Shown one piece after another: positions 1-64,000 of a stretch of DNA of 64,000 nucleotides. The stretch's first letter is position 1. Every line of letters begins with the position of its first letter. The translations under genes and the position numbers were made by a program. The DNA lies in contig NC_053112.1 of NCBI RefSeq assembly GCF_010015445.1, forward strand, positions 1,349,312 through 1,413,311, read 5' to 3'. The stretch is from Perca fluviatilis (taxonomy: Eukaryota; Chordata; Actinopteri; Perciformes; Percidae). The notes under the pieces were generated by a model. The model ran no database searches. It was not told the origin of the DNA and worked only from the letters and a program-made list of their open reading frames with translations.

Positions 1-314
1 TGCACCAACACTGAGACCAGGTAGGATACGCTGGTGTCGCAGTGCGTACTGGCTTTAATGTTGCAGCTACTTGTTGGTAGATGTATGTTTGCGTTCCGCC
101 CCCAAGAGCACCTCAACGCCCCTTTCCAAAATATTGCTTAACGCCCCCATCATCTTCTGAACGTCAAGTACCGCCGTTGAGGCTACTCGCTACTGTGTGT
201 TTATTTAAATATAAGTACACCTACATGTAGGCCTAAGAGATTGCAATATAAACCTGTATATTACTATTAGGACTATAGAATACATGTGTCAAGGATGTAG
301 GCTATAAATTAAAT

Positions 315-522
315 AAACTTCAGCTGGAGTCCGATTTACCACGGCAACACTGTTGACCGCATCAGTGATCTCTTTCCATTCCGCATTCTTTATACAGTCT
401 TTAATAACAGTTTTCAGGCTGCCAAATAGTACACACGTTAGTACAAATGAACCTGAGTTATCAGGGTTTCAATTTCCACCTCTGAAAAGTGCCGGCTTCT
501 CAGCCGGATTACGTCTTGCCAT
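315..522 (-). pseudogene. Harbinger-type MYB/SANT-like domain fragment (remnant)
   Basis: Read on the minus strand, a start-like codon at 522 is followed by a broken frame. A neighbouring frame then reads through residues resembling NAEWKEITDAVN and NRTPAEV. The spacing of the Trp, the ITDAVN run and the RTPAEV run recalls the MYB/SANT-like DNA-binding domain of PIF/Harbinger accessory proteins (inference from motif memory). A stop interrupts the first frame and the similarity ends at about 321, so this is at best a fragment. The rest of 1-780 shows nothing I can name. Confidence 0.35.
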
Positions 523-1966
523 GTCGGAATTGTAGGGCGAGGCCTCAAAACCCGAGAATATATTGGGGCGTGATATTTAAACACAACTCCTCCAGACAAT
601 CTCTCGGGGTATCCATGGATGTATTAAGAGGGGGTATCTAGTGTCCGATTTCCAAACGCCGTGGGCGCACCGCTTCACCATCTTGCTTGGAGTCAATGTT
701 TGTCGGACCTGCTCACATAGTAACGGTTGCTATGATGTGTGATTGGACAATGGACGTTTTGGGGGAGGGGCCGGCGAGAGGTCAATTAAGTCAAAATGTT
801 GAAAAAGAATTTGAATGAAAGTCTAAATCCGATTTTGAGAACAGGGTCTAAATATTTTAGGAATAACGTAGAAATATGGAGAATAAAGTCTAAATGTCGA
901 GGATGATGATGAACATTTTGACTTTATTTTCTAAATGCTAAAACCAATCTGAAGATCTTCCTCCTCTGATGTTGTTCCCTTATGTCTGGTACTATGGGGA
1001 AACTTGTCTTAACATTTGATAGCTAGACTGGATATTTATTGCAGATTCCGATCCAGGATCAACATTCTAGAATACTGGAATAGAATTCTTACTCCAGTTT
1101 CAGATATCTACAATCCAGTTGTTACGAGTCATCATTTTAATTTAGATATCATAAATGCTAGCCTGACATGGTCATACTCAGATTCAAGTCAGAATGTGAG
1201 TCTGAAACCGCTCCATTGGGCTGTGATTATGGGGCGTATTCCAACCGAACCAGGAAAAAAAATGCCTCTGCATTCATTGGATAGACCTACAACCAATCAG
1301 AGCAACGGAACTCAACTCAACTGTCAACAGAACTCAACACTGTGTATCGTCTCCATAGCAACCACTCTTTGCACAATGCATTCGTTATAACTTCCGATTT
1401 TTAGACTTTTTTGAAGCTGGATATATCATTTGTTGCGTGTAAATATGAATGTGGATAACGTTAGTGGTAGTGACATGCTTGCTACAGTTCCATTTCTAGA
1501 GATGAATTGGCGAAAATAACGTTTTATTTCTCTGATTCACGGCTTTGTTCTAGCGCCGCTGGGTGCTCTCTTTCTCCAGTCTCTCGCTATCTCTCTCCAC
1601 CATATTGAGAATGTGGAGATGACGTCACTACACAGTTCCCCGCCCCCTTCCGCCATTTTGGGAGGCTACCCGCCAGAACCGTTCATTGTTTGTGTTGGTA
1701 GTAGAGGAGGTTGTTGCAGTTCCTCACTATTTTTAAATGCCTGGAAAACACTGCTTTGTAAAAAGAAATGCTCCAGTGTCTCACACGATTGTCGTGGAAA
1801 CCGTAGGAACCATGCACACTTAAAAATGATGGGTTAAAAATAACCCAACTTGGGTTGTTTTATAACCCAACCGCTGGATCACTATTGCACCGGACCAACA
1901 GTAGTTAATTTGACCCAGCAAGATGGGTTGGTCATTTTTAACCCAACAAATGAGTTAAATATTCTA

Positions 1967-2167
1967 CCCAAATGCTGGGTCAAATTAATTACAATTCTGG
2001 GTTGATTCAACTATATATTTGTTATATAGTGTACCCAAATGCTGGGTCAAATTAATTACAATTCTGGGTTGATTCAACTACATATTTGTTATATAGTGTA
2101 CCCAAATGCTGGGTCAAATTAATTACAATTCTGGGTTGATTCAACTACATATTTGTTATATAGTGTA
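1967..2167. repeat. 67-bp tandem repeat, three copies
   Basis: The unit starting CCCAAATGCTGGGTCAAATT recurs at 1967, 2034 and 2101, an exact 67-bp period with very few differences. It lies just inside the left terminus of the TGGGTT-rich element, and the copies carry that element's TGGGTT motif, so it is probably a subterminal amplification. Confidence 0.9.
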
Positions 2168-2771
2168 CCGAATGCTTGGCAAAATTAACCCATATCCCAG
2201 ATTAATTCTAACACATTACAGTACAATTTAAGAAAATAAATTGCAATAAAACTGTTAAACTACAAACCTAGAACAGAATACATGCTAGATTTATGCATAT
2301 ATGCAATAAACACTTAAACAATACAAAAACAAAACATAATGGAATCTTTGAAAAAAATGTATTATATCAACAATATAGTGGAACTGGTGCAGTTCATATC
2401 ACTCAGGTAGGAAAACATTCAGAGCAAAACAACAATTACGAATGAACTGGCTGAACATTCAACAGGCCAACAGTCAACAGGTCTATAGTGAACAAATTCA
2501 AATTCCTATTAAAAAGCTGCTATTAAGAGCCATTAGCTCTACTTGCAAGCAAGTATTCTACTTTGAATAAACTTTACCATTTTAGACTCCCCTCCTGGCA
2601 TTTCATATGACCAAGTTTCAAACAACTTTGATGCAGCATCCCCATGCAGGACAAGCCTGTGCAATCTATAAAATGGAAAACACATTTTTAAAACCAATTC
2701 AATGTGGCACACTAATAAAACATTATAAACAATGCATCCTCATATGTAAGATCATATTTCCCTATACCTAC

Positions 2772-3180
2772 CATGCCTTTGGTCATTAGGTGAGGGAACT
2801 CTTCGAAGATCTGATCGATTGTCCAATTGTTGTCCCTAATCCACTTGGCCCTGTAGACTGCCGTGTTCCGCATGTAGGTCTCTATCTGGCTGAGGGGCTG
2901 AGAATTGTTTCTCAACCATTCTTTAAGCTGTGACTCATGTTCGTCTGATATGGTACATTCTGTAAAAAAGAACAAGAAAGTTGTCATTCACTGAAATATG
3001 GATGTTTTGCTTCATCAAATAATTTTTCAGTTTAATAATTACCTGGTATGAGAGCCCTTGCAAGAGCGCCATCATCTGGCGTTTGTGGTGGTGTCTGTGC
3101 CGTGCTCTGCGACCTGCTGGTTGATCTCAGCCGCTTCCTGACGTTTCGCAGCCTTTCCTCCAGGAATCCAGTGGCTGGCT
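2772..3180 (-). pseudogene. Two-exon captured gene fragment (SAMD3-like C-terminal region)
   Basis: On the minus strand an open exon (about 3180-3043) encodes a basic Arg/Ser/Thr-rich stretch and ends at a GTAATT donor. A second exon runs from an acceptor after TTTTTTACAG (2959) to a GTAGGT donor (2772). The joined frame is open across the junction (LIP-ECTISDEHESQL). The second exon carries an RAKWIRDNN block and an IDQIFEEFPHL block. These recall the repeated domain found in fish proteins annotated as SAM domain-containing protein 3-like; that name is from memory and uncertain. The upstream boundary and start codon are not resolved, and no downstream exon was recognised. The fragment lies wholly inside the TGGGTT-rich transposon, suggesting either capture or a degraded element gene. 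Confidence 0.5.
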
Positions 3181-4734
3181 CTATTCATCTATTGGAGTCA
3201 CTTTGACACATTACATGGAAGCTACTGAAAAAAAGAGGAAATTATATTTCATAAGAATTCATGTCTGAAAAGGGCTTTAGTAGCAATGCAGACTTGATAT
3301 GCTGTGGATGGGAAAACAAATATTTCTTACCTTTAAATCTTTCGACAAGGTCTGGCACTCTGTCAAAGTGTTAATGACAAAGCTATCCATTGATCTGAAA
3401 CAAACACAAAAAGAGCTTAAGCAAAGATACAATTGCTATTGTATTAACTATTCGGATATCACCATGTAAAAGCAATGCAGACTAACAGAAGAATGTAATC
3501 CAATGTGAAGATAACAGCCATTTTATTTAGCATCACAATCCTCCCTCTCTACCTATACAATTCATATGAGAAATTGCATGCATGTAAATTGTTTTTATAT
3601 GAATGCAATTCATATTTGAATATTTGTGGCTGCTCACAGCATAGCCTTCAGGGCACGACTGTCAGTACAACAGTCTACAGCAGTGGTTCCCAAACTTTTT
3701 ATTATATATTTCTTAACCGTTAACTCAAGTGGCCCTTGGCCCCGCCATTTTAAATAAGCATTTGTTCGTATCTATTGTGGGTCACCACATTACTTAAATA
3801 AATGCACATACATGCATTTAGTCAGACATATCAGGTTATCTCACTGTTTTTACATACTTTAATCAGTCAAACACTGTGTTATGCTTTCACATTTCACATT
3901 AAAAGCTTCAGGAAAAACTAGTGCATTCATTTATAGCCAGTTAAAATAATATAGCTAGCAAAGCAACTAACGGACAGCCTGTTGGCTAGTAAACTATCTA
4001 GCTAGCTAGCTAGATAGTTAACTGGCGAATCACCTGGCTAGCTTGAAACTAGCTGGCAAATTAGCCTGGTGAACTCAATAAACATGACCATATGCCCATG
4101 GGCATTATGAACTTGTTTCATTAATTCATTAATATAATTCAGACCAAACGGATAAGCTGTAGGCTATCCATGCTTCCATGATAACGGCTAAATGGCTAGC
4201 TACGTTGTTAGCCAAACTAACCAACTAGCCTCACAATATAAAAGATAGTACTTTAATAGGTAACGCAACACAGACAATGTGAATTAGACATGTAGCTAGT
4301 GTACACAAACCTTTTATTTATTTGCCTCGTTGGATGACCAGACAGAGAACCAGGTTCTCTGCTGTGACAAGCGCTCGGTGTGCGGACTCTGGTGATGATC
4401 TGATGACGTTCGAAGCACAAACAACCCAAGTGCTGGGTCAACTGATGTATGTTGGGTTGATGGATTTTGACTCAACGCATGAGTTGCACAAAATAACCCA
4501 ACTTCCATATAAATAACCCATAATGGGTAAAACATTTCATAACCCAGCGGTTGGGTAGATGAAATAACCCAGCATTTTTTAGGGTGTGTGTTAAAGTTTT
4601 TTCGTTTCCCTACATAGAAAAAGCATGAAGGAGAGCATGTCTCCGATGTGACAAGGAGACGTCGGATTTCTTGGGTGGCTGCAATTAGAAGAAAGGACTT
4701 TTCTCTGGTCCAGCATAGAGACACCACACTGACT

Positions 4735-5275
4735 GGAAAGGATCCCTACAGAGACAGACCTTTTAGTGAAAGAGTAATATCCTTTTAGTTTAACATCAAA
4801 CAGCCCCAAAATCACCATCACCAAGCTCCACCAGACTCCATGTAAATAATCAGGACTTTTAGCGTGTATAGAGCCAGCATATTTCCACCAGACTCCATGT
4901 AAATAATCAGGACTTTTAGCGTGTATAGAGCCAGCATATTTCCACCAGACTCCATGTAAATAATCAGGACTTTTAGCGTGTATAGAGCCAGCATATCTCC
5001 ACATGTAAATGGGTGAATTAAGGGTTTATTTCAACCAAACCAGAGTGGTGATTGTTGGAACAGTGGAAAGATGAACCAACCGGCTTTTGAAGCTTTTGGT
5101 TTTATTTAGTTTCTGTCCCCTTTGAATGAAGTGTGTTTTACGATGGTAAAAGTCCTGATTATTTACATGGAGTCTGGTGGCGTTTGGTGATGGTGATTTC
5201 GGGGCTGTTTCATGTTAAACTAAAAGGATCTTACTCTTTAACTAAAATGTCTATCTCTGTAGGGATCCTTTCCAT
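4735..5275. repeat. Inverted repeat (foldback), about 125-bp arms
   Basis: The sequence at about 4735-4860 reappears inverted at about 5140-5275, including GGATCCTTTCC, the AAACTAAAAGGAT block, and the shared CATGTAAATAATCAGGAC. The left arm carries a tandem amplification at its inner edge. The arms are diverged, which indicates age. Confidence 0.75.
4828..4998. repeat. 57-bp tandem repeat, three copies
   Basis: The unit beginning CCACCAGACTCCATGTAAAT recurs at 4828, 4885 and 4942 (period 57). Because 57 is divisible by three, the minus strand stays open as a 19-residue repeat. There is no start context, homology or splice support for translation, so it is treated as noncoding. Confidence 0.9.
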
Positions 5276-6744
5276 AATGTTGTCAGACACTTAGAATAAT
5301 AATCAAAAACTGAACTTTTAGTGGATGCTAACTGATTAATATACTGGACCAGTTTCAGAGGTTGTTGTTCCTATCAGTTTGTCTCTGTAAGGGCCCTTTT
5401 CTTTCGCTCGTAATTTCTCTGTTTAAACCATGGATGTATTAAGAGAACAAGACGCCTTAATGATAATTCCTTGAGCCTTCTTTCCAGCTCCGTGTCTGTG
5501 TCGCTCTGACACTGTTGCCCCTGGCAACCGATAGTGTAGGATCCCAAAATGGTGGACGGGCTCAGACACCTTCCAAATCGTGACGTATGTCCTCATTCTC
5601 AATAACACTACCGTGCTTTGTTCTAACGCCGCTGGGCGCTCCCTCTCTCCAGTCTCTCTCTATCTCGCTCCACCATATAACGCTACCATGCTTTCGGGGA
5701 GTTGTTGAGGCTCCTCCGCTGAGGATTTTAAAATGAATGCGTGGTCTTCTGTAACAGACACGATGGTGGAATCTACACATCTCAATTCTCCAGCGGCAGC
5801 CACCTGTTGTAAAAAAATTCAACACAAGCCTTCTTTGGTGACGTAGTTGATTCTGTTACTGTTGATCATCTGTCCGACAATCTGATTGGTGCGAACAGAT
5901 CCTGTTCAGGCAATAATTAATAATAATAATTAATAATAAGTCCAGACTGAACTTCCCGACCTTGAATGTTGTGGGCGGGTCTAAGTTCGGCTGACATCCA
6001 GGCTACATAAATGCCATTTTGCGTATCTAAAGTACATTTTAACTACAAATGTAATTATGGATAACCACTGTTGGCATTATGACTGGTAAATATGCAATTG
6101 CATGGATATCTGTTTTTTTTGGATTTCTGAAATTAAAATGATGACTAGTAACAACTGGATTATATATATATCTGAAATTGGAGTTCTTCCTAGTAAGAAA
6201 TCTATTGCAGATATCTAAAGTTTATTCTGGAATGTAGGTACTGTTTCCTGATTGCGTCCTACACACTGCTTCCTCTATTTCCTCTGGCTGTTTCACAATA
6301 AAAGCTTTCCCCCAGATAACCAGTGGGAGTTTTTTAATGTGAAGCAGCTGGAGAAAATGTACAGTAAGCAGAGCTTTGTTAGCAGTGCTGTTCTTTAATA
6401 AAGACTGGTCTACACAACATGATGTGGACATATTCTAATAAAATATATTGCAGATATCTAGAAAGTTATTTCTAACTAGGAATAATTAAATACAGATATC
6501 TGCAATGAATATCAAGTCTTGCTACTAAAGGGGGCTTTCACACCTATTTTGTTTGGTCCGTTTCGTACTTTTCAGTTTGATCCGAACCAAAATCACAGAT
6601 GTAAAACAACCCCCGGACCACGGACCAGGACAAACAGCTGAAATTTGGTACGACCAAAAGAGGTATATCAGTTGAAAAAATTCTGACACAGAGAGAGGAT
6701 ATGAGAGGATGGGGAAGCCCGTCTACAAACCAATCAGTTACAAG

Positions 6745-7184
6745 GTCCTGCTACACCCTGCCATGCTCTGCGATTCCCTGCAGTATCCGGCTGTGTCGTG
6801 CCGCGTACACTGCATCCACCCATGCTCTGCTGTGCCACGCTACATGCCCTGCTATGACATGAACTACAGTACTACGACTACCATTGTAGTCACTGTTCCA
6901 TTATCTTTATTATGACTGCCACTGTTCATCACACCCAAACCGGCACCGTCAGACACCGCCTACCAAGAGTCTGGGTCTGCCAAGGTTTCTTCCTGAAAGG
7001 GAGTTTTTCCTCGCCACTGTCGCAACAGCCACCGCTAAGGCTTGCTCTTGGGGGAATTACTGGAATTGCTGGGGCTTTGTAAATTATACAGGGTGGTCTA
7101 GACCTACTCTATCTGTAAAGTGTTTAAGATAACTCTTGTTATGTTTTGATACTATAAATAAAATTGAATTGAATTGAATTGAAG
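6745..7184 (+). mobile_element. 5'-truncated non-LTR retroposon with AATTG-type tail
   Basis: The paralogous sequence at 37340-37375 reads CAGTTACAAGAATCGGGAG without interruption. Here 440 bp separate CAGTTACAAG from AATCGGG, and a terminal AAG is duplicated. The insert ends in TAAATAAAATTGAATTGAATT, a simple tandem pentamer tail typical of a teleost LINE or SINE family. The family name is not assigned. A second, inverted piece of the same 3' end lies at about 60405-60510. Confidence 0.85.
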
Positions 7185-7806
7185 AATCGGGAGACGTAGC
7201 TCACGTATGGGATAGTTTTGTCATGTATAGTTCTGTAGTGCGCTTGCATAACTGCAATGTGAAACCAAAACTTACCGGAAGAAAATGTATGCAGTGTAAC
7301 AAAAACATGAACTTTGGTCCAGACCTTGGTTTGGACTTTAAGGTGTGAATGCCCCCTAAATGTTAAAACGGCCTTAAACCTTTTAAGAATGTAAATTTAG
7401 TTTTGACTAGTACAATCAAAGTTGTAGATATCTTGAAAAACAATTGCTACAAGTAAGAATGTTATGTGCATATCTTTAATTACCATTATAACTAGTTAGA
7501 ATATAATTTTGACCAGGAGAAATGCTATTATAAATATCTGAAATGTAATTACAGATAGGAGTGTGGTTCGATTAAATGTTAAAACGGCCTGCCATAGCAC
7601 CTAAGACATTTTTCCTGTTTTCATCTATAGCTGTTCTGCAGAGCTTCTTCTTGTGGGTAACATCTGACAAAAACAATACATTTAGTTTTCTATGTTGTAA
7701 GTTGACCTTATTGTTTAAAGCCACATTTCAATACTGACAACAAATGTTGTATAATCTCTCTGAAAGTGTCAAACAACAATAATTGATAAGTGCAGGGTAT
7801 TAATTT

Positions 7807-8490
7807 ACAACCCGGTCTCACGGCAGTTCGTGTCAATATCCACGTTATTCTTAATCTATTGATACGTGTTCACGGAGACGTTTTTCTCGTTTTTTACGTG
7901 TAAATGTCACGTTATTTTTTACGTGTAAATGTCACGGTGACAATGCGAGGTGGCCTGCTGGGGACCCGCCGGGAGGCGGCCGAAAAGGACGCTCCATGAG
8001 CCGGGAGGCGCCCGCGAGACGGCCCGAGGCGGCCCGCTGGGGACGCCCCACAATAACGGGATGGCGGAGGTTGGGTTTAGGAAAACATTTACGGGGAAAG
8101 GGCGCCTTAAACGCCGGGGAAAGGGCGCCTTAAACGCCGGGGGGAGACGCGCCACAGTAACACGCGGGACAAAACGCCATACGCAGGGACGCCATCCCCG
8201 GGAAACAAAGCGCCGCAAACGGGACGCGATCCCCGCTCTCCCGGGTGAAAGTCCTGTGTTGTTTGACCCATCCACCACCCCGACCAACCTCCCTACGCGG
8301 ATTTTCGGCTTTTTATATTACTCCCTACAATTTCGTGCTGTGGCCACGAAATATGCTTCCCATTGAAATACATTACTTCACATTTTCGTGTTGTCCACCA
8401 CGTAAAAAACGACAAAAACGTCTCCGTGAACACGTATCAATAGATTCAAATAACGTCACATTTACACGAACTTCCATGAGACCGGGCTGT
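7807..8490. mobile_element. Long-TIR MITE (CCCGGTCTCA family)
   Basis: Terminal inverted repeats of roughly 75-100 bp begin ACAACCCGGTCTCACGG on the left and ACAGCCCGGTCTCATGG on the right (read inverted). They share AGTTCGTGT, ATCTATTGATACGTG and TTCACGGAGACG. AATTT flanks both sides (7802-7806 and 8491-8495). Paralogues at 21851 and 37961 have the unoccupied site. The interior is GC-rich and carries a duplicated GAAAGGGCGCCTTAAACGCC. The open frames inside are not credible genes. A diverged relative sits at 27262-27560. Confidence 0.85.
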
Positions 8491-9004
8491 AATTTAAACT
8501 CTGAACATTTCTTGAGAGGTGACAGCCTTCCTCATGTCCGAGCATGTCTCCATGACTTCCTGCTAGTGTAGACCACTAACTGGTGTTGTGACACAGAACG
8601 ACCACTAGATGGATCACAACACAAAGGAATGATGAGACAACGTTACTGTACTGCTGCCACGCTAAGCACCAACCACTCCTGATACATGAGAGTGAACACA
8701 CTGTCGGTCTAGTACAGAATAATCACTCATGATGGACGAGGACACAACCAACAACCTCACATATGTTTTCCTTCAGGAGGAGACACCATCTCCTCCATCT
8801 TCACCAGTTGATAAAGAGAAAATCTACTGGTTTCAAGAACTTTCTGGAAGTCTCATTTTCTTGATTCTCGTCTTGTTTTAACACAGAAGTTTATTTCTGA
8901 AAAATCACTGAAAGAAAGAAATCTGGTGAACTGGTAGAAGTAGAATTAACTCACATGTTGTGTTCCTCTTTGGAGAAATAAACTCAGTTGCCAGTTTATT
9001 AGGT

Positions 9005-9103
9005 AGGTCTGTTGTGTAGGACTAGATGTTAATATCCCTAAATTATTCATACTTGAGGCACCGATGAGACTCCGTGGGATGCTCAGTTGAGTGATGGCAC
9101 CCT
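9005..9103. repeat. 99-bp direct repeat flanking the LINE (3' side)
   Basis: This is identical to 12856-12954 except for one substitution (CTCAGTTGAG versus CTCAATTGAG). It begins AGGTCTGTTGTGTAGG and ends GATGGCACCCT. It is either an unusually long target duplication or a copy of the element's own 3' end left at the 5' junction. Confidence 0.95.
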
Positions 9104-9221
9104 TTGGGTTGTCAAGTGGGCGCCCTCCTTCTTTGGTGTTTCGCTGATAGGCCCACGACACCTCCAGAGGGTTCAGCAGTGAGTCCCAGCGTCCCAGGTT
9201 CACTCCCTAGATGCCATCAAC

Positions 9222-12200
9222 TCACTTGAAAGCCCAGGCGGAGTCCTTTCTTTTCATCCACAGCCACTGGCTCCCCTTTTCAGCAGCCTTGGAGAGGTCT
9301 TTGATTGCCTGTCGATGGGCCTTCCCTCGCACTCCCATCTCCCTGAGTAGCCTAGATGTTGAGGTGGCTACGAACCCTCTGCAACCTACTTCCACTGGGT
9401 GTACCTTCGCATTCCAGCCCTGTTGTTGTGCATCGGCTGCAAGTTCTGCGTACCTCAGCCTTTTCCGTTCATAGGCCTCCTCCATTGCACCCTCCCAGGG
9501 CACGGTGAGCTCGATGATGTAGACAAGCTTCAACGAGGCTGACCACAGAACAAGGTCTGGTCGCAGGTTGGTAGCTGCAATCTCAGCTGGGAAGCAGAGT
9601 TTCTTATCCAGGTCTGCCAGCAGCTTCCAGTCGCGTGCTCTGCTCAGCCTCCCAGTGTCTGGTCTTACGGTAGTGAGGCTGCCTTTACTCTCACCCTCCC
9701 GGACAAATGCTGTTGGCTGCCACTGAGATGACGGGGGAGGAAGGGCATTCACACCTGTCCGTCGGCTTTCCAGCACTGCTGCAAGACACTTTAACACCTG
9801 GTTGTGCCGCCAGGTGTAACGGCCTTGGGTGAGACTGGTCTTACATCCCACTAAGATGTGCTTCAGTGTTGCTAGACTTGGACACAGAGGGCATGTGGGG
9901 TCTTCGGCATACCACTGGCTTAGGTTTGCAGGAGAAGGCAGGACATCGTAGACAGCCCTGATGGTAAAGCTTGCCCTGAATGCCTCCATCTCCCACAATT
10001 CACTCCAGGAGATCTTCCTCTTTTCCACTCCTTTCCATGCCATCCACTGCCCTTGCTTTACCTGTGCCACAGCTTGAGCACACCTTCTTGCTTCCTCCTC
10101 CCGACGTACCTCCTGGACCACAAGCTTGCGTCTTTGAAATGGAGAAGCCTTATGCCACACTGGTGTACTGGCACCCAGGCCAAAACCACTCCTCCCCTCC
10201 TGCACTCGCCCCACGATGTCCCTGTGTCTGAGTGCTGCTTTTGCCTGCTCAGTTGCAGCCAATGGAGTCCATTTCCTCCCAGTAGCCAGGATGGGAGCAG
10301 CTTGGGCTACAAATGGATCACTCGAATCCAGTAGCATCATCTCCAGTCTGACTTTGGCGCACTTGTACTCCTCTGCCAGGCTGGAAATGGGGAGATGTAA
10401 CATCCCTTTGCCATAGAGCCCAATGCTGCTGAGGCACCTGGGAAGGCCAAGCCACTTCCTTACATATGAACTAACCAGTCTCTCCAGCTTTTCCACCTTT
10501 GAGAGCGGGACTTCATAGAGGGTTAGCGGCCACAGGAGACGTGGGAGTAGTCCATACTGCATGCACCAGAGCTTCAGCTTGCCAGGAAGCAGGGTTCTGT
10601 CGATGTTCTCCAGGCCGCTGGTTACTTCCCTCCTGAGCTGCTCTACTTGCTCTTTGTCTTTAAGGGAGGCATCATACCACCGACCTAGGCTCTTCACAGG
10701 CTTCTCGGAGACCGTTGGAATGGGTTCCTCGCCAATATGGAAGCGGTGCTCTGACAGTTTCCCCTTGACAATGGAGATGCTTCTGGACTTGCTCGGCTTG
10801 ATCTTCATGCGGGCCCGTTCAATGTTTTCCTGTAGCTTTCTTAGTAGCCGTACAGTGCAAACCTTGGTCGTGGTTAAAGTTGTGAGGTCGTCCATGTAGG
10901 CTCTGAGCGGTGGCAGCCTCAGCCCAGGTCTTATTCGCTGTCCGCCAACCGTCCATCGCGAGGCCCGGATAATGACCTCCATGGCCATGGTAAAGGCCAA
11001 CGGAGAGATGGTACAGCCGGCCATGATTCCCACCTCCAGGTGTTGCCATGCTGTCGTGTACTCTGCTGTTGTCACGCAGAGTTGGACATCCTCAAAATAG
11101 GCTTTAACAAGGGTTGTGAGAGCTGCTGGAACTCTGAAGTAGTCAAAGGCTGTCCACAGGAGGGTGTGAGGCACTGAACCAAAAGCGTTCGCGAGATCCA
11201 GGAATACCACGTGAAGATCTGTTCCCTCCTTTTTGGCGACCTGGATCTGATGCCAGATGACACTAGCGTGTTCTACACAACCAGAAAAGCCTGAGATGCC
11301 TGCTTTCTGAATTGACGTGTCAATCAGGTTGTTTCTTTGCAGGTATTCTGCCAATCTGTGAGCGACCACACTGAAGAAGATTTTTCCCTCGACGTTTAGA
11401 AGGCTGATCTGGCGGAACTGCCCAATCACTGATGAGCCCTTTTCCTTGGGGATAAGAATCCCTCCGGCTCTCCGCCAGGACGTTGGTATTTCCTTCTTTT
11501 GCCACACGACTCTCATCAATCTCCAGAGGAATCGCAGGACATCAGGTGCGTTTTTGTAGAGCCTGTATGGAACACCGTTAGGACCTGGAGATGATGCGCC
11601 CTTGCTCTACGCAAGATTTGTTCTAACTCACTCCATCTGGGTAGACTGATATCAGTTTGTGCTCTGGTGTGGATTGGCTGGTGGCATGTCAGGAGGGAGC
11701 GTAACTTCTTCCTGGTGTCTATCATCTGTGCAGGAATTTTTTAGATGTTCTTCCAGGTCAGCCTTAGATACCAAGAGACTTCCACTCTTCTCCTTTGCGA
11801 AGAGACTCTTCACAAATTTGAAGGGATCTTTATAAAAGCGTGATCTTGTTTGCTCCTTCCTTCTGTGCTTCCTCAGAAGGTTTTCAGCTCTCCTCAGTGT
11901 TACAAGCCTGCTCTGAATCTCTTCCTGCAGCAGGTTTATGCCACCCTTCTCTTCCTCTGAGGCCTTCCTCCATTGCTTTTTCAGCTGTCTCCTCTCCTTG
12001 ACTAGGCGATCTATTTCTATCTGCCTTCCGATTTTGTGGGGATTGACGGAGTAGCTTTTTTTTTTCGACGACCACTCCGAACTGTTCCACCCCATAGGCA
12101 TAGATAAGATCGCCCATTCTTTCCAACTTCTTCATGGTTGCGCCTCTGATCCCTTCCAGTATGTTGCAGAGATCAGTGTTGACCTCCTTCCACAGCGTTT

Positions 12201-12585
12201 TGTCGCAGGCCTTTGGCCACCGGACCAAGGGCCTTCGCCCTCGGATCTTCTTCTCTGCTGTTTGACGTGATGGGTTGGATTCGGTTGCTTCCCTGTGCCT
12301 TGTTCTTCCTCCTCTGGGGCAGGGGTGTCGATGTCCTGCAGACTGTGGTGTGTGTCCTGCTGCTGAACTTCTGGCGACTGACTCGACCTGCTTCTCAGAA
12401 AGTAGCTGTCGATGCGACTTCCCCTGTTGCCCCTTCTTTAGGCATCCTTTCTTGCCCTGATGTATTTTCAGGCCTAGGGTAGAAGTAACCTTTGTCCAGC
12501 CACATATGCAGTTCTGGAGCTTACGTCCTGCTGTAGCTGTCGGAGCCTCAGGTAGGCTGATCATCAATCTCGTAGTCTGTTCCAT
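9222..12585 (-). pseudogene. LINE ORF: zinc finger, reverse transcriptase, REL endonuclease (frameshifted)
   Basis: The protein begins near 12585 (MEQTTRL) with a C-x-C...H...C finger (CICGW, KIHQGKKGC). The reverse transcriptase follows in a 765-residue frame (11519-9222), with the RT core FLDLANAFGSVPH, the motif GIMAGCTISPLAF and the catalytic YMDD. Near the C-terminus are a CCHC knuckle (CPLC, HILVGC) and an endonuclease segment with RPDLVLW and IIELTVPWE, matching the PD-(D/E)xK layout of R2-like elements. At least three frameshifts break one ancestral ORF: at the poly-A run near 12057-12066, near 11680 and near 11605. The RT and endonuclease portion alone is uninterrupted. The element is therefore probably immobile, though the long open frame suggests a fairly recent insertion. 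Confidence 0.9.
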
Positions 12586-12855
12586 TCCTGTGTTCGTACC
12601 GGGTTGTCTGCCGACGAGCCATCTTCGCCGCCTCTCGCTGGCTCAAGGGGTATTTTCTTCTTATGACTTTTCGTAGTACTTTGTGGGTGGGACCCATACA
12701 CCTCTCGTGCTGGATCCCGCCGCCACGGGTAGCTAGCCCATGGCAGCCCCGTTGAGGTCTATTCCCTCATGCCAGCTGTCTTTCCATGCTGTCATAAAGA
12801 CTTTCCCTTGTTGTCAGCTGCCCTTTCACAGCAGTCACTGGTTCACCAGATGATC

Positions 12856-12954
12856 AGGTCTGTTGTGTAGGACTAGATGTTAATATCCCTAAATTATTCA
12901 TACTTGAGGCACCGATGAGACTCCGTGGGATGCTCAATTGAGTGATGGCACCCT
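12856..12954. repeat. 99-bp direct repeat flanking the LINE (5' side)
   Basis: Partner of 9005-9103, with 98 of 99 positions identical by eye. Host-like sequence resumes at once (ACAAACTAATGCAG). The sister unit near 22215 reads CACCTTCTAAAACTAATG, so the CACCCT at the repeat edge may be host-derived. Confidence 0.95.
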
Positions 12955-13508
12955 ACAAACTAATGCAGTCTAATACAACATATTACAGTAAATCAAACTA
13001 ATATCAATGAGGGTAGACTAAATAACAGAAATAAGTCAGAACTATAGTAACTTATCTAAAACATTCTTATTTTACATATTACATGATATCACTTCTATTA
13101 CAATATAAAATACTATATTGCTGCTACAGAGGCAGATGTTTAAAAAAAAACTTTATTTTCAATCTTTATTCATGTAAACTGTGTGGATGAATGAATGAAT
13201 CCAGCCAAACAATTTACATACAACATGAGAGCAAACAGGAAGTAACTCTCTTTATCTTTGATGATATTTTTAACTCCCCAATGTTGAATATTCAATGTCT
13301 GAAAAGACCTAAAGTTAATGTGTAAGTATATATTGTATTTCTTACTATTCTGTTTGTCTTGTTGATGCTAAATATTATTTTTGTTGTACCATTTGATGCA
13401 ACGTTGCAGATATGTGTGCGGTCTCTCTCTTCGTGTCGAATAAACTATACACTAAACTCCTCTGGTTAAAATAAAGCTGAGGCACATTAACGTTTTAACA
13501 CACATAAT
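12955..13508. other. Conserved 3' flank of unit 0 (gene-free)
   Basis: This stretch matches 22215-22743 of the next unit almost base for base, including the two spaced TTTATTTTC and ATGAATGAATCCAGC blocks. No open frame or RNA gene was seen. It serves as the reference for locating insertions in either copy. Confidence 0.7.
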
Positions 13509-14543
13509 CAAGGGCGTAAATCCCAGGGGGGTCAGGACCCCCCCCCCATCTAAGGGTTGTCATCCCTACAAAACTATGCTATGTATTGTAAATAACATAA
13601 AGATGTATACTTAAAATATCTGTGTAAGTAGAAAAACAATACAAACCCCAAAAAATGCTTTTTAAGTTTAGAAACATTTTGAGTTCCCCCTCCTTTGCCT
13701 CACAGTGGTTTGGTCCACTGCCTGCTGTATGTTAGGAATCAGATCTGCACTCGACTCACAGTCACATCGGTAGTGACAGGAATGTAGTAAGTAGGCGGTT
13801 CAAGGATGTTTTATTCACATTAAACATTGGATGACGTTATTCTTTTCTCAATTAGAAATTATGCTGAGTAATTAATGAATTAGTCATGACAAAAAGTTTG
13901 CTATGTTAGTGTAATATAATGTAACGTTACCTAGCTTGTTTAATAGCTTGTTGGATAGAAATGCACCCACCACTACAACTCACATTACCACAGCGATAAG
14001 CCTAATGTTATGTGTGTGAACTGGGTTATTATCATAGCTAGACTGTATATTGAAGATCTACAGTTGTGTTTTGTTCAATATGATGTTAAGTGTCAGATCA
14101 GTAAGTTTGCTGCAGAAAGTGTGGCTCATGTGGCTGTCAGGGTGAACAGATGAGCTTTACCAGTGGCTCACTAATTTACATTATGATCAGCTAATTTAAC
14201 AAGTGTACAAATCATTGTATTTCTTTTATATGGGGACACTTTTTCAAAATAAGTCATTATGTTTTAAGGTATTTTTGTGGCTTGATTGTAAACATGGTTT
14301 TAAAGAACAATATTTTGGTCAATTTAGTCAGCTTTTTCATTGAATCAAGACAAACACTGAAAAGAAGGATAATGGTACAGCCTCCATGCTACACTAATGA
14401 TAGTATTAAGGCTTTCCTCTGTGGACACATGTCCTCTACCAGTATAATTGTGGCTGTATTATTTGTGTCCCCTTCAACAATTGCTCTTCAGAAATGTTCT
14501 GTTTATTGCCCCCCCCTACTGTTAGATCAGATTTATGCCCATG
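13509..14543. mobile_element. hAT-type DNA transposon, 1,035 bp, non-autonomous
   Basis: It is flanked by an exact 8-bp duplication, CACATAAT (13501-13508 and 14544-14551). The termini are inverted: CAAGGGCGTAAATC on the left and CATGGGCATAAATC on the right, read inverted. The sister locus at about 23695 shows the single unoccupied site ACACACATAATAAG. It contains poly-C runs near 13538 and 14510, and no transposase frame was recognised. Confidence 0.88.
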
Positions 14544-14639
14544 CACATAATAAATCGTTAGTTATAGCATGACCATTGCTCCATATCAACCAGACAACAC
14601 CCTGGTATTTCACAATAAGAGTGTACATGAGAGGGTGGA

Positions 14640-14834
14640 AACAAACCACAGAGCTGCAGTAAGAGGAGGAACAACACTGGAAAGAGGACAGATACAACGT
14701 CACACTCCAGAAATGTAACATGAGTGTCAGCCACGCTGCAGTGGAGACAAGTCTCTGTTTCTCTCTGAAAGAAAACTCAAACTGACTTTGTCAGGTCTTT
14801 CTCAACAACACAGCAGAGTCTCTGCCAAACACTG
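14640..14834 (+). promoter_or_regulatory. Unit 1 promoter region and noncoding first exon
   Basis: The block starting CAGAGCTGCAGTAAGAGG is shared with 23800, 40230 and 62755. It ends at a strong splice donor, CACTG followed by GTGAGTACAG (donor at 14835). No ATG-initiated frame of note precedes the donor, so I read it as a 5' untranslated exon whose transcript would splice to the acceptor at 18276. No clear TATA box is visible in this copy. The exon start is not determined. Confidence 0.5.
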
Positions 14835-15453
14835 GTGAGTACAGCTGGTCAGATTTACACTTTCAACAACCAGGATTAACACTAAACTTCAGCTCTACTC
14901 ACAAAGGAAGTTCCACTCTTTTAGTTACTCTTTTAGTTACCTACACATTACTTTCTCCATTTCCTCTGGCTGTTTCACAATAAAAGCTTTCCACCAGAGA
15001 ACCAGTGGAAGGCTTTTAATGTGAAGCAGCTGGAGGAAATACAGTACAGTAAGCAGAGCTTTGTTAGCAGTGCTGTTCTTTAATAAAAACTGGTCTACAC
15101 AACAGGATGTGGACATATCCTGTGCTGTTTTATCAGAGTAGCGCTTCAGCTTGTCCGGCCAACTTTAATGGGCTTGTTGCAAGTTAAAACACTTCTGTCA
15201 GGGCTGGCCGAGTGCTGAGGCAGGAAAAGGATTCTGGACCCAAAGTGCACGACACGATAGGGCAGATGCAGGTGTTGAATTCATTATAACAGAAAACAAT
15301 GCAGGCTTACGTGAGTCTTTAACAATCCAAATAAGGTAAAATTTCCAAAAGTAGTAACTGGACTCCACTATGGCATCAAAAGGTCCAAACCAAAGGGACA
15401 AGTAGAAAACAGGAACAAGCAGGTACACTCGACAACAATGATGATATGACAAG

Positions 15454-17207
15454 TAGAGTTTAGATTCTCTGCCCGAGCCCGAGCCTGGCCCGACTTTTGG
15501 GCTGGGCCGGGCCGTTATTTTCCACCACTATCCTCGGGCCGGTCCCTTGATCAAGAATTTGTGTTTTTTTTTAATTTCATTTTTTTCAATCATTACGTTA
15601 TTAGCCTAATTGGGTGGGGAGCATACCTGTCAAGTATCCCGTTTTGGCCGGGAAAGTCCCGTAAATCTCCCGTATTTTAACCTGCGTTATTAAAAAATAA
15701 TACCCCGGGTCCGAGCGGAGTAAAAAAAAAAAAAACATTCCCAATCTGAGCTCTGTCACTAGCCTCGCGATAACTGCCACCTGCAGTAGCCTACTACAGG
15801 TACTGTAGGTGGCAGTTGTCGCGAGTTTAGTGTGTGAGGTCAGATGATGAGAGACGGATGATGGACGCTTCGACAGAGACGGTGCGCTGCCAAAACTTAT
15901 GAAGGCTTTACTATGCATTCCCCATAGCAATGCAAGTTGAGAAAGGGTGTTTAGCATGGTACGAAAGATTGTTATAGAGAATAGGATGACGTTAGACAAC
16001 AGAACTGTTTGCGCTCTACTCTCATGTAAACCACTCTGTAAACCACTCTGGCCCAGCCCACAAATACACAAATACACACCAAGAATGCAAAGTCTGCAAC
16101 AAATTTATACAATAACTCACTAAAAGAGTAAAGAAAAGTTATGTGAAATGAAAAGAAAAACTGTAAAAGAAAAGCAATATGAAATGAAAAGAATGTGTGG
16201 AATGAAAATAAAATGTAAAGACAAGCAATGTTTTAAATTGTAAATGTTTTCAGCATTCTGCATCAAGTGGTGATTTTAGCTTTCTTGTACACCTGTCTTA
16301 AAATGTAAGGGATACTGGAGCTTGGTTGGGGTGGTGGGACTGCTTGCGGTGGGCGCCGGAAAAATTTCCCTTATTTTCAAATCCAAAACTTGACAGGTAT
16401 GGTGGGGAGAAAGCTATGTAACAAATGTGCCCAAAAAGTTACACAAGTTGGACTAGTAAAACATGTTACAAAATGCAACATGTGTCATGCGCGGAGTCTC
16501 CTCCTCTCACATGCATCACCGGGGCTGCTGGGCTGTATTGTTTAGCTTAAGTGCAACATGGGGCTTGAGGATGTAAAGAAAAAAAGAAAAACAGGAGAAT
16601 TACCTTTGAGAAAGTTTGGAGAAAAGTCGGAGGTATGGAACCATTTTAAGCAAGTCGTAGGCAGTGACAACATATGTGTCGGCTTTGTCGAGTGCATTAA
16701 GTGCGGCACGCTGTTCGCCTATGACAGCAAATAAAACAGGGACTTCGACGATGAACAGACACATGAAGCAGGCTCGCCATGGCAGAAAAGATGATAGTCA
16801 GCCTTCAATGTCCTCTTTTGTTACTTCTCCAAGCATAGGCTACCTCTGAGGGCAAGGCAAGCCCTCACAGAGAAATGCGTTGATTTTTTTTCTTTTTTTA
16901 CGTTTCTTCATTCAGATCCATTTGCGATCCGTTCCATTCTGAATAAACAAACAGTTTACATGCTTCGTCCTTGTTGCATTATTCATTAAGATCATTTTGA
17001 ACAGATTTCTGCAGTTCAAACAACTCTGAATTGTAGTTGAGAGCATCAGTTATGACGGCCAACGTATTAAAAAAGTGTTGGGTTTAAATCGGGCTCAGGC
17101 TCATAATTCCAGTTAATGTGTCGGGCCGGGCCGGGCCGGGCTCGGACACAACGTGCACGGGCTCGGCTTGGGTCGGGCTTGATTTTTTGGGCCCGATCTA
17201 AGCTCTA
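15454..17207 (+). mobile_element. hAT transposon remnant with BED zinc-finger fragment (copy 1)
   Basis: The 8-bp duplication ATGACAAG flanks it (15446-15453 and 17208-17215). The termini are TAGAGTTTAGATTCTCTG and the inverted TAGAGCTTAGATCGGGCC. Subterminal sequence is rich in GGGCCGGGCC. From 16557 a frame encodes a BED-type finger as in hAT transposases: KFG.KSEVW.HFKQVV, then CVGFVECIKCG and MNRHMKQA. A frameshift breaks it near 16707-16730 and there is no catalytic core. A shorter relative lies at 31532-32511. Confidence 0.88.
15622..16401. mobile_element. Nested hAT-type MITE, 780 bp
   Basis: The inverted termini are CATACCTGTCAAGT on both sides, flanked by the exact 8-bp duplication GTGGGGAG (15614-15621 and 16402-16409). 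The related hAT at 31690-31710 reads TGGGTGGGGAGAAAGC with no insertion. An open frame on the minus strand spans the element but resembles nothing and is rejected as coding. Confidence 0.9.
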
Positions 17208-18278
17208 ATGACAAGGACTGAACAGAACAGAGGAAATTAAACACAGGGGCAAATGAGCAGGGAGGGGGTCAAAATGGTGAAACATATTAGGGACAAATCA
17301 GACTCAAAGAGGAAACAAAGCTAAACCAAGACACATGAAACCAAAGACTACAAAATAATACAGGAAGTAAACCAAGCCAAACATACATTCATAAAGATGA
17401 GTTCAGGAAAAACAGAACAGATAACAAGGAAACAGGAATCAATCGAAACTCAGAGAAAGAGTTAACAAAATAAAACAGGAAATATATCAGAAACCCACAA
17501 CCCTAACAACTTCACCATCATATGATTTACTTAAGATAACAGTCATCACACTTGTTTCTTTTTACACAAACAATTATGCGATCAATGGTCTCTGTCACTA
17601 AAAGATATTGTTTTTGTAGAGATTTTTTACATTTCTGAGGAACTTGGGATGCCTAAAAACTTCTGAAAATTGCAACACATGTCAGAAATGGCAAAAATTG
17701 CAAAGTTCTGCAGGGATTGAGGTCGGGCTTGGCCAGCGGGATACATAGCGCTCCTAAACACACACCAGGGGTTGGGATGAGGCAATTTCCATGTTTCAAC
17801 ATAACACAGGAAGCTGTTGTAAATTGACTTTACGCTGTCCAATCTGCCCTAAATTTCTGAAGACATCTATATGCCTATATTAAGTCATAATCATAGCGCC
17901 ACTTACTGACAACAGGAAGTCAGTTGTATGTGACACAGATCATCCGATTTACATGAAATTTACATGGTGTTATCTACACATGGTATACAGCAACATGACG
18001 TTTCATTAGAGTATGTTCTCTATTGCCACATTGTGGCCACAGGAAGAGGTACAAAATGTACAATATGTATTTTTCAATGACACACACTGTCTGCAAAATA
18101 ATGTCTAACTCATGTGCACAGTGTCTGATTATCCCGGAAATGCACAGCCATGTTGACCAGGGTTCCATCAGTTTCCCCGATGCTAATGGGCGAGGACCCA
18201 TTCACCACTGCTTGCTGCTTTAATTAAAACTGTAATTTCAATAAAATGTTTTTCTTTTCTTTCACACTATGTGTAGAT

Positions 18279-19394
18279 ATGGCTGCTGCAAACTATCTGC
18301 AATCTGAAGATCAGTTTCTGTGCTCCATCTGTCTGGATGTGTTCACTGATCCTGTCACCATACCATGTGGTCACAACTTCTGCAAAAACTGCATCACTGA
18401 ACACTGGGATACTAGTAGCAGGTGCCTTTGTCCCATGTGTAAGGAGGGTTTTATCACAAGACCTGATTTGAGGGTCAACACTTTGTTCTCTGAGATGGTT
18501 GCTCAGTTCAGACGGTCAGCTCAACAGAAAGCCAGCAGCAGCAGCTCAAAGCAACAAGTGTTTAAACCAGGAAAAGTTCCCTGTGACGTCTGCACTGGAA
18601 CCAAACTGAAGGCCCTGAAGTCGTGCCTGGTGTGTATGGTCTCCTACTGTGTGACTCACTTGGAGCCTCATCTGACAATGTCAGGCCTGAAAAGACATCA
18701 GCTGATCGACCCTGTGGAGAACCTGGAAGGTAGAATGTGTACGAAGCATGATAAACCTCTGGAGCTGTTCTGTAAGACCGACCAGACATGTGTCTGCATG
18801 CTCTGTACTGTTTTAGAGCACAAGATGCACGATGTTGTTCCTCTGAAAGAAGGATATGAAGAAAAGACGGTAGAGCTGGGGAAGATAGGAGCTGAAATTG
18901 AGCAGATGATCCAGAAGAGACGACTGAAGATTCAGGAGGTCAAACACTCAGTTGACGTCAGTGAGAAAGATGCAGACAGAGAGATAGTAAAAGGTGTTCA
19001 GGTCTTCACTTCTCTGAAGGAGTTTGTTGAGAGAGGCCTGAATGAGCTCATCAACACTATCACAGAGAAGCAGAAAACAACAGAAAAACAGGCCGAGGCT
19101 TTCATCAAAGAGCTGGAACAGGAAATCTCTGAGCTGATGAAGAGAAGCACTGAGGTGGAGCAGGTGTTACGCTCTGAAGACCACCTCCATCTTCTCCAGA
19201 GTGTCCAGTCCCTAAACATCCAACAACCTCCACTCACCAAAGACTGGACAGAGGTCAGCGTCCGTCCATCATCATATGAGGGGACTGTGGTGAAAGCTGT
19301 GGATCAGCTAGAGAAGACAGTCAGTAAAGAGATGAAGAAGTATCTCGAAGCCGAGCTAACGAGGGTCCTGATACAGCGCATCCTAAACAAGTGA
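18279..19394 (+). CDS. Bloodthirsty-like TRIM protein, RING/B-box/coiled coil, truncated (unit 1)
   Basis: A 371-residue frame starts at the ATG at 18279, two bases after a good acceptor (pyrimidine tract then GTGTAG, 18276). An earlier in-frame ATG at 18246 lies inside that tract and is rejected. The RING is C3HC4: C15, C18, C30, H32, C35, C38, C51, C54. B-box1 uses C102, C105, C116, C119, C124, H127. B-box2 uses C154, H157, C165, D168, C173, C176, H181, H184. A coiled coil spans roughly 185-300. Family knowledge: such proteins are E3 ubiquitin ligases of innate immunity, usually about 550 residues with a C-terminal PRY/SPRY. Here the frame leaves the family after EAELTRV because of deletions in PRY. 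It is either a pseudogene or an SPRY-less TRIM product. Confidence 0.85.
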   Translation: MAAANYLQSEDQFLCSICLDVFTDPVTIPCGHNFCKNCITEHWDTSSRCLCPMCKEGFITRPDLRVNTLFSEMVAQFRRSAQQKASSSSSKQQVFKPGKVPCDVCTGTKLKALKSCLVCMVSYCVTHLEPHLTMSGLKRHQLIDPVENLEGRMCTKHDKPLELFCKTDQTCVCMLCTVLEHKMHDVVPLKEGYEEKTVELGKIGAEIEQMIQKRRLKIQEVKHSVDVSEKDADREIVKGVQVFTSLKEFVERGLNELINTITEKQKTTEKQAEAFIKELEQEISELMKRSTEVEQVLRSEDHLHLLQSVQSLNIQQPPLTKDWTEVSVRPSSYEGTVVKAVDQLEKTVSKEMKKYLEAELTRVLIQRILNK

Positions 19395-19877
19395 ATCTTG
19401 GTGAAGTGAGGAAGAACCTCCCAGACAACCCAGAGAGATTTTGTAATTGTGTTAGTGTTTTAGGAAAACAGAGTTCTCTTCAGGCAGATTTTGCTTTGAG
19501 GTTCAAGTTAAAGGAAAGACTAAATGGGACTTAGGAGTGGCCAGAGAGTCGATTGACAGGAAAGAGAACATCCCATTGAGTTCTGAGGATGGGTACTGGA
19601 CGATATGGTTTGGAAAGTATGGTATGGAAAGGAGTACAAAGCTCTAGCAGGCCCTCCAGTGTGTCTCTCTTTGAAGTCTCAGCCTCAAAAGCTGGGGTTG
19701 TTTGTGGATTATGAGGAGGGTCTGGTCTCCTTTTATGACGTAGATGCTGCAGCTCTTATCTACTACTTTACTGGCTGCTCCTTCACTGAGAAACTCTTCC
19801 CATACTTCGGTCCCTGTAATAATGATGGTGGTAAAAACTCTGCCCCTCTGGTCATCTCTCCTGTCAGACTAAACTAA
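19395..19877 (+). pseudogene. Out-of-frame PRY/SPRY (B30.2) remnant of unit 1
   Basis: Compared with units 2 and 3, about 30 bp encoding the start of PRY and about 23 bp of the ILSDDGK region are missing near 19355-19385, so the remaining B30.2 is out of frame with the TRIM. Further indels occur near 19470 (the FSSGRF region) and near 19610. The last portion (19605-19877) is open and retains LFVDYEEGLVSFYDV and the family C-terminus ISPVRLN. A polyadenylation signal AATAAA follows at 19912-19917. Confidence 0.85.
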
Positions 19878-19911
19878 TCACTGATCTCATTTCAGGTGTT
19901 GATTTATTTTC

Positions 19912-19917
19912 AATAAA
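19912..19917 (+). terminator. Polyadenylation signal AATAAA, unit 1
   Basis: AATAAA sits 35 bp after the unit 1 SPRY stop. The aligned positions of units 2 and 3 read TATCAAGG and CATCAAGG, so the signal is absent there. Those transcripts would need another site downstream. Confidence 0.5.
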
Positions 19918-20570
19918 GGGAACAAATGTACACATTCATATATTTTACATCTTATTTTCTACAGAATCTCTTTCCTATGGTAATTGATTTACACTTTATT
20001 CCATTTATTATCATATGGTTAAATTTGCAACAAATCTTTGCAAATTAAATCAAACTTCATCTTGACATATTTGGTGTCTTTAAAAACTCACTTATAATAA
20101 ATGTCTGTGCGTTTAACAGAGGTTTAAATAGATATCGTCCATATAAAGTGTGTCATGATGCATCAAATTAATTTGTTGATTATTTAATAAGATACACGTT
20201 TATTTGTATTTGATGTGCAGCCACAGAAAACATATTGCTGAATATTTCATTGTGTCATGAAGCTTCATTTAAGAGTAAGGCCTATTACATCCCATAGTGT
20301 CTACAGAACACAGTATGTGTCGTTATACCTGGTATAAACAGTTAATGGTGAAAAGTGTTTTGGACAATTACTGGTCACTTTGGCCATTTCTTATTTGTTC
20401 AATGAATTCTGTAAGATGGTTTATGAGTCAAAGAAATCTGCAAATATGTAATTGTAGAATAAAAACTGTAAAATAAAGTAGTTGTTGAACACAAGGCCTG
20501 AGTAAGCAGTGACTTGAGCACTGGAGGAAATGTACAGTAAGCAGAGCTTTGTTAGCTTTGTTTTTGCTGT
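19918..20570. other. Conserved 3' flank of unit 1
   Basis: AT-rich noncoding sequence shared with 29200-29640/31346-31520 and with 51395-51440/54600-54690/55340-55800. Shared landmarks are CATATATTTTACATCTTATT, GATGTGCAGCCACAG and GTGAAAAGTGTTTTGGA. No RNA gene was seen. Confidence 0.6.
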
Positions 20571-20575
20571 TCTTT

Positions 20576-20770
20576 AAAGGTCCCATGGCATGAAAATTTC
20601 ACTTTGAGGTTTTTTAACATTAATATGAGTTCCCCCAGCCTGCCTATGGTCCCCCAGTGGCTAGAAATGGTGATAGGTGTAAACCGAGCCCTGGGTATCC
20701 TGCTCTGCCTTTGAGAAAATGAAAGCTCAGATGGGCCAATCTGGAATCTTGCTCCTTATGACCTCATCAA
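20576..20770. mobile_element. TTAA-targeting MITE, left end only
   Basis: The host sequence GCTGTTCTTTAATAAAAAC is interrupted after CTTTAA by AGGTCCCATGGCATGAAAAT, the recognisable start of a common teleost TTAA-targeting MITE. No matching right end was found before LINE-derived sequence begins, so the copy is truncated. Confidence 0.55.
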
Positions 20771-20849
20771 GTCACAACTCATGTTCCAAACTGCTCCAAC
20801 ATTGCCAATAGTGGGAGACATGGGATGGGAATCATGTGAGGCTCGTTGG

Positions 20850-21480
20850 AAGATATGTATGGCCCAGTTATGGAATCGTTTATTAGATATGGATGCAAGT
20901 ACAGTTGGTTGACGAGGAAAATATTTCTCTGGGATAAACACATTCTTGGTTCTTGGTCTGAAGATACTGTATATGCAAATTGTTGTGTAACTATTGGTTT
21001 AGTGAGTTTTTTCATAATAATGAAAAGATGAATATTGGTTTGTATAAAGAATCTGTTTGCTAAAGACAAAAAACAGTGGGCTGACAATATATGGGCTAAA
21101 CCAAAATTGTGTATTTTGTGATGATAAAACTGGAATATGGCACAGAGAATGATGTATATAATTTGTCAAAAAGGCAAAGATCTCTATGTGCTCAAGTGAG
21201 ATCTGGGGTTTTACCTTTAACTGTTGAAACAGGATGATATGTTAGTTTAGAAGAGGAAAAACGGATCTGTCCCATGTGTTGTTTGAATGATATAGAAAAT
21301 GAGTTCCATTTCTTTTTTCTACTGTCCATTTTATTATGAACAGTGTGACATTTTGTTTCGTATGATAAAAGAAGTGATTGATATAGGTAAATATGGATGA
21401 TGCTCAAAGACTGAGATGACTGTTCACATGAGAAACATATAAAGTAGCCAGTAATCTTGAGAAAGCCTGGTAGAAGAAAA
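20850..21480 (+). pseudogene. LINE (L1/Tx1-like) C-terminal remnant
   Basis: With stops and frameshifts, the plus strand encodes blocks typical of the end of a LINE ORF2: KIFLWDKHILGSW, RSGVLPLTVETG, then a zinc-knuckle-like ICPMCC...ENEFHFFFYCPFYY. The Cys/His spacing and the FHF..YC block are characteristic of L1-type C-termini in fish (family knowledge). It is 5'-truncated and decayed. Confidence 0.6.
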
Positions 21481-21527
21481 AAGCTCTTTATCGAGATGAT
21501 CTGTAGATGAGGATTTGTTGTTTGTAT

Positions 21528-21530
<3 letters not shown>

Positions 21531-21567
<37 letters not shown>
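21531..21567. repeat. (TG)n microsatellite
   Basis: Uninterrupted TG dinucleotides for about 36 bp, within LINE-derived sequence. Open frames over it are repeat artefacts. Confidence 0.95.
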
Positions 21568-21570
<3 letters not shown>

Positions 21571-21714
21571 ATATATTTTTATTCATGTATTTCTCCAAAT
21601 TATTTGTATATGCAACCGGAAGATGTTTGTTAAATAAGTTTGTGGTGTCTTGTAATAATGTGGGATGGGTCAAAAGGTTTGCCATGACACAGAAATAAAA
21701 TATAACTAACTATA

Positions 21715-22743
21715 GTTGTTCTGTGATGGTGACATCTGATAACAATAACTTTAGTTTTCTATGTTGTAAGTTGACATTACTGTTTAAAGCCACATTTCAA
21801 TACTGACCACCAATGTTGCTGACAACAATAATTGATTAGTGCAGGGTATTAATTTAAACTCTGAACATTTCTTGAGAGCTGACAGCCTTCCAATGGAAAA
21901 AGGAGGACACACTGTCGGTCATGTACAGAATAATCACTCATGATGGACGAGGACATAACCAACAACCTCGCATATGTTTTCCTTCAGGAGGAGACACCAT
22001 CTCCCCCATCTTCACCAGTTTATGAAGAGAAAATCAACTTGTTTTAACAACTTTCTGGAAGTCTCATTTTCTTGATTCTCGTCTTGTTTTAACACAGAAG
22101 TTAATTTCTGAAAAATCACTGAAACAAAGAAATCTGGTGAACTGGTAGAAGTAGAATTAACTCACATGTTGGGTTCCTCTTTTGAGAAATAAACTCAGTT
22201 GCCAGTTTATCAGGTACACCTTCTAAAACTAATGACGTCTAATACAACATACCACAGTAAATCAAACTAATATCAATCAGGGTAGACTAAATAACAGAAA
22301 TAGGTCAGAACTATAGTAACTTATCTAAAACATTGTCATTTTACACATTACATGATATCACTTCTATTACAATTTAAAATACTACATTGCTGAAAAACCT
22401 TTATTTTCTATCTTTATTCATGCAAACTGTGTGGATGAATGAAAGAATCCAGCAAAACACTTTACATACAACATTAGAGCAAACAGGAAGTAAGTGTCTT
22501 TATCTTTGATGATATTTTTAACTCCCCAATGTTGAATATTCAATGTGTGAAAAGACCTATAGTTAATGTGTAAGTATATATTTTATTTCTTGATATTCTG
22601 ATTGTCTTGTTGATGATACATATTATATTTGTTGTACGATTTGATGCAACGTTGCAGATATGTGTGACGTCTCTCTCTTTGTGTCCAATAAACTATAAAC
22701 TAAATTATTCTGGTTAATATAAAGCTGAGGCACATTAACGTTT
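21715..22743. other. Conserved inter-unit flank (unit 1 to unit 2), unoccupied copy
   Basis: This stretch matches 7640-9005 plus 12955-13490 of the preceding flank but lacks the MITE (7807-8490) and the LINE (9005-12954). It is therefore the empty-site reference for both. No gene was seen. Confidence 0.75.
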
Positions 22744-23683
22744 TATTTTTTATTTTATTTTTATTTATCCTTTATTTTACCAGGTGATGTCCCATTGAGA
22801 TAGTCAAATCTCTTTTACAAGGCAGCCCTGGAGCAACAGTACACAAGTTACACAGAATCACAAAAACAGACACAGCAAACAAAACTGATTTACAGTACAT
22901 GTAAAACAATTTAAAATAACATAAAAAGGCTTATTGAAAACATGTGCATTGTTCAAATTTCGATTGTTTAAGTAATTGTTTAAAATGTTTAAGTGGGATG
23001 AGATCAGAAAGCTTCATAACATTTTGGAGTAAATTCCAACACCAAGGAGCAGCATAACTAAAAGCAGTCTTGCCAAATTCTGTTGTTACACGTGGAATAT
23101 TTAGAACCAAAATGTTAGCGGAGCGGAGATTGTAAAGATGATGATTCCTGGTCAACAAACTAGTAAGATAACTGGGTAAAAGTACCATTAATTGCTTTAA
23201 AATAAAAAAAGTGCCAGTGGAACCATCTACGCAGACCTAAAGAGCTAAAACCAGTTTCCTCATAAAGACGACAGTGATGAGTGCGTGACTTGGCATTAGT
23301 AATGAAACGTAATGCACCATGGTAGACTGTGTCAAGTGTGTGCAGCGTGGTAGAGGCAGCATGCATGTAAATAACATCCCCATAGTCTAAGACTGGTAGG
23401 AAAGTGGCACTGATCAATTTCTTCCTAGCTTGGGTAGTAAAACAGGATTTATTCCTAAAATAAAAACCAAGCTTCACTTTCAGTTTTCTCACTAATTTTT
23501 CAATATGAACCTTGAAGGTTAGCTTTTCATCAATCCACAAACCAAGATATTTATAAGATGAAACATTTTCAACGCACTTCCCATCTAGTGTGGAAATAGC
23601 TAGAGTGGTTGATGCGGGTACAGTCCGAGACTTTGTGAACTGCATCACTTTAGTTTTACCAGCGTTTAATACCAGTCTAAGTC
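22744..23683 (-). mobile_element. 5'-truncated LINE copy with RT C-terminal region
   Basis: It is flanked by the 8-bp duplication TAACGTTT (22736-22743 and 23684-23691). The sister locus at 13487 has one copy of this site. Minus-strand frames (23648-23160 and 23188-22931) give the C-terminal RT region: SYKYLGLWIDEKLTF, FRNKSCF, LPVLDYGDVIY and ALRFIT. The product then continues into a second frame beginning LLPSYLTSLL, so there is a frameshift near 23170. The 3' tail is A/T-rich, TAAATAAAAATAAAATAAAA on the minus strand. It belongs to the teleost L2/CR1-like LINEs by motif; the exact family is not assigned. Confidence 0.85.
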
Positions 23684-23799
23684 TAACGTTTCAACACACA
23701 TAATAAGTTGTTAGTTATAGCATGACCATTGCTCCATATCAACCAGACAACACCCTGGTATTTCACAATAAGAGTGCACATGAGAGGGAGGAAACAAAC

Positions 23800-23995
23800 C
23801 ACAGAGCTGCAGTAAGAAGCAGAGCAATTCTGGAAAGAGGATAGATACAACTTCCCACTCCAGAAATGAAAGTTAAGTTTGTCAGAGTGTCAGCCACGCT
23901 GCAGTAGAGACAAGTCTGTTTCTCTGTGAAAGAAAAGTCAAACTGACTTCATCAGGTCTTTCTCAACAACACAGCAGAGTCTCTGCCAAACACTG
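23800..23995 (+). promoter_or_regulatory. Unit 2 promoter region and noncoding first exon
   Basis: This aligns with 14640-14834 and more loosely with 40230-40569. It ends with GCCAAACACTG followed by the donor GTGAGTACAG (donor at 23996). It probably supplies the 5' untranslated exon of the PYD transcript whose acceptor is at 25931. No clear TATA box was seen. Confidence 0.5.
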
Positions 23996-24169
23996 GTGAG
24001 TACAGCTGATCAGATTTACACTTTCAACAACCAGGATTAACACTAAACTTCAGCTCTACTCACAAAGGAAGTTCCACTCTTTGAATTATTTGTGAAATTG
24101 CTAACAATATAACTATGGCTGTTTGTCTGCAGGCCTTCTATACAGTAGCCCACTTTTACAGCATTAAGG

Positions 24170-24303
24170 ATGATTCTTTTTTTGGCATTTCCACCTATAA
24201 TGGCTATGACAGCTACATATGAAAGGGGACGACATGCAGCCTTCTGCGTCAAGGCATAAACCTCTGTATATGTGCGCCTGCTCTACCAACTGAGCTAAGC
24301 CAG
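24170..24303 (-). mobile_element. tRNA-derived SINE with deleted B box
   Basis: On the minus strand GGCTGGCTTAGCTCAGTTGG and TAGAGCAGGCGC form a tRNA-like 5' half with a good A box. The segment corresponding to the B box is missing: the sequence jumps from GACGCAGAAG to GCTGCATGTCGTCCCC. The latter is part of the body of a common teleost SINE. An A-rich tail follows. It is not a functional tRNA gene. Confidence 0.7.
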
Positions 24304-25067
24304 CCACTTCAAGACCATTCTTACCAGCAGTGTTCCAAATTTGCGACAGTTAATAAAAACATTTGAATATTGGTGCCAGATCAAGTGCATATACAGAAGC
24401 TAGAGTCTGCAGTTTGAGCTCCACCAGACCACCCGAGGTCTCCTGTCTTGTTTCCCCAGCTGCTGAGTGGAGTGACAAGGGTTAGCTCTGCAGACTACAG
24501 ACCCGCCTCCCCCTCTGCTGTCCGACCACAGCCTAAGCTACTGCAAGCTATTTTAATGAGTTTCTTTTTAGCTAAATACTCTGAGTAAATGTAATTCCCT
24601 CTGATAAACAGTGTAGCAAATGTCAAGAGCTCTTATTCTGAAAGGTAAGAACAGAAAGTGTCTCTGGTAAACGCCGCCTTTGTCAAAGTTGAAAGCAACA
24701 TTTGGACAGCAGCCTCTGTGTTGTTCTAATATGATCCTCATAAATAAACGACACAACATGATTGGTTATGATGCTTATATTCGCAGTGTAAACTCAGAAA
24801 AACTGACCATGTTCCATTCCATTCGAGTTGCATGAAAGTATTCATGACGAAAACAACAGTTATAAAAAAAATACTGATTATTAATAGCACGAAAAAAACT
24901 TTCCCAGTGTGTAAAGACCTTAACTCATGGGTACAGTGTTTGATTATCCCAGAAATGCACAGCGACGATGACCAGCAGCCCATCAGTACCCCCGACATGC
25001 AGAAGTGTGCGAGGGCCTGTTCACTGCAGCTTAAATTAAAACTGTAATTTGAATATAATTTTTTTCT

Positions 25068-25310
25068 GCTAATTATCTGTCATCTGAAGATCATTTTCTG
25101 TGCTCCATCTGTCAGGATGTGTTCACTGATCATGTCACCATACCATGAGGTCACAACTTCTGCAAGAACTGCATCACCAATCACTGGAATATTAATGACC
25201 GGTGCCAGTGTCCCTTATGTAAATAGGCCTTTACCACCAGACCTGATTTGAGAGTCAACACTTTAATCTCTGAGATGGTTGCTCAGTTCAGACAGTCAGC
25301 AATACAGAAG
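25068..25310 (+). pseudogene. Dead RING exon of unit 2
   Basis: This is clearly homologous to 18288-18530 of unit 1. The pyrimidine tract, splice acceptor and ATG present in unit 1 (about 18250-18281) are deleted here, so AATTTTTTT runs directly into GCTAATTATCTG. The RING reading frame has stops at the zinc-binding Cys (CCATGAGGTC instead of CCATGTGGTC) and after CPLCK (AAATAG). Similarity ends at CAATACAGAAG, where the sequence shared with the PYD region of unit 3 (43198) begins. The flank at 24880-25060 is also homologous to 18090-18240. Confidence 0.85.
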
Positions 25311-25931
25311 AGTTGTTGCAGAGCTTTTACTTTTAACATAACGTTATAACGTATAGCGTTAACTGTAACTTAACGTTAAGAGCAACGTTAACGACCAATA
25401 ACGTGGCTAGCAAAATTACCGACTCCCCGTTGCAGCAGCAGCTGCCGTGAGGTCAGAGTCTAGCGGATCAGGGTCTGGCTCTGCTTTGCGTTTTCCTGCA
25501 GTTTGTTTCCTTGCTATTATGTTAAAAAACGCAGCAGTATCCCACCACGGGACACTGTTGTTACATCACTCTGACAGTCAATACTCGGGGTGACCTCGCC
25601 GTTCATTGTAACATTTGCAGTTTTTCTTTCAAATACTCTCTATTTTTTCAACTGCCCAAATCCGTCCAAAATTCATTTTCATCGTACCCGACCCTTTTAT
25701 TATTGGCCCCGGGACGACGGGAGGTCCTGAAGCTCGAGCCCTGGTATCACGTCAATGAGCCACTTCAAAATGACATTAGGTCCAGCCCACAGAGCAGCAG
25801 CAGGAGCTCTAACTGACTAAACTACACATGAATCAGATCAACACAGCTCCTGTGTTGGCCAATGAGAGCTTCTGCATTACATTTGTGTTTCAGTTTTCTT
25901 TCAGTTTGACAAAACTTTCTGATTTTAGCAG

Positions 25932-26211
25932 GAAGCCACGATGACGGCAGTGGACCTTTTTAACACTTTGGAGGATTTAAAACAAGAGGAATTTAAGAAA
26001 TTCAAATGGTGTCTGCAGCAAGACATCCTGAAAGGCTACCAAAGCATCAAAGTGTCCATGTTGGAGATTGCAGAAAGGCAGGACACGGTGGATGTGATGG
26101 TGAAAACCTATAAACTTCAAGGAGCTCTGAAGGTGACCAAGAAGGTTTTAGAGATGATCAACAGGAATGATCTGGTGCAGAGACTGCCAGACACCAGCTC
26201 AGGACCAGAAG
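25932..26211 (+). CDS. Pyrin domain (PYD) exon of unit 2
   Basis: The coding part starts at the ATG at 25941 and gives 90 codons plus one base. The acceptor is TTTCTGATTTTAGCAG (exon starts 25932) and the donor follows CCAGAAG at 26212 (GTCAGT). The product is a typical fish PYD: DLFNTLEDLKQEEFKKFKW, RQDTVDVMVKTY and GALKVTKKVLEMINRNDLV. These match the layout of the six-helix death-fold domain that recruits ASC or similar adaptors (family knowledge). The exon ends in phase 1 and joins in frame to the B-box exon at 27783, giving PE-V-TAAASN. Reading past the donor gives a weak 37-residue extension that I treat as intron. Confidence 0.85.
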
Positions 26212-27782
26212 GTCAGTCTCCCTTTTTAATTTGTATTTTCAGGAAGAAAGAGTGGGTGGACATGAGAAACAAAATACTTGTAAGGGAACAAGATTGTAAA
26301 CAGATAAAAAAAACTATTTTATAGTTTAAAAAAAACCATTAACATTTATGTCCGTGTAGTCTCTGTTTGTTGTAATATTACTGTAGTGGAATTTCAAGCT
26401 CAAACTCTGTAAGTTGAGTTAGTGGTACCCAGGTCTCATTCAGGTTAGTGGCCAATATAACCTCATAACCTTTCCAGGTGGACAAGTACTTCAGCTCTGT
26501 GTCTAACAGTAACACCTGTATGATAAGACTGCCAAGGTCACGGAGGAAGTCAACACATAACACATTCTGTCAGTCTGTTTTAGGCACCCATCTTTCAGGT
26601 TTTTATAAAGTTCAGCTAAACCTAATGTCTCCAGCATGAGTTTAAATAAACCTTCAGGAAGACAGGAACTTCCGAATGTTGGGATGGCAATAACACTGTA
26701 ATGTGTAATCCTAAATTCTCCTCAATTGAGAAGTCATTAAATACTTCTGTGCAAGTAATCAAAGTCTCCCCGAACCTCCTTCCCGAATGGGAAAGGAGTT
26801 GTACTGCTCCTGAATTTTTCTTTAACAGTTTTGTTTGTATACATATAAATGTGTTTGAAATAAAATGGGTACAAACCAGGGGTTAAAATGGGTCGGAACG
26901 ATCCGGAATGACGTTCCGGCACCTTGGATTATTGCCAGTTTCATACAATCGGTGTTTCCCATCCGTTTAAAATAACGCCAAATATCCATTCCAGCACACC
27001 GCTGTGAGTCCATGAACAAGGTAAGTGTCTGTGGTGAGTTCACACTGTAATAAAAGCAGGACAGTCACGTACTATCTGTCAGTTAAACAGGTGAATATCA
27101 TGTTGCCGGTAGCCTACCGGTTACAAATAGGCTTGTTATCGACACGGTAACGTGTTGATAATACTTAGATGTAGATGTGTCCCTCTTAAAAAATACAAAA
27201 GTCCCAGTCCCTAAAGATGTAAAAAATAATAATATATCCTTCTCACTTGAGCTGTCGCCGGTTATACCCAACCCAGTCTCACAGCAGATTGTGAAATGGT
27301 CACATTATTCACCCCGGAGGCCGGGCGTTTTGTTTCCCCATTAACCGTCCCGTTATTGTCGAGCATCCACCGCATCCGTGTCCCGAGGTATGAGGCGTCC
27401 TCCCCCGGGGTGTGACGTTTGCTTTCCCCGTTAATCTCCGTATAAACCATGTTGTGCTGGGTACCACGAAAAAAAAGAGAAAAATGTCCCTGTGAACATG
27501 AATCAATAGATAAAAAATAACGTGACCCTTTAAAGAACTGCTGTGAGACTGTGTTGTTATACATGATGTGTAGGTGAACTAGCTGTTACCAAGATGTTAG
27601 GGTTCCCCCACCTGCCAGGTCCCACTAAACCCCTGGTACAAACGCAATAACAACTTTAAACCAATGCAGTGGTCAGTGCGCCTATCCAAGTGTCCAAAGG
27701 ATAAACTACACATAATAAAATAAAAATAAAAATAATAAAAATGTTCTTTTTATTACATTTTTTTCTTTCATACTGCATGTAG
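26212..27782 (+). other. Intron of unit 2 between PYD and B-box exons
   Basis: The intron opens GTCAGTCTCC and closes TTTCTTTCATACTGCATGTAG. Its first 450 bp match 43861-44470 of unit 3 and its last 200 bp match 48750-49111, so both genes keep the same ancestral intron ends. The middle contains the MITE at 27262-27560 and unremarkable sequence. Confidence 0.6.
27262..27560. mobile_element. MITE related to 7807-8490
   Basis: The inverted ends are CAGTCTCACAGCAG, with GTTATAC-like flanks on both sides. The interior shares TCAATAGATAAAAAATAACG and a GTGAACATG block with the larger MITE. It lies in the intron between the PYD and B-box exons of unit 2 and is absent at the equivalent place in unit 3 (about 48750). 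Confidence 0.7.
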
Positions 27783-29183
27783 TTACGGCTGCTGCCAGCA
27801 ATGTGCCATCTGAAGAAGTGTCCAAACCAGGAGAAGTTCCCTGTGATGTCTGCATTGGAACCAAACTGAAGGCCCTGAAGTCCTGCCTGGTGTGTCTGGT
27901 CTCCTACTGTGAGACTCACCTGGAGCCTCATCTGACAGCTCCACGTCTGAAAAGACATCATCTGATCGACCCTGTGGAGAACCTGGAAGGCAGGATGTGT
28001 ACGAAGCACGATAAACCTCAGGAGCTGTTCTGTAAGACCGACCTGACGTGTCTGCACGTTCTGCCCTGGTATAGACCACAAAATGCATGATGTTGTTCCT
28101 CTGAAAGATGGATATGAAGGAAAGAAGGCTGAGCTGTGGAAGACAGGGGCTGAAATTCAGCAGATGATCCAGGAGAGACGACTGAAGATTCAGGAGATCA
28201 AACACTCAGTCGACCTTAGTGAGGAAGATGCAGAAAGAGAGATAGCAGAAGGTGTTCAGGTCTTCACTGCTCTGAAGGAGTCTGTTGAGAGAGGCCTGAA
28301 TGAGCTCATCAACACGATCAAAGAGAAGCAGAAAACAACAGAAAAACAGGCCGAAACTTTCATCAACGAGCTGGAAAAGGAAATCTCTGAGATGATGAAG
28401 AGAAGCACTGAGGTGGAGCAGGTCTTACGCTCTGAAAACCACCTCCATTTTCTCCAGAGTGTCCAGTCCCTAAACATCCAACAACCTCCACCCACCAAGG
28501 ACTGGACAGAAGTCAGCGTTCGTCCATTATATGAGGGGGCTGTGGTGAAAGCTATGGTTCAGCTGGAGGAGACACTCAGTAAACAGATGAAGAAGCGGCT
28601 CGCTGAGTCCGAGCTGAAGAGGGTCCAGCAGTATACAGTGGATGTGACTCTTGATCCTGATACAGCATATCCCTATCTCATCCTGTCTGATGATGGGAAA
28701 AAAGTGAATCACGGTGATGTGTGGAAGAATCTGCCAGACCACCGAAAGAGATTTTCTAACGATTCTTGTGTTTTAGGAAAGCAGAGTTTCTCTTCAGGCA
28801 GATTTTACTTTGAGGTTCAAGTTAAAGGAAAGACTGATTGGGATTTAGGAGTGGCCAGAGATTCAATTGACAGGAACGGAATCATCATACTCAGCCCTCA
28901 AAAAGGTTTCTGGACTATATGGTTGAGGAATGGGATTAAGTACGAAGCTAATGCTGGTCCTCCAGTCCTTCTCTCTCTGAAGTCTTCTCCTCAGAAGGTG
29001 GGGGTGTTTGTGGATTATGAGGAGGGTCTGGTCTCCTTTTATGACGTAGATGCTGCAGCTCTTATCTACTCCTTTACTGGCTGCTCCTTCACTGAGAAAC
29101 TCTTCCCATACTTCAGTCCCAGTAGTAATGACGATGGTAAAAACTCTGCCCCTCTGATCATCTCTCCTGTCAGACTAAACTAA
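27783..29183 (+). pseudogene. B-box/coiled-coil/PRY-SPRY exon of unit 2, one 2-bp frameshift
   Basis: The acceptor is CTGCATGTAG (27782). The exon starts TTACGGCTGCTGCC, so the ancestral TRIM start ATG is now ACG and translation depends on the upstream PYD exon. The RING part is absent. B-box1 is intact (PCDVC, SCLVC, YCETH). B-box2 starts (CTKHDKPQELFCKTD) but loses two bases near 28047 (ACATGTGTC in unit 1, ACGTGTC here), giving a stop at 28088. The predicted product is then a 192-residue PYD-B-box1 protein. The other frame is open from within B-box2 to 29183: coiled coil, then PRY (VDVTLDPDTAYP) and SPRY (SFSSGRFYFEVQVKG, VFVDYEEGLVSFYDV) to ISPVRLN. Apart from this one lesion the architecture is PYD-B-box-coiled coil-B30.2, as in pyrin. 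It may be a recent pseudogene or an assembly error. Confidence 0.82.
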
Positions 29184-29639
29184 TCACTGACCTATTTTCA
29201 GGTATTGATTTATTTTTTTATCAAGGGAACAAATGTACATATTCATATATTTTACATCTTATTTTCTACAGAATCTGTTTCCTATGGTGATTGATTTACA
29301 CTTTATTCCATGTATTATCATATGCTTAAGTCAAACTTCATCTTGACATATTTGGTGTCTTTAGAAACTGATTTCTTCTGGAAGTTAAAATAAATGTCTG
29401 TGGGTTTAACAGAGGTTTAAATAAATATCATCCACATAAAGTGTGTCATGATGCATTCAATTAATGTGTTTATGTAATTAGATACATTTATTTGTATTTG
29501 ATGTGCAGCCACAGAAAACATATTGCTGAATATTTCATTGTGTCATGAAGCTTCATTTAAGAGTAAGGCCTATTACATCCCATAGTGTCCACAGAACACA
29601 GTATGTGTCGTACCAGGTATAAAATTAATGATTTTTATC

Positions 29640-30067
29640 TTGTGTTGACAACTTTAAAATTAATGTGAGTAGCCCCTAAATTGGCCGTGTTTGAGAGAAA
29701 AACTTCTGGTTGCGGGATTGAGTAGTGTAGGGGCAGTGTACATAGCATACACTAGTTGAATTATAATTTAATTTAACTTGTTGCCACTGACATTTTACAT
29801 TCATTAGATTTTTCTTTTTATTGATCAAAATTTATCACTATGGCCACCCTCCGGCTACTGTTAGTTATGCTGTTAGCTATTATACGAATGGAGGGAGGTG
29901 CAGGAATACAATTAGGGTCAAGGGGCAGGGGGGTGGCTGGCTATACAGAGGCAGACCGCTTCATGACAGGAGAAGCGAGGACCATGACAGCATAGGAGGA
30001 AAGTGGAAGAGAGGTAGATGACGATGTGGTAGGAGTAGGAAAATTAACTGCCAGGAAGGGAGGGAGG

Positions 30068-30150
<83 letters not shown>

Positions 30151-31345
30151 CGCGCGCGTGTCACGTCATAACGACAACAATCAGTTTGGCTGTAACATTA
30201 AAGTTGGTGGCTGTCAGGTAACCTAACAGCTTAAGCTTACATTGAAAATGCTAGCGGTTAGCCTGTTGGCTAGCTGAAAAGTCTGTGTGATCTCTAAAAT
30301 TAGTGTTGATACAAGCATCAGTGTTCCTTGAATGGCTTAATTAGCTTCTCTTGTATTGGTGCTCTTTTCCTGGGCATATACTACTCTCAGCTTTATTCTA
30401 GCTTTTGGGAAGGGTTATGGTTATTGTATTTAGCAGACACTTTTGTCCAAAGCGACAAAATATGAATCTTACAATAGTTAAAATTAAATTTAAAGTTGCT
30501 AAGCCAATATTAAGCAAAATAGTAATAATAACAATAATGGCAATACAATATCAAATATCAATAATAAAAAATAAAAAATACCATAAATATACAAATCATA
30601 ACTCTAATGAATTCATTATTTAAGTTTAAGATCAACAGATACATCTTGAAGGATCCAAAACTATCACATGAACGCTGAACACTAGGCAACTCATATGATA
30701 GAATGCACGCATATTTTAAGAGGACTGTCTGCAGGGAATGTGTCTGACCAATCACGGTGGTTGTGGGCCGCCTGGGCCAAAAATGCCAGGGTCGATTTTT
30801 TGTCCCAGTCCAGCCCTGCTGACTGGTATAAACGTTGTAAGTCAACAAACCTTTTTACTTTACCTTGAAAGTGTCTTTATTTGTGTTTATTGCTGTGCAC
30901 CACGAGCAGACTTCAAGACTGTATTGGAACTGACCAATTACTTGTTGTGCTCTAAAACTGAACTAAGTACTAAAGAAAACCTGAGGCGGATTTCTTTTTG
31001 TTGGATTTTCTTTTGTGGATTGCTCTATTTTGGATTTCTATTTTTGGACATTTGGACGATACACTTCTTTCTTGTGCTTGGCTTACCTTTGTGTTAATTA
31101 TATGATCTTTGATTTGAACCTTGGAATGTGCATTGTGTGTATTGTTGGTTTATGTTTTCGTATTTAATGTGTATAGGGTGTACATTTTATATGTGCTTGT
31201 GTGGTTTGATCTAGATCCCAAAACTAAACATACAAAATACAACTGACCTAAACCTTGAACCATCTTATCTTAGATGTCAGGAGAGAGACCTGGCTGGCAC
31301 CCCATTTAGAAAAGAACAAAACAAAACGGATTTAGACAAACTGTC
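29640..31345. other. Composite repeat insertion in unit 2 3' flank
   Basis: Sister flanks read straight from CTATCTTGTG to TGAAAAGTGTTTTGG. Here about 1.7 kb intervenes. It contains a (TG)n run at 30071-30147 followed by CGCGCGCG, the common teleost repeat motif TTTAGCAGACACTTTTGTCC at about 30428, and a hAT-like end with the inverted sequence CAGGGCTGGACTGGGACAAA at about 30800-30826. No gene was recognised. Confidence 0.5.
30071..30160. repeat. (TG)n microsatellite with CG tail
   Basis: About 77 bp of perfect TG dinucleotides, then ACGCGCGCGCGTG. This is potential Z-DNA-forming sequence; overlapping open frames are artefacts. Confidence 0.95.
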
Positions 31346-31531
31346 ACAGTGTGAAAAGTGTTTTGGATAATTACTGTACACTTTGGCCATTCTTTTATAC
31401 TGTAATATGGTTTTTGAGTCAAAGATATCTGTAAATATGTGATTGTACAGTTCAAAACCGTAAAATAAAGCAGTTGTTGAACACAAGGCCTGAGTAAGCA
31501 GTGACTTGAGCACCAAACACTGAACAGAAAA

Positions 31532-32511
31532 TAGAGTTTAGATTCTCTGCCCGAGCCCGACCACGACCCGAGCCCGGCCCAACTTCGGGCTGGGCCGGGC
31601 CGGGCCGTTATTTTCCGCCACTATCCTCGGGCCGGGCCGGGCCGGACCCTTGATCAAACAGTGTTTTTTTTAATCATTACTTTAGCCTAATTGGGTGGGG
31701 AGAAAGCTATGCCATAATCCAACTATTATCTATTTAGGCCAATGTAACAAATGTGTCCAAAAAGTTACACAAGTTGGACTACAGTTACAAAATGCAACAT
31801 GTGTCATGCGCGGAGTCTCCTCCTCTCGCACGCATCACACCGGGGCTGCGGGCTGTATTGTGGAGCTTAAGTGCAACATGGAGCTTGAGGATGTAAAGAA
31901 AAAAAGAAAAACGGGAGAATTACCTTTGAGCAAGTTTGGAGGAAAGTCGGAGGTATGGAGCCATTTTAAACAAGTCGTGGGCAGTGACAACATATGTGTC
32001 GGCTTTGTTGAGTGCATTAAGTGCGGCCGCTGTTCGCCAATGACAGCAAATAAAATGGGGACTTGGATGATGAACAGACACATGAAGCAGGCTCGCCAAG
32101 GCAGAAAAGATGATAGTCAGCCTTCAACGTCCTCTTTTGTTAGTTCTCCAAGCATAGGTTACCCCTGAGGGCTAGGCAAGCGGGCAAGCCCTCACAGAGA
32201 AATACGTTGAGTTTTTTACGTTTCTTCATTCAGATCCATTTGCAATCCGTTCCATTCTGAATAAACAAACAACACAGTTTACATGCTTCGCTCCTGTTGC
32301 ATTATTCATTAAGATAATTTTAAACAGATTTTTGCAGTTCAAACAACTCTGAATTGTAGTTGAGAACGTCAGTTATAACGGCCCACGGATTAAAAAAGTG
32401 TTGGGTTGAAATCGGGCTCGGGCTCATAATTCCAGGTAATGTGTTACATTAATGTAATGTGTAATGTGTCACAACGTGCACGGTCTCCGGCTGGGTCGGG
32501 CTTGAGCTCTA
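31532..32511 (+). mobile_element. hAT transposon remnant with BED finger (copy 2)
   Basis: The 8-bp duplication ACAGAAAA flanks it (31524-31531 and 32512-32519). The sister flank at 55790 has the single site CTGAACAGAAAAGC. The left terminus is TAGAGTTTAGATTCTC and the right terminus, read inverted, is TAGAGCTCAAGCCCGACCC. A frame at 31695-32168 encodes the BED zinc-finger region (VWSHFKQVVGSDN, ECIKCG, MNRHMKQA) but a small deletion after ECIKCG removes the normal continuation. No catalytic domain is present. Confidence 0.88.
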
Positions 32512-32519
32512 ACAGAAAA

Positions 32520-33363
32520 GCAGGTTTACACACAAGTTGTAGTTCAGTCAAGGATGATCTTTATTTATTTTTTTGAATTTCGTAAACATTCATAATGTTG
32601 AGAATGAAGTTGAACTTTCAGTATAAGTGCCAGGCATAAGAAAAATAAGTTTTTTTTGCATTTTCAGAATAAAGTAAAAATGTTGAAAAAGAATTTGAAG
32701 TGAAGTCTAAATCCCATTTCGAGAATAGGGTCTATATATTTTAGCAATAACTTTGAAATATGGAGAATAAAGTGAAAATGTTGAGGATAATGTTGAAAAT
32801 TCTCAACATTTTGACTTTTTTTTAAAAATGCTAAAACCAATCTGAAGCTCTTCCTCCTCTGATGTTGTTCCCTTATGTCTGGTACTATGTGGAAAGTCGT
32901 CTTAAAATTGAATCAATCATCATCAGATCAACATTCTATAATACTTCAATAGATTTCTTACTAGGAAGATCTCCAGTTTCAGATATCTACAATCCAGTTG
33001 TTACGAGTCATCATTTTAATTTCAGATATCATGAATGTCATTTTGAATATCTAAAGTACATTTTGACTACAAATGTAATTATGGATAACCCGAGTTGGCA
33101 TTATGACTAGTAAATATGCAATTGCATGTCTATCTGTTTTTATTTTTTGGGGATTTCTGAAATTAAAATGATGACTATTAACAACTGGATTATAGATATC
33201 TGAAATCGAAGTACTTCCTAGTAAGACATCTATTGCAGATATCTAAAGTTTATTCTGGATTTAGGTACTGTTTCCTGATTGCGTCCTACACACTGCTTCC
33301 TCTAATTCCTCTGGCTGTTTCACAATAAAAGCTTCCCCCCAGATAACCAGTGGGAGGCTTTTA
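32520..33363. repeat. AGATATCT foldback repeat, copy 2 (intact)
   Basis: This is the uninterrupted counterpart of 781-1157 plus 6006-6340. It has an A/T-rich leader (GAATAAAGT, GTTGAAAA blocks) and a hairpin at about 32930-33250 whose arms share CAGATATC, AACAACTGGATTAT and CTAGTAAG. Only short spurious frames are present. Confidence 0.65.
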
Positions 33364-33822
33364 CAGTTTTTGCCCGTTACTTGAACACATTTTGCAAAAC
33401 TTCGCTCATTGTGCCAAAACTCTACACACAAGTAAACATGACACAACACTGGGAAATATACTATTCACATCTGTGTCAAATTGAAACTATCTATCTACTA
33501 TCAAAACCTAAATTCTGCTATCAAAACCTAACATTCCGTCAAAATGTAACTCTGATGACAAAATGACACATACTTGCATCATATGCATACACTTTCAGAT
33601 CAGGGGGAACACACTAGTCTTTGATTTTCAGTGTTTATTCAGAAAGCATATTTTCAGGAGGCACATTTTCAAACAACCAACAAAGCAAATAGGCCTACTC
33701 AATATTTTACATTGCAGCACTGTACATTGCAGTAACATGAATTCAGATAAAGCAAAAAAAAATAATAGAAAAAACACTATACTGTAAACACAGAAAATCA
33801 TGGCAATTGTGCATACGTGGGC

Positions 33823-35400
33823 TCATGGATCCCGCCGTCTGTTGGGGTCTGGCCACAGGACCTCATCGACATTGCAAGCAATGTCTTCTCCTGCTAGGCA
33901 CCGGGGAAAATATCCCCTTGCATGTCGAAACCATCCATGGATTGCTGTCACCTGAATGTCGCTGCAGGCCTGTTCCATTGCCTGCAGAAGAGGCATGCGG
34001 GCATGTGGTTGGCGGTCATATACACGCCATCTCCAAGCCGAAAAGAATTCCTCTATAGGGTTTAAAAATGGTGAGTAAGGGGGCAAGTATACCACTTCAA
34101 ATTGATTGTGGTTGGTGAACCAGGCCTGGACCAGAGCAGCCCGATGGAAACTGACATTATCCCATACCACCACAAACCTGGACTGATCTGGTCTGTTCTG
34201 TACGACTATATTATGGAGAGCATCTAGAAATGTGAGTATATGTTGGCTATTGTATGGACCTAGTTTTGCATGATGATGCAGAAGCCCTCAAAGGCTTATG
34301 GCGGCATACAATGTGATATTACCCCCGTGCTGCCCCGGGACGTGCACAATTGCCCTGTGGCCAATTACATTACAACCCCGTCGTCTTATTTTGCTCAGGT
34401 CGAATCCAGCTTCATCAATGAAAATGAATTCATGAGGCTGTGCAGCTCCATCCATGGCCAAGATTCTCTGTAACAAAAAAAACAAACATAGTACTGTACT
34501 ACAGTGCTACACATACAGGACCCTCACCCCATCACACAGGTACCTGTGTAGCTCTCCGAATGGATCCATGTGGTACTGATATGGTACATATTCAGCTGCT
34601 ACTGGATTTCACCAATACTGTATTGTAAATGTAAAGGACAGTTACACTTACCCGTACATATTCAGCTCGAAGTCATTTGACCCGGACACTGTTCCTCTCA
34701 AATGGGACCCTGTAGAGCTGCTTCATGGTGATGTTGTGTTTTCCCAAGATGCGTCTGATGGTGGTGATTCTCACATGGTTTATGTTGTTGAACACTTGCC
34801 TGTCTGCAAGTATTTTCTGTCGTAGCTGGTGGAGACGGATGGCATTGTCTGCCCTCACTAGGTCCACAACGGTAAGTTCCTGCTGTTGTGTGAACAGGAG
34901 TTGGCATCCTCCCCCAGAAGGTCTTCTAGTCATTCTAGAGAAATACAACCACAAATTGTCATCGGTTTGCTTCTTTTTCTTACAGTACTTTACTGTATAT
35001 ACTGTATCATCCACTGTACTGAACCATCTCAATATAAGTAATCATGGTATGTATCACAAAAACTACCACTTTGGCTGCAAAACGAGCATTAGCACCCTGC
35101 AATTCCCTGTACACGTGATGTGGTAATGTGATATACTGCAGTAAAGTGCTGTAAATACCATCTGAGCAGAGTAGAAGGTAGAGAGGTGAAGACATACCTG
35201 TTTTCTAGTCGGAATGTTCTTATTACAGATGCCACTGTGAAGCAGCTTAGATGTGGGTGGACTCTCTGCCCAGCTTCCCTCATAGTCAGGCCATGGTTGA
35301 TGACATGGTCCACCAAAGTTGCTCTTATATCATCAGAAATAGCGGTCCGTGCATGGCCTCTTCAACCTTGACAATGTCCTCCTCCTCTTCCTCTTCCTCT
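33823..35400 (-). pseudogene. DDE transposase (IS630-like), three exons, decayed
   Basis: The exons on the minus strand are: about 35400-35198 (helix-turn-helix region: VDHVINHGLTMREAG, ending FRLENR before GTATGT); 34934-34652 (MTRRPSGG through RTIRRILGK-like and MKQLYRVPF, flanked by TTTCTCTAG and GTAAGT); and 34467-33823 (catalytic domain). Catalytic acidic residues are D in FIDEAGFDLS, D in VVWDNVSFHR and E in LNPIEEFFSAW, with 35 residues between the last two. A TGA at 34285-34287 interrupts the third exon in frame, and the acidic N-terminus (Glu-rich) is frameshifted. The element is therefore probably inactive. Confidence 0.8.
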
Positions 35401-35580
35401 TGCTCTACCTCTGCCTCTTGCTCTCCCTCCATCCATGCTTGCAAAGTTCTTGAAATGGCTAAACTGAGGGCTTTTTGTAGCTGGCTGATTGGTGTTCAGT
35501 TTTGCAAGTAAGTGCCTTCAGGTGTGTATTTGAGTGGTTGCAATTACCCGATGTGTTTTGTATTTTGGATACATGTGTTT

Positions 35581-36690
35581 TAGGGCTGCACAATTATGGC
35601 CAAAATGATAATCACGATTATTTTGATCAATATTGAGATCACGATTAATTATCACGATTATTTGTTGATTTAACCAAAACAAATTTTATTGTCACATAGG
35701 CTAATTATAACTGCTTTTACATCCATATTGTGCTACATTCCTCCTTTATTGAAGGATACTGTGAATGAGTATGGCATTTCAGTTGTTGTGCGACCGCATT
35801 CCATACATGCACGTTTGCCGTAAGGTATCTACCTGACGAAATAGCAACGCGGATTTCGGTGTCTTAGCTACATGTCTGCGTTGCGCTCTGATGCTCCGAA
35901 ACCCACGTTAGAGGCAACATAAACGTCGCTGCATGTCACGCTAGTAAACACTAATAGCACATTACACAGCGGTAACGTGCTACCATTAGCTAGCTACAGT
36001 AAACACTAATAACACGTTACACAGCAGGTAACGTTAGCCTACCATTAGCTAGCTACAGTAAACACTAATAACACGTTACACAGCAGGTAACGTTAGCCTA
36101 CCATTAGCTAGCTACAGTAAACACTAATAACACGTTACACAGCAGGTGACTTTAGCCTACCATTAGCTACAGTAGTAACTGGATTAAAAACGGCTAAAAT
36201 GCTGACAGCTAAACGGTGTGACTGTATTTCACTATAGAGGATTCCAACAGTGGGACGTCCAACAGTCTGCTGCTAAAGCTATGATCTAAAAGACACAAAC
36301 TAGCACTGGTCACTGCTGTTGTCTGAAAAACAAAACAGACGGGACAAAATGTTGCGTTTACTGGTAAACTCGTAAACATTGTGACCGGCTTATGATGACC
36401 GACTGCTGTGTGTATACCCGTTGTGGAATTTTCCTCACATTACTCTGTCCTCTGGGACTGTCTACATCTAAAAACTAAGCTGCGCGGTGCAGGGAACAAC
36501 TCTGATTGGCTCATGGAGGTACGTGATCAGACAGTGGTTTGTGGAGCGCTAGATTGGCTTTGCAAAACTTTGGTAAGGAGCGTTCTATGAACGGAATGAC
36601 GCATTTTAAATATCGCTCGATCACGTAAATTTGATCGTGGGAAGTCAAAATCGTGATCGTGATTAAAATTCGATTAATTGTGCAGCCCTA
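35581..36690. mobile_element. Nested hAT-type MITE (TAGGGCTGCACAATTA ends)
   Basis: Exact 8-bp duplications ATGTGTTT flank it (35573-35580 and 36691-36698). The termini are TAGGGCTGCACAATTATGG and the inverted TAGGGCTGCACAATTAATCG. It contains a 59-bp tandem repeat at 35943-36175 and no transposase. Confidence 0.93.
35943..36175. repeat. About 59-bp tandem repeat, four copies
   Basis: The unit beginning AGTAAACACTAATA recurs at 35943, 35998, 36057 and 36116. The first copy is 55 bp and the later ones 59 bp. Each contains a CCATTAGCTAGCTAC and a CACGTTACACAGC block. Confidence 0.9.
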
Positions 36691-36944
36691 ATGTGTTTTC
36701 CAAATGGCACCCTGAGATTACATTTTTGAACGAAGTGTCTTATGTATGAAATAGAGTGTAGTATGCAGGACCAAGTGTGTTGCATAAAGGAGTAAGTGTG
36801 TTGCAGAATTGCAACTAGAGTGCAAAGCAGCGCTTTTGTTTAAGGTATGGGTACATGTGTTTGAGGTATGGTAACAAAAGCTTCAAGGTGTGTTACTTTA
36901 GTCTAAGCATGGGTCTATAGTGTTCAAGCAATGGGCAAAAACTG

Positions 36945-38160
36945 TAATGTGAAGCAGCTGGAGGAAATGTACAGTAAGCAGACCTTTGTTAGCAGTGCTG
37001 TTCTTCAATAAAAACTGGTCTACACAACAGGATGTGGACATATTCTAATAAAATCTATTGCAGATATCTAGAAAGTTATTTCTAACTAGGAAAAATTAAA
37101 TACAGATATCTACAATAAATATCAAGTTTTGCTACTAAAGGGGGCTTTCACACGTATTTTGTTTGGTCCGGACTTTCGTACTTTTCAGTTTGATCCGAAC
37201 CAAAATCTCAGGTGTGAAACAAACCCTGGACCACGGACCGGGACAAACAGCCGAAATTTGGTACGACCAAAAGAGGTATATCATTTGAAAAAACTCCAAC
37301 ACAGAGAGAGGATATGAGAGAATGGGGAAGCCCGTCTACAAACCAATCAGTTACAAGAATCGGGAGACATAGCTCACGTATAGGATAGTTTTGTCATGTA
37401 TAGTTCTGTAGTGCGCTTGCATAACTGCAGTGTGAAACCAAAACTTACCGGAAGAAAATGTATGCATTGTAACAAAAACATGAACTTTGGTCCAGACCTT
37501 GGTTCGGACTTTAAGGTGTGAATGCCCTCTAAACGGCCTTAAACCTTTTAAGAACGTAAATTTAGTTTTGACTAGTACAATCAAAGTTGTAGATGTCTTG
37601 AAAAATAATTGCTACAAGTAAGAATGTTATTGTGGATATCTTTAATTACCATTCTGACTAGTTAGAATATAATTTTGACTAGGTGAAATCATATTATAAA
37701 TATCTTAAATATAATTACAAATAGGAGTGTGGTTCGATTAAATGTTAAAACGGCCTGCCATAGTACCTAAGACATTTTTCCTGTTTTCATCTATAGTTGT
37801 TCTGCAGAGCTTCTTCTTGCAGGTGTCTGACAATAACAATAACTTTAGTTTTCTATGTTGTAAGTTGACATTATTGTTTAAAACCACATTTCAATACTGA
37901 CAACAAATGTATAATCTCTCTGAAAGAGTCAAACAACAATAATTGATAAATGCAGGGTATTAATTTAAACTGAACATTTGAGAGCTGATAGCCTTCTTCT
38001 TGTCCGAGCACATCTCCATGACTCCCTGCTACACAGAAGCAGCAACAACAGGCCTCCATGTAGATCACTAACTGGTGTTGTGACACAGAACGACCACTAG
38101 ATGGATCACAACACAAAGGAATGATGAGACAAAGTTACTGTACTGCTGCCACACTGACCA
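36945..38160. other. Unit 2 3' flank, paralogous to 6350-7820 and 8540-8660
   Basis: This continues the AGATATCT-rich repeat and the inter-unit flank. It lacks the retroposon (6745-7184) and the MITE (7807-8490) seen in the first copy, supplying their empty sites at about 37350 and 37961. No gene was found. Confidence 0.7.
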
Positions 38161-39400
38161 CCAAACAAACAAAATCACGAGTTCATTAACCTTTTTTGTT
38201 TCTTCTTGTTTTTAGGCTTCAGTGTTTCTGCAGTTTAAACTCTTTGGAGGTCCCAAATGTAGTAAATTGGTAAGGTAGTCAGAAATGTGTTTTTGTATGC
38301 ATTTCATTACATAGGCCTACATTCAGGGCTTGACATTCCCCACTCTGGGTATTATTTAGTTAGTAACGCAGCATTTTTGCTAGCCACTATTTGGTGGGAA
38401 ATTAGATTATTATAAACATAGTTTTATTTGATTAGAGTTGACTGTGGTGTGCTACAATTCACTTGAACTAGAATTACAACCTGTGTGTAAAGCTCCTTAT
38501 GTATGAAAACATGCAACTGATTAAGACATTAAAAGCATAGCTTCTTATTGCATAAGTGTTGTAGGCTTAGAGAAGATTAATTGTAAGATGTTAGCAGCGC
38601 GTGCTTACATGTCTCTCAGCGGAGTCAGCAGCTGGCACGTGTTCCCAGAAACGAGAAGTGAAGCACACAAAGCAAAGGTCCTTTCCTGCTGCACGCAATC
38701 TCGACTTCTTTTACAATCGTCTTGTAAAAATGTTTTTCTGCCTGTTGGTCTTTTGTGCAGGTCATTGGAAATTTTTTGGAAAAAGGAAGGCACTTTCAAA
38801 ACATACTTAGCAGGTGAAGTGGATGAAGCATCTCTCTATCATTCTATCATGGGAGCAGCGGTTGTTGTTGTAAATGACCAATCGCCTATCTGGGTTCAAA
38901 CAATGCTAGTAGCTGCCATTAGCTCTTGGGCGGCGCTAAGCTCCAGACACAGTGACGGTGACTCTGCTAAATAGTCTCAGGAAGGAACTTGTTTTGGTTG
39001 AACATTTGCACCTGCAAAAGAAAACGCCTCATCCAACATTAAATGAAGTTAACTGTTCACACAATACAGTAACATGAGATATTTAAATTAGCTGATACAT
39101 GGTTAAACCATAGTTTACCTTAGTTTAACCTGGAGTTTACCTTAGTTTAACCTTGAGCACCTGTTTGTTGTGTTTCCAGGTTGTTTAAGCGTGGCAGCAG
39201 TGCAGCTCTGAGCTCTTTGCCTGCCTGCCGGCTGCTGCTGTTCGAGCTCTCTAACTCAACACTCCCACATTATTTTTATTTTCAAATTTGTAGTCATCAG
39301 CCCCCCAATGACATAGACTCAAGTCACATGAGGCAATTTAATTCAAGACTTCACATAGCTCCCTCTAAAACCATAAAAGGTTCTACAACCGTTTCCACAT
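38161..39400. other. Gene-free stretch, nothing recognised
   Basis: Contains modest open frames (for example 38588-38974 and 39181-39462) without domain motifs, splice context or paralogue support. No terminal repeats were found. Confidence 0.4.
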
Positions 39401-40224
39401 ATGCAGGAGTACTCCCCAAAACCTGCAAGCAGACCATGATGTGTAAAAGAGTTCCCCTTTAATGGACTAAGCAAAATGCAGTAAACCATGAGATTTATGT
39501 TGAATGTCATGATTTATTGGAGCATGTCAACAATGTGGCTAGAATGAATGATTTCGGTTTGGACAGCTCGACTGTGGATGTCAAAGGTCACCATGATGGA
39601 CTGTGAGTGCTGGTTAAATTAGTTAAAGTGAAACTAACCAACTCTTCAGAGAAAGGAAAAAAAAAACAATTATTTTACTTTTACAAATGAAAAGCACAAA
39701 TGATATGAAATGAAACACATCTTTTCTCAATTACAATACACTAAGGGGCTTTACTGATACTTTTATTGGTCTGTTATGACCAGTAGCTTATGGTGGCTAA
39801 TGTTAGTGTTTCGGGTACATTTCCGTGGGACGTTGGGGTGGGGTGGCCTGCTCACAGGTCGCCCTTCAAACCTGTTGGTTCACCGTGCACAGGAACCTGC
39901 TGCATGAAGACGAAGGGTGAGTTGTTGTTTTAGGCTAACTATGTTTCTGTAATACATCTGGAAAAAGCTATACAGTATCATGTTTTGAAGTGCCTTAGCT
40001 TGCTAACACAAAGCTAACATTAGCTTACCAACAGTCCTTTTCTAATGACCAGTCCCAACGGGGTCAGTCAAAAACAAGAAATTCACACCTCACAGCTCAG
40101 TGTTTCCCCTCAAAATTACCTCACATAGAAGTTACAGGTACAGTACCAACATCACCTTATGTTAAGCCAGGGAAAAATCTGTTCGTAACTAAAGTAATAA
40201 AAACATACGAAGAAACAAAACCTA

Positions 40225-40569
40225 ACAACAGAGCTGCAGTAAGAGGCGAGTCAACGCTGAACAGATAACATTCCTACTTCAGTTTCCTTGGAATGAAAAT
40301 CGAGGTTTGTACATGTTGTTATGAGTTCAGACTGTTCCTCCCACATTACATAATTAACCTGAAAACTGTCCAATCAGAGCGCTGACTGGCAGCCCTACAG
40401 GTGTGACTGGGTCCTGCTCACATGTCATAGGACACTTCTAGATATAAAGGTGTTAGGAGGAGTCAGATGAACTCAGACAGCAGCAGCATCTGTCAGTGTC
40501 TGCTGATGAAGGTACCACGTCTCTCTGACCTCATCTGAACGGGACTTTAACAGCGGAGCAGCCTGACAG
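40225..40569 (+). promoter_or_regulatory. Unit 3 promoter with TATA-like box and noncoding first exon
   Basis: ATATAAAG (40442-40449) is a good TATA-like element. About 120 bp later the exon ends CCTGACAG before the donor GTAACATT (donor at 40570). The region is GC-balanced compared with its AT-rich surroundings and is conserved in unit 4. I infer a 5' untranslated exon of roughly 95 bp that would splice to the PYD exon at 43581. Confidence 0.6.
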
Positions 40570-41139
40570 GTAACATTACACACCTTTGATGAAGAAACTC
40601 GGCTATCATTTGTGATATTTTGGGGCTACATAATATGACTTAAGATGGGAGCAGTGATACATTCTTTCAGCACCACTGTAAACAGTTTGTAGATCTGAAG
40701 TAACTCAGTAAGTATTCTATGATGTGTGACATTTTGGCCAAAATGAGCCTTTTTATGTTTAGTTGAGGTAAGTAATTTTCACACATACACATACATACAT
40801 ACACACAATCGGCAGCAGACTGTAGGACGTAACAAAGGAGACATCATTGTTCATAAAATACACTAAGTCAATGGAGTTAGATTTAATCATCACCAGGAAA
40901 GAAGTTAGATTTTAATCTCTGCTGACTTCACTGCTGAGATATGAGCGAGTGTCAGAACGTCTCCATCAGCCTGAATACTTTATTCTCTGAAACTTCTGAC
41001 TCTACAAAACTACTCAGAACCGTTTGTGAAGGCAGATAGTTGTTTTTGATTGGCAGGTGTGTGTCACAAACTTCATCCCATCAAAAGTGTAAATGTGTCT
41101 TGATTTGTGGACACATGTCCTCAACAACAAGATAAAATA

Positions 41140-41140
<1 letters not shown>

Positions 41141-41172
<32 letters not shown>

Positions 41173-41198
41173 GTAGTAGTAGTAGTAGTAGTAGTATA

Positions 41199-41242
<44 letters not shown>
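41141..41242. repeat. (ATT)n/(AGT)n microsatellite
   Basis: ATT trinucleotides, then AGT trinucleotides at about 41170-41196, then ATT again. Absent from the paralogue at about 63615. Confidence 0.95.
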
Positions 41243-42255
41243 CAGCAAAGGAGTCTTTTAATCCTGACGTACAGACAGTAAAAACACATCCAGGGGTTTC
41301 TGAAGGGACAAGTTGAAACTTGCAGTTTGTCTCTGTCAGTCACTGGTGCCGGATAATCCTAATTTGGGCAAAAATGGCATGGCTAGCGTGTGACAATACT
41401 GCCACATAAAAACTTCAGTCAAGAATCTGGCAAAATGACAGCTGGCAAACGGAGGGTTGTCACAGTCAAGATCAGATGCTCCTGCCATTGTGCCCTTAGG
41501 CCTCCGGGTACTGGTGCCATTTATCTGCATGTACGGCAGTACAGAAAATGGGCAGACTTTCCCTTAAATTACCAGCTATTGCCAGCTAGCTAGCTTGGTT
41601 TGCAAGGTGCAACAAAAGACATGTTAAATAACACAATAACACAATGTTATTTAAACACAAGTTTAAATAACTTAAAGTTATGGAAATGGTGAAAAGGGCA
41701 GAGTATTTTTCTAAATGAGTCGGCAAGCTAACAGCAAAGCCTAATTATACTTTATTGTTATCAAACTAAGAGAAATGTTCTCATCTCATCCTAAATTGGT
41801 CATAAACCTATTCCAAATGCAATGAATGAAATGCAGAGGAGGAAAAGTGCCCTTCTCCTCAAAATCATCTTGAGTTAATGTTAATTTATTTGTAAATTAG
41901 AACTTAAACGCTGAGAAACGATCTCATTTATGGGTCAGTATCGCTCTCTCACTTTGCTCGCCCAGGCTCACAGCGTAACGTCTCACGTGACAACCACAGG
42001 ACTGTTCTTTCTTAAGAACAAGTTGGCCCTTTTGGGGGCCCTATGCAAAAGAAAAACAAGTTTTACACAGGGCCTCCAAAAAGCTAGGAACGGCCCTGCT
42101 AGCTGGTGTTTCTAATAATTGGAGGAGCTGCTGGACAAGATGCACCTGTCATGGGCCGATGCGTAGCGTGTTGCCGAGCATTAAATATAATAGAGAGATC
42201 TCTTTGCAGCCTTCTATCCCACAGGGGATGAAGAAGAGAAAGTAAGTAACGTTAA

Positions 42256-43166
42256 AGTGATGGTTCGGAGTAATTTACCCTAGGGTCCTTTGCACCATGA
42301 CCTCGAGCCAAACACCCCCCCAGAAGCTTTTTTCACCTGGGTCTAACATTGGGCGAGTTAGCGTAGAGTAGCGTTAGCCGCTGAATGACGACATAGCATG
42401 GGACCACGTTTGTATCTCTTAACTGACCCCTACTAATTGCCCGAAATGATACCAAAGGTCTACACTAGTACAAATATATAGGTTATGCACTCCTAAAACG
42501 ATGGATTGGAAAGTTTGTAAGTACACCAGAAGTTTATGAACACTTGCCTGCTCTATTCTGCTCTCTGTTGCTGCTGCTGCTGCTACCTGCAGTTAGACGA
42601 GTGCTTAGGGCTGTCTACAAATTACTACCGAAAAGAGATACAACAAAAATATGTATTAATTTAATGATTAAATAAGGTAATGTCTCCAAACTTACCTCAA
42701 TTATTACTTGTCTCCTGCTAGTTATATTACAGCACTTACTTTAAAAAATAAGTTAAATTAAAAAAATTTTTTGTTGCATCTCTTTTCGGTGTTGTAATTT
42801 GTAGACGTCCCTAAGCACTCATCTCACAGCAGCAACAACAACAGCAGAGAGCAGAAGCCAGCAGGCAAGTGTTATTTACATAAACTTCTGGTGTACTTAC
42901 AAACTTTCCAATCTTCATCGTTTTATGAGTGCATAACCTATATATACTAGTGTAGACCTTTGGTATACTTTCGGCGATTATTAGTGGGGTCATTTAAGAG
43001 ATACAAACGTGGGTCCATTAGCCCCGCGCTAAGCTATTCAGCGGCTAACGCTACTCTACGCTAACTCGGCCAATGTTAGACCCAGGTGAAAAAAGCTTCT
43101 GGGGGGGTGTTTGGCTCGAGGTCATGGTGCAAAGGACCCTAGGGTAAATTACTCCGAACCATCACT
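42256..43166. mobile_element. Giant foldback element with TTAA target duplication
   Basis: The arms of about 390 bp (42256-42645 and about 42775-43166) are near-perfect inverted copies, joined by about 130 bp of A/T-rich loop. TTAA flanks both sides (42252-42255 and 43167-43170), as for piggyBac or Kolobok elements. The ends begin AGTGATGGTTCGGAGTAATT. It lies upstream of the PYD exon of unit 3. Confidence 0.88.
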
Positions 43167-43580
43167 TTAAGTGTTAACGTCAGTGACATGATTTAAGCTG
43201 TTGCAGAGTTTTGACTCTAAACATAACGTTAAAACATTATTGTCAGCAGAGGCATGGGAAGACATTTTCGGTAGGGGGTGCTGGGATGCTGGGAGTTGGG
43301 GGGGTCCACGATCCACGGTCCACGGCCCATGTTGAGTCTAAACAAACTACGTTACACAGGCTCTGTGTATATATGTATCTGCCAGTATTCTGCTCCTTCA
43401 CAACCGCGTCTGAGTGCAGGGCACTGATCGGTGTGCGGTGTGATTCAGCACAGCAACTTTGTTCACAGCTTCTGGGTGGAAGGATGACTTCTCGTGAATT
43501 TCTATGTGGCTATATGCCAATTCTGCTACATTTGTGTTTCAGTTTTCTTTCAGTTTGACAAAATTTTCTGATTTTAGCAG

Positions 43581-43860
43581 GAAGCCTCGATGACGGCATT
43601 GGACCTTTTCAACACTTTAGAGGATTTAAAAGAAGAGGAATTTAAGAAATTCAAATGGTGTCTGCAGCAAGACATCCTGGACGGCTACCAAAGCATCAAA
43701 GTGTCCAAGTTGGAGAACGCAGAAAGGCAGGACACGGTGGATGTGATGGTGAAAACCTATAAACATCAAGGAGCTCTGAAGGTGAGCAAGAAGGTTTTAG
43801 AGGAGATCAACAGGAATGATCTGGTGCAGAGACTGCCAGACACCATCTCAGGACCACAAG
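43581..43860 (+). CDS. Pyrin domain exon of unit 3 (first coding exon of PYD-B30.2 gene)
   Basis: The acceptor is TTTCTGATTTTAGCAG; the ATG is at 43590; there are 90 codons plus one base, then the donor GTCAGT (43861). The residues follow the PYD pattern: DLFNTLEDLKEEEFKKFKW, RQDTVDVMVKTY, GALKVSKKVLEEINRNDLV. It is nearly the same as the unit 2 PYD, with differences concentrated in single residues. Phase 1 matches the acceptor at 49111, giving PQ-V-MAAAS. Joined, 271 + 749 nt make one uninterrupted 340-codon frame (339 aa plus stop). The GTCAGT donor is weaker than GTAAGT but conserved in both units. PYDs act in inflammasome-type assemblies in the cytosol (family knowledge); the role of this product is inference. 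Confidence 0.85.
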
Positions 43861-44599
43861 GTCAGTCACCCTTTTTCATTTCTATTTTCAGGAAGAAAGA
43901 GTGGGTGGACATGAGAAACACAATACTTGTAAGGAAACAGATTGTTATTTGTGACCTGCTAATACAACTTGTGCACTCGGCAGCAACATATTCTCCAGCT
44001 GTAAACGACGCCATGAATCATTTAAGATTGTAAACAGATAAAAAACTATTTTATAGAGAAAAAAAAACATTAACATTCATTTCAGTGTAGTCTATTTGTT
44101 GTAACATTACTGTAGTGGAATTTCAAGCTCATGCTCTGTAAATTGAGATAGTGTTACCCAGGTCTCATTCAGGTCAGTGGCTAATATAACCTTTCCAGGT
44201 GGAGAAGTACTTCCACTCTGTGTCTCTAACGTAACAGCTGTATGATAAGACTGCCAAGGTCACAGAGAAAGTCAACACATAACACATTCTGCCTGTCTGT
44301 TTTAGGCGCCCGTAATATCTTTCAGGTTTTTATAAGGTTCAGCTAAACCTAATGCCTCCAGCATGAGTTTAAATAAACCTTCAGGAAGACAGGAACTTCA
44401 GATGGTTGGGATGGCACCTACACTGTACTGTGTAATCCTAAATGCTCCTCAATTGAGAATTCATTAAAAGGATATTTCACCACTGGAAAGATGAATATGT
44501 ATTAAATTGTGTCATTGATGTAGTAGAAATGTGAAACTCCCAGAATGCACTTGCTTCGCTTCCCTACGAGTCCACTCCCAAGCCATGCCTACAGGTTAC

Positions 44600-45420
44600 A
44601 GACATTTAATTCAGTGCATGTGGGTCGTCGGACAAACGGCTGCGGCCCATAGACCCAAAAAGAACAATTTTGCTCTCATCAGTCCACAGAATTCTCCTTT
44701 GACCAGTCAATGTGTCCTTTGGCAAATTTCAACCTATTCAGTACATGTCTTTTTTTCAGCAATGGGACTTTGCGGGGGCTTCTAGCTGATAGCTTTGCTT
44801 CACATACACACAGGTAACTTTAAGTCTTCTTTGATTTTCCTGGAGCTGATCATTGGTTGAGCCTTTGCCATTTTGGCTTTTCTTCGATCCATTCGAATGG
44901 TAGTTGACCATTTTTTCCCACGTCATTCAGACTTTGGATGCCATTTCAAGGCATTTGAAATCATTTTGGCTGAGCAGCCTATAGATTTTGCACTTCTTTA
45001 AATGTTTTCCCCTCTCCAATCCACTTTTTAATCAAAGTCTGCTGTTCCTCAGAGCAATGACTGGAATGACCCATTTTGCTGAGTATTTCAGTGTGAAATG
45101 CACTATAACCAGCATGCACAATATTTGCTTCCTTCCTTCCTTAAATATGGGCCATAATTGATGCCTGCATCTTCACAGAATCAATCACCTCACTAAGTGA
45201 ACACAACACTGCTATTATTTTGAACATGCCCCTTTCAATTACAGATTCAATTACACAGAATGAGCAGCATGCATGTCATGACTGTTGAGTCTGTTGGTTT
45301 TCTATGACTCTACAACACTTACTAGTAAATTATTTGCCATGTAGAAATATCACTTCTACCAAAAAATTTGATTTATGAGGTTGTTGTTGTTGGACTGCTA
45401 TTATTTTGAACACAACTGTT
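44600..45420 (-). pseudogene. Tc1/mariner-like transposon remnant
   Basis: On the minus strand the right terminus reads AACAGTTGTGTTCAAAATAA and is followed by decayed transposase: MGHSSHCSEEQQ...KKWIGEGKTFKEVQN, and later RLKFAKGHIDWSKENSVD, a form of the DDE region with in-frame stops where WTDES would lie. The left terminus is missing. It lies in the intron of unit 3. Confidence 0.7.
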
Positions 45421-46019
45421 AATAATAATAGCACATAAAAATAGATGTTAGTTGTTTCTTTTAAGCATGTGATGAGGTAAAATGTCCAGTTTGGGACATA
45501 ATAACTTAGCGGAGTAAAAACTATTCTGCCCTAGCAATTGTGTCCTTAACAGATAGCTTACTTGAATACGAATGTAGCTCCAGTAACGTTAGGACGAAGA
45601 TCTGTTATTCCATAGTCATTCATTTTCCATTCATTGTTAGTCATTTTCAGTGTAAAACTAAAGGAAATAAAAAAGGCATACAGTTACTATGTATGAAATT
45701 ACTGTATGTCATTATTACTTAATTTAAACAGCTGTTCATGTTCAAGGCTCTGAACGTAAGAAACAACCTAGTTGCTGACAACTTCTCTTTTTCCTCGCTT
45801 CACTGTCATGGATAATAATCCATAACAAGCCATATTTGTTGAAAATTTCAGAAGCTCACAGATTTATTGACTCAAAAGTTAAACGTTATCCATAAATATC
45901 AAAATCATTCAAATAGAAATGATGTTGCCCAAGCTCAATGGGAAATTGTTGCCCAGCAACATTGCCCAAAAAGTTGCGATATATCAACATCTTTCCTGTC
46001 AGAAGGCTAAAGTTACCAC

Positions 46020-46300
46020 ATTGTAAATCTAGCATTACTAATCAGATAAACTTAACCCCTTGATGAGGTGAGTGGTTTTGGTCCTTCCAGTGGAATATTT
46101 TTTGGCGATGGCAGAATCAGGGAACATACCTGCCAAACTCGCAGTGAAGTCGTCACAAAACACAAAAGGATTTTTTTTCTGTGCTACAAACATTGCCATC
46201 TGGAGTTCAGCTTGCATCACGTTTTCTGCCTCTGTCTGTCCTTTCGTGTTGAAGGATGAAATCTCCTGTGTGCCCCTTATGTACTGGGTGGCCGGGAAGT
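46020..46300 (-). pseudogene. hAT-like transposase N-terminal fragment
   Basis: An open minus-strand frame contains EAENVMQAELQMAMFVAQKK and GMFPDSAIAKKYSTGRTKTT. This matches a conserved block of fish hAT-related transposases in which MFPDS.IA..Y.CGRTKT is typical (recalled, not searched). The frame ends where the foldback element at about 46285 begins. The remainder of the gene is not present. Confidence 0.55.
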
Positions 46301-46325
46301 GCAATGCAACATTACAAAGAATGAA

Positions 46326-46612
46326 ACACTTTTACATTTTGGAAAACAAATTTACATTTTGGAAAACAAATTTACATTTTGGAAAACAAAATAACATTTT
46401 GGAAAACAAATTTACATTTTGGAAAACAAAATAACATTTTAGAAAACAAATTTACATTTTGGAAAACAAAATAACATTTTAGAAAACAAATTTACATTTT
46501 AGAAAACAAATTTACATTTTGGAAAACAAATTTACATTTTGGAAAACAAAATAACATTTTAGAAAACAAATTTACATTTTCGAAAACAAATTTACATTTT
46601 AGAAAACAAATT
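46326..46612. repeat. About 21-bp minisatellite, left arm
   Basis: Around 14 tandem copies of TTTTGGAAAACAAATTTACA with minor variants (AATAACATTTTAG). The inverse array occupies about 47640-47985. Confidence 0.9.
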
Positions 46613-46756
46613 AACAAGATGCAAAACACTTTTACCAGTCCCGAAACAAATTTACAAATGACAGAATCTTCACGGAAAGGGGAATGTACCACATACCGGA
46701 AGTGATGAGGTGTTGTTGGTGAGCGCAGTCAATTTGTGTTGTTGTGAGGAGTATAT

Positions 46757-47081
46757 GGCGTGAATGAAGTTTATGGTGACTTTACGCGTGGTCGGTGTTT
46801 GGAGTTTTTATATGGCGACGGACCTGACGGAAACACAGGGAACGTACGACGACAGCGCGGGCGGATCGAAGCTACAGCAGGGGGCAGCTGAGTCCGTCTG
46901 CAGCTGCAGGACCTGGAGCTCACTGTCCATTCCTGGGAGCCAAAACCGACACCCCCCAGCTGGAGACCCAGGCCGTATTGCTGGGCCCGCTGGAGGGAAG
47001 GGAAGCCCGGGAGAATCAGATCCAGGACTGAACGGAGCGGACTGTCACAGCCTGCTGAAGTTTAAATCACAGGTTTCCTAA
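46757..47081 (+). pseudogene. GC-rich gene-like fragment in foldback core
   Basis: From the ATG at about 46812, a frame reads MATDLTETQGTYDD and then SKLQQGAAES. After a one-base shift another frame reads RLQLQDLELTVHS, and a further shift gives TPQLETQAVLLGPLEGREA. The Leu/Gln/Glu-rich pattern looks like real coding sequence broken by indels, probably coiled coil. I do not recognise the gene. It may be a captured host first exon. Confidence 0.35.
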
Positions 47082-48298
47082 AGGGAGTCTGCCGGGACTC
47101 GGACTGTGGACGACGAAACACGACTTAAAGTCTCGTTAAATAAATAAATACATGCAGAAATAAATGAATCATTAGTGGGGGAGTGAGCCTGGACATTTCA
47201 GTCTGTTTAAACTTCACTTTGAAGCAGAACCTCTTAGTTCAGAAGGGTGAAGTTTCCGTTTGTACTCATATCTGTGAACTGATTATAATAAATATTCTTT
47301 GTATTAACACATTAATTAGTCTCTTTGTCTTTTTGTTTAAAAAAACTAGAACATCGCATGAGATTTTGACGGATTATAGTGATTTTATTTCCGTTAGACC
47401 TTTGCCTACATTGACGCTGATGCATTAAGGACGCCCATAGACAGTATATAAGGCGTGCCTCCTCGTGTTTCAAGATGGCGGCTCTATTGACGTATTCGAC
47501 CCATAACTGCCGTAGTCAAGGCGACATGTATACAAAACCTTCATCACTTCCGGTATGTGGTACATTCCCTTCCGTGAAGAATCTGTCATTTGTAAATTTG
47601 TTTCGGGACTGGTAAAAGTGTTTTGCATCTTGTTAATTTGTTTTCGAAAATGTAAATTTGTTTTCTAAAATGTTATTTTGTTTTCCAAAATGTAATTTGT
47701 AAATTTTTTCTAAAATGTAAATTTGTTTCGAAAATGTTATTTTGTTTTCCAAATGTAAATTTGTTTTCTAAAATGTTATTTTGTTTTCCAAAATGTAAAT
47801 TTGTTTTCTAAAATGTTATTTTGTTTTCCAAAATGTAAATTTGTTTTCCAAAATGTAAATTTGTTTTTTTAAAATGTTATTTTGTTTTCCAAAATGTAAA
47901 TTTGTTTTCCAAAATGTAAATTTGTTTTCCAAAATGTAAATTTGTTTTCCAAAATGTAAATTTGTTTTCCAAAATGTAAAAGTGTTTCATTCTTTGTAAT
48001 GTTGCATTGCACTTCCGGCCACCGTACTTTATGTGCCTCTTCTGCTCGATGGTGCCACTGTGTTTTAATGTGCTGGGTAATATAATTTTTCCCGCTGTGC
48101 GCTACGTTAAAATCAATGCAACACACCTTGACAAAAAGCATGGAGGTTGTTGATATGACTAGGTAAGATGCATGTGAATTGTTGCGCCCAACACTGTTGA
48201 AATTTACAGTTATATTTTGATTTCTTTGCGGGAACACCGCCTTCACCTTTCGGGTCTGAACTTTCCGCGAAGCTTGCGCAGAGATCAACTGATCAACT

Positions 48299-48368
48299 GG
48301 GTTACAGGTTGCCAGGTTGAGGGTTACAGGTTGCCAGGTTCAGGGTTATAGGTTGCCAGGTTGAGGTG
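48299..48368. repeat. About 22-bp tandem repeat, three copies
   Basis: GGGTTACAGGTTGCCAGGTT recurs three times, followed by TGA or CA variants. It lies between the foldback and the conserved intron segment of unit 3. Confidence 0.9.
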
Positions 48369-48749
48369 ACAAACAGGTTGAACATTGTATATGGTGTGTG
48401 GATTGTGTGAATAGGATGCGTTTCATACAAGCTCTGGCAACTGGTCAACATTACACAAACATATTGGTCCGATTATTTATAAAGGAGTTTGGGCCATACA
48501 AATTACGGGAGTTTCCTGGGAGAAATAAACCGGGAGGCGTCCAGGAGATAGGGCTAAAAAGGTATAGCAGGTATAGCAGCTATGGTATAGTCGGATATTC
48601 GGATCCAGCCTTACTTCTTTCTAGTTAATATGTTTTCCATCGATTTTGACAAGAAATTAAGTGTTGACGCTAAAAACGTTTTGGGGAAGACCCCCAGACA
48701 CCCAGGTTAAAATGTTTTCACAAAACCTACAGTCTTGGTAACAGGTGAA

Positions 48750-49111
48750 CTAGCTGTTACCAACATGTTAGGGTTCCCCCACCTGCCAGGTCCCACTTAA
48801 CCCTGGTACAAACAGAATAAAAACTTTAAACCAATGGATTGCTCAGTGCGCCTATCCAAGTGTCCAAAGGATAATCTACACATTTATTACACGAAACATT
48901 TTGACCATGAAAGTCTAAATTGTGTGGCCTTTGTCCCATTATAATGACACTATTCCATCATATACACTTAGCCACACACACACGCACACACACACACACA
49001 CACATACACACGGCTCCATAACGCCCACAAATGCACACATTTCTTTTTAAACAAATAATAAAAATTGTCTTTTTAATTACATGTGTTTTTTTTCTCTCAC
49101 ACTGCTTGTAG
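48750..49111 (+). other. 3' part of unit 3 intron, conserved with unit 2
   Basis: GGTGAACTAGCTGTTACCAA and GCCTATCCAAGTGTCCAAAG match 27565-27700 of unit 2. A short (CA)n run is at 48974-49010. The intron ends in a strong pyrimidine tract and AG at 49110-49111. Confidence 0.6.
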
Positions 49112-49860
49112 TTATGGCTGCTGCCAGCAATGTGCCATCTGAAGAAGTGTCCAAGCCAGGAGAAGTTCCCTCTGACGTCAGCACTGGAACCAAACTGAAA
49201 GCCCGGAAGTCCTTCCTGGTGAGTCTGGTCTCCTGCTTTGGAACTCAGCAGATCAATCCTGTGGAGACCCTGGAAGGCAGGATGTCTGAGCTGAAGAGGG
49301 TCCAGCAGTATGCAGTGGATGTGACTCTTGATCCTGATACAGCACACCCTAAACTCATCCTGTCTGATGATGGGAAAGAAGTGAATGAGAGTGATGTGAG
49401 GAAGAATCTCCCAGACAACCCAAAGAGATTTTCTCTTTACTGTATTGTTTTAGGAAAACAGAGTTTTTCTTCAGGCAGATTTTATTTTGAGGTTAAAGTT
49501 AAAGGAAAGAGTAATTGGGATTTAGGAGTGGCCAGAGAGTCGATCGACAGGAAGGGAAGAATCACAACGAGCCCTCGGTATGGTAACTGGACTCTATTGT
49601 TGAGAAATAGAAATGAGTACATAGCTGCTGCTGACCCTCAAGTCCGTCTCTCTCTGAAGTATTCTCCTAAGAAGGTGGGGGTGTTTGTCGATTATGAGGA
49701 GGGTCTGGTCTCCTTTTATGATGTAGATGCTGCAGCTCTTATCTACTCTTTTACTGGCTGCTCCTTCACTGAGAACCTCTTCCCATACTTCTGCCCCTGT
49801 AATAATGATCGTGGTAAAAACTCTGCTCCTTTGATCATCTCTCCTGTCAGAGTAAACTAA
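49112..49860 (+). CDS. PRY/SPRY (B30.2) exon of unit 3 with degenerate B-box
   Basis: The acceptor follows a pyrimidine tract (ACTGCTTGTAG, 49111). The exon has 748 coding bases plus the split first codon, ending with TAA at 49858-49860. Residues 92-150 of the joined protein derive from the TRIM B-box1 region, but all zinc ligands are gone: S111, S114, F125, S128, F133 and Q136 replace Cys, Cys, Cys, Cys, Cys and His. B-box2 and the coiled coil are removed by an in-frame deletion (EGRM then SELKRVQQY). PRY begins VDVTLDPDTAHP, and SPRY contains [25 protein letters not shown] and VFVDYEEGLVSFYDV, ending ISPVRVN. B30.2 domains are ligand-binding modules in TRIMs, pyrin and fish NLRs (family knowledge). 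No internal lesion was found. Used alone, the ATG at 49114 would give 248 aa. Confidence 0.87.
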
Positions 49861-49913
49861 TCACTGATCTCATTTCAGGTATTCATTTATTTCCCATCAA
49901 GGGAACAAATGTA

Positions 49914-51390
49914 CACTACTGGTCAAAGGTTTTAGAACACCCCAATTTTTCCAGGTTTTTATTATAGAACAAATGAACAATTTAAGTTAAAAAAGAAATC
50001 AAGGAATCAATTTATAAACCAAAATGTATTCTAAATTTTTGACTCATCAAAGTAGCCCCCTTTGGCAGATATAACAGCTGAACACACTTGTGGCATTCTT
50101 TCTACAATGGAAATCAAATATTCTTCAGAAAGTTTTTCCCAACTCTGTTGCAGAAGTTCCCATAAATGTGTGGCACTTGTAGGTTGCTTTGCTTTCACTT
50201 TGCTGTCCAGTTCATCCCAAACCAGCTCAAAGGGGTTTAAGTCTGGTGACTGTGCTGGCCACTCCATGGTTTTAAGCTTACCATCTTGTTCTTTTTTGCT
50301 AAGGTAGTTCTGGCATAGCTTGGACTTATGTTTTGGGTCATTATCTTGCTGTAGGATGAACCCCTGACCAACTAGGCACATACTAGAGGGTACTGCATAG
50401 CGCTGCAAAATGCTGTGGTAGTTTGACAGTTGATGTCACACACTGAGGAACCATCCTTTCGCCTACTCGTCGGCACACAAAAATCCTGCGTGATGAACCG
50501 AAGATTTAAAATTTTGATTCATCAGTCCATAACACCTTCTTCCAGTCTTCAGTAGTCCATTGACAATGTTTCTTGGCCCAGGCAAGCCTCTTTTTCTTAT
50601 TCTGACATCTTAGCAATGGCTTTCTTGCTGCAACTCGACCTATCAAACCTGCAGCTTGAAGTCTTCTCTTTACAGTTGAAACTGAGACTTGCTTATTATG
50701 ACTACTATTAACTTGTGCTTGAAGCTGTTGTCCTGTAAGCTGCCTATCACGCAAGCTGTTGACTCTCAGGAACTTGTCTTCTGATTCTGTTCTTTGGGTC
50801 TGCCAGACCTCTTCCGGTCAGAGTTTCCCCCAGTTTCTAAGTGCCTTTTGATGGTGAAGAATACTGTACTCACTGACACCTTGACTTTCTTCGCAATTTC
50901 TCTGTAGGAAAGACCAACATTCTTAAGTGTTATGAAGGTCTGTCTCTCTTCCATTGTTAATTGCCTTTTTCCTGCCATTTTTATGGCAACACACTACTTT
51001 CTGCAGTACAATACTGTTCATATAATGCTCACAAGGGTATGGTACCACAGTGTGTTCCAACAATACTTTTATACAAACAGAGGGGTTTGTAAGTAATCCA
51101 GACAAGTTGGAACACCTGTGGGAATTGGTAGCACCTACTTTCAAAGCTTGATAAACCTCCATTGCTGCAGAACAGTTTTACGTTGTTTACCCATTTCTTG
51201 TTCCCTGAAAAAGGCATTTTTGTAAAATTCTGAAATGTACATTTTTTTTGGGTAACCTTACTTTTTTTTAACCTCAGGCAGTTCACCACTTACCTTTGTA
51301 CCATTTCAAGCTATTAATTGGACTTGAACTGCTAAAATTTCAATAAAAAACAAAAAAATTGGGGTGTTCTAAAACTTTTGACCAGTAGTG
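49914..51390 (-). mobile_element. Tc1-like transposon in unit 3 3' flank
   Basis: TA duplications flank it (49912-49913 and 51391-51392). The inverted termini start CACTACTGGTCAAAGGTTTT and CACTACTGGTCAAAAGTTTT. Units 1 and 2 have the unoccupied sequence AAATGTACA at this place. It is a nearly complete element of 1,477 bp. Confidence 0.93.
50031..50978 (-). pseudogene. Tc1 transposase, frameshifted
   Basis: The N-terminal helix-turn-helix starts at 50978 (MAGKRQLTMEERQ, LSYREIAKKVKVS). A one-base shift near 50780 leads to the second frame (RQLTGQQLQAQV, STVKRRLQAAGL, ending with the first catalytic Asp in WTDESKF). A stop follows that phenylalanine. The last frame (50408-50031) has the second Asp in QQDNDPKHKS and the Glu in SPDLNPFELVWDEL. 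Three pieces of a typical 340-residue transposase are present but none is whole, so the copy is inactive. Confidence 0.9.
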
Positions 51391-51446
51391 TACATATACA
51401 TATATTTTACATCTTATTTCCTAGAGAATATCCAAATTCCAAAAAG

Positions 51447-54400
51447 GTCCAATATGTAATACTGACAGCTAGTGTTTAAAAAAGTTACTGCAGTACAAAT
51501 TAAAAATACTGGAGAGAGTTGTCTTCCCCCGACCCTCCTCCCCAGATTCGAAGTTCACGGAGGTTGCCAGGCTGAGACAGCAGCTTCCACAAAAATGTTG
51601 CTAGACGATTGTCTCACATAATCAGACATTACTTCACAGCACAGCGGAGTAGCTAACGTTAGATGCTGGCTATATTGACAGTCATAAAAGCCCGTGCTCA
51701 CGCGGAGCTCTGTACCCAACTTTTTCGGCTTAGAATTACAGTAGAAACCGCTGAAAACACCACAACTTTGGCGTCCTCTCCACACGCCAGACAGGCACAC
51801 TTCCTCGGCTTAGAATTACAATAGTAACCGCTAAAAATACCACTACCTGGCAGACTGAACACACTTAATTGGCTTAGAATTATGGCAACAATCGCTAAAC
51901 ACACCGCAAACTCACAGTCCTCTCTTCCCGATTTACAGCCCCCCTCTCGTGGTTTAAAATAACTCACTGTTGTCGGCTCCGGCTGCTGAACTACACGTTG
52001 TAAACCGCCATGGGCTGCTTACCTGGTCTACCGGTAACGTTAGCAGTTAGCAGGGTTAGCATGGCAGCGTTAGCCAGGACTAGCCAAGACCAGTCGGGAT
52101 CACTTTACTGGCTGTGTCTCAATTGTTTTTGTGAGCAACAAACTCGGGTACTCTAGCTATATAATTCAATGTGAGAACACAAATGTTGAAATGACATAAA
52201 ATGCCCGTCCCTAGTGGATGTGATAAATTAGCCTGAAGCTAATGCTTACCTGTTCAGGAGGAAATTATCCAACTCTGCGTCCTTTTGGGCTCTAAGCTGT
52301 CTCCATATTTCAAATACATCTCCAATATTCACCCGGGGTTTGTTACGTCTCTGGTCACGCAACTGTTAGAAACATGCTGTTTTTTGTTTTTTTAGGTCGG
52401 TTAGAATCTATCTCCGTTGATCCTGTTCGTTTGTTTTACCCCCGCCCCGACACACAACACACACACACACATATATTCTTAACAGTTTTTTTTCAATTGC
52501 TTAAGCACAATTTTGAAAACAGGGACAGTCTTTTTCAAAACACTACACACAATTAGCACAACCACACACCCAATTAGCACAACACCTCAGACCCTTTGCA
52601 AAATGAAACACTCTTGCAAAAACTATACATTAATTTATAAAAAAACATATTTTGTTACCATATGAAACACCGCGTTTCATTTGACTTTATTATGTTTGAA
52701 CCAGATACACACTGCTGTTGCTAACCTAAAACACTTATAGCAATTCTGCTTCTCAGTGATTAGAGTTACTGTAAATGAAGTACACAGAGAAAGTGCAAAT
52801 TTACAATAATTCACCAAACACTACACAAGACCATGCTGCAGACTGAGGAAAATATAATTTATTTCTCTCAACATGGAGAATCAACAACAAAACAAGTCCC
52901 AGTTTTCATGCTACTACAGTAGTGTGACTAACAGTGTTAGCTCAGCAAACAACAGACAAACATAATATACTGTATCCAGTACAGGTTACAATCACAAAAA
53001 AAAAATTATCTGAAAAAGTACAGAAAAAACTAGACATTATCTCTTCGCCTAGCTGGATCTGGCCAGAGAATTTCATCAACATCACAGCTAATATCCTCAT
53101 TGGCAAGACAACTTTCTTGAATGTTGAATCCATCCTTGCACAGCTGCGGTGACGACTTGGTCACAGGGGTCCTCAATGGCCTCAATGAGGGTTACCTGAG
53201 CCTGGGGCCGGAGATCGTAAACCCTTGCTTGAATATGGGCCCCCTTCCTCCTTGTTGTTCTCGACCCTCAATCCTCAAATGTCACAGGGAGGGTTATCAA
53301 AAGTGCTGATATGGTGCATACAATGAGCAGCTGATTACTGTAACTGTAGACAGATTTTCTTTTACCTGTTTCCTTGTCGAAATGTCCTTATGAGAGATGC
53401 CACTGTATATCTAAGATTTGGCTGACTCTTAGTCCAGCCTCCCTCAGCGTCAGTCCGTGGTTCACAACATGGTCCACTAGTGTTGCATGACTTTCACTGG
53501 ATAAATTTGGTTCTTCTTTGAGCATATTCTCCGGCTTCAGGTCTTCCTCTCCCTCTCCCTCTCCCTCTTCCTCTACCTCCACTCGACCTCTACCTCTGGT
53601 TGGGCCTCTTCCTCTACCTCCTTCTCCTCCTCTGTGGATTCCCCCTCTCACTCTCAGTCTTCTTCTTCTGACTCCTTCCATTTTGGTTGAAGGCAGGTGA
53701 ACTTACCTGCTGCATTTTATATAGTGCTTAAACCTGATTGGTGTGTCTACAATTAAGCAATCATGTGTTTGCATACTTGGTGGCTGTGTTTAACCAATTG
53801 TTTCATGGGTGTGTTCATTTGAAAGCCATTGATTTGAAATTGCAAGGAAATGACATCATGATAAATTTCTGTGTCAAATGCATACAAGTGTGTTTAGTAT
53901 TTTGCAAATCACTGTGTGTAATGTTTTGCAAAAAGTGTGAAGCTGACAGTGTTGTGCTTACAGTTGTGCAAATCTAGGCCAGTGTTTTGCTCCTTGAGTG
54001 TAAGGTTTTGCTAATTGTGGGAAAGTTTTAATTTTAGTGTGTAAGCAATTGTAAATAACTGTATTCTAAAAATGATACCTTTGGTTTACATATGTTTGTA
54101 CTTTTGTTTTCTTGTTTCATGCTACTGTAAACAACACAAGCTATTCTTACAAACGTAATGTTTTGCCCTATAAATATTTTCAGTTTTACTGTAACATTAC
54201 ATTGTTTTTTACAGTGCACTTTTCAACCACTTTCAGCAGATTACTTTCACTCGAGAACATTGTAAATGTAGATATAAGCCTATGAAAGACAAAAGAGCTT
54301 TAGATTTAGAACAACAGTGTGTACATGGTATATGCAAAAATTTACTATTATGAAAAAAGTGTTTGCCATTTGATGCAAATGCTTAATTTTGAGACGTATG

Positions 54401-54612
54401 TATGGTATTTTGAATGCAGTGTTTCATTTTGAAGGAGATGTGAGGCATTTTGCATTTTGTGTGTGCAGTTTTAGGAATTGTGTATAGAGTTTTTAAAAAA
54501 GGAGACATAGTTTTGAAAACGTGTGTAAGCAGTTGGAAAAAACTGTAACATGTTTCCTTAATATCTGATGAGGCATTGGTGTCATTTTTGGATTTATTAC
54601 ATTGGACCTTTA
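51447..54612. mobile_element. MITE with AAAGGTCCAATATGTAATA ends, split by nested element
   Basis: The left end AAAAGGTCCAATATGTAATA (about 51446) pairs with the inverted right end AAAGGTCCAATGTAATAAAT (about 54612). Host flank resumes with AACTTCATCTTGACATATTT. At about 51715-51935 there are three diverged repeats of CGGCTTAGAATTACA plus ACCGCTAAA. The IS630-type element at 52483-54545 is nested inside. Confidence 0.7.
52483..54545 (-). mobile_element. IS630/Tc1-type transposon, second family member
   Basis: The inverted termini are CAGTTTTTTTTCAATTGCTT and CAGTTTTTTCCAACTGCTTA. TA follows on the right (54546-54547), while the left flank reads TTAA and is slightly altered. Minus strand 53681-53388 encodes an Arg/Gly-rich then Glu-rich N-terminus and LVDHVVNHGLTLREAGLRV, which matches exon 1 of the transposase at 33823-35400. 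The rest of the transposase is largely missing, with only traces near 53040-53200 (AGCTGGATCTGGCCAGAGAA, inverted). It is an internally deleted copy. Confidence 0.75.
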
Positions 54613-54687
54613 AACTTCATCTTGACATATTTGGTGTTTTTAGAAACAGATTTCGTCTGGAAGTTATAGTAATGTAAATGCGTTTAA

Positions 54688-55339
54688 AGTGCCCATATTA
54701 TGAAAAAACACTTTTCTGGGATTTGGGGTGTTCTTTTGTCTCTCTGGTGCTTCCACACACATACAAACTTTGAAAAAATCCATCCATGCTGTTCTGAGTG
54801 AGATACGGTTTCTTGTGTCCTGCCTTCGTCTCCTAGTGAGCTGTTCAAATCGGCTCGGACTGTACGTCACAGTCCAAATGAGCTGGCTAACCACAACCGT
54901 TAGCTCGTTAGCATGCTAACCGTTAGCATTAGCATGCTACGCTAATGCTAACTACTCTTATCGTTCTCATAGCAAAGCACTGCTACAACACACAGTTCAC
55001 CATAATCTACAAAGAACTACTTACATGTGGCTCTATTTAGAAGTCTCCCAGCTGATCCTGTTGTAACTGACAAAAGAAGAACGGTTTCTTTTACTGTCTC
55101 TAGAGTTAGCTAGCTGCATGCTCTACATCTGAGCTACTGAGCATGTGGAGTGCAGTCAAAGATAGTACAGAGAAGAAGATGAAGAGGTCTCACTCTGTAG
55201 CTAACAGACAGGTGAAAAGAGGATTGCAGCAGTGAGAGAGCTGTGCAGTACAACAAAATATGGTGTTTTTGAAAATTAAACCTATTCTGGTACAACCTTA
55301 AAATACAGTTATGACCTGAAAATGAGCGTAATATGGGCT
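54688..55339. mobile_element. TTAA-flanked MITE (AGTGCCCATATTATGAAAA)
   Basis: TTAA flanks both sides (54684-54687 and 55340-55343). The ends are AGTGCCCATATTATGAAAA and the inverted AGCCCATATTACGCTCATTT. The unoccupied unit 2 copy near 29405 reads GGGTTTAACAGAGG. The interior has repeats of GCTAACCGTTAGCAT; no gene. Confidence 0.88.
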
Positions 55340-55804
55340 TTAACAGAGGTTTTAATAGATATTGTCCACATAATGTTTGTCATGATGCATCAAACTAATG
55401 TGATTAGTGATTGATTATGTAATCGGATACACATTTATTTGTATTTGATGTGCAGCCACAGAAAACATATAATATTGCTGAATATTTCATTGCGTCATGA
55501 AGCTTAATTTAAGAGTAAAGCCTATTACATAGTGTCTACAGAACACAGTATGTGTCATTGTTATACAGGGTATAAAAAGTTAGTGGATGTTTCTATCTTG
55601 TTGCTATCTATCTTGTGTGAAAAGTGTTTTGGATAATTACTGGTCACTTTGGCCATTTTTTGTTTCACGAATTCTGTAAAATGATTTATGAGTCAAATAA
55701 ATCTGTAAATATGTGTTTGTAAAATAAAACTGTAAAATAAAGCAGTTGTTGAAAACAATGCCTGAGTAAACAGTGACTTGAGCACCAAACACTGAACAGA
55801 AAAG

Positions 55805-57090
55805 CTGTTTTTCAGTCATGGGTGAGCTTAGTTAATTTTTTTTAACTTTCAGTATTATTTCCAGGTATAAGAAAAGAATAAATCAGAGATAGAATTTCTT
55901 TTTATTTATTTTTTATTTTGAGAATAAAGTCGAAATATTGAAAGAAAAATTTAATGTCGAAAAATAAAGTCTACATATCATTTTGAGAACTGGGTCCAAA
56001 TATCAAGAATAACATTGAAATATGGAGAATAAAGTATAAATGTTGAGGATGACATTGAAAATTCTCAACATTTTGACTTTATTTTCAAAAAGCTAAGACC
56101 AATCTGAAGATCTTCCTCCTCTGATGTTGTTCCCTTATGTCTGGTACTATGGGGCAAGTTGTCTTAACATTTAATAGCTAGACTGGATATTTTGTGGTGG
56201 AAGTTTTCTATGGCAGCAGAGTAAACGAATATCAATGTAAAAACGAATAAAGACTGTTTGAGATTTTAACCAAAGTCTGGTCTTTGAGCATTTATTTTAT
56301 TTTGCAAAATATGAGAATACAGATTCAGGTATGCGTACAACTGATGAGATTACTAAACTAAATTAAACATCACATCATCTATCCCTCTCTCAAGCCACCC
56401 CCTAACTTTATCTTTTAGCCTGGCCATAGTTGAAAAGGGACATCACCAAAGTCACCATCCTCACCTTCGTCCCTCTCTCTGTTCTCACATTAGCCTAAAC
56501 AATAGTTTATCTCAGGAGGCAGTAGGGACTGGTTTGTGGCCTTCTCGACTTTCTCTGCTAAAGTCAAAGAGAGCAGGTTTCTTAAACAAAACCACTAGGC
56601 TAAGGTTCATGGCTGCTGCTGTCCCTCTCTCGGCTTTAAGAGTCTAAGAGGAAGGAACAGCATTTTTGTGGAGGTTTAAAACAATCTTTAAGCAAATGGT
56701 TATAATCATTAATCAATAACGGTTAAAATAAAATTGCCACCACAATTTATTGCAGATTGTATTTAAATGCTTCCGATCCAGGATCAACATTCTAGAATAC
56801 TGCAATAGAATTCTTGCTAGGAAGAACTCCAGTTTCAGATATCTACAATTCAGTTGTTACTAGTCATCATTTTAATTTCAGATATCATAAATGTCATTTT
56901 GAATAAAGTACACTTTGACTACACATGTAATTATGGATAACCACAGTTGGCAATATGACAATATGCAAATTCAGATATCTAAAAATGTTTTGTGGATATC
57001 TGTTTTTAATTTCGGATTTCTGAAATTAAAATGATGACTAGTAGCAACTGGATTATAGATATCTGAAATTGGAGTTCTTGCAATGGGTCC
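55805..57090. repeat. AGATATCT foldback repeat, copy 3, interrupted by LTR
   Basis: Homologous to 781-1157 and 32640-33260. The hairpin lies at about 56790-57080. A solo LTR is inserted at 56193-56744. Confidence 0.65.
56193..56744 (+). mobile_element. Solo LTR, 552 bp
   Basis: The ends TGTGGTGGAAGTTTTC and AAAATTGCCACCACA (TG...CA, inverted) are flanked by ATTT on both sides (56189-56192 and 56745-56748). The paralogue near 1030 reads GGATATTTATTGCAG without it. An AATAAA lies about 50 bp inside the left end. No internal retroelement genes remain, consistent with LTR-LTR recombination. Orientation is inferred from the AATAAA. Confidence 0.85.
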
Positions 57091-57480
57091 ACTAAAACTA
57101 CAACAATGCTTGCTGTGACGTGCGATGACAGCGAGCTGCTCAGAAAGGCAAATAAAGATTCCTTCCTGCACCTCAATCTCTTCGGCTAGGCGCAGGAGTT
57201 TAAAGGAGGCTGTGCCTAGCCCCGATACCGCTGGCTCTACACACCCACCCGCATGCATTTTTTCACTCCAAAATCAACACCATGTACAACAACTTCACCA
57301 CCTTCCTCCCCTCCTCCACCCTCTCAGTCACTCTCTCATTTCTCTTTGCTGTCCCCTGTGGAGCTTTCACATTTCACCACAGTTATGAACAGCTCAACCT
57401 GCAGCACTGACCCCATCAGCTTTCATTAAGACCTGTCTACCATCCATGCCTTAAAGGTGAATTATACTAGCCGCATCCAA
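57091..57480. other. Gene-free stretch, nothing recognised
   Basis: Includes a C/T-rich run (CCTCCCCTCCTCCACCCTCT region) and short frames without motifs. No terminal repeats or splice signals of note. Confidence 0.4.
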
Positions 57481-57489
57481 GGTGGCGTT

Positions 57490-57989
57490 TTTTTGTGTGT
57501 GTGTGTGTATGTATGTCTGTCTCTATTTGTGTGTGTGTGTGTGTCTTTGTGAGTCTGTGCGTGTGTGTGTGTCTGTGTGTGTGTGTGTGTGTGTATGGGC
57601 ATGTGTTTGTATGTCTGTCTCTGTGTGAGTCTGTGTGTGTGTGTGTGTGTGTGTGTGTTTGTGAGTGTGTACATGTATGTGTATAGCTGTCTGTGTGTGT
57701 GTGTGTATGTGTGACTGTCTGTGTGTGTTTGTGTATGTTTGTGTGTGTGTGTGTGTGTGTGTGTCTGTGTGTCTGTGTGTCCTGCAGCATTCCTCCTGTT
57801 CAGGCTGCTGGCGTCTCCTAACGTTAGAGCTGTACAGTAGGAACGCCTCTATCTTTTGTATCAGCTCGTATATTCATTCCGATCTCTCCTCCATCCTGTA
57901 GCTTCACTGGAAGATTAATATCTTTCCTGTGTAACGTGTGTGTGTGTGTGTTTGTGTGTATGTGGGTATGTGTGGGTGTCTGTCTATGT

Positions 57990-58021
<32 letters not shown>

Positions 58022-58985
58022 GGGTATGTGTGGGTGTCTGTCTATGCGTGTGTTTGTGTGTGTGTATGTGTGTGTGTGTGTGTGTTCAAGTTAAGCTGTG
58101 TGTGTGTGTGTTCAAGTTAAGCTGTTTTTTTTAATACAAACTTCTTCCTTAAACTCCTGCCAAGGACACTAACAGTCTTCTGCGGGTGTGGTTTCTAAAG
58201 AAGTGAACACGCTCTTTTCCCACGGTTGTTAAAACTTGCACGAGAACTGATTTTCATCAAATAAGTATCCCGGGCTTTACTTGCTGTATTTGTATTGATT
58301 TCATGTTGTTTATGGAGAAGGAGAACCAGGAAACGAGCCATAAAAAGGCCTTTAGGAGGGTGAGATCAATTAATATTTACTTTAATATCCTAAATATTCC
58401 TATCAAACTTAGTGAAATCAATCAATCATGTGTTTTGCTATGTTGTGAAGATGTGTGATATGCAAAAGTGATAGTTTGAATCACTCACCTTTTGAAGCTC
58501 CGTGCTCCATATCTACGTTATCTATAAACAACTAAGCTAAGCTGAATTTAAAAATTTGAATTACTACTATTGTACTGTTTATGCATCTTTTTATTCTACT
58601 TAGATTACATCTGTAAATTAAACCTTTATTTAATTTATTTGTTGCAAAGTCCCCACTAATCATGAGCAAATTTGTGCGAATTACGTAAATAACATGCAAA
58701 TGAGGTCCCCACCAACAATGTTGATTTGGATTTTTACAAGTCCCCATATGAGATGGTCAAGTCATTACTTTATCAATTCAGATGTTTAAAGTCGTGTATG
58801 AGCTAATAAGGCTATGGTGAGTATACCTGATTTGTTTCACACCTCTAGCACCTTTAGAAAGGGTGGTCCCCGCAAGAGATTGTTTTAAAGTTGGTCCTCA
58901 TACAACTTATAAACCAGTATGTGTGTGTGTGTATGTATGTGTGTCTGTGTGTGTGTGTGTGTCTGTCTGTGTGAGTCTGTGTGTC

Positions 58986-59018
<33 letters not shown>

Positions 59019-59952
59019 GTTTATGTGTTTGTGTGTGTATGTATGTGTGGTTGTATATGTGTGTGTGTTTGTGTATGTCTTGATAACATGCAAATGAGGT
59101 CCCCACCAACAATGTTAACTCGTTTTTTTACAAGTCCCCATATAAGATGGTCAAGTCATCACTTCATCAATTCACATGTTTAAAGTCGCTAATAAGGCTA
59201 TGGTGAGTATACCTGATTTGTTTCATATCTCTAGCACCTTTAGAAAGGTCGGTCTCCGCAAGTGATTGTTTTAAAGTTGGTCCTCATGCAACTTATAAAC
59301 CAGTATGTGTGTGTGTCTTTCTCTGTGTGTGTGTGTGTGTCTGTTTGAGTCTGTGTGTATGTGTGTGTGTGAGTGTGAGTGTGTGTGAATGTGTTTCTGT
59401 GTGTATGTGTGTGTGTGTGCGTGTCCATCTCTGTGTGTGTGTTTGTTTGTGTGTATGTGTGTGTGTTTGTCTGTGTGAGTCTGTGTGTGTGTGTGTCCGT
59501 CTGTGTGTCTGTCTGTGTGAGTCTGTGTGTCTGTGTTTGTGTGTGTGTATGTGTGAGTGTTTATGTGTTTGTGTGTGTATGTATGTGTGTGTGTATATGT
59601 GTGTGTCTTGATAACATGCAAATGAGGTCCCCACCAACAATGTTAACTCGTTTTTTTACAAGTCCCCATATAAGATGGTCAAGTCATCACTTTATCAATT
59701 CACATGTTTAAAGTCGCTAATTAGGCCATGGTGAGTATACCTGATTTGTTTCATATCTCTAGCACCTTTAGAAAGGTCGGTCCCCGCAAGTGATTGTTTT
59801 AAAGTTGGTCCTCATGCAACTTATAAACCAGTATGTGTGTGTGTCTTTCTCTGTGTGTGTGTGTGTGTCTGTGTGTGCGTGTCCATCTCTGTGTGTGTGT
59901 TTGTGTGTATGTGTGTGTGTTTGTCTGTGTGAGTCTGTGTGTGTGTATGTCC

Positions 59953-59987
<35 letters not shown>

Positions 59988-60049
59988 TGTGTGTGAATCT
60001 GTGTGAGTCTGTGTGTGTGTGTGTATGTGTACATGTATGTTTGTCTGTG

Positions 60050-60080
<31 letters not shown>

Positions 60081-60115
60081 GTTTGCGTGTGTGTGTCTGT
60101 GTGTGTTAGGGTTAA
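57490..60115. repeat. (TG)n-rich macrosatellite region
   Basis: TG/TC/TA-variant arrays occur at 57490-57790, 57930-58120, 58915-59080, 59300-59610 and 59830-60115. Between them a spacer is repeated: TCCCCATATAAGATGGTCAA appears at 58741, 59135 and 59663, so the units are about 394 and 528 bp. The end segment GTTAAGCTGTTTTTTTT plus TTCCTTAAACTCCTGCCAAG at about 58120-58260 recurs at about 60110-60250, indicating a larger duplication of about 2 kb. All open frames here are dinucleotide artefacts. Confidence 0.9.
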
Positions 60116-60404
60116 GCTGTTTTTTTTTTTTTTCATACGAATTTCTTCCTTAAACTCCCGCCAAGAACACTAACAGTCTTTTGGGGGTGTGGTTTCTAAA
60201 GAAGTGAACACGCTTTCTCCCACGGTTGTTAAAACTTGCTTTACTTGTTTTATTTCTTGTCGTTAATATATTAATCACTGCATTACAACACCGTTGTTAT
60301 GTTTCAGGTCTCTATAAGTGAAGTTAAAGGTTAGTTTACTTTCTTTCAACCTGGACCCTATGACTGATGGGAACAACAATCTTTGAAATTGCTCCAGTTT
60401 TCAA

Positions 60405-60510
60405 TTCAATTTTACATATAGTGTCAAATCACAACAGGAGTTATTTTGGGACACTTTACAAATATAGTAGGTCTAGACCACACAATTCAATGCACCCAGC
60501 AAATTAAAAA
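60405..60510 (-). mobile_element. Retroposon 3'-end fragment (same family as 6745-7184)
   Basis: Read on the minus strand it contains GGTCTAGACC and AAAATTGAATTGA-like tail sequence in the same order as 7090-7180, but without the 5' body. Confidence 0.65.
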
Positions 60511-60609
60511 CCAAAACGTTAAAAGCTGATGTTTTGACTCTGCTGTACAACAACAAACCAAAGGTTTATCTTATGTATCGTCAGGTTTGATGCCAGTAAA
60601 GTCACCTGT

Positions 60610-60835
60610 TAGCCTGACAAGCCAGACCGACATCCAGATATTGGGTCTGGGAACTCACCATTGACAGGGCTCAATCTGAGGGGCGGGATAAACGGTTGTC
60701 TTTCAAATTCCCTCTGCACGCCATAGGATAGCACTACAACCAACCAGAGCAACGAAGAAGGTAGCCGAGCTAGTTCATAGATTACACTTTTGCCGTATCC
60801 GGTCGGCAAAGCTCCGAACACATCTTCCTTTTTTA
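60610..60835 (-). mobile_element. Transposon end with RecQ-like helicase motif fragment
   Basis: The terminus TAGCCTGACAAGCCAGACCG resembles the end of the 1158-6005 element. Minus-strand translation just inside gives EDVFGALPTGYGKSVIYELA, a Walker A block (GxxxxGKS) like that of RecQ helicases carried by some fish DNA transposons (recalled). The rest of the helicase is absent. At about 60836 it is interrupted by another MITE. Confidence 0.5.
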
Positions 60836-61040
60836 AAGGGGTGATAGAATGGAAAACCGATTTTACCCTGTCATAGTTGAATAACGACAGTTCGGTGGGT
60901 AAATAGGACATACATAGAAGCTCAAAGTCCCACTGACACCCCTTTACTATGAAAATCTCATATTTTGAAACTGCCGCTGAAAACGGGCGAATCTCAACAA
61001 AGCTGGAAATTGACATCAACCTCCCAAAAACCGGAACCTT
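60836..61040. mobile_element. MITE left end (AAAGGGGTGATAGAATGG)
   Basis: It starts after TTTTTT with AAAGGGGTGATAGAATGGAA and continues ACAGTTCGGTGGGTAAATAG, a body I recognise as a common teleost MITE. The right end was not found. It creates a chimeric open frame with the helicase fragment on the minus strand (61019-60609). Confidence 0.45.
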
Positions 61041-61080
61041 TGTCAGCCCATGGGTGTATTAAGAGAACGGTCACGCTCCA

Positions 61081-61162
61081 ACATTTACATAGGCTACACA
61101 ACTGACCTGAGATCAGGTAGTACATTTACATAGGCTACACAACTGACCTGAGATCAGGTAGT
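61081..61162. repeat. 41-bp tandem duplication
   Basis: ACATTTACATAGGCTACACA plus ACTGACCTGAGATCAGGTAG is present twice in direct succession at 61081 and 61122. Confidence 0.95.
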
Positions 61163-61984
61163 CTTCTGACTCTAGCTAGGTCACGCAGATCTCTACTATT
61201 CCATTACAAAATTCACTTCTGAAACTTTTTCATGCGAGAAATCAACTATGTAAAGCTCAAATATGGGCCGCTTTACGAAAATGGATGGCTAATTGCAAAT
61301 TTTGTCTGACTGTGTGTCGGAATTCAGCGCCGGTGCTGCCTGTGTAGCTGCCTCGCCGCCCGGCCTGCCTTCCTTCACAGACCCCGGCCTGCTGTGAGGT
61401 ACTTGGAGCTGCGTCACGACTGGCAGCCCACTGCACTCCATACGGTGACTCTGCAAAGTCACTGTCTCTTGGGCTAATGACTACCAAATGCCCCTGCCCT
61501 GACAGAGCTCCAGGGCCTGCAACGCCCTTCTTCCTGCTACCTAAATGCCCGGTGTATGTGAGTGAGAGCGCGGTCAGCGAGCTTGTTACGCCAGCAATCT
61601 CTTACCACAGGTTTCAGTTAATCTTTTAATGTGTGTAATTATAATGTGTTGAGTTATTTAAACAAACGATTGGGGAAATAAACGCCGCTTGGGCTGCCCC
61701 CTATACTTTAACCACGGCCACTTACTCAGACCATGCCCTTTCCTAACATTTGAACCATTTAAGGTAGAGTCTTGTGTAAAGTGTCACTGAACTCAGCAGA
61801 GAGTTCCTTTTAATTGGTGACGATTTGCAGTGTCTGAGTGCCACGCAAATGCACGGTCGCATGGAGCGGAATCCACCAGTAACCCCGACGTGCGAAGAGG
61901 CGCAAGGGCCCGTCCAACACTGCTTGCAGCTTTAATTATCTGTTGTTATACGTGTATTCTTTGTTTCCTTACTTTACTTACGTA
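61163..61984. other. Gene-free stretch with a fragment of the TRIM 5' flank
   Basis: Mostly unrecognised. The part at about 61835-61945 (AAATGCACGG, GGCGCAAGGGCCCGTCC, TGCTTGCAGCTTTAATTA) is homologous to the segment just upstream of the RING exon in unit 1 (18135-18230) and its relic in unit 2 (24950-25040). Confidence 0.45.
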
Positions 61985-63740
61985 CTCCCCAAAACCTGCA
62001 AGCAGACCTTGATGTGTAAAAGAGTTCTCCTTTAATGGACTAAGGATAACGCAGTAAACCCTAAGATTTCTGTTGAATGTCATGATTTATTGGAGCATGT
62101 CAACAATGTGGCTAGAATGATTTTGGTTTGGACAGCTTGACTGTGGATGTCAAAGTTCACCTTGATGGACTGTGAGTGCTGGTTAAATTATTTAAAGTGA
62201 AACTAAGTAACTCTTTAGAGAAAGAAAAAAAATATTATTTTCCTTTTACAAATGAAATGAAAGGGGTTTTACTGATTCAACCTTTCTTGGTCTGGTATGA
62301 CCAGTAGCTTATGGTGGCTAATGTTAGTGTTTTGGGCGCATGTCTGTGGGAAGCTGGGGGGTGGCCTGCTCACAGGTCGCCGTTCAAACCTGCTGGTTTA
62401 CCGTGCATAGAAACCTGCTGTATAAAGACGAAGGGTGAGTTGTTGTTTTAGACTAACTATGTTTCTGTAATAAATCTGGATACATTAAAAAGCTATACAG
62501 TATCATGTATTCAAGTGCCTTAGCTTGCCAACACAAAGCTAACATTAGCTTACCAACAGTCCTTTTGTAATGACCAGTACCAACGGGATCAGTCAAAAAC
62601 AAGAAATTCACACCTCACAGCTCAGTGTTTCCTCTCAAAATAATCTCACATAGAAGTTAGGTGCAGTACAGACTTCACTTTATGTTAAGCCAGGGAAAAA
62701 TCTGTACATAACTAAAGTAAGAAAAACGTACGAGGAAATAAAAACCTAACAACAGAGCTGCAGTAAGAGGCGAGCCAACGCTGGAAGGACAACATCCCAA
62801 CTTCAGTTTCCTTGGAATGAAACTCAAGGTTTGTACATGTTGTTACAAGTTCAGAGTGTTCCTCCCACATTACATAATTAACCTGAAAACTGTCCAATTA
62901 GAGCGCTGACTGGCAGCCCTACAGGTGTGACTGGTCCCACGACACTTCTAGAAATAAGGTGTGAGTATGAGTCAGATGAACACAAATAGCAGCAGCAGTA
63001 GGATCTGTCAGAATCTACAGACGAATTTACGACGTCCATTGACCTCATTTGAACGTGACTTTAACAGCGGAACAACCTGACAGGTAACATTACACACCTT
63101 TGATGAAGAAACTCAACTATCACTATTTGTGATATTTTGGGGCTACATAATATGATTTAAGATGGGAGCAGTGATGCATTCTTTCAGCACTATTGTAAAC
63201 TGTTTGTAGATCTGAAGTAACTCAGTAATTAGTCTATGAAGTGTGATGTTTTGGCCAAAATGAGCCTTTTTATGTTCAGTTGAGTCAGATTTAATCAGCA
63301 CCAGGAAACAAATTAGATTTTAATCTCCGCTGACTTCACTGCTGAGATATGAGGGGGGTCAGAACGTCTCCATCAGCCTGAATACTTTATTCTCTGAAAC
63401 TTGATGAGCTGTTTATTCTGACTCTACAAAACTACTTAGAGTCTTTCGGAGGCGGGGCCTGTGTTGTATTCCCTGGGTTTGATTTGGTGAGATGCCAGAG
63501 AGTTGTTTTTAATTGGCAGGGTGTGTGTCATAAACTTCATTCCATCAAAAGTGTAAATCTGTCTTGGTTTTGATTTGTGGACACATGTCCTCGACAAGAA
63601 GATGAAAGATACTTATTATTTCATGATTATAAATCATATAATCATATAAATCATAAATAACTTCAGTCAAGAAGGACAGCTGTCAAACGGAGGGTTGTCA
63701 CAGTCAAGATCAGACGCTCCTTGTGCCCTCAGGCCTCTCC
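61985..63740. repeat. Segmental duplication copy (partner 39408-41560)
   Basis: Collinear with the partner, with indels such as the missing (ATT)n and a loss near 63280. It carries the unit 4 promoter. Confidence 0.85.
62750..63083 (+). promoter_or_regulatory. Unit 4 promoter region and noncoding first exon
   Basis: Paralogue of 40225-40569, ending ACCTGACAG before the donor GTAACATT (donor at 63084). The TATA-like box of unit 3 is degraded here to GAAATAAGG. The gene itself would lie beyond the window. Confidence 0.5.
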
Positions 63741-64000
63741 AGCTAATGACTCTGTCTTTTTGTTAAGGCTAGATGTCGAAGAGTAGTCGTGAGCAGGTGT
63801 AAACACTCGGGATGAGTCAAAGATGAAGTTTACAAGATAGGATTTTTATTGTTTTCCCAAATAAGGCCATGGAGACAAAATAGTGGCACAAATTAACAAA
63901 ATTATGGAAAGCAAAAAAAATATATACTTTCAAAAAAAATAAAGTAAATTGACTTGGGAGTCAAAACAATCACATAATATAAATATACAACTATTCACTA

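Follow-up and report, generated by a model that had tools for sequence, protein, structure and literature searches.

A compact PYD-B30.2 gene model within a tandem array of bloodthirsty-type TRIM genes in Perca fluviatilis

Mammalian pyrin (MEFV/TRIM20) carries a PYD at its N-terminus and a B30.2 domain at its C-terminus, and its gene has ten exons. AIM2 (PYD-HIN) follows a two-domain plan in which a PYD is combined with a single ligand-binding domain, a HIN that binds DNA. Some groups of teleost NLR-B30.2 genes join PYD and B30.2 in one protein, with FISNA-NACHT and LRRs lying between the two domains, according to Howe et al. (2016; PMC4852459). Zebrafish btr31, a bloodthirsty-type TRIM with EST support, has lost the B-boxes and the coiled coil and kept a C-terminal B30.2, together with a RING and a transmembrane segment, as described by Boudinot et al. 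(2011; PMC3137616). In the literature that we searched, which lay mostly outside subscription journals, none of the names PYD-SPRY, PYD-B30.2, pyrin-SPRY and PYD-PRY-SPRY appeared. Here we describe a compact gene of Perca fluviatilis that has the N-terminal PYD and the C-terminal B30.2 of pyrin. By its sequence, it is a pyrin/TRIM20-like gene, real as a gene model, with a putative working protein.

The window analysed is a single stretch of 64,000 nucleotides, and all coordinates below refer to it and to its plus strand unless noted otherwise. The coding part of exon 1 (43590-43860, 271 nt) encodes the PYD and ends in phase 1 at the donor AAG|GTCAGT. The start of exon 2 (49112-49860, 749 nt; stop codon 49858-49860) is fixed at 49112 by the acceptor ...CACTGCTTGTAG|TTATGGCT, and its own ATG lies two bases past this border. 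The exon encodes a remnant of B-box 1 followed by PRY (49321-49467; PF13765) and SPRY (49477-49821; PF00622), which span residues 161-209 and 213-327, respectively, in the joined protein. We refer to the pair of exons as the compact gene, or copy 3. Splicing them in silico gave 1020 nt with a single open frame of 339 amino acids plus stop. Both exons proposed by the initial annotation, with their lengths, phase and position relative to the ATG, were thus recovered, and its uninterrupted frame of 340 codons is the same frame with the stop codon counted in. The splice sites that it had judged plausible at both borders recur in paralogs, which have the same donor and the same acceptor place.

Pfam searches of the joined protein identified PYRIN (PF02758, 81.1 bits, cut-off 22.9) at the N-terminus and, in the C-terminal B30.2, PRY (76.7 bits, cut-off 27.5) and SPRY (83.3 bits, cut-off 26.3). 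The B30.2 matched solved human pyrin structures (for example, 9r6y, E 9e-53; 4cg4, E 1e-52) and scored slightly higher with TRIM21 than with pyrin (187.8 vs 182.6 bits), and the PYD weakly matched those of pyrin (2mpc) and ASC (2n1f), each at E 6e-4. No RING, B-box or coiled coil was matched in the 339 residues at E up to 0.01. In contrast to pyrin, the compact gene is without B-box, coiled coil and long phospho-serine linker, and it has two coding exons rather than ten. It differs from btr31 in having a PYD instead of a RING and no strong transmembrane segment (top Kyte-Doolittle 19-residue mean, 0.78). AIM2 is similar in overall plan and in length; however, B30.2, which mostly binds proteins, is unrelated to HIN. 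Predicted structures of the PYD and of exon 2 (mean pLDDT of 64 and 38, alignments of 2 and 3 rows) were both too poor for use.

The compact gene sits in a tandem array of TRIM genes that we take to be bloodthirsty-type (btr), as they resemble such genes in sequence and follow the TRIM/B30.2 plan of domains. It shares with this family a PYD exon ending in phase 1, the AAG|GTCAGT donor, a btr-type second exon and an acceptor just 5' of the ATG or of what is left of that codon. The large btr-type exon plan of RING, B-box, coiled coil and B30.2 is not kept, as its exon 2 holds only PRY-SPRY and the B-box remnant. When we joined PYD exons to large exons, the donor AAG|GTCAGT was found in 9/9 pairs, and a joined frame of more than 250 amino acids was open in 8/9, L009 and L016 among these ending early; the ninth, copy 2, is frameshifted. 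The large exon had no RING in 6/9 pairs. Five of these six, the compact gene included, were open from PYD through B30.2 (339, 561, 521, 563 and 545 amino acids), and in the other four (521-563 amino acids) Pfam on the large exons still identifies the coiled coil. Across the genome (951 Mb), whose gene content is that of a teleost, we found at least 147 PYD matches when 150 of 180 candidates were scored. The exon-2 query gave at least 151 matches, with 150 of its 1053 candidates scored. From these match counts and the recurring donor, the pairing of PYD and B30.2 is not a matter of chance.

Three btr genes lie in the window, and the compact gene has the sole unbroken frame among them. Copy 1, represented by a large RING-Bbox-CC-B30.2 exon (18279-19877), is broken in its PRY/SPRY part. 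Copy 2 (25941-29183) combines a PYD exon (25941-26211) with a RING-less Bbox-CC-B30.2 exon ending at 29183; it carries a frameshift near 28050, and its exon-2 ATG has become ACG. In another paralog, L030, the ATG has become CTG and the whole frame is still open through the acceptor. Since copy 2 and L030 have both lost the exon-2 ATG, their translation would need to begin in the PYD exon.

The intron of the compact gene (43861-49111) provides a further link between its exons. Its end segments (43861-44468 and 48595-49111) align colinearly with full-length paralog introns, at 91% and 82% to positions 2434-3048 and 3911-4447 of L011, and both ends are colinear in L009, L011, L014 and copy 2. The alignment of these ends with full-length paralogs indicates that both exons duplicate as one gene. 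The middle of the intron did not match those paralog introns; it contains repeats, including a fold-back element with long inverted repeats (46287-48023, unstranded) whose ends are 99% identical over 104 nt in a self blastn. Full-length neighbours in the array (L011, L014, L013/L031) agree with it in exon structure, in the donor and in where the acceptor lies, and their leaders and intron ends align with those of the compact gene over varying lengths. They differ in retaining the coiled coil and the B-box zinc fingers, giving 545-563 amino acids. Cumulatively, the donor, the acceptor place, the alignable intron ends and the two lost exon-2 ATGs lend good support from paralogs to the two-exon model.

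Aligning exon 2 with these paralogs accounts for its small size. Relative to L011, L014 and L015, there is a 42-nt deletion in B-box 1 (point at 49244/49245) and a 612-nt deletion that removes B-box 2 and the coiled coil (point at 49283/49284), each a multiple of 3 and in frame. In the B-box 1 remnant (49147-49244), all five cysteine codons are substituted (CDVC to SDVS, SCLVC to SFLVS, YC to CF), and one new cysteine was gained. Replacement of 5/5 cysteines occurred 3-5 times in 10,000 in a Monte Carlo test that was devised after viewing the alignment. A functional B-box is lacking, as had been claimed from the start, because the cysteines of B-box 1 are lost and B-box 2 is deleted along with the coiled coil. 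Judged from the alignment, the compact gene is a deletion derivative of the PYD-Bbox-CC-B30.2 gene family. It seems that one array member has lost its middle domains without a frame break, leaving PYD and B30.2 only, and given the two in-frame deletions and the cysteine replacement, the spliced product would be a 339-residue PYD-linker-B30.2 protein.

We also asked how RING loss is distributed in the array. Among 57 plus-strand exons on C1 (0.45-1.92 Mb), RING was missing from 6/10 exons preceded by a PYD vs 6/47 others (Fisher p = 0.0035, tandem duplicates not being independent). The value was p = 0.0068 without two hand assignments; one of the manual pairings linked the PYD at C1 position 592938 with the L009 exon at 597225, whose RING is truncated. 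The count, in C1 positions, included the broken copy 1 and excluded a second fragment at 806215 as well as the PYD at 1440623 and the exon at 1594403, which are 154 kb apart. It is based on a RING map with 150 of 696 candidates scored. Reading of the sequences covered the six RING-less exons that have a PYD upstream; the remaining six, which lack one, include fragments. A candidate second compact exon on C8 (L027), picked up because nearly the entire exon-2 query matched, was rejected as a frameshifted RING plus hydrophobic stretch plus B30.2.

We then examined the substitutions of the compact gene. Outside the B-box remnant, the PYD and SPRY parts (828 nt) contain 34 private substitutions and no indels, vs 35 private substitutions and 6 indels in 899 nt of intron, with five paralogs compared for coding sequence and two for the intron, and with the two deletions left aside. 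The SPRY dN/dS was 0.64-1.16 against 13 relatives, and dN equalled or exceeded dS in 9/10 PYD comparisons (L016 excluded). Pooled pN/pS of the paralog set was 1.00 for SPRY (L027 excluded), 0.82 for PYD (again with L016 excluded) and 0.59 for Bbox2-CC. The dN/dS ratio is uninformative as proof of function, because the B30.2 set as a whole runs near 1. Purifying selection at the residue level is not visible in the compact gene by dN/dS or pN/pS; since its ratio is unsuppressed and the whole set is similar, no such selection is demonstrated. Private SPRY residues fell in columns invariant across 12 paralogs in 5/12 cases (L027 again excluded), inside the range of 0-6 for the others, and were discarded as a signal. 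The stop-free frame is itself weak proof, the probability of no stop being 0.20-0.36 for SPRY.

These values bear on whether the compact gene is a young pseudogene, that is, a full-length PYD-Bbox-CC-B30.2 gene that suffered two deletions and an altered 5' region and is still open by luck. Ratios near 1, in the PYD too, would fit such an origin, as would the frameshifts of the adjoining copies 1 and 2, the stops or short frames in a number of array exons, and the rearranged upstream region with its palindromic element. However, the 1020 nt are free of frameshifts and stops next to an intron with six private indels, both deletions are in frame, the cysteine codons were replaced far above random expectation, and the neighbouring frames are the broken ones. 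We therefore consider this explanation unlikely, though it deserves to be taken seriously. Less likely again is the separate use of the two exons, exon 2 alone encoding a 248-residue B30.2 protein from its retained ATG and the PYD exon yielding a PYD-only or otherwise spliced product. The PYD frame reaches 44033 if the intron is retained, and PYD-only regulators are present in mammals; against this, the ATG is gone in two paralogs, one of them open throughout the acceptor, and phase and splice sites are preserved in the pairs joined. An origin of the PYD exon in a PYD-FISNA-NACHT gene, with its adjacency to TRIM exons accidental, is highly improbable. Several PYD matches elsewhere do have FISNA about 1 kb or less downstream (for example, C2:7681946/7682741 and C18:34824075/34824905), but none was found on C1 between 0.45 and 1.95 Mb among the best 150 of 351 candidates scored, and the colinear intron joins PYD and TRIM exons in several paralogs.

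Taken jointly, the data make it probable that the compact gene is a two-exon deletion derivative of a PYD plus btr-type TRIM family, whose 339-residue product would act as a clustered sensor or decoy. In the family, a PYD exon is followed by a bloodthirsty-type TRIM exon that is often RING-less, and the two would yield pyrin-like PYD-Bbox-CC-B30.2 models, and in the compact copy the in-frame deletions and cysteine replacements would strip this plan to its ends. If spliced in vivo and expressed, the product may be a monomeric cytosolic protein induced by infection. Its B30.2, with variable loops, would bind a target, and its PYD would then meet ASC-type PYDs. Because there is no coiled coil to pre-cluster it, many copies would have to assemble along a repetitive target before it could signal, in the manner of AIM2 on DNA. 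The protein could in this way serve as the minimal pyrin-like sensor suggested initially; alternatively, it may be a decoy competing with full-length paralogs. A decoy, a regulator and a young pseudogene are all possible identities. We put forward with considerable hesitation the wider proposal that pyrin-type genes arose in the btr array, PYD replacing RING, independently of tetrapod MEFV, the compact gene being an AIM2-like member with purged cysteines that acts as a clustered sensor or decoy.

At least five open models of a PYD joined to a RING-less TRIM would show again, or at an earlier date, the kind of recombination described by Howe et al. (PMC4852459). The array would catch this variety in progress, with the RING kept in some copies and gone in others, and with losses of B-box and of coiled coil. 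Because the compact copy retains only the two ends, it would allow a natural test of the roles of B-box and coiled coil in pyrin.

The 5' flank common to other PYD loci is largely missing or replaced in the compact gene. A TATA-containing first exon, proposed earlier, was not supported: the segment 43249-43520 matched none of the paralog loci compared, whereas about 68 bases 5' of the ATG did. These form a conserved leader (43521-43589; 84-96% to array paralogs) that could be a short promoter or else the last part of an intron in the 5'UTR, with its AG at 43576-43577. On its minus strand, the leader carries AAACTGAAAGAAAACTGAAA (43537-43556), a doubled AACTGAAA that is presumably interferon-response-like (ISRE). 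The strict ISRE pattern GAAANNGAAASY matched twice in the window (0.94 expected), neither time in the leader. The 20-mer was exact in 9/12 array PYD leaders, whereas shuffling the window gave an expectation of none. Further upstream, a flank remnant (43196-43248) is 90.6% identical over 53 nt to L014 388-440 and 85% over 40 nt to 25311-25350 of the window, and such a flank follows a broken RING relic in both paralogs (L014 211-381; window 25065-25313). The palindromic element (42246-43170, unstranded; 81% by blastn against its own reverse complement) recurs in L013 at 8687-9602 (81% and 87%, blastn).

The gene under study, copy 3, comprises a PYD exon at 43590-43860 (271 nt, ending in phase 1 and followed by GTCAGT) and a PRY/SPRY exon, exon 2, at 49112-49860 (749 nt, with a pyrimidine tract in the preceding acceptor). 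Joined, they encode 339 residues and a stop, confirming the single two-exon frame proposed in the initial annotation. Pfam detected PYRIN (81.1 bits), PRY (76.7) and SPRY (83.3) in the joined protein and no RING, B-box or coiled coil, whose absence had also been claimed. The PDB sequences nearest to the B30.2 domain are TRIM21 (E 2e-54) and human pyrin (E 9e-53); those nearest to the PYD are NLRP PYDs (NLRP4, E 1e-7), with weaker matches to pyrin and ASC (about 6e-4 each).

The window (C1:1349312-1413311) belongs to a 951 Mb genome whose gene content suggests a teleost: it holds bloodthirsty-type TRIM exons and numerous FISNA exons, as seen in genome maps of the best 150 of 1053 and 351 candidates, respectively. 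Among the best 150 of 1053 candidates, the exon-2 query revealed a dense array on contig C1 at about 0.45-1.95 Mb and additional clusters around the 6 Mb position of the same contig and on contig C8; no FISNA match fell in the C1 array among the best 150 of 351 candidates. At least 12 PYD exons (best 150 of 180 candidates) span 592938 to 1954674 of this array. Comparison of 10 PYD loci fetched from the array and 2 in the window gave 81-89% protein identity between array PYD exons and that of copy 3. All nine joined pairs of a PYD exon and a large, btr-type TRIM exon share the donor AAG/GTCAGT, and the joined frame is open for >250 aa in eight, L009 and L016 being cut short further on; copy 2, also in the window, is the sole frameshifted pair. 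A RING opens the large exon in L009, L015 and L016. The large exon is RING-less in copy 2, copy 3, L011, L012/L030, L013/L031 and L014, and five of these six pairs keep an open PYD-to-B30.2 frame (339, 561, 521, 563 and 545 aa). B-box, TRIM coiled coil, PRY and SPRY are all present in the large exons of L011, L014, L030 and L031.

Whether the two exons form one gene was addressed through the 5.25 kb intron. Its first 600 nt align with the L011 intron at 91% and its last 500 nt at 82%; L009, L014 and copy 2 likewise align at both ends, and L010, L012, L013, L015, L016 and L017 align over the 5' part. This colinearity indicates that PYD exon, intron and large exon were duplicated as a unit. The mid-intron of copy 3 carries a fold-back element (46287-48023) whose arms contain many short tandem repeats. 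The initial ATG of exon 2 has become ACG in copy 2 and CTG in L030, and the L030 frame is still open, as would be expected if translation started in the PYD exon.

Alignment to L011, L014, L015 and copy 2 identifies copy 3 exon 2 as a RING-less exon that has undergone two deletions, one of 42 nt within B-box 1 and one of 612 nt running from B-box 2 to the coiled-coil end, each a multiple of three. B-box segments were also lost in frame in L030 (C1:770200-772000) and L024 (C1 near 790796), so that loss of middle domains with the frame kept recurs in the array. The B-box 1 remnant of copy 3 carries 11 substitutions in 96 nt, altering all five cysteine codons; one tyrosine has become cysteine, taking the cysteines there from five to one. 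In a post hoc test, random stop-free substitution reproduced the loss of the five codons in 3-5 of 10,000 trials, varying with the transition rate. On this post hoc ground, we read the cysteine loss as a putative adaptation of a peptide freed from zinc binding, which would mean that the remnant is translated. Across 828 nt of PYD and SPRY coding sequence there are 34 private substitutions and no private indels, versus 35 and 6 in 899 nt of flanking intron; about 5.5 indels would be expected at the intron rate, a rough comparison based on two paralogs for the intron and five for the coding parts, with the remnant excluded. SPRY dN/dS was 0.64-1.16 against 13 relatives, and dN equalled or exceeded dS in 9 of 10 PYD comparisons; pooled over the paralog set, values were near 1 in SPRY and 0.82 in PYD. 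No residue-level constraint is visible in the SPRY or PYD rates of copy 3, and rates near 1 are as expected of fast-evolving recognition genes but also of decay.

RING was absent on the maps from 6 of 10 PYD-preceded exons versus 6 of the remaining 47 (Fisher p = 0.0035; 0.0068 before two assignments were corrected by hand), a test that overstates independence for tandem relatives. The RING-removing deletion of L014 differs from the one common to L011, copy 2 and copy 3, and partial RING pieces lie directly upstream of three PYD exons, at window 25065-25313 (two stops), L014 211-381 (one stop) and L012 992-1102 (cut short). Because of these pieces, the separate L014 deletion and the RING absence beside PYDs, it is likely, judging from sequence, that a PYD-bearing segment was placed behind a RING start and that the next exon subsequently lost its RING, on more than one occasion. 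At C1:914396 and 922993, and again at C1:1144961 and 1149873, two large exons lie behind one PYD exon; the second of each pair (922993; 1149873) gave no RING match on the map of the best 150 of 696 candidates. Such double exons are possibly alternative last exons.

The TATA-containing first exon of the initial annotation is unsupported by the fetched paralogs, since the TATA-like sequence (near 43368) falls within a stretch of copy 3 absent from them. Many paralogs have a longer leader, of which copy 3 retains about the last 68 nt and a short piece (43196-43248). On its minus strand the shared leader carries AAACTGAAAGAAAACTGAAA; 9 of the 12 array PYD leaders have an exact copy, and chance alone would not be expected to produce it in the window. 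We take it to resemble a doubled interferon-response element; the strict pattern GAAANNGAAASY did not match the element in the copy 3 leader. Because it is T-rich in copy 3 and ends in AG, the shared stretch could alternatively form the terminal part of a 5'UTR intron. Two array loci (window 42246-43170; L013 8687-9602) share a palindromic element about 0.9 kb long.

PYDs associate with other PYDs, and B30.2 domains bind targets. Lacking B-box and coiled coil, the copy 3 protein would have its clustering supplied by the target, or else would act on sibling proteins. We prefer a putative clustered sensor or decoy to a housekeeping role, since the array is of a fast-evolving kind. As excerpted, a review (PMC6698799) states that the B-box and coiled coil of pyrin may contribute to oligomerization and bind PSTPIP1, and describes the role of its B30.2 as debated. 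Passages of Howe et al. 2016 (PMC4852459) trace the origin of pyrin to NLR-TRIM recombination at the base of the tetrapods. In excerpt, Boudinot et al. 2011 (PMC3137616) list trim20 for pufferfish and not zebrafish, and a carp TRIM survey (PMC10048487) describes a clade of TRIM20 homologs with PYRIN replacing RING, the species not being given in that passage; going by these excerpts, fish TRIM20 is already published in some form. The former also describe an EST-supported btr31 without B-boxes and coiled coil, a published precedent for that loss in copy 3's family. In the literature searched, no mention of the joined form was found under four names of the PYD-B30.2/PYD-SPRY type.

Three btr genes on C8, L028 (C8:3106950-3108600), L029 (C8:2852700-2854150) and L027 (C8:2981800-2984700), have a hydrophobic, transmembrane-like stretch at the B-box 1 position, between RING and B30.2, and resemble zebrafish btr31 as the printed excerpt describes it. 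Aligned by eye, this stretch matches the hydrophobic strand of B-box 1, which suggests that it may derive from the zinc finger itself. In the window, long open frames at 9222-12642 (minus strand) resemble, by eye, a LINE-type reverse transcriptase. At L001 (C23:4141248-4144475), a PYD exon is followed about 0.7 kb on by a coiled-coil and PRY-SPRY frame, which did not match the B-box query; this is a further pyrin-like arrangement, on a chromosome other than that of the C1 array.
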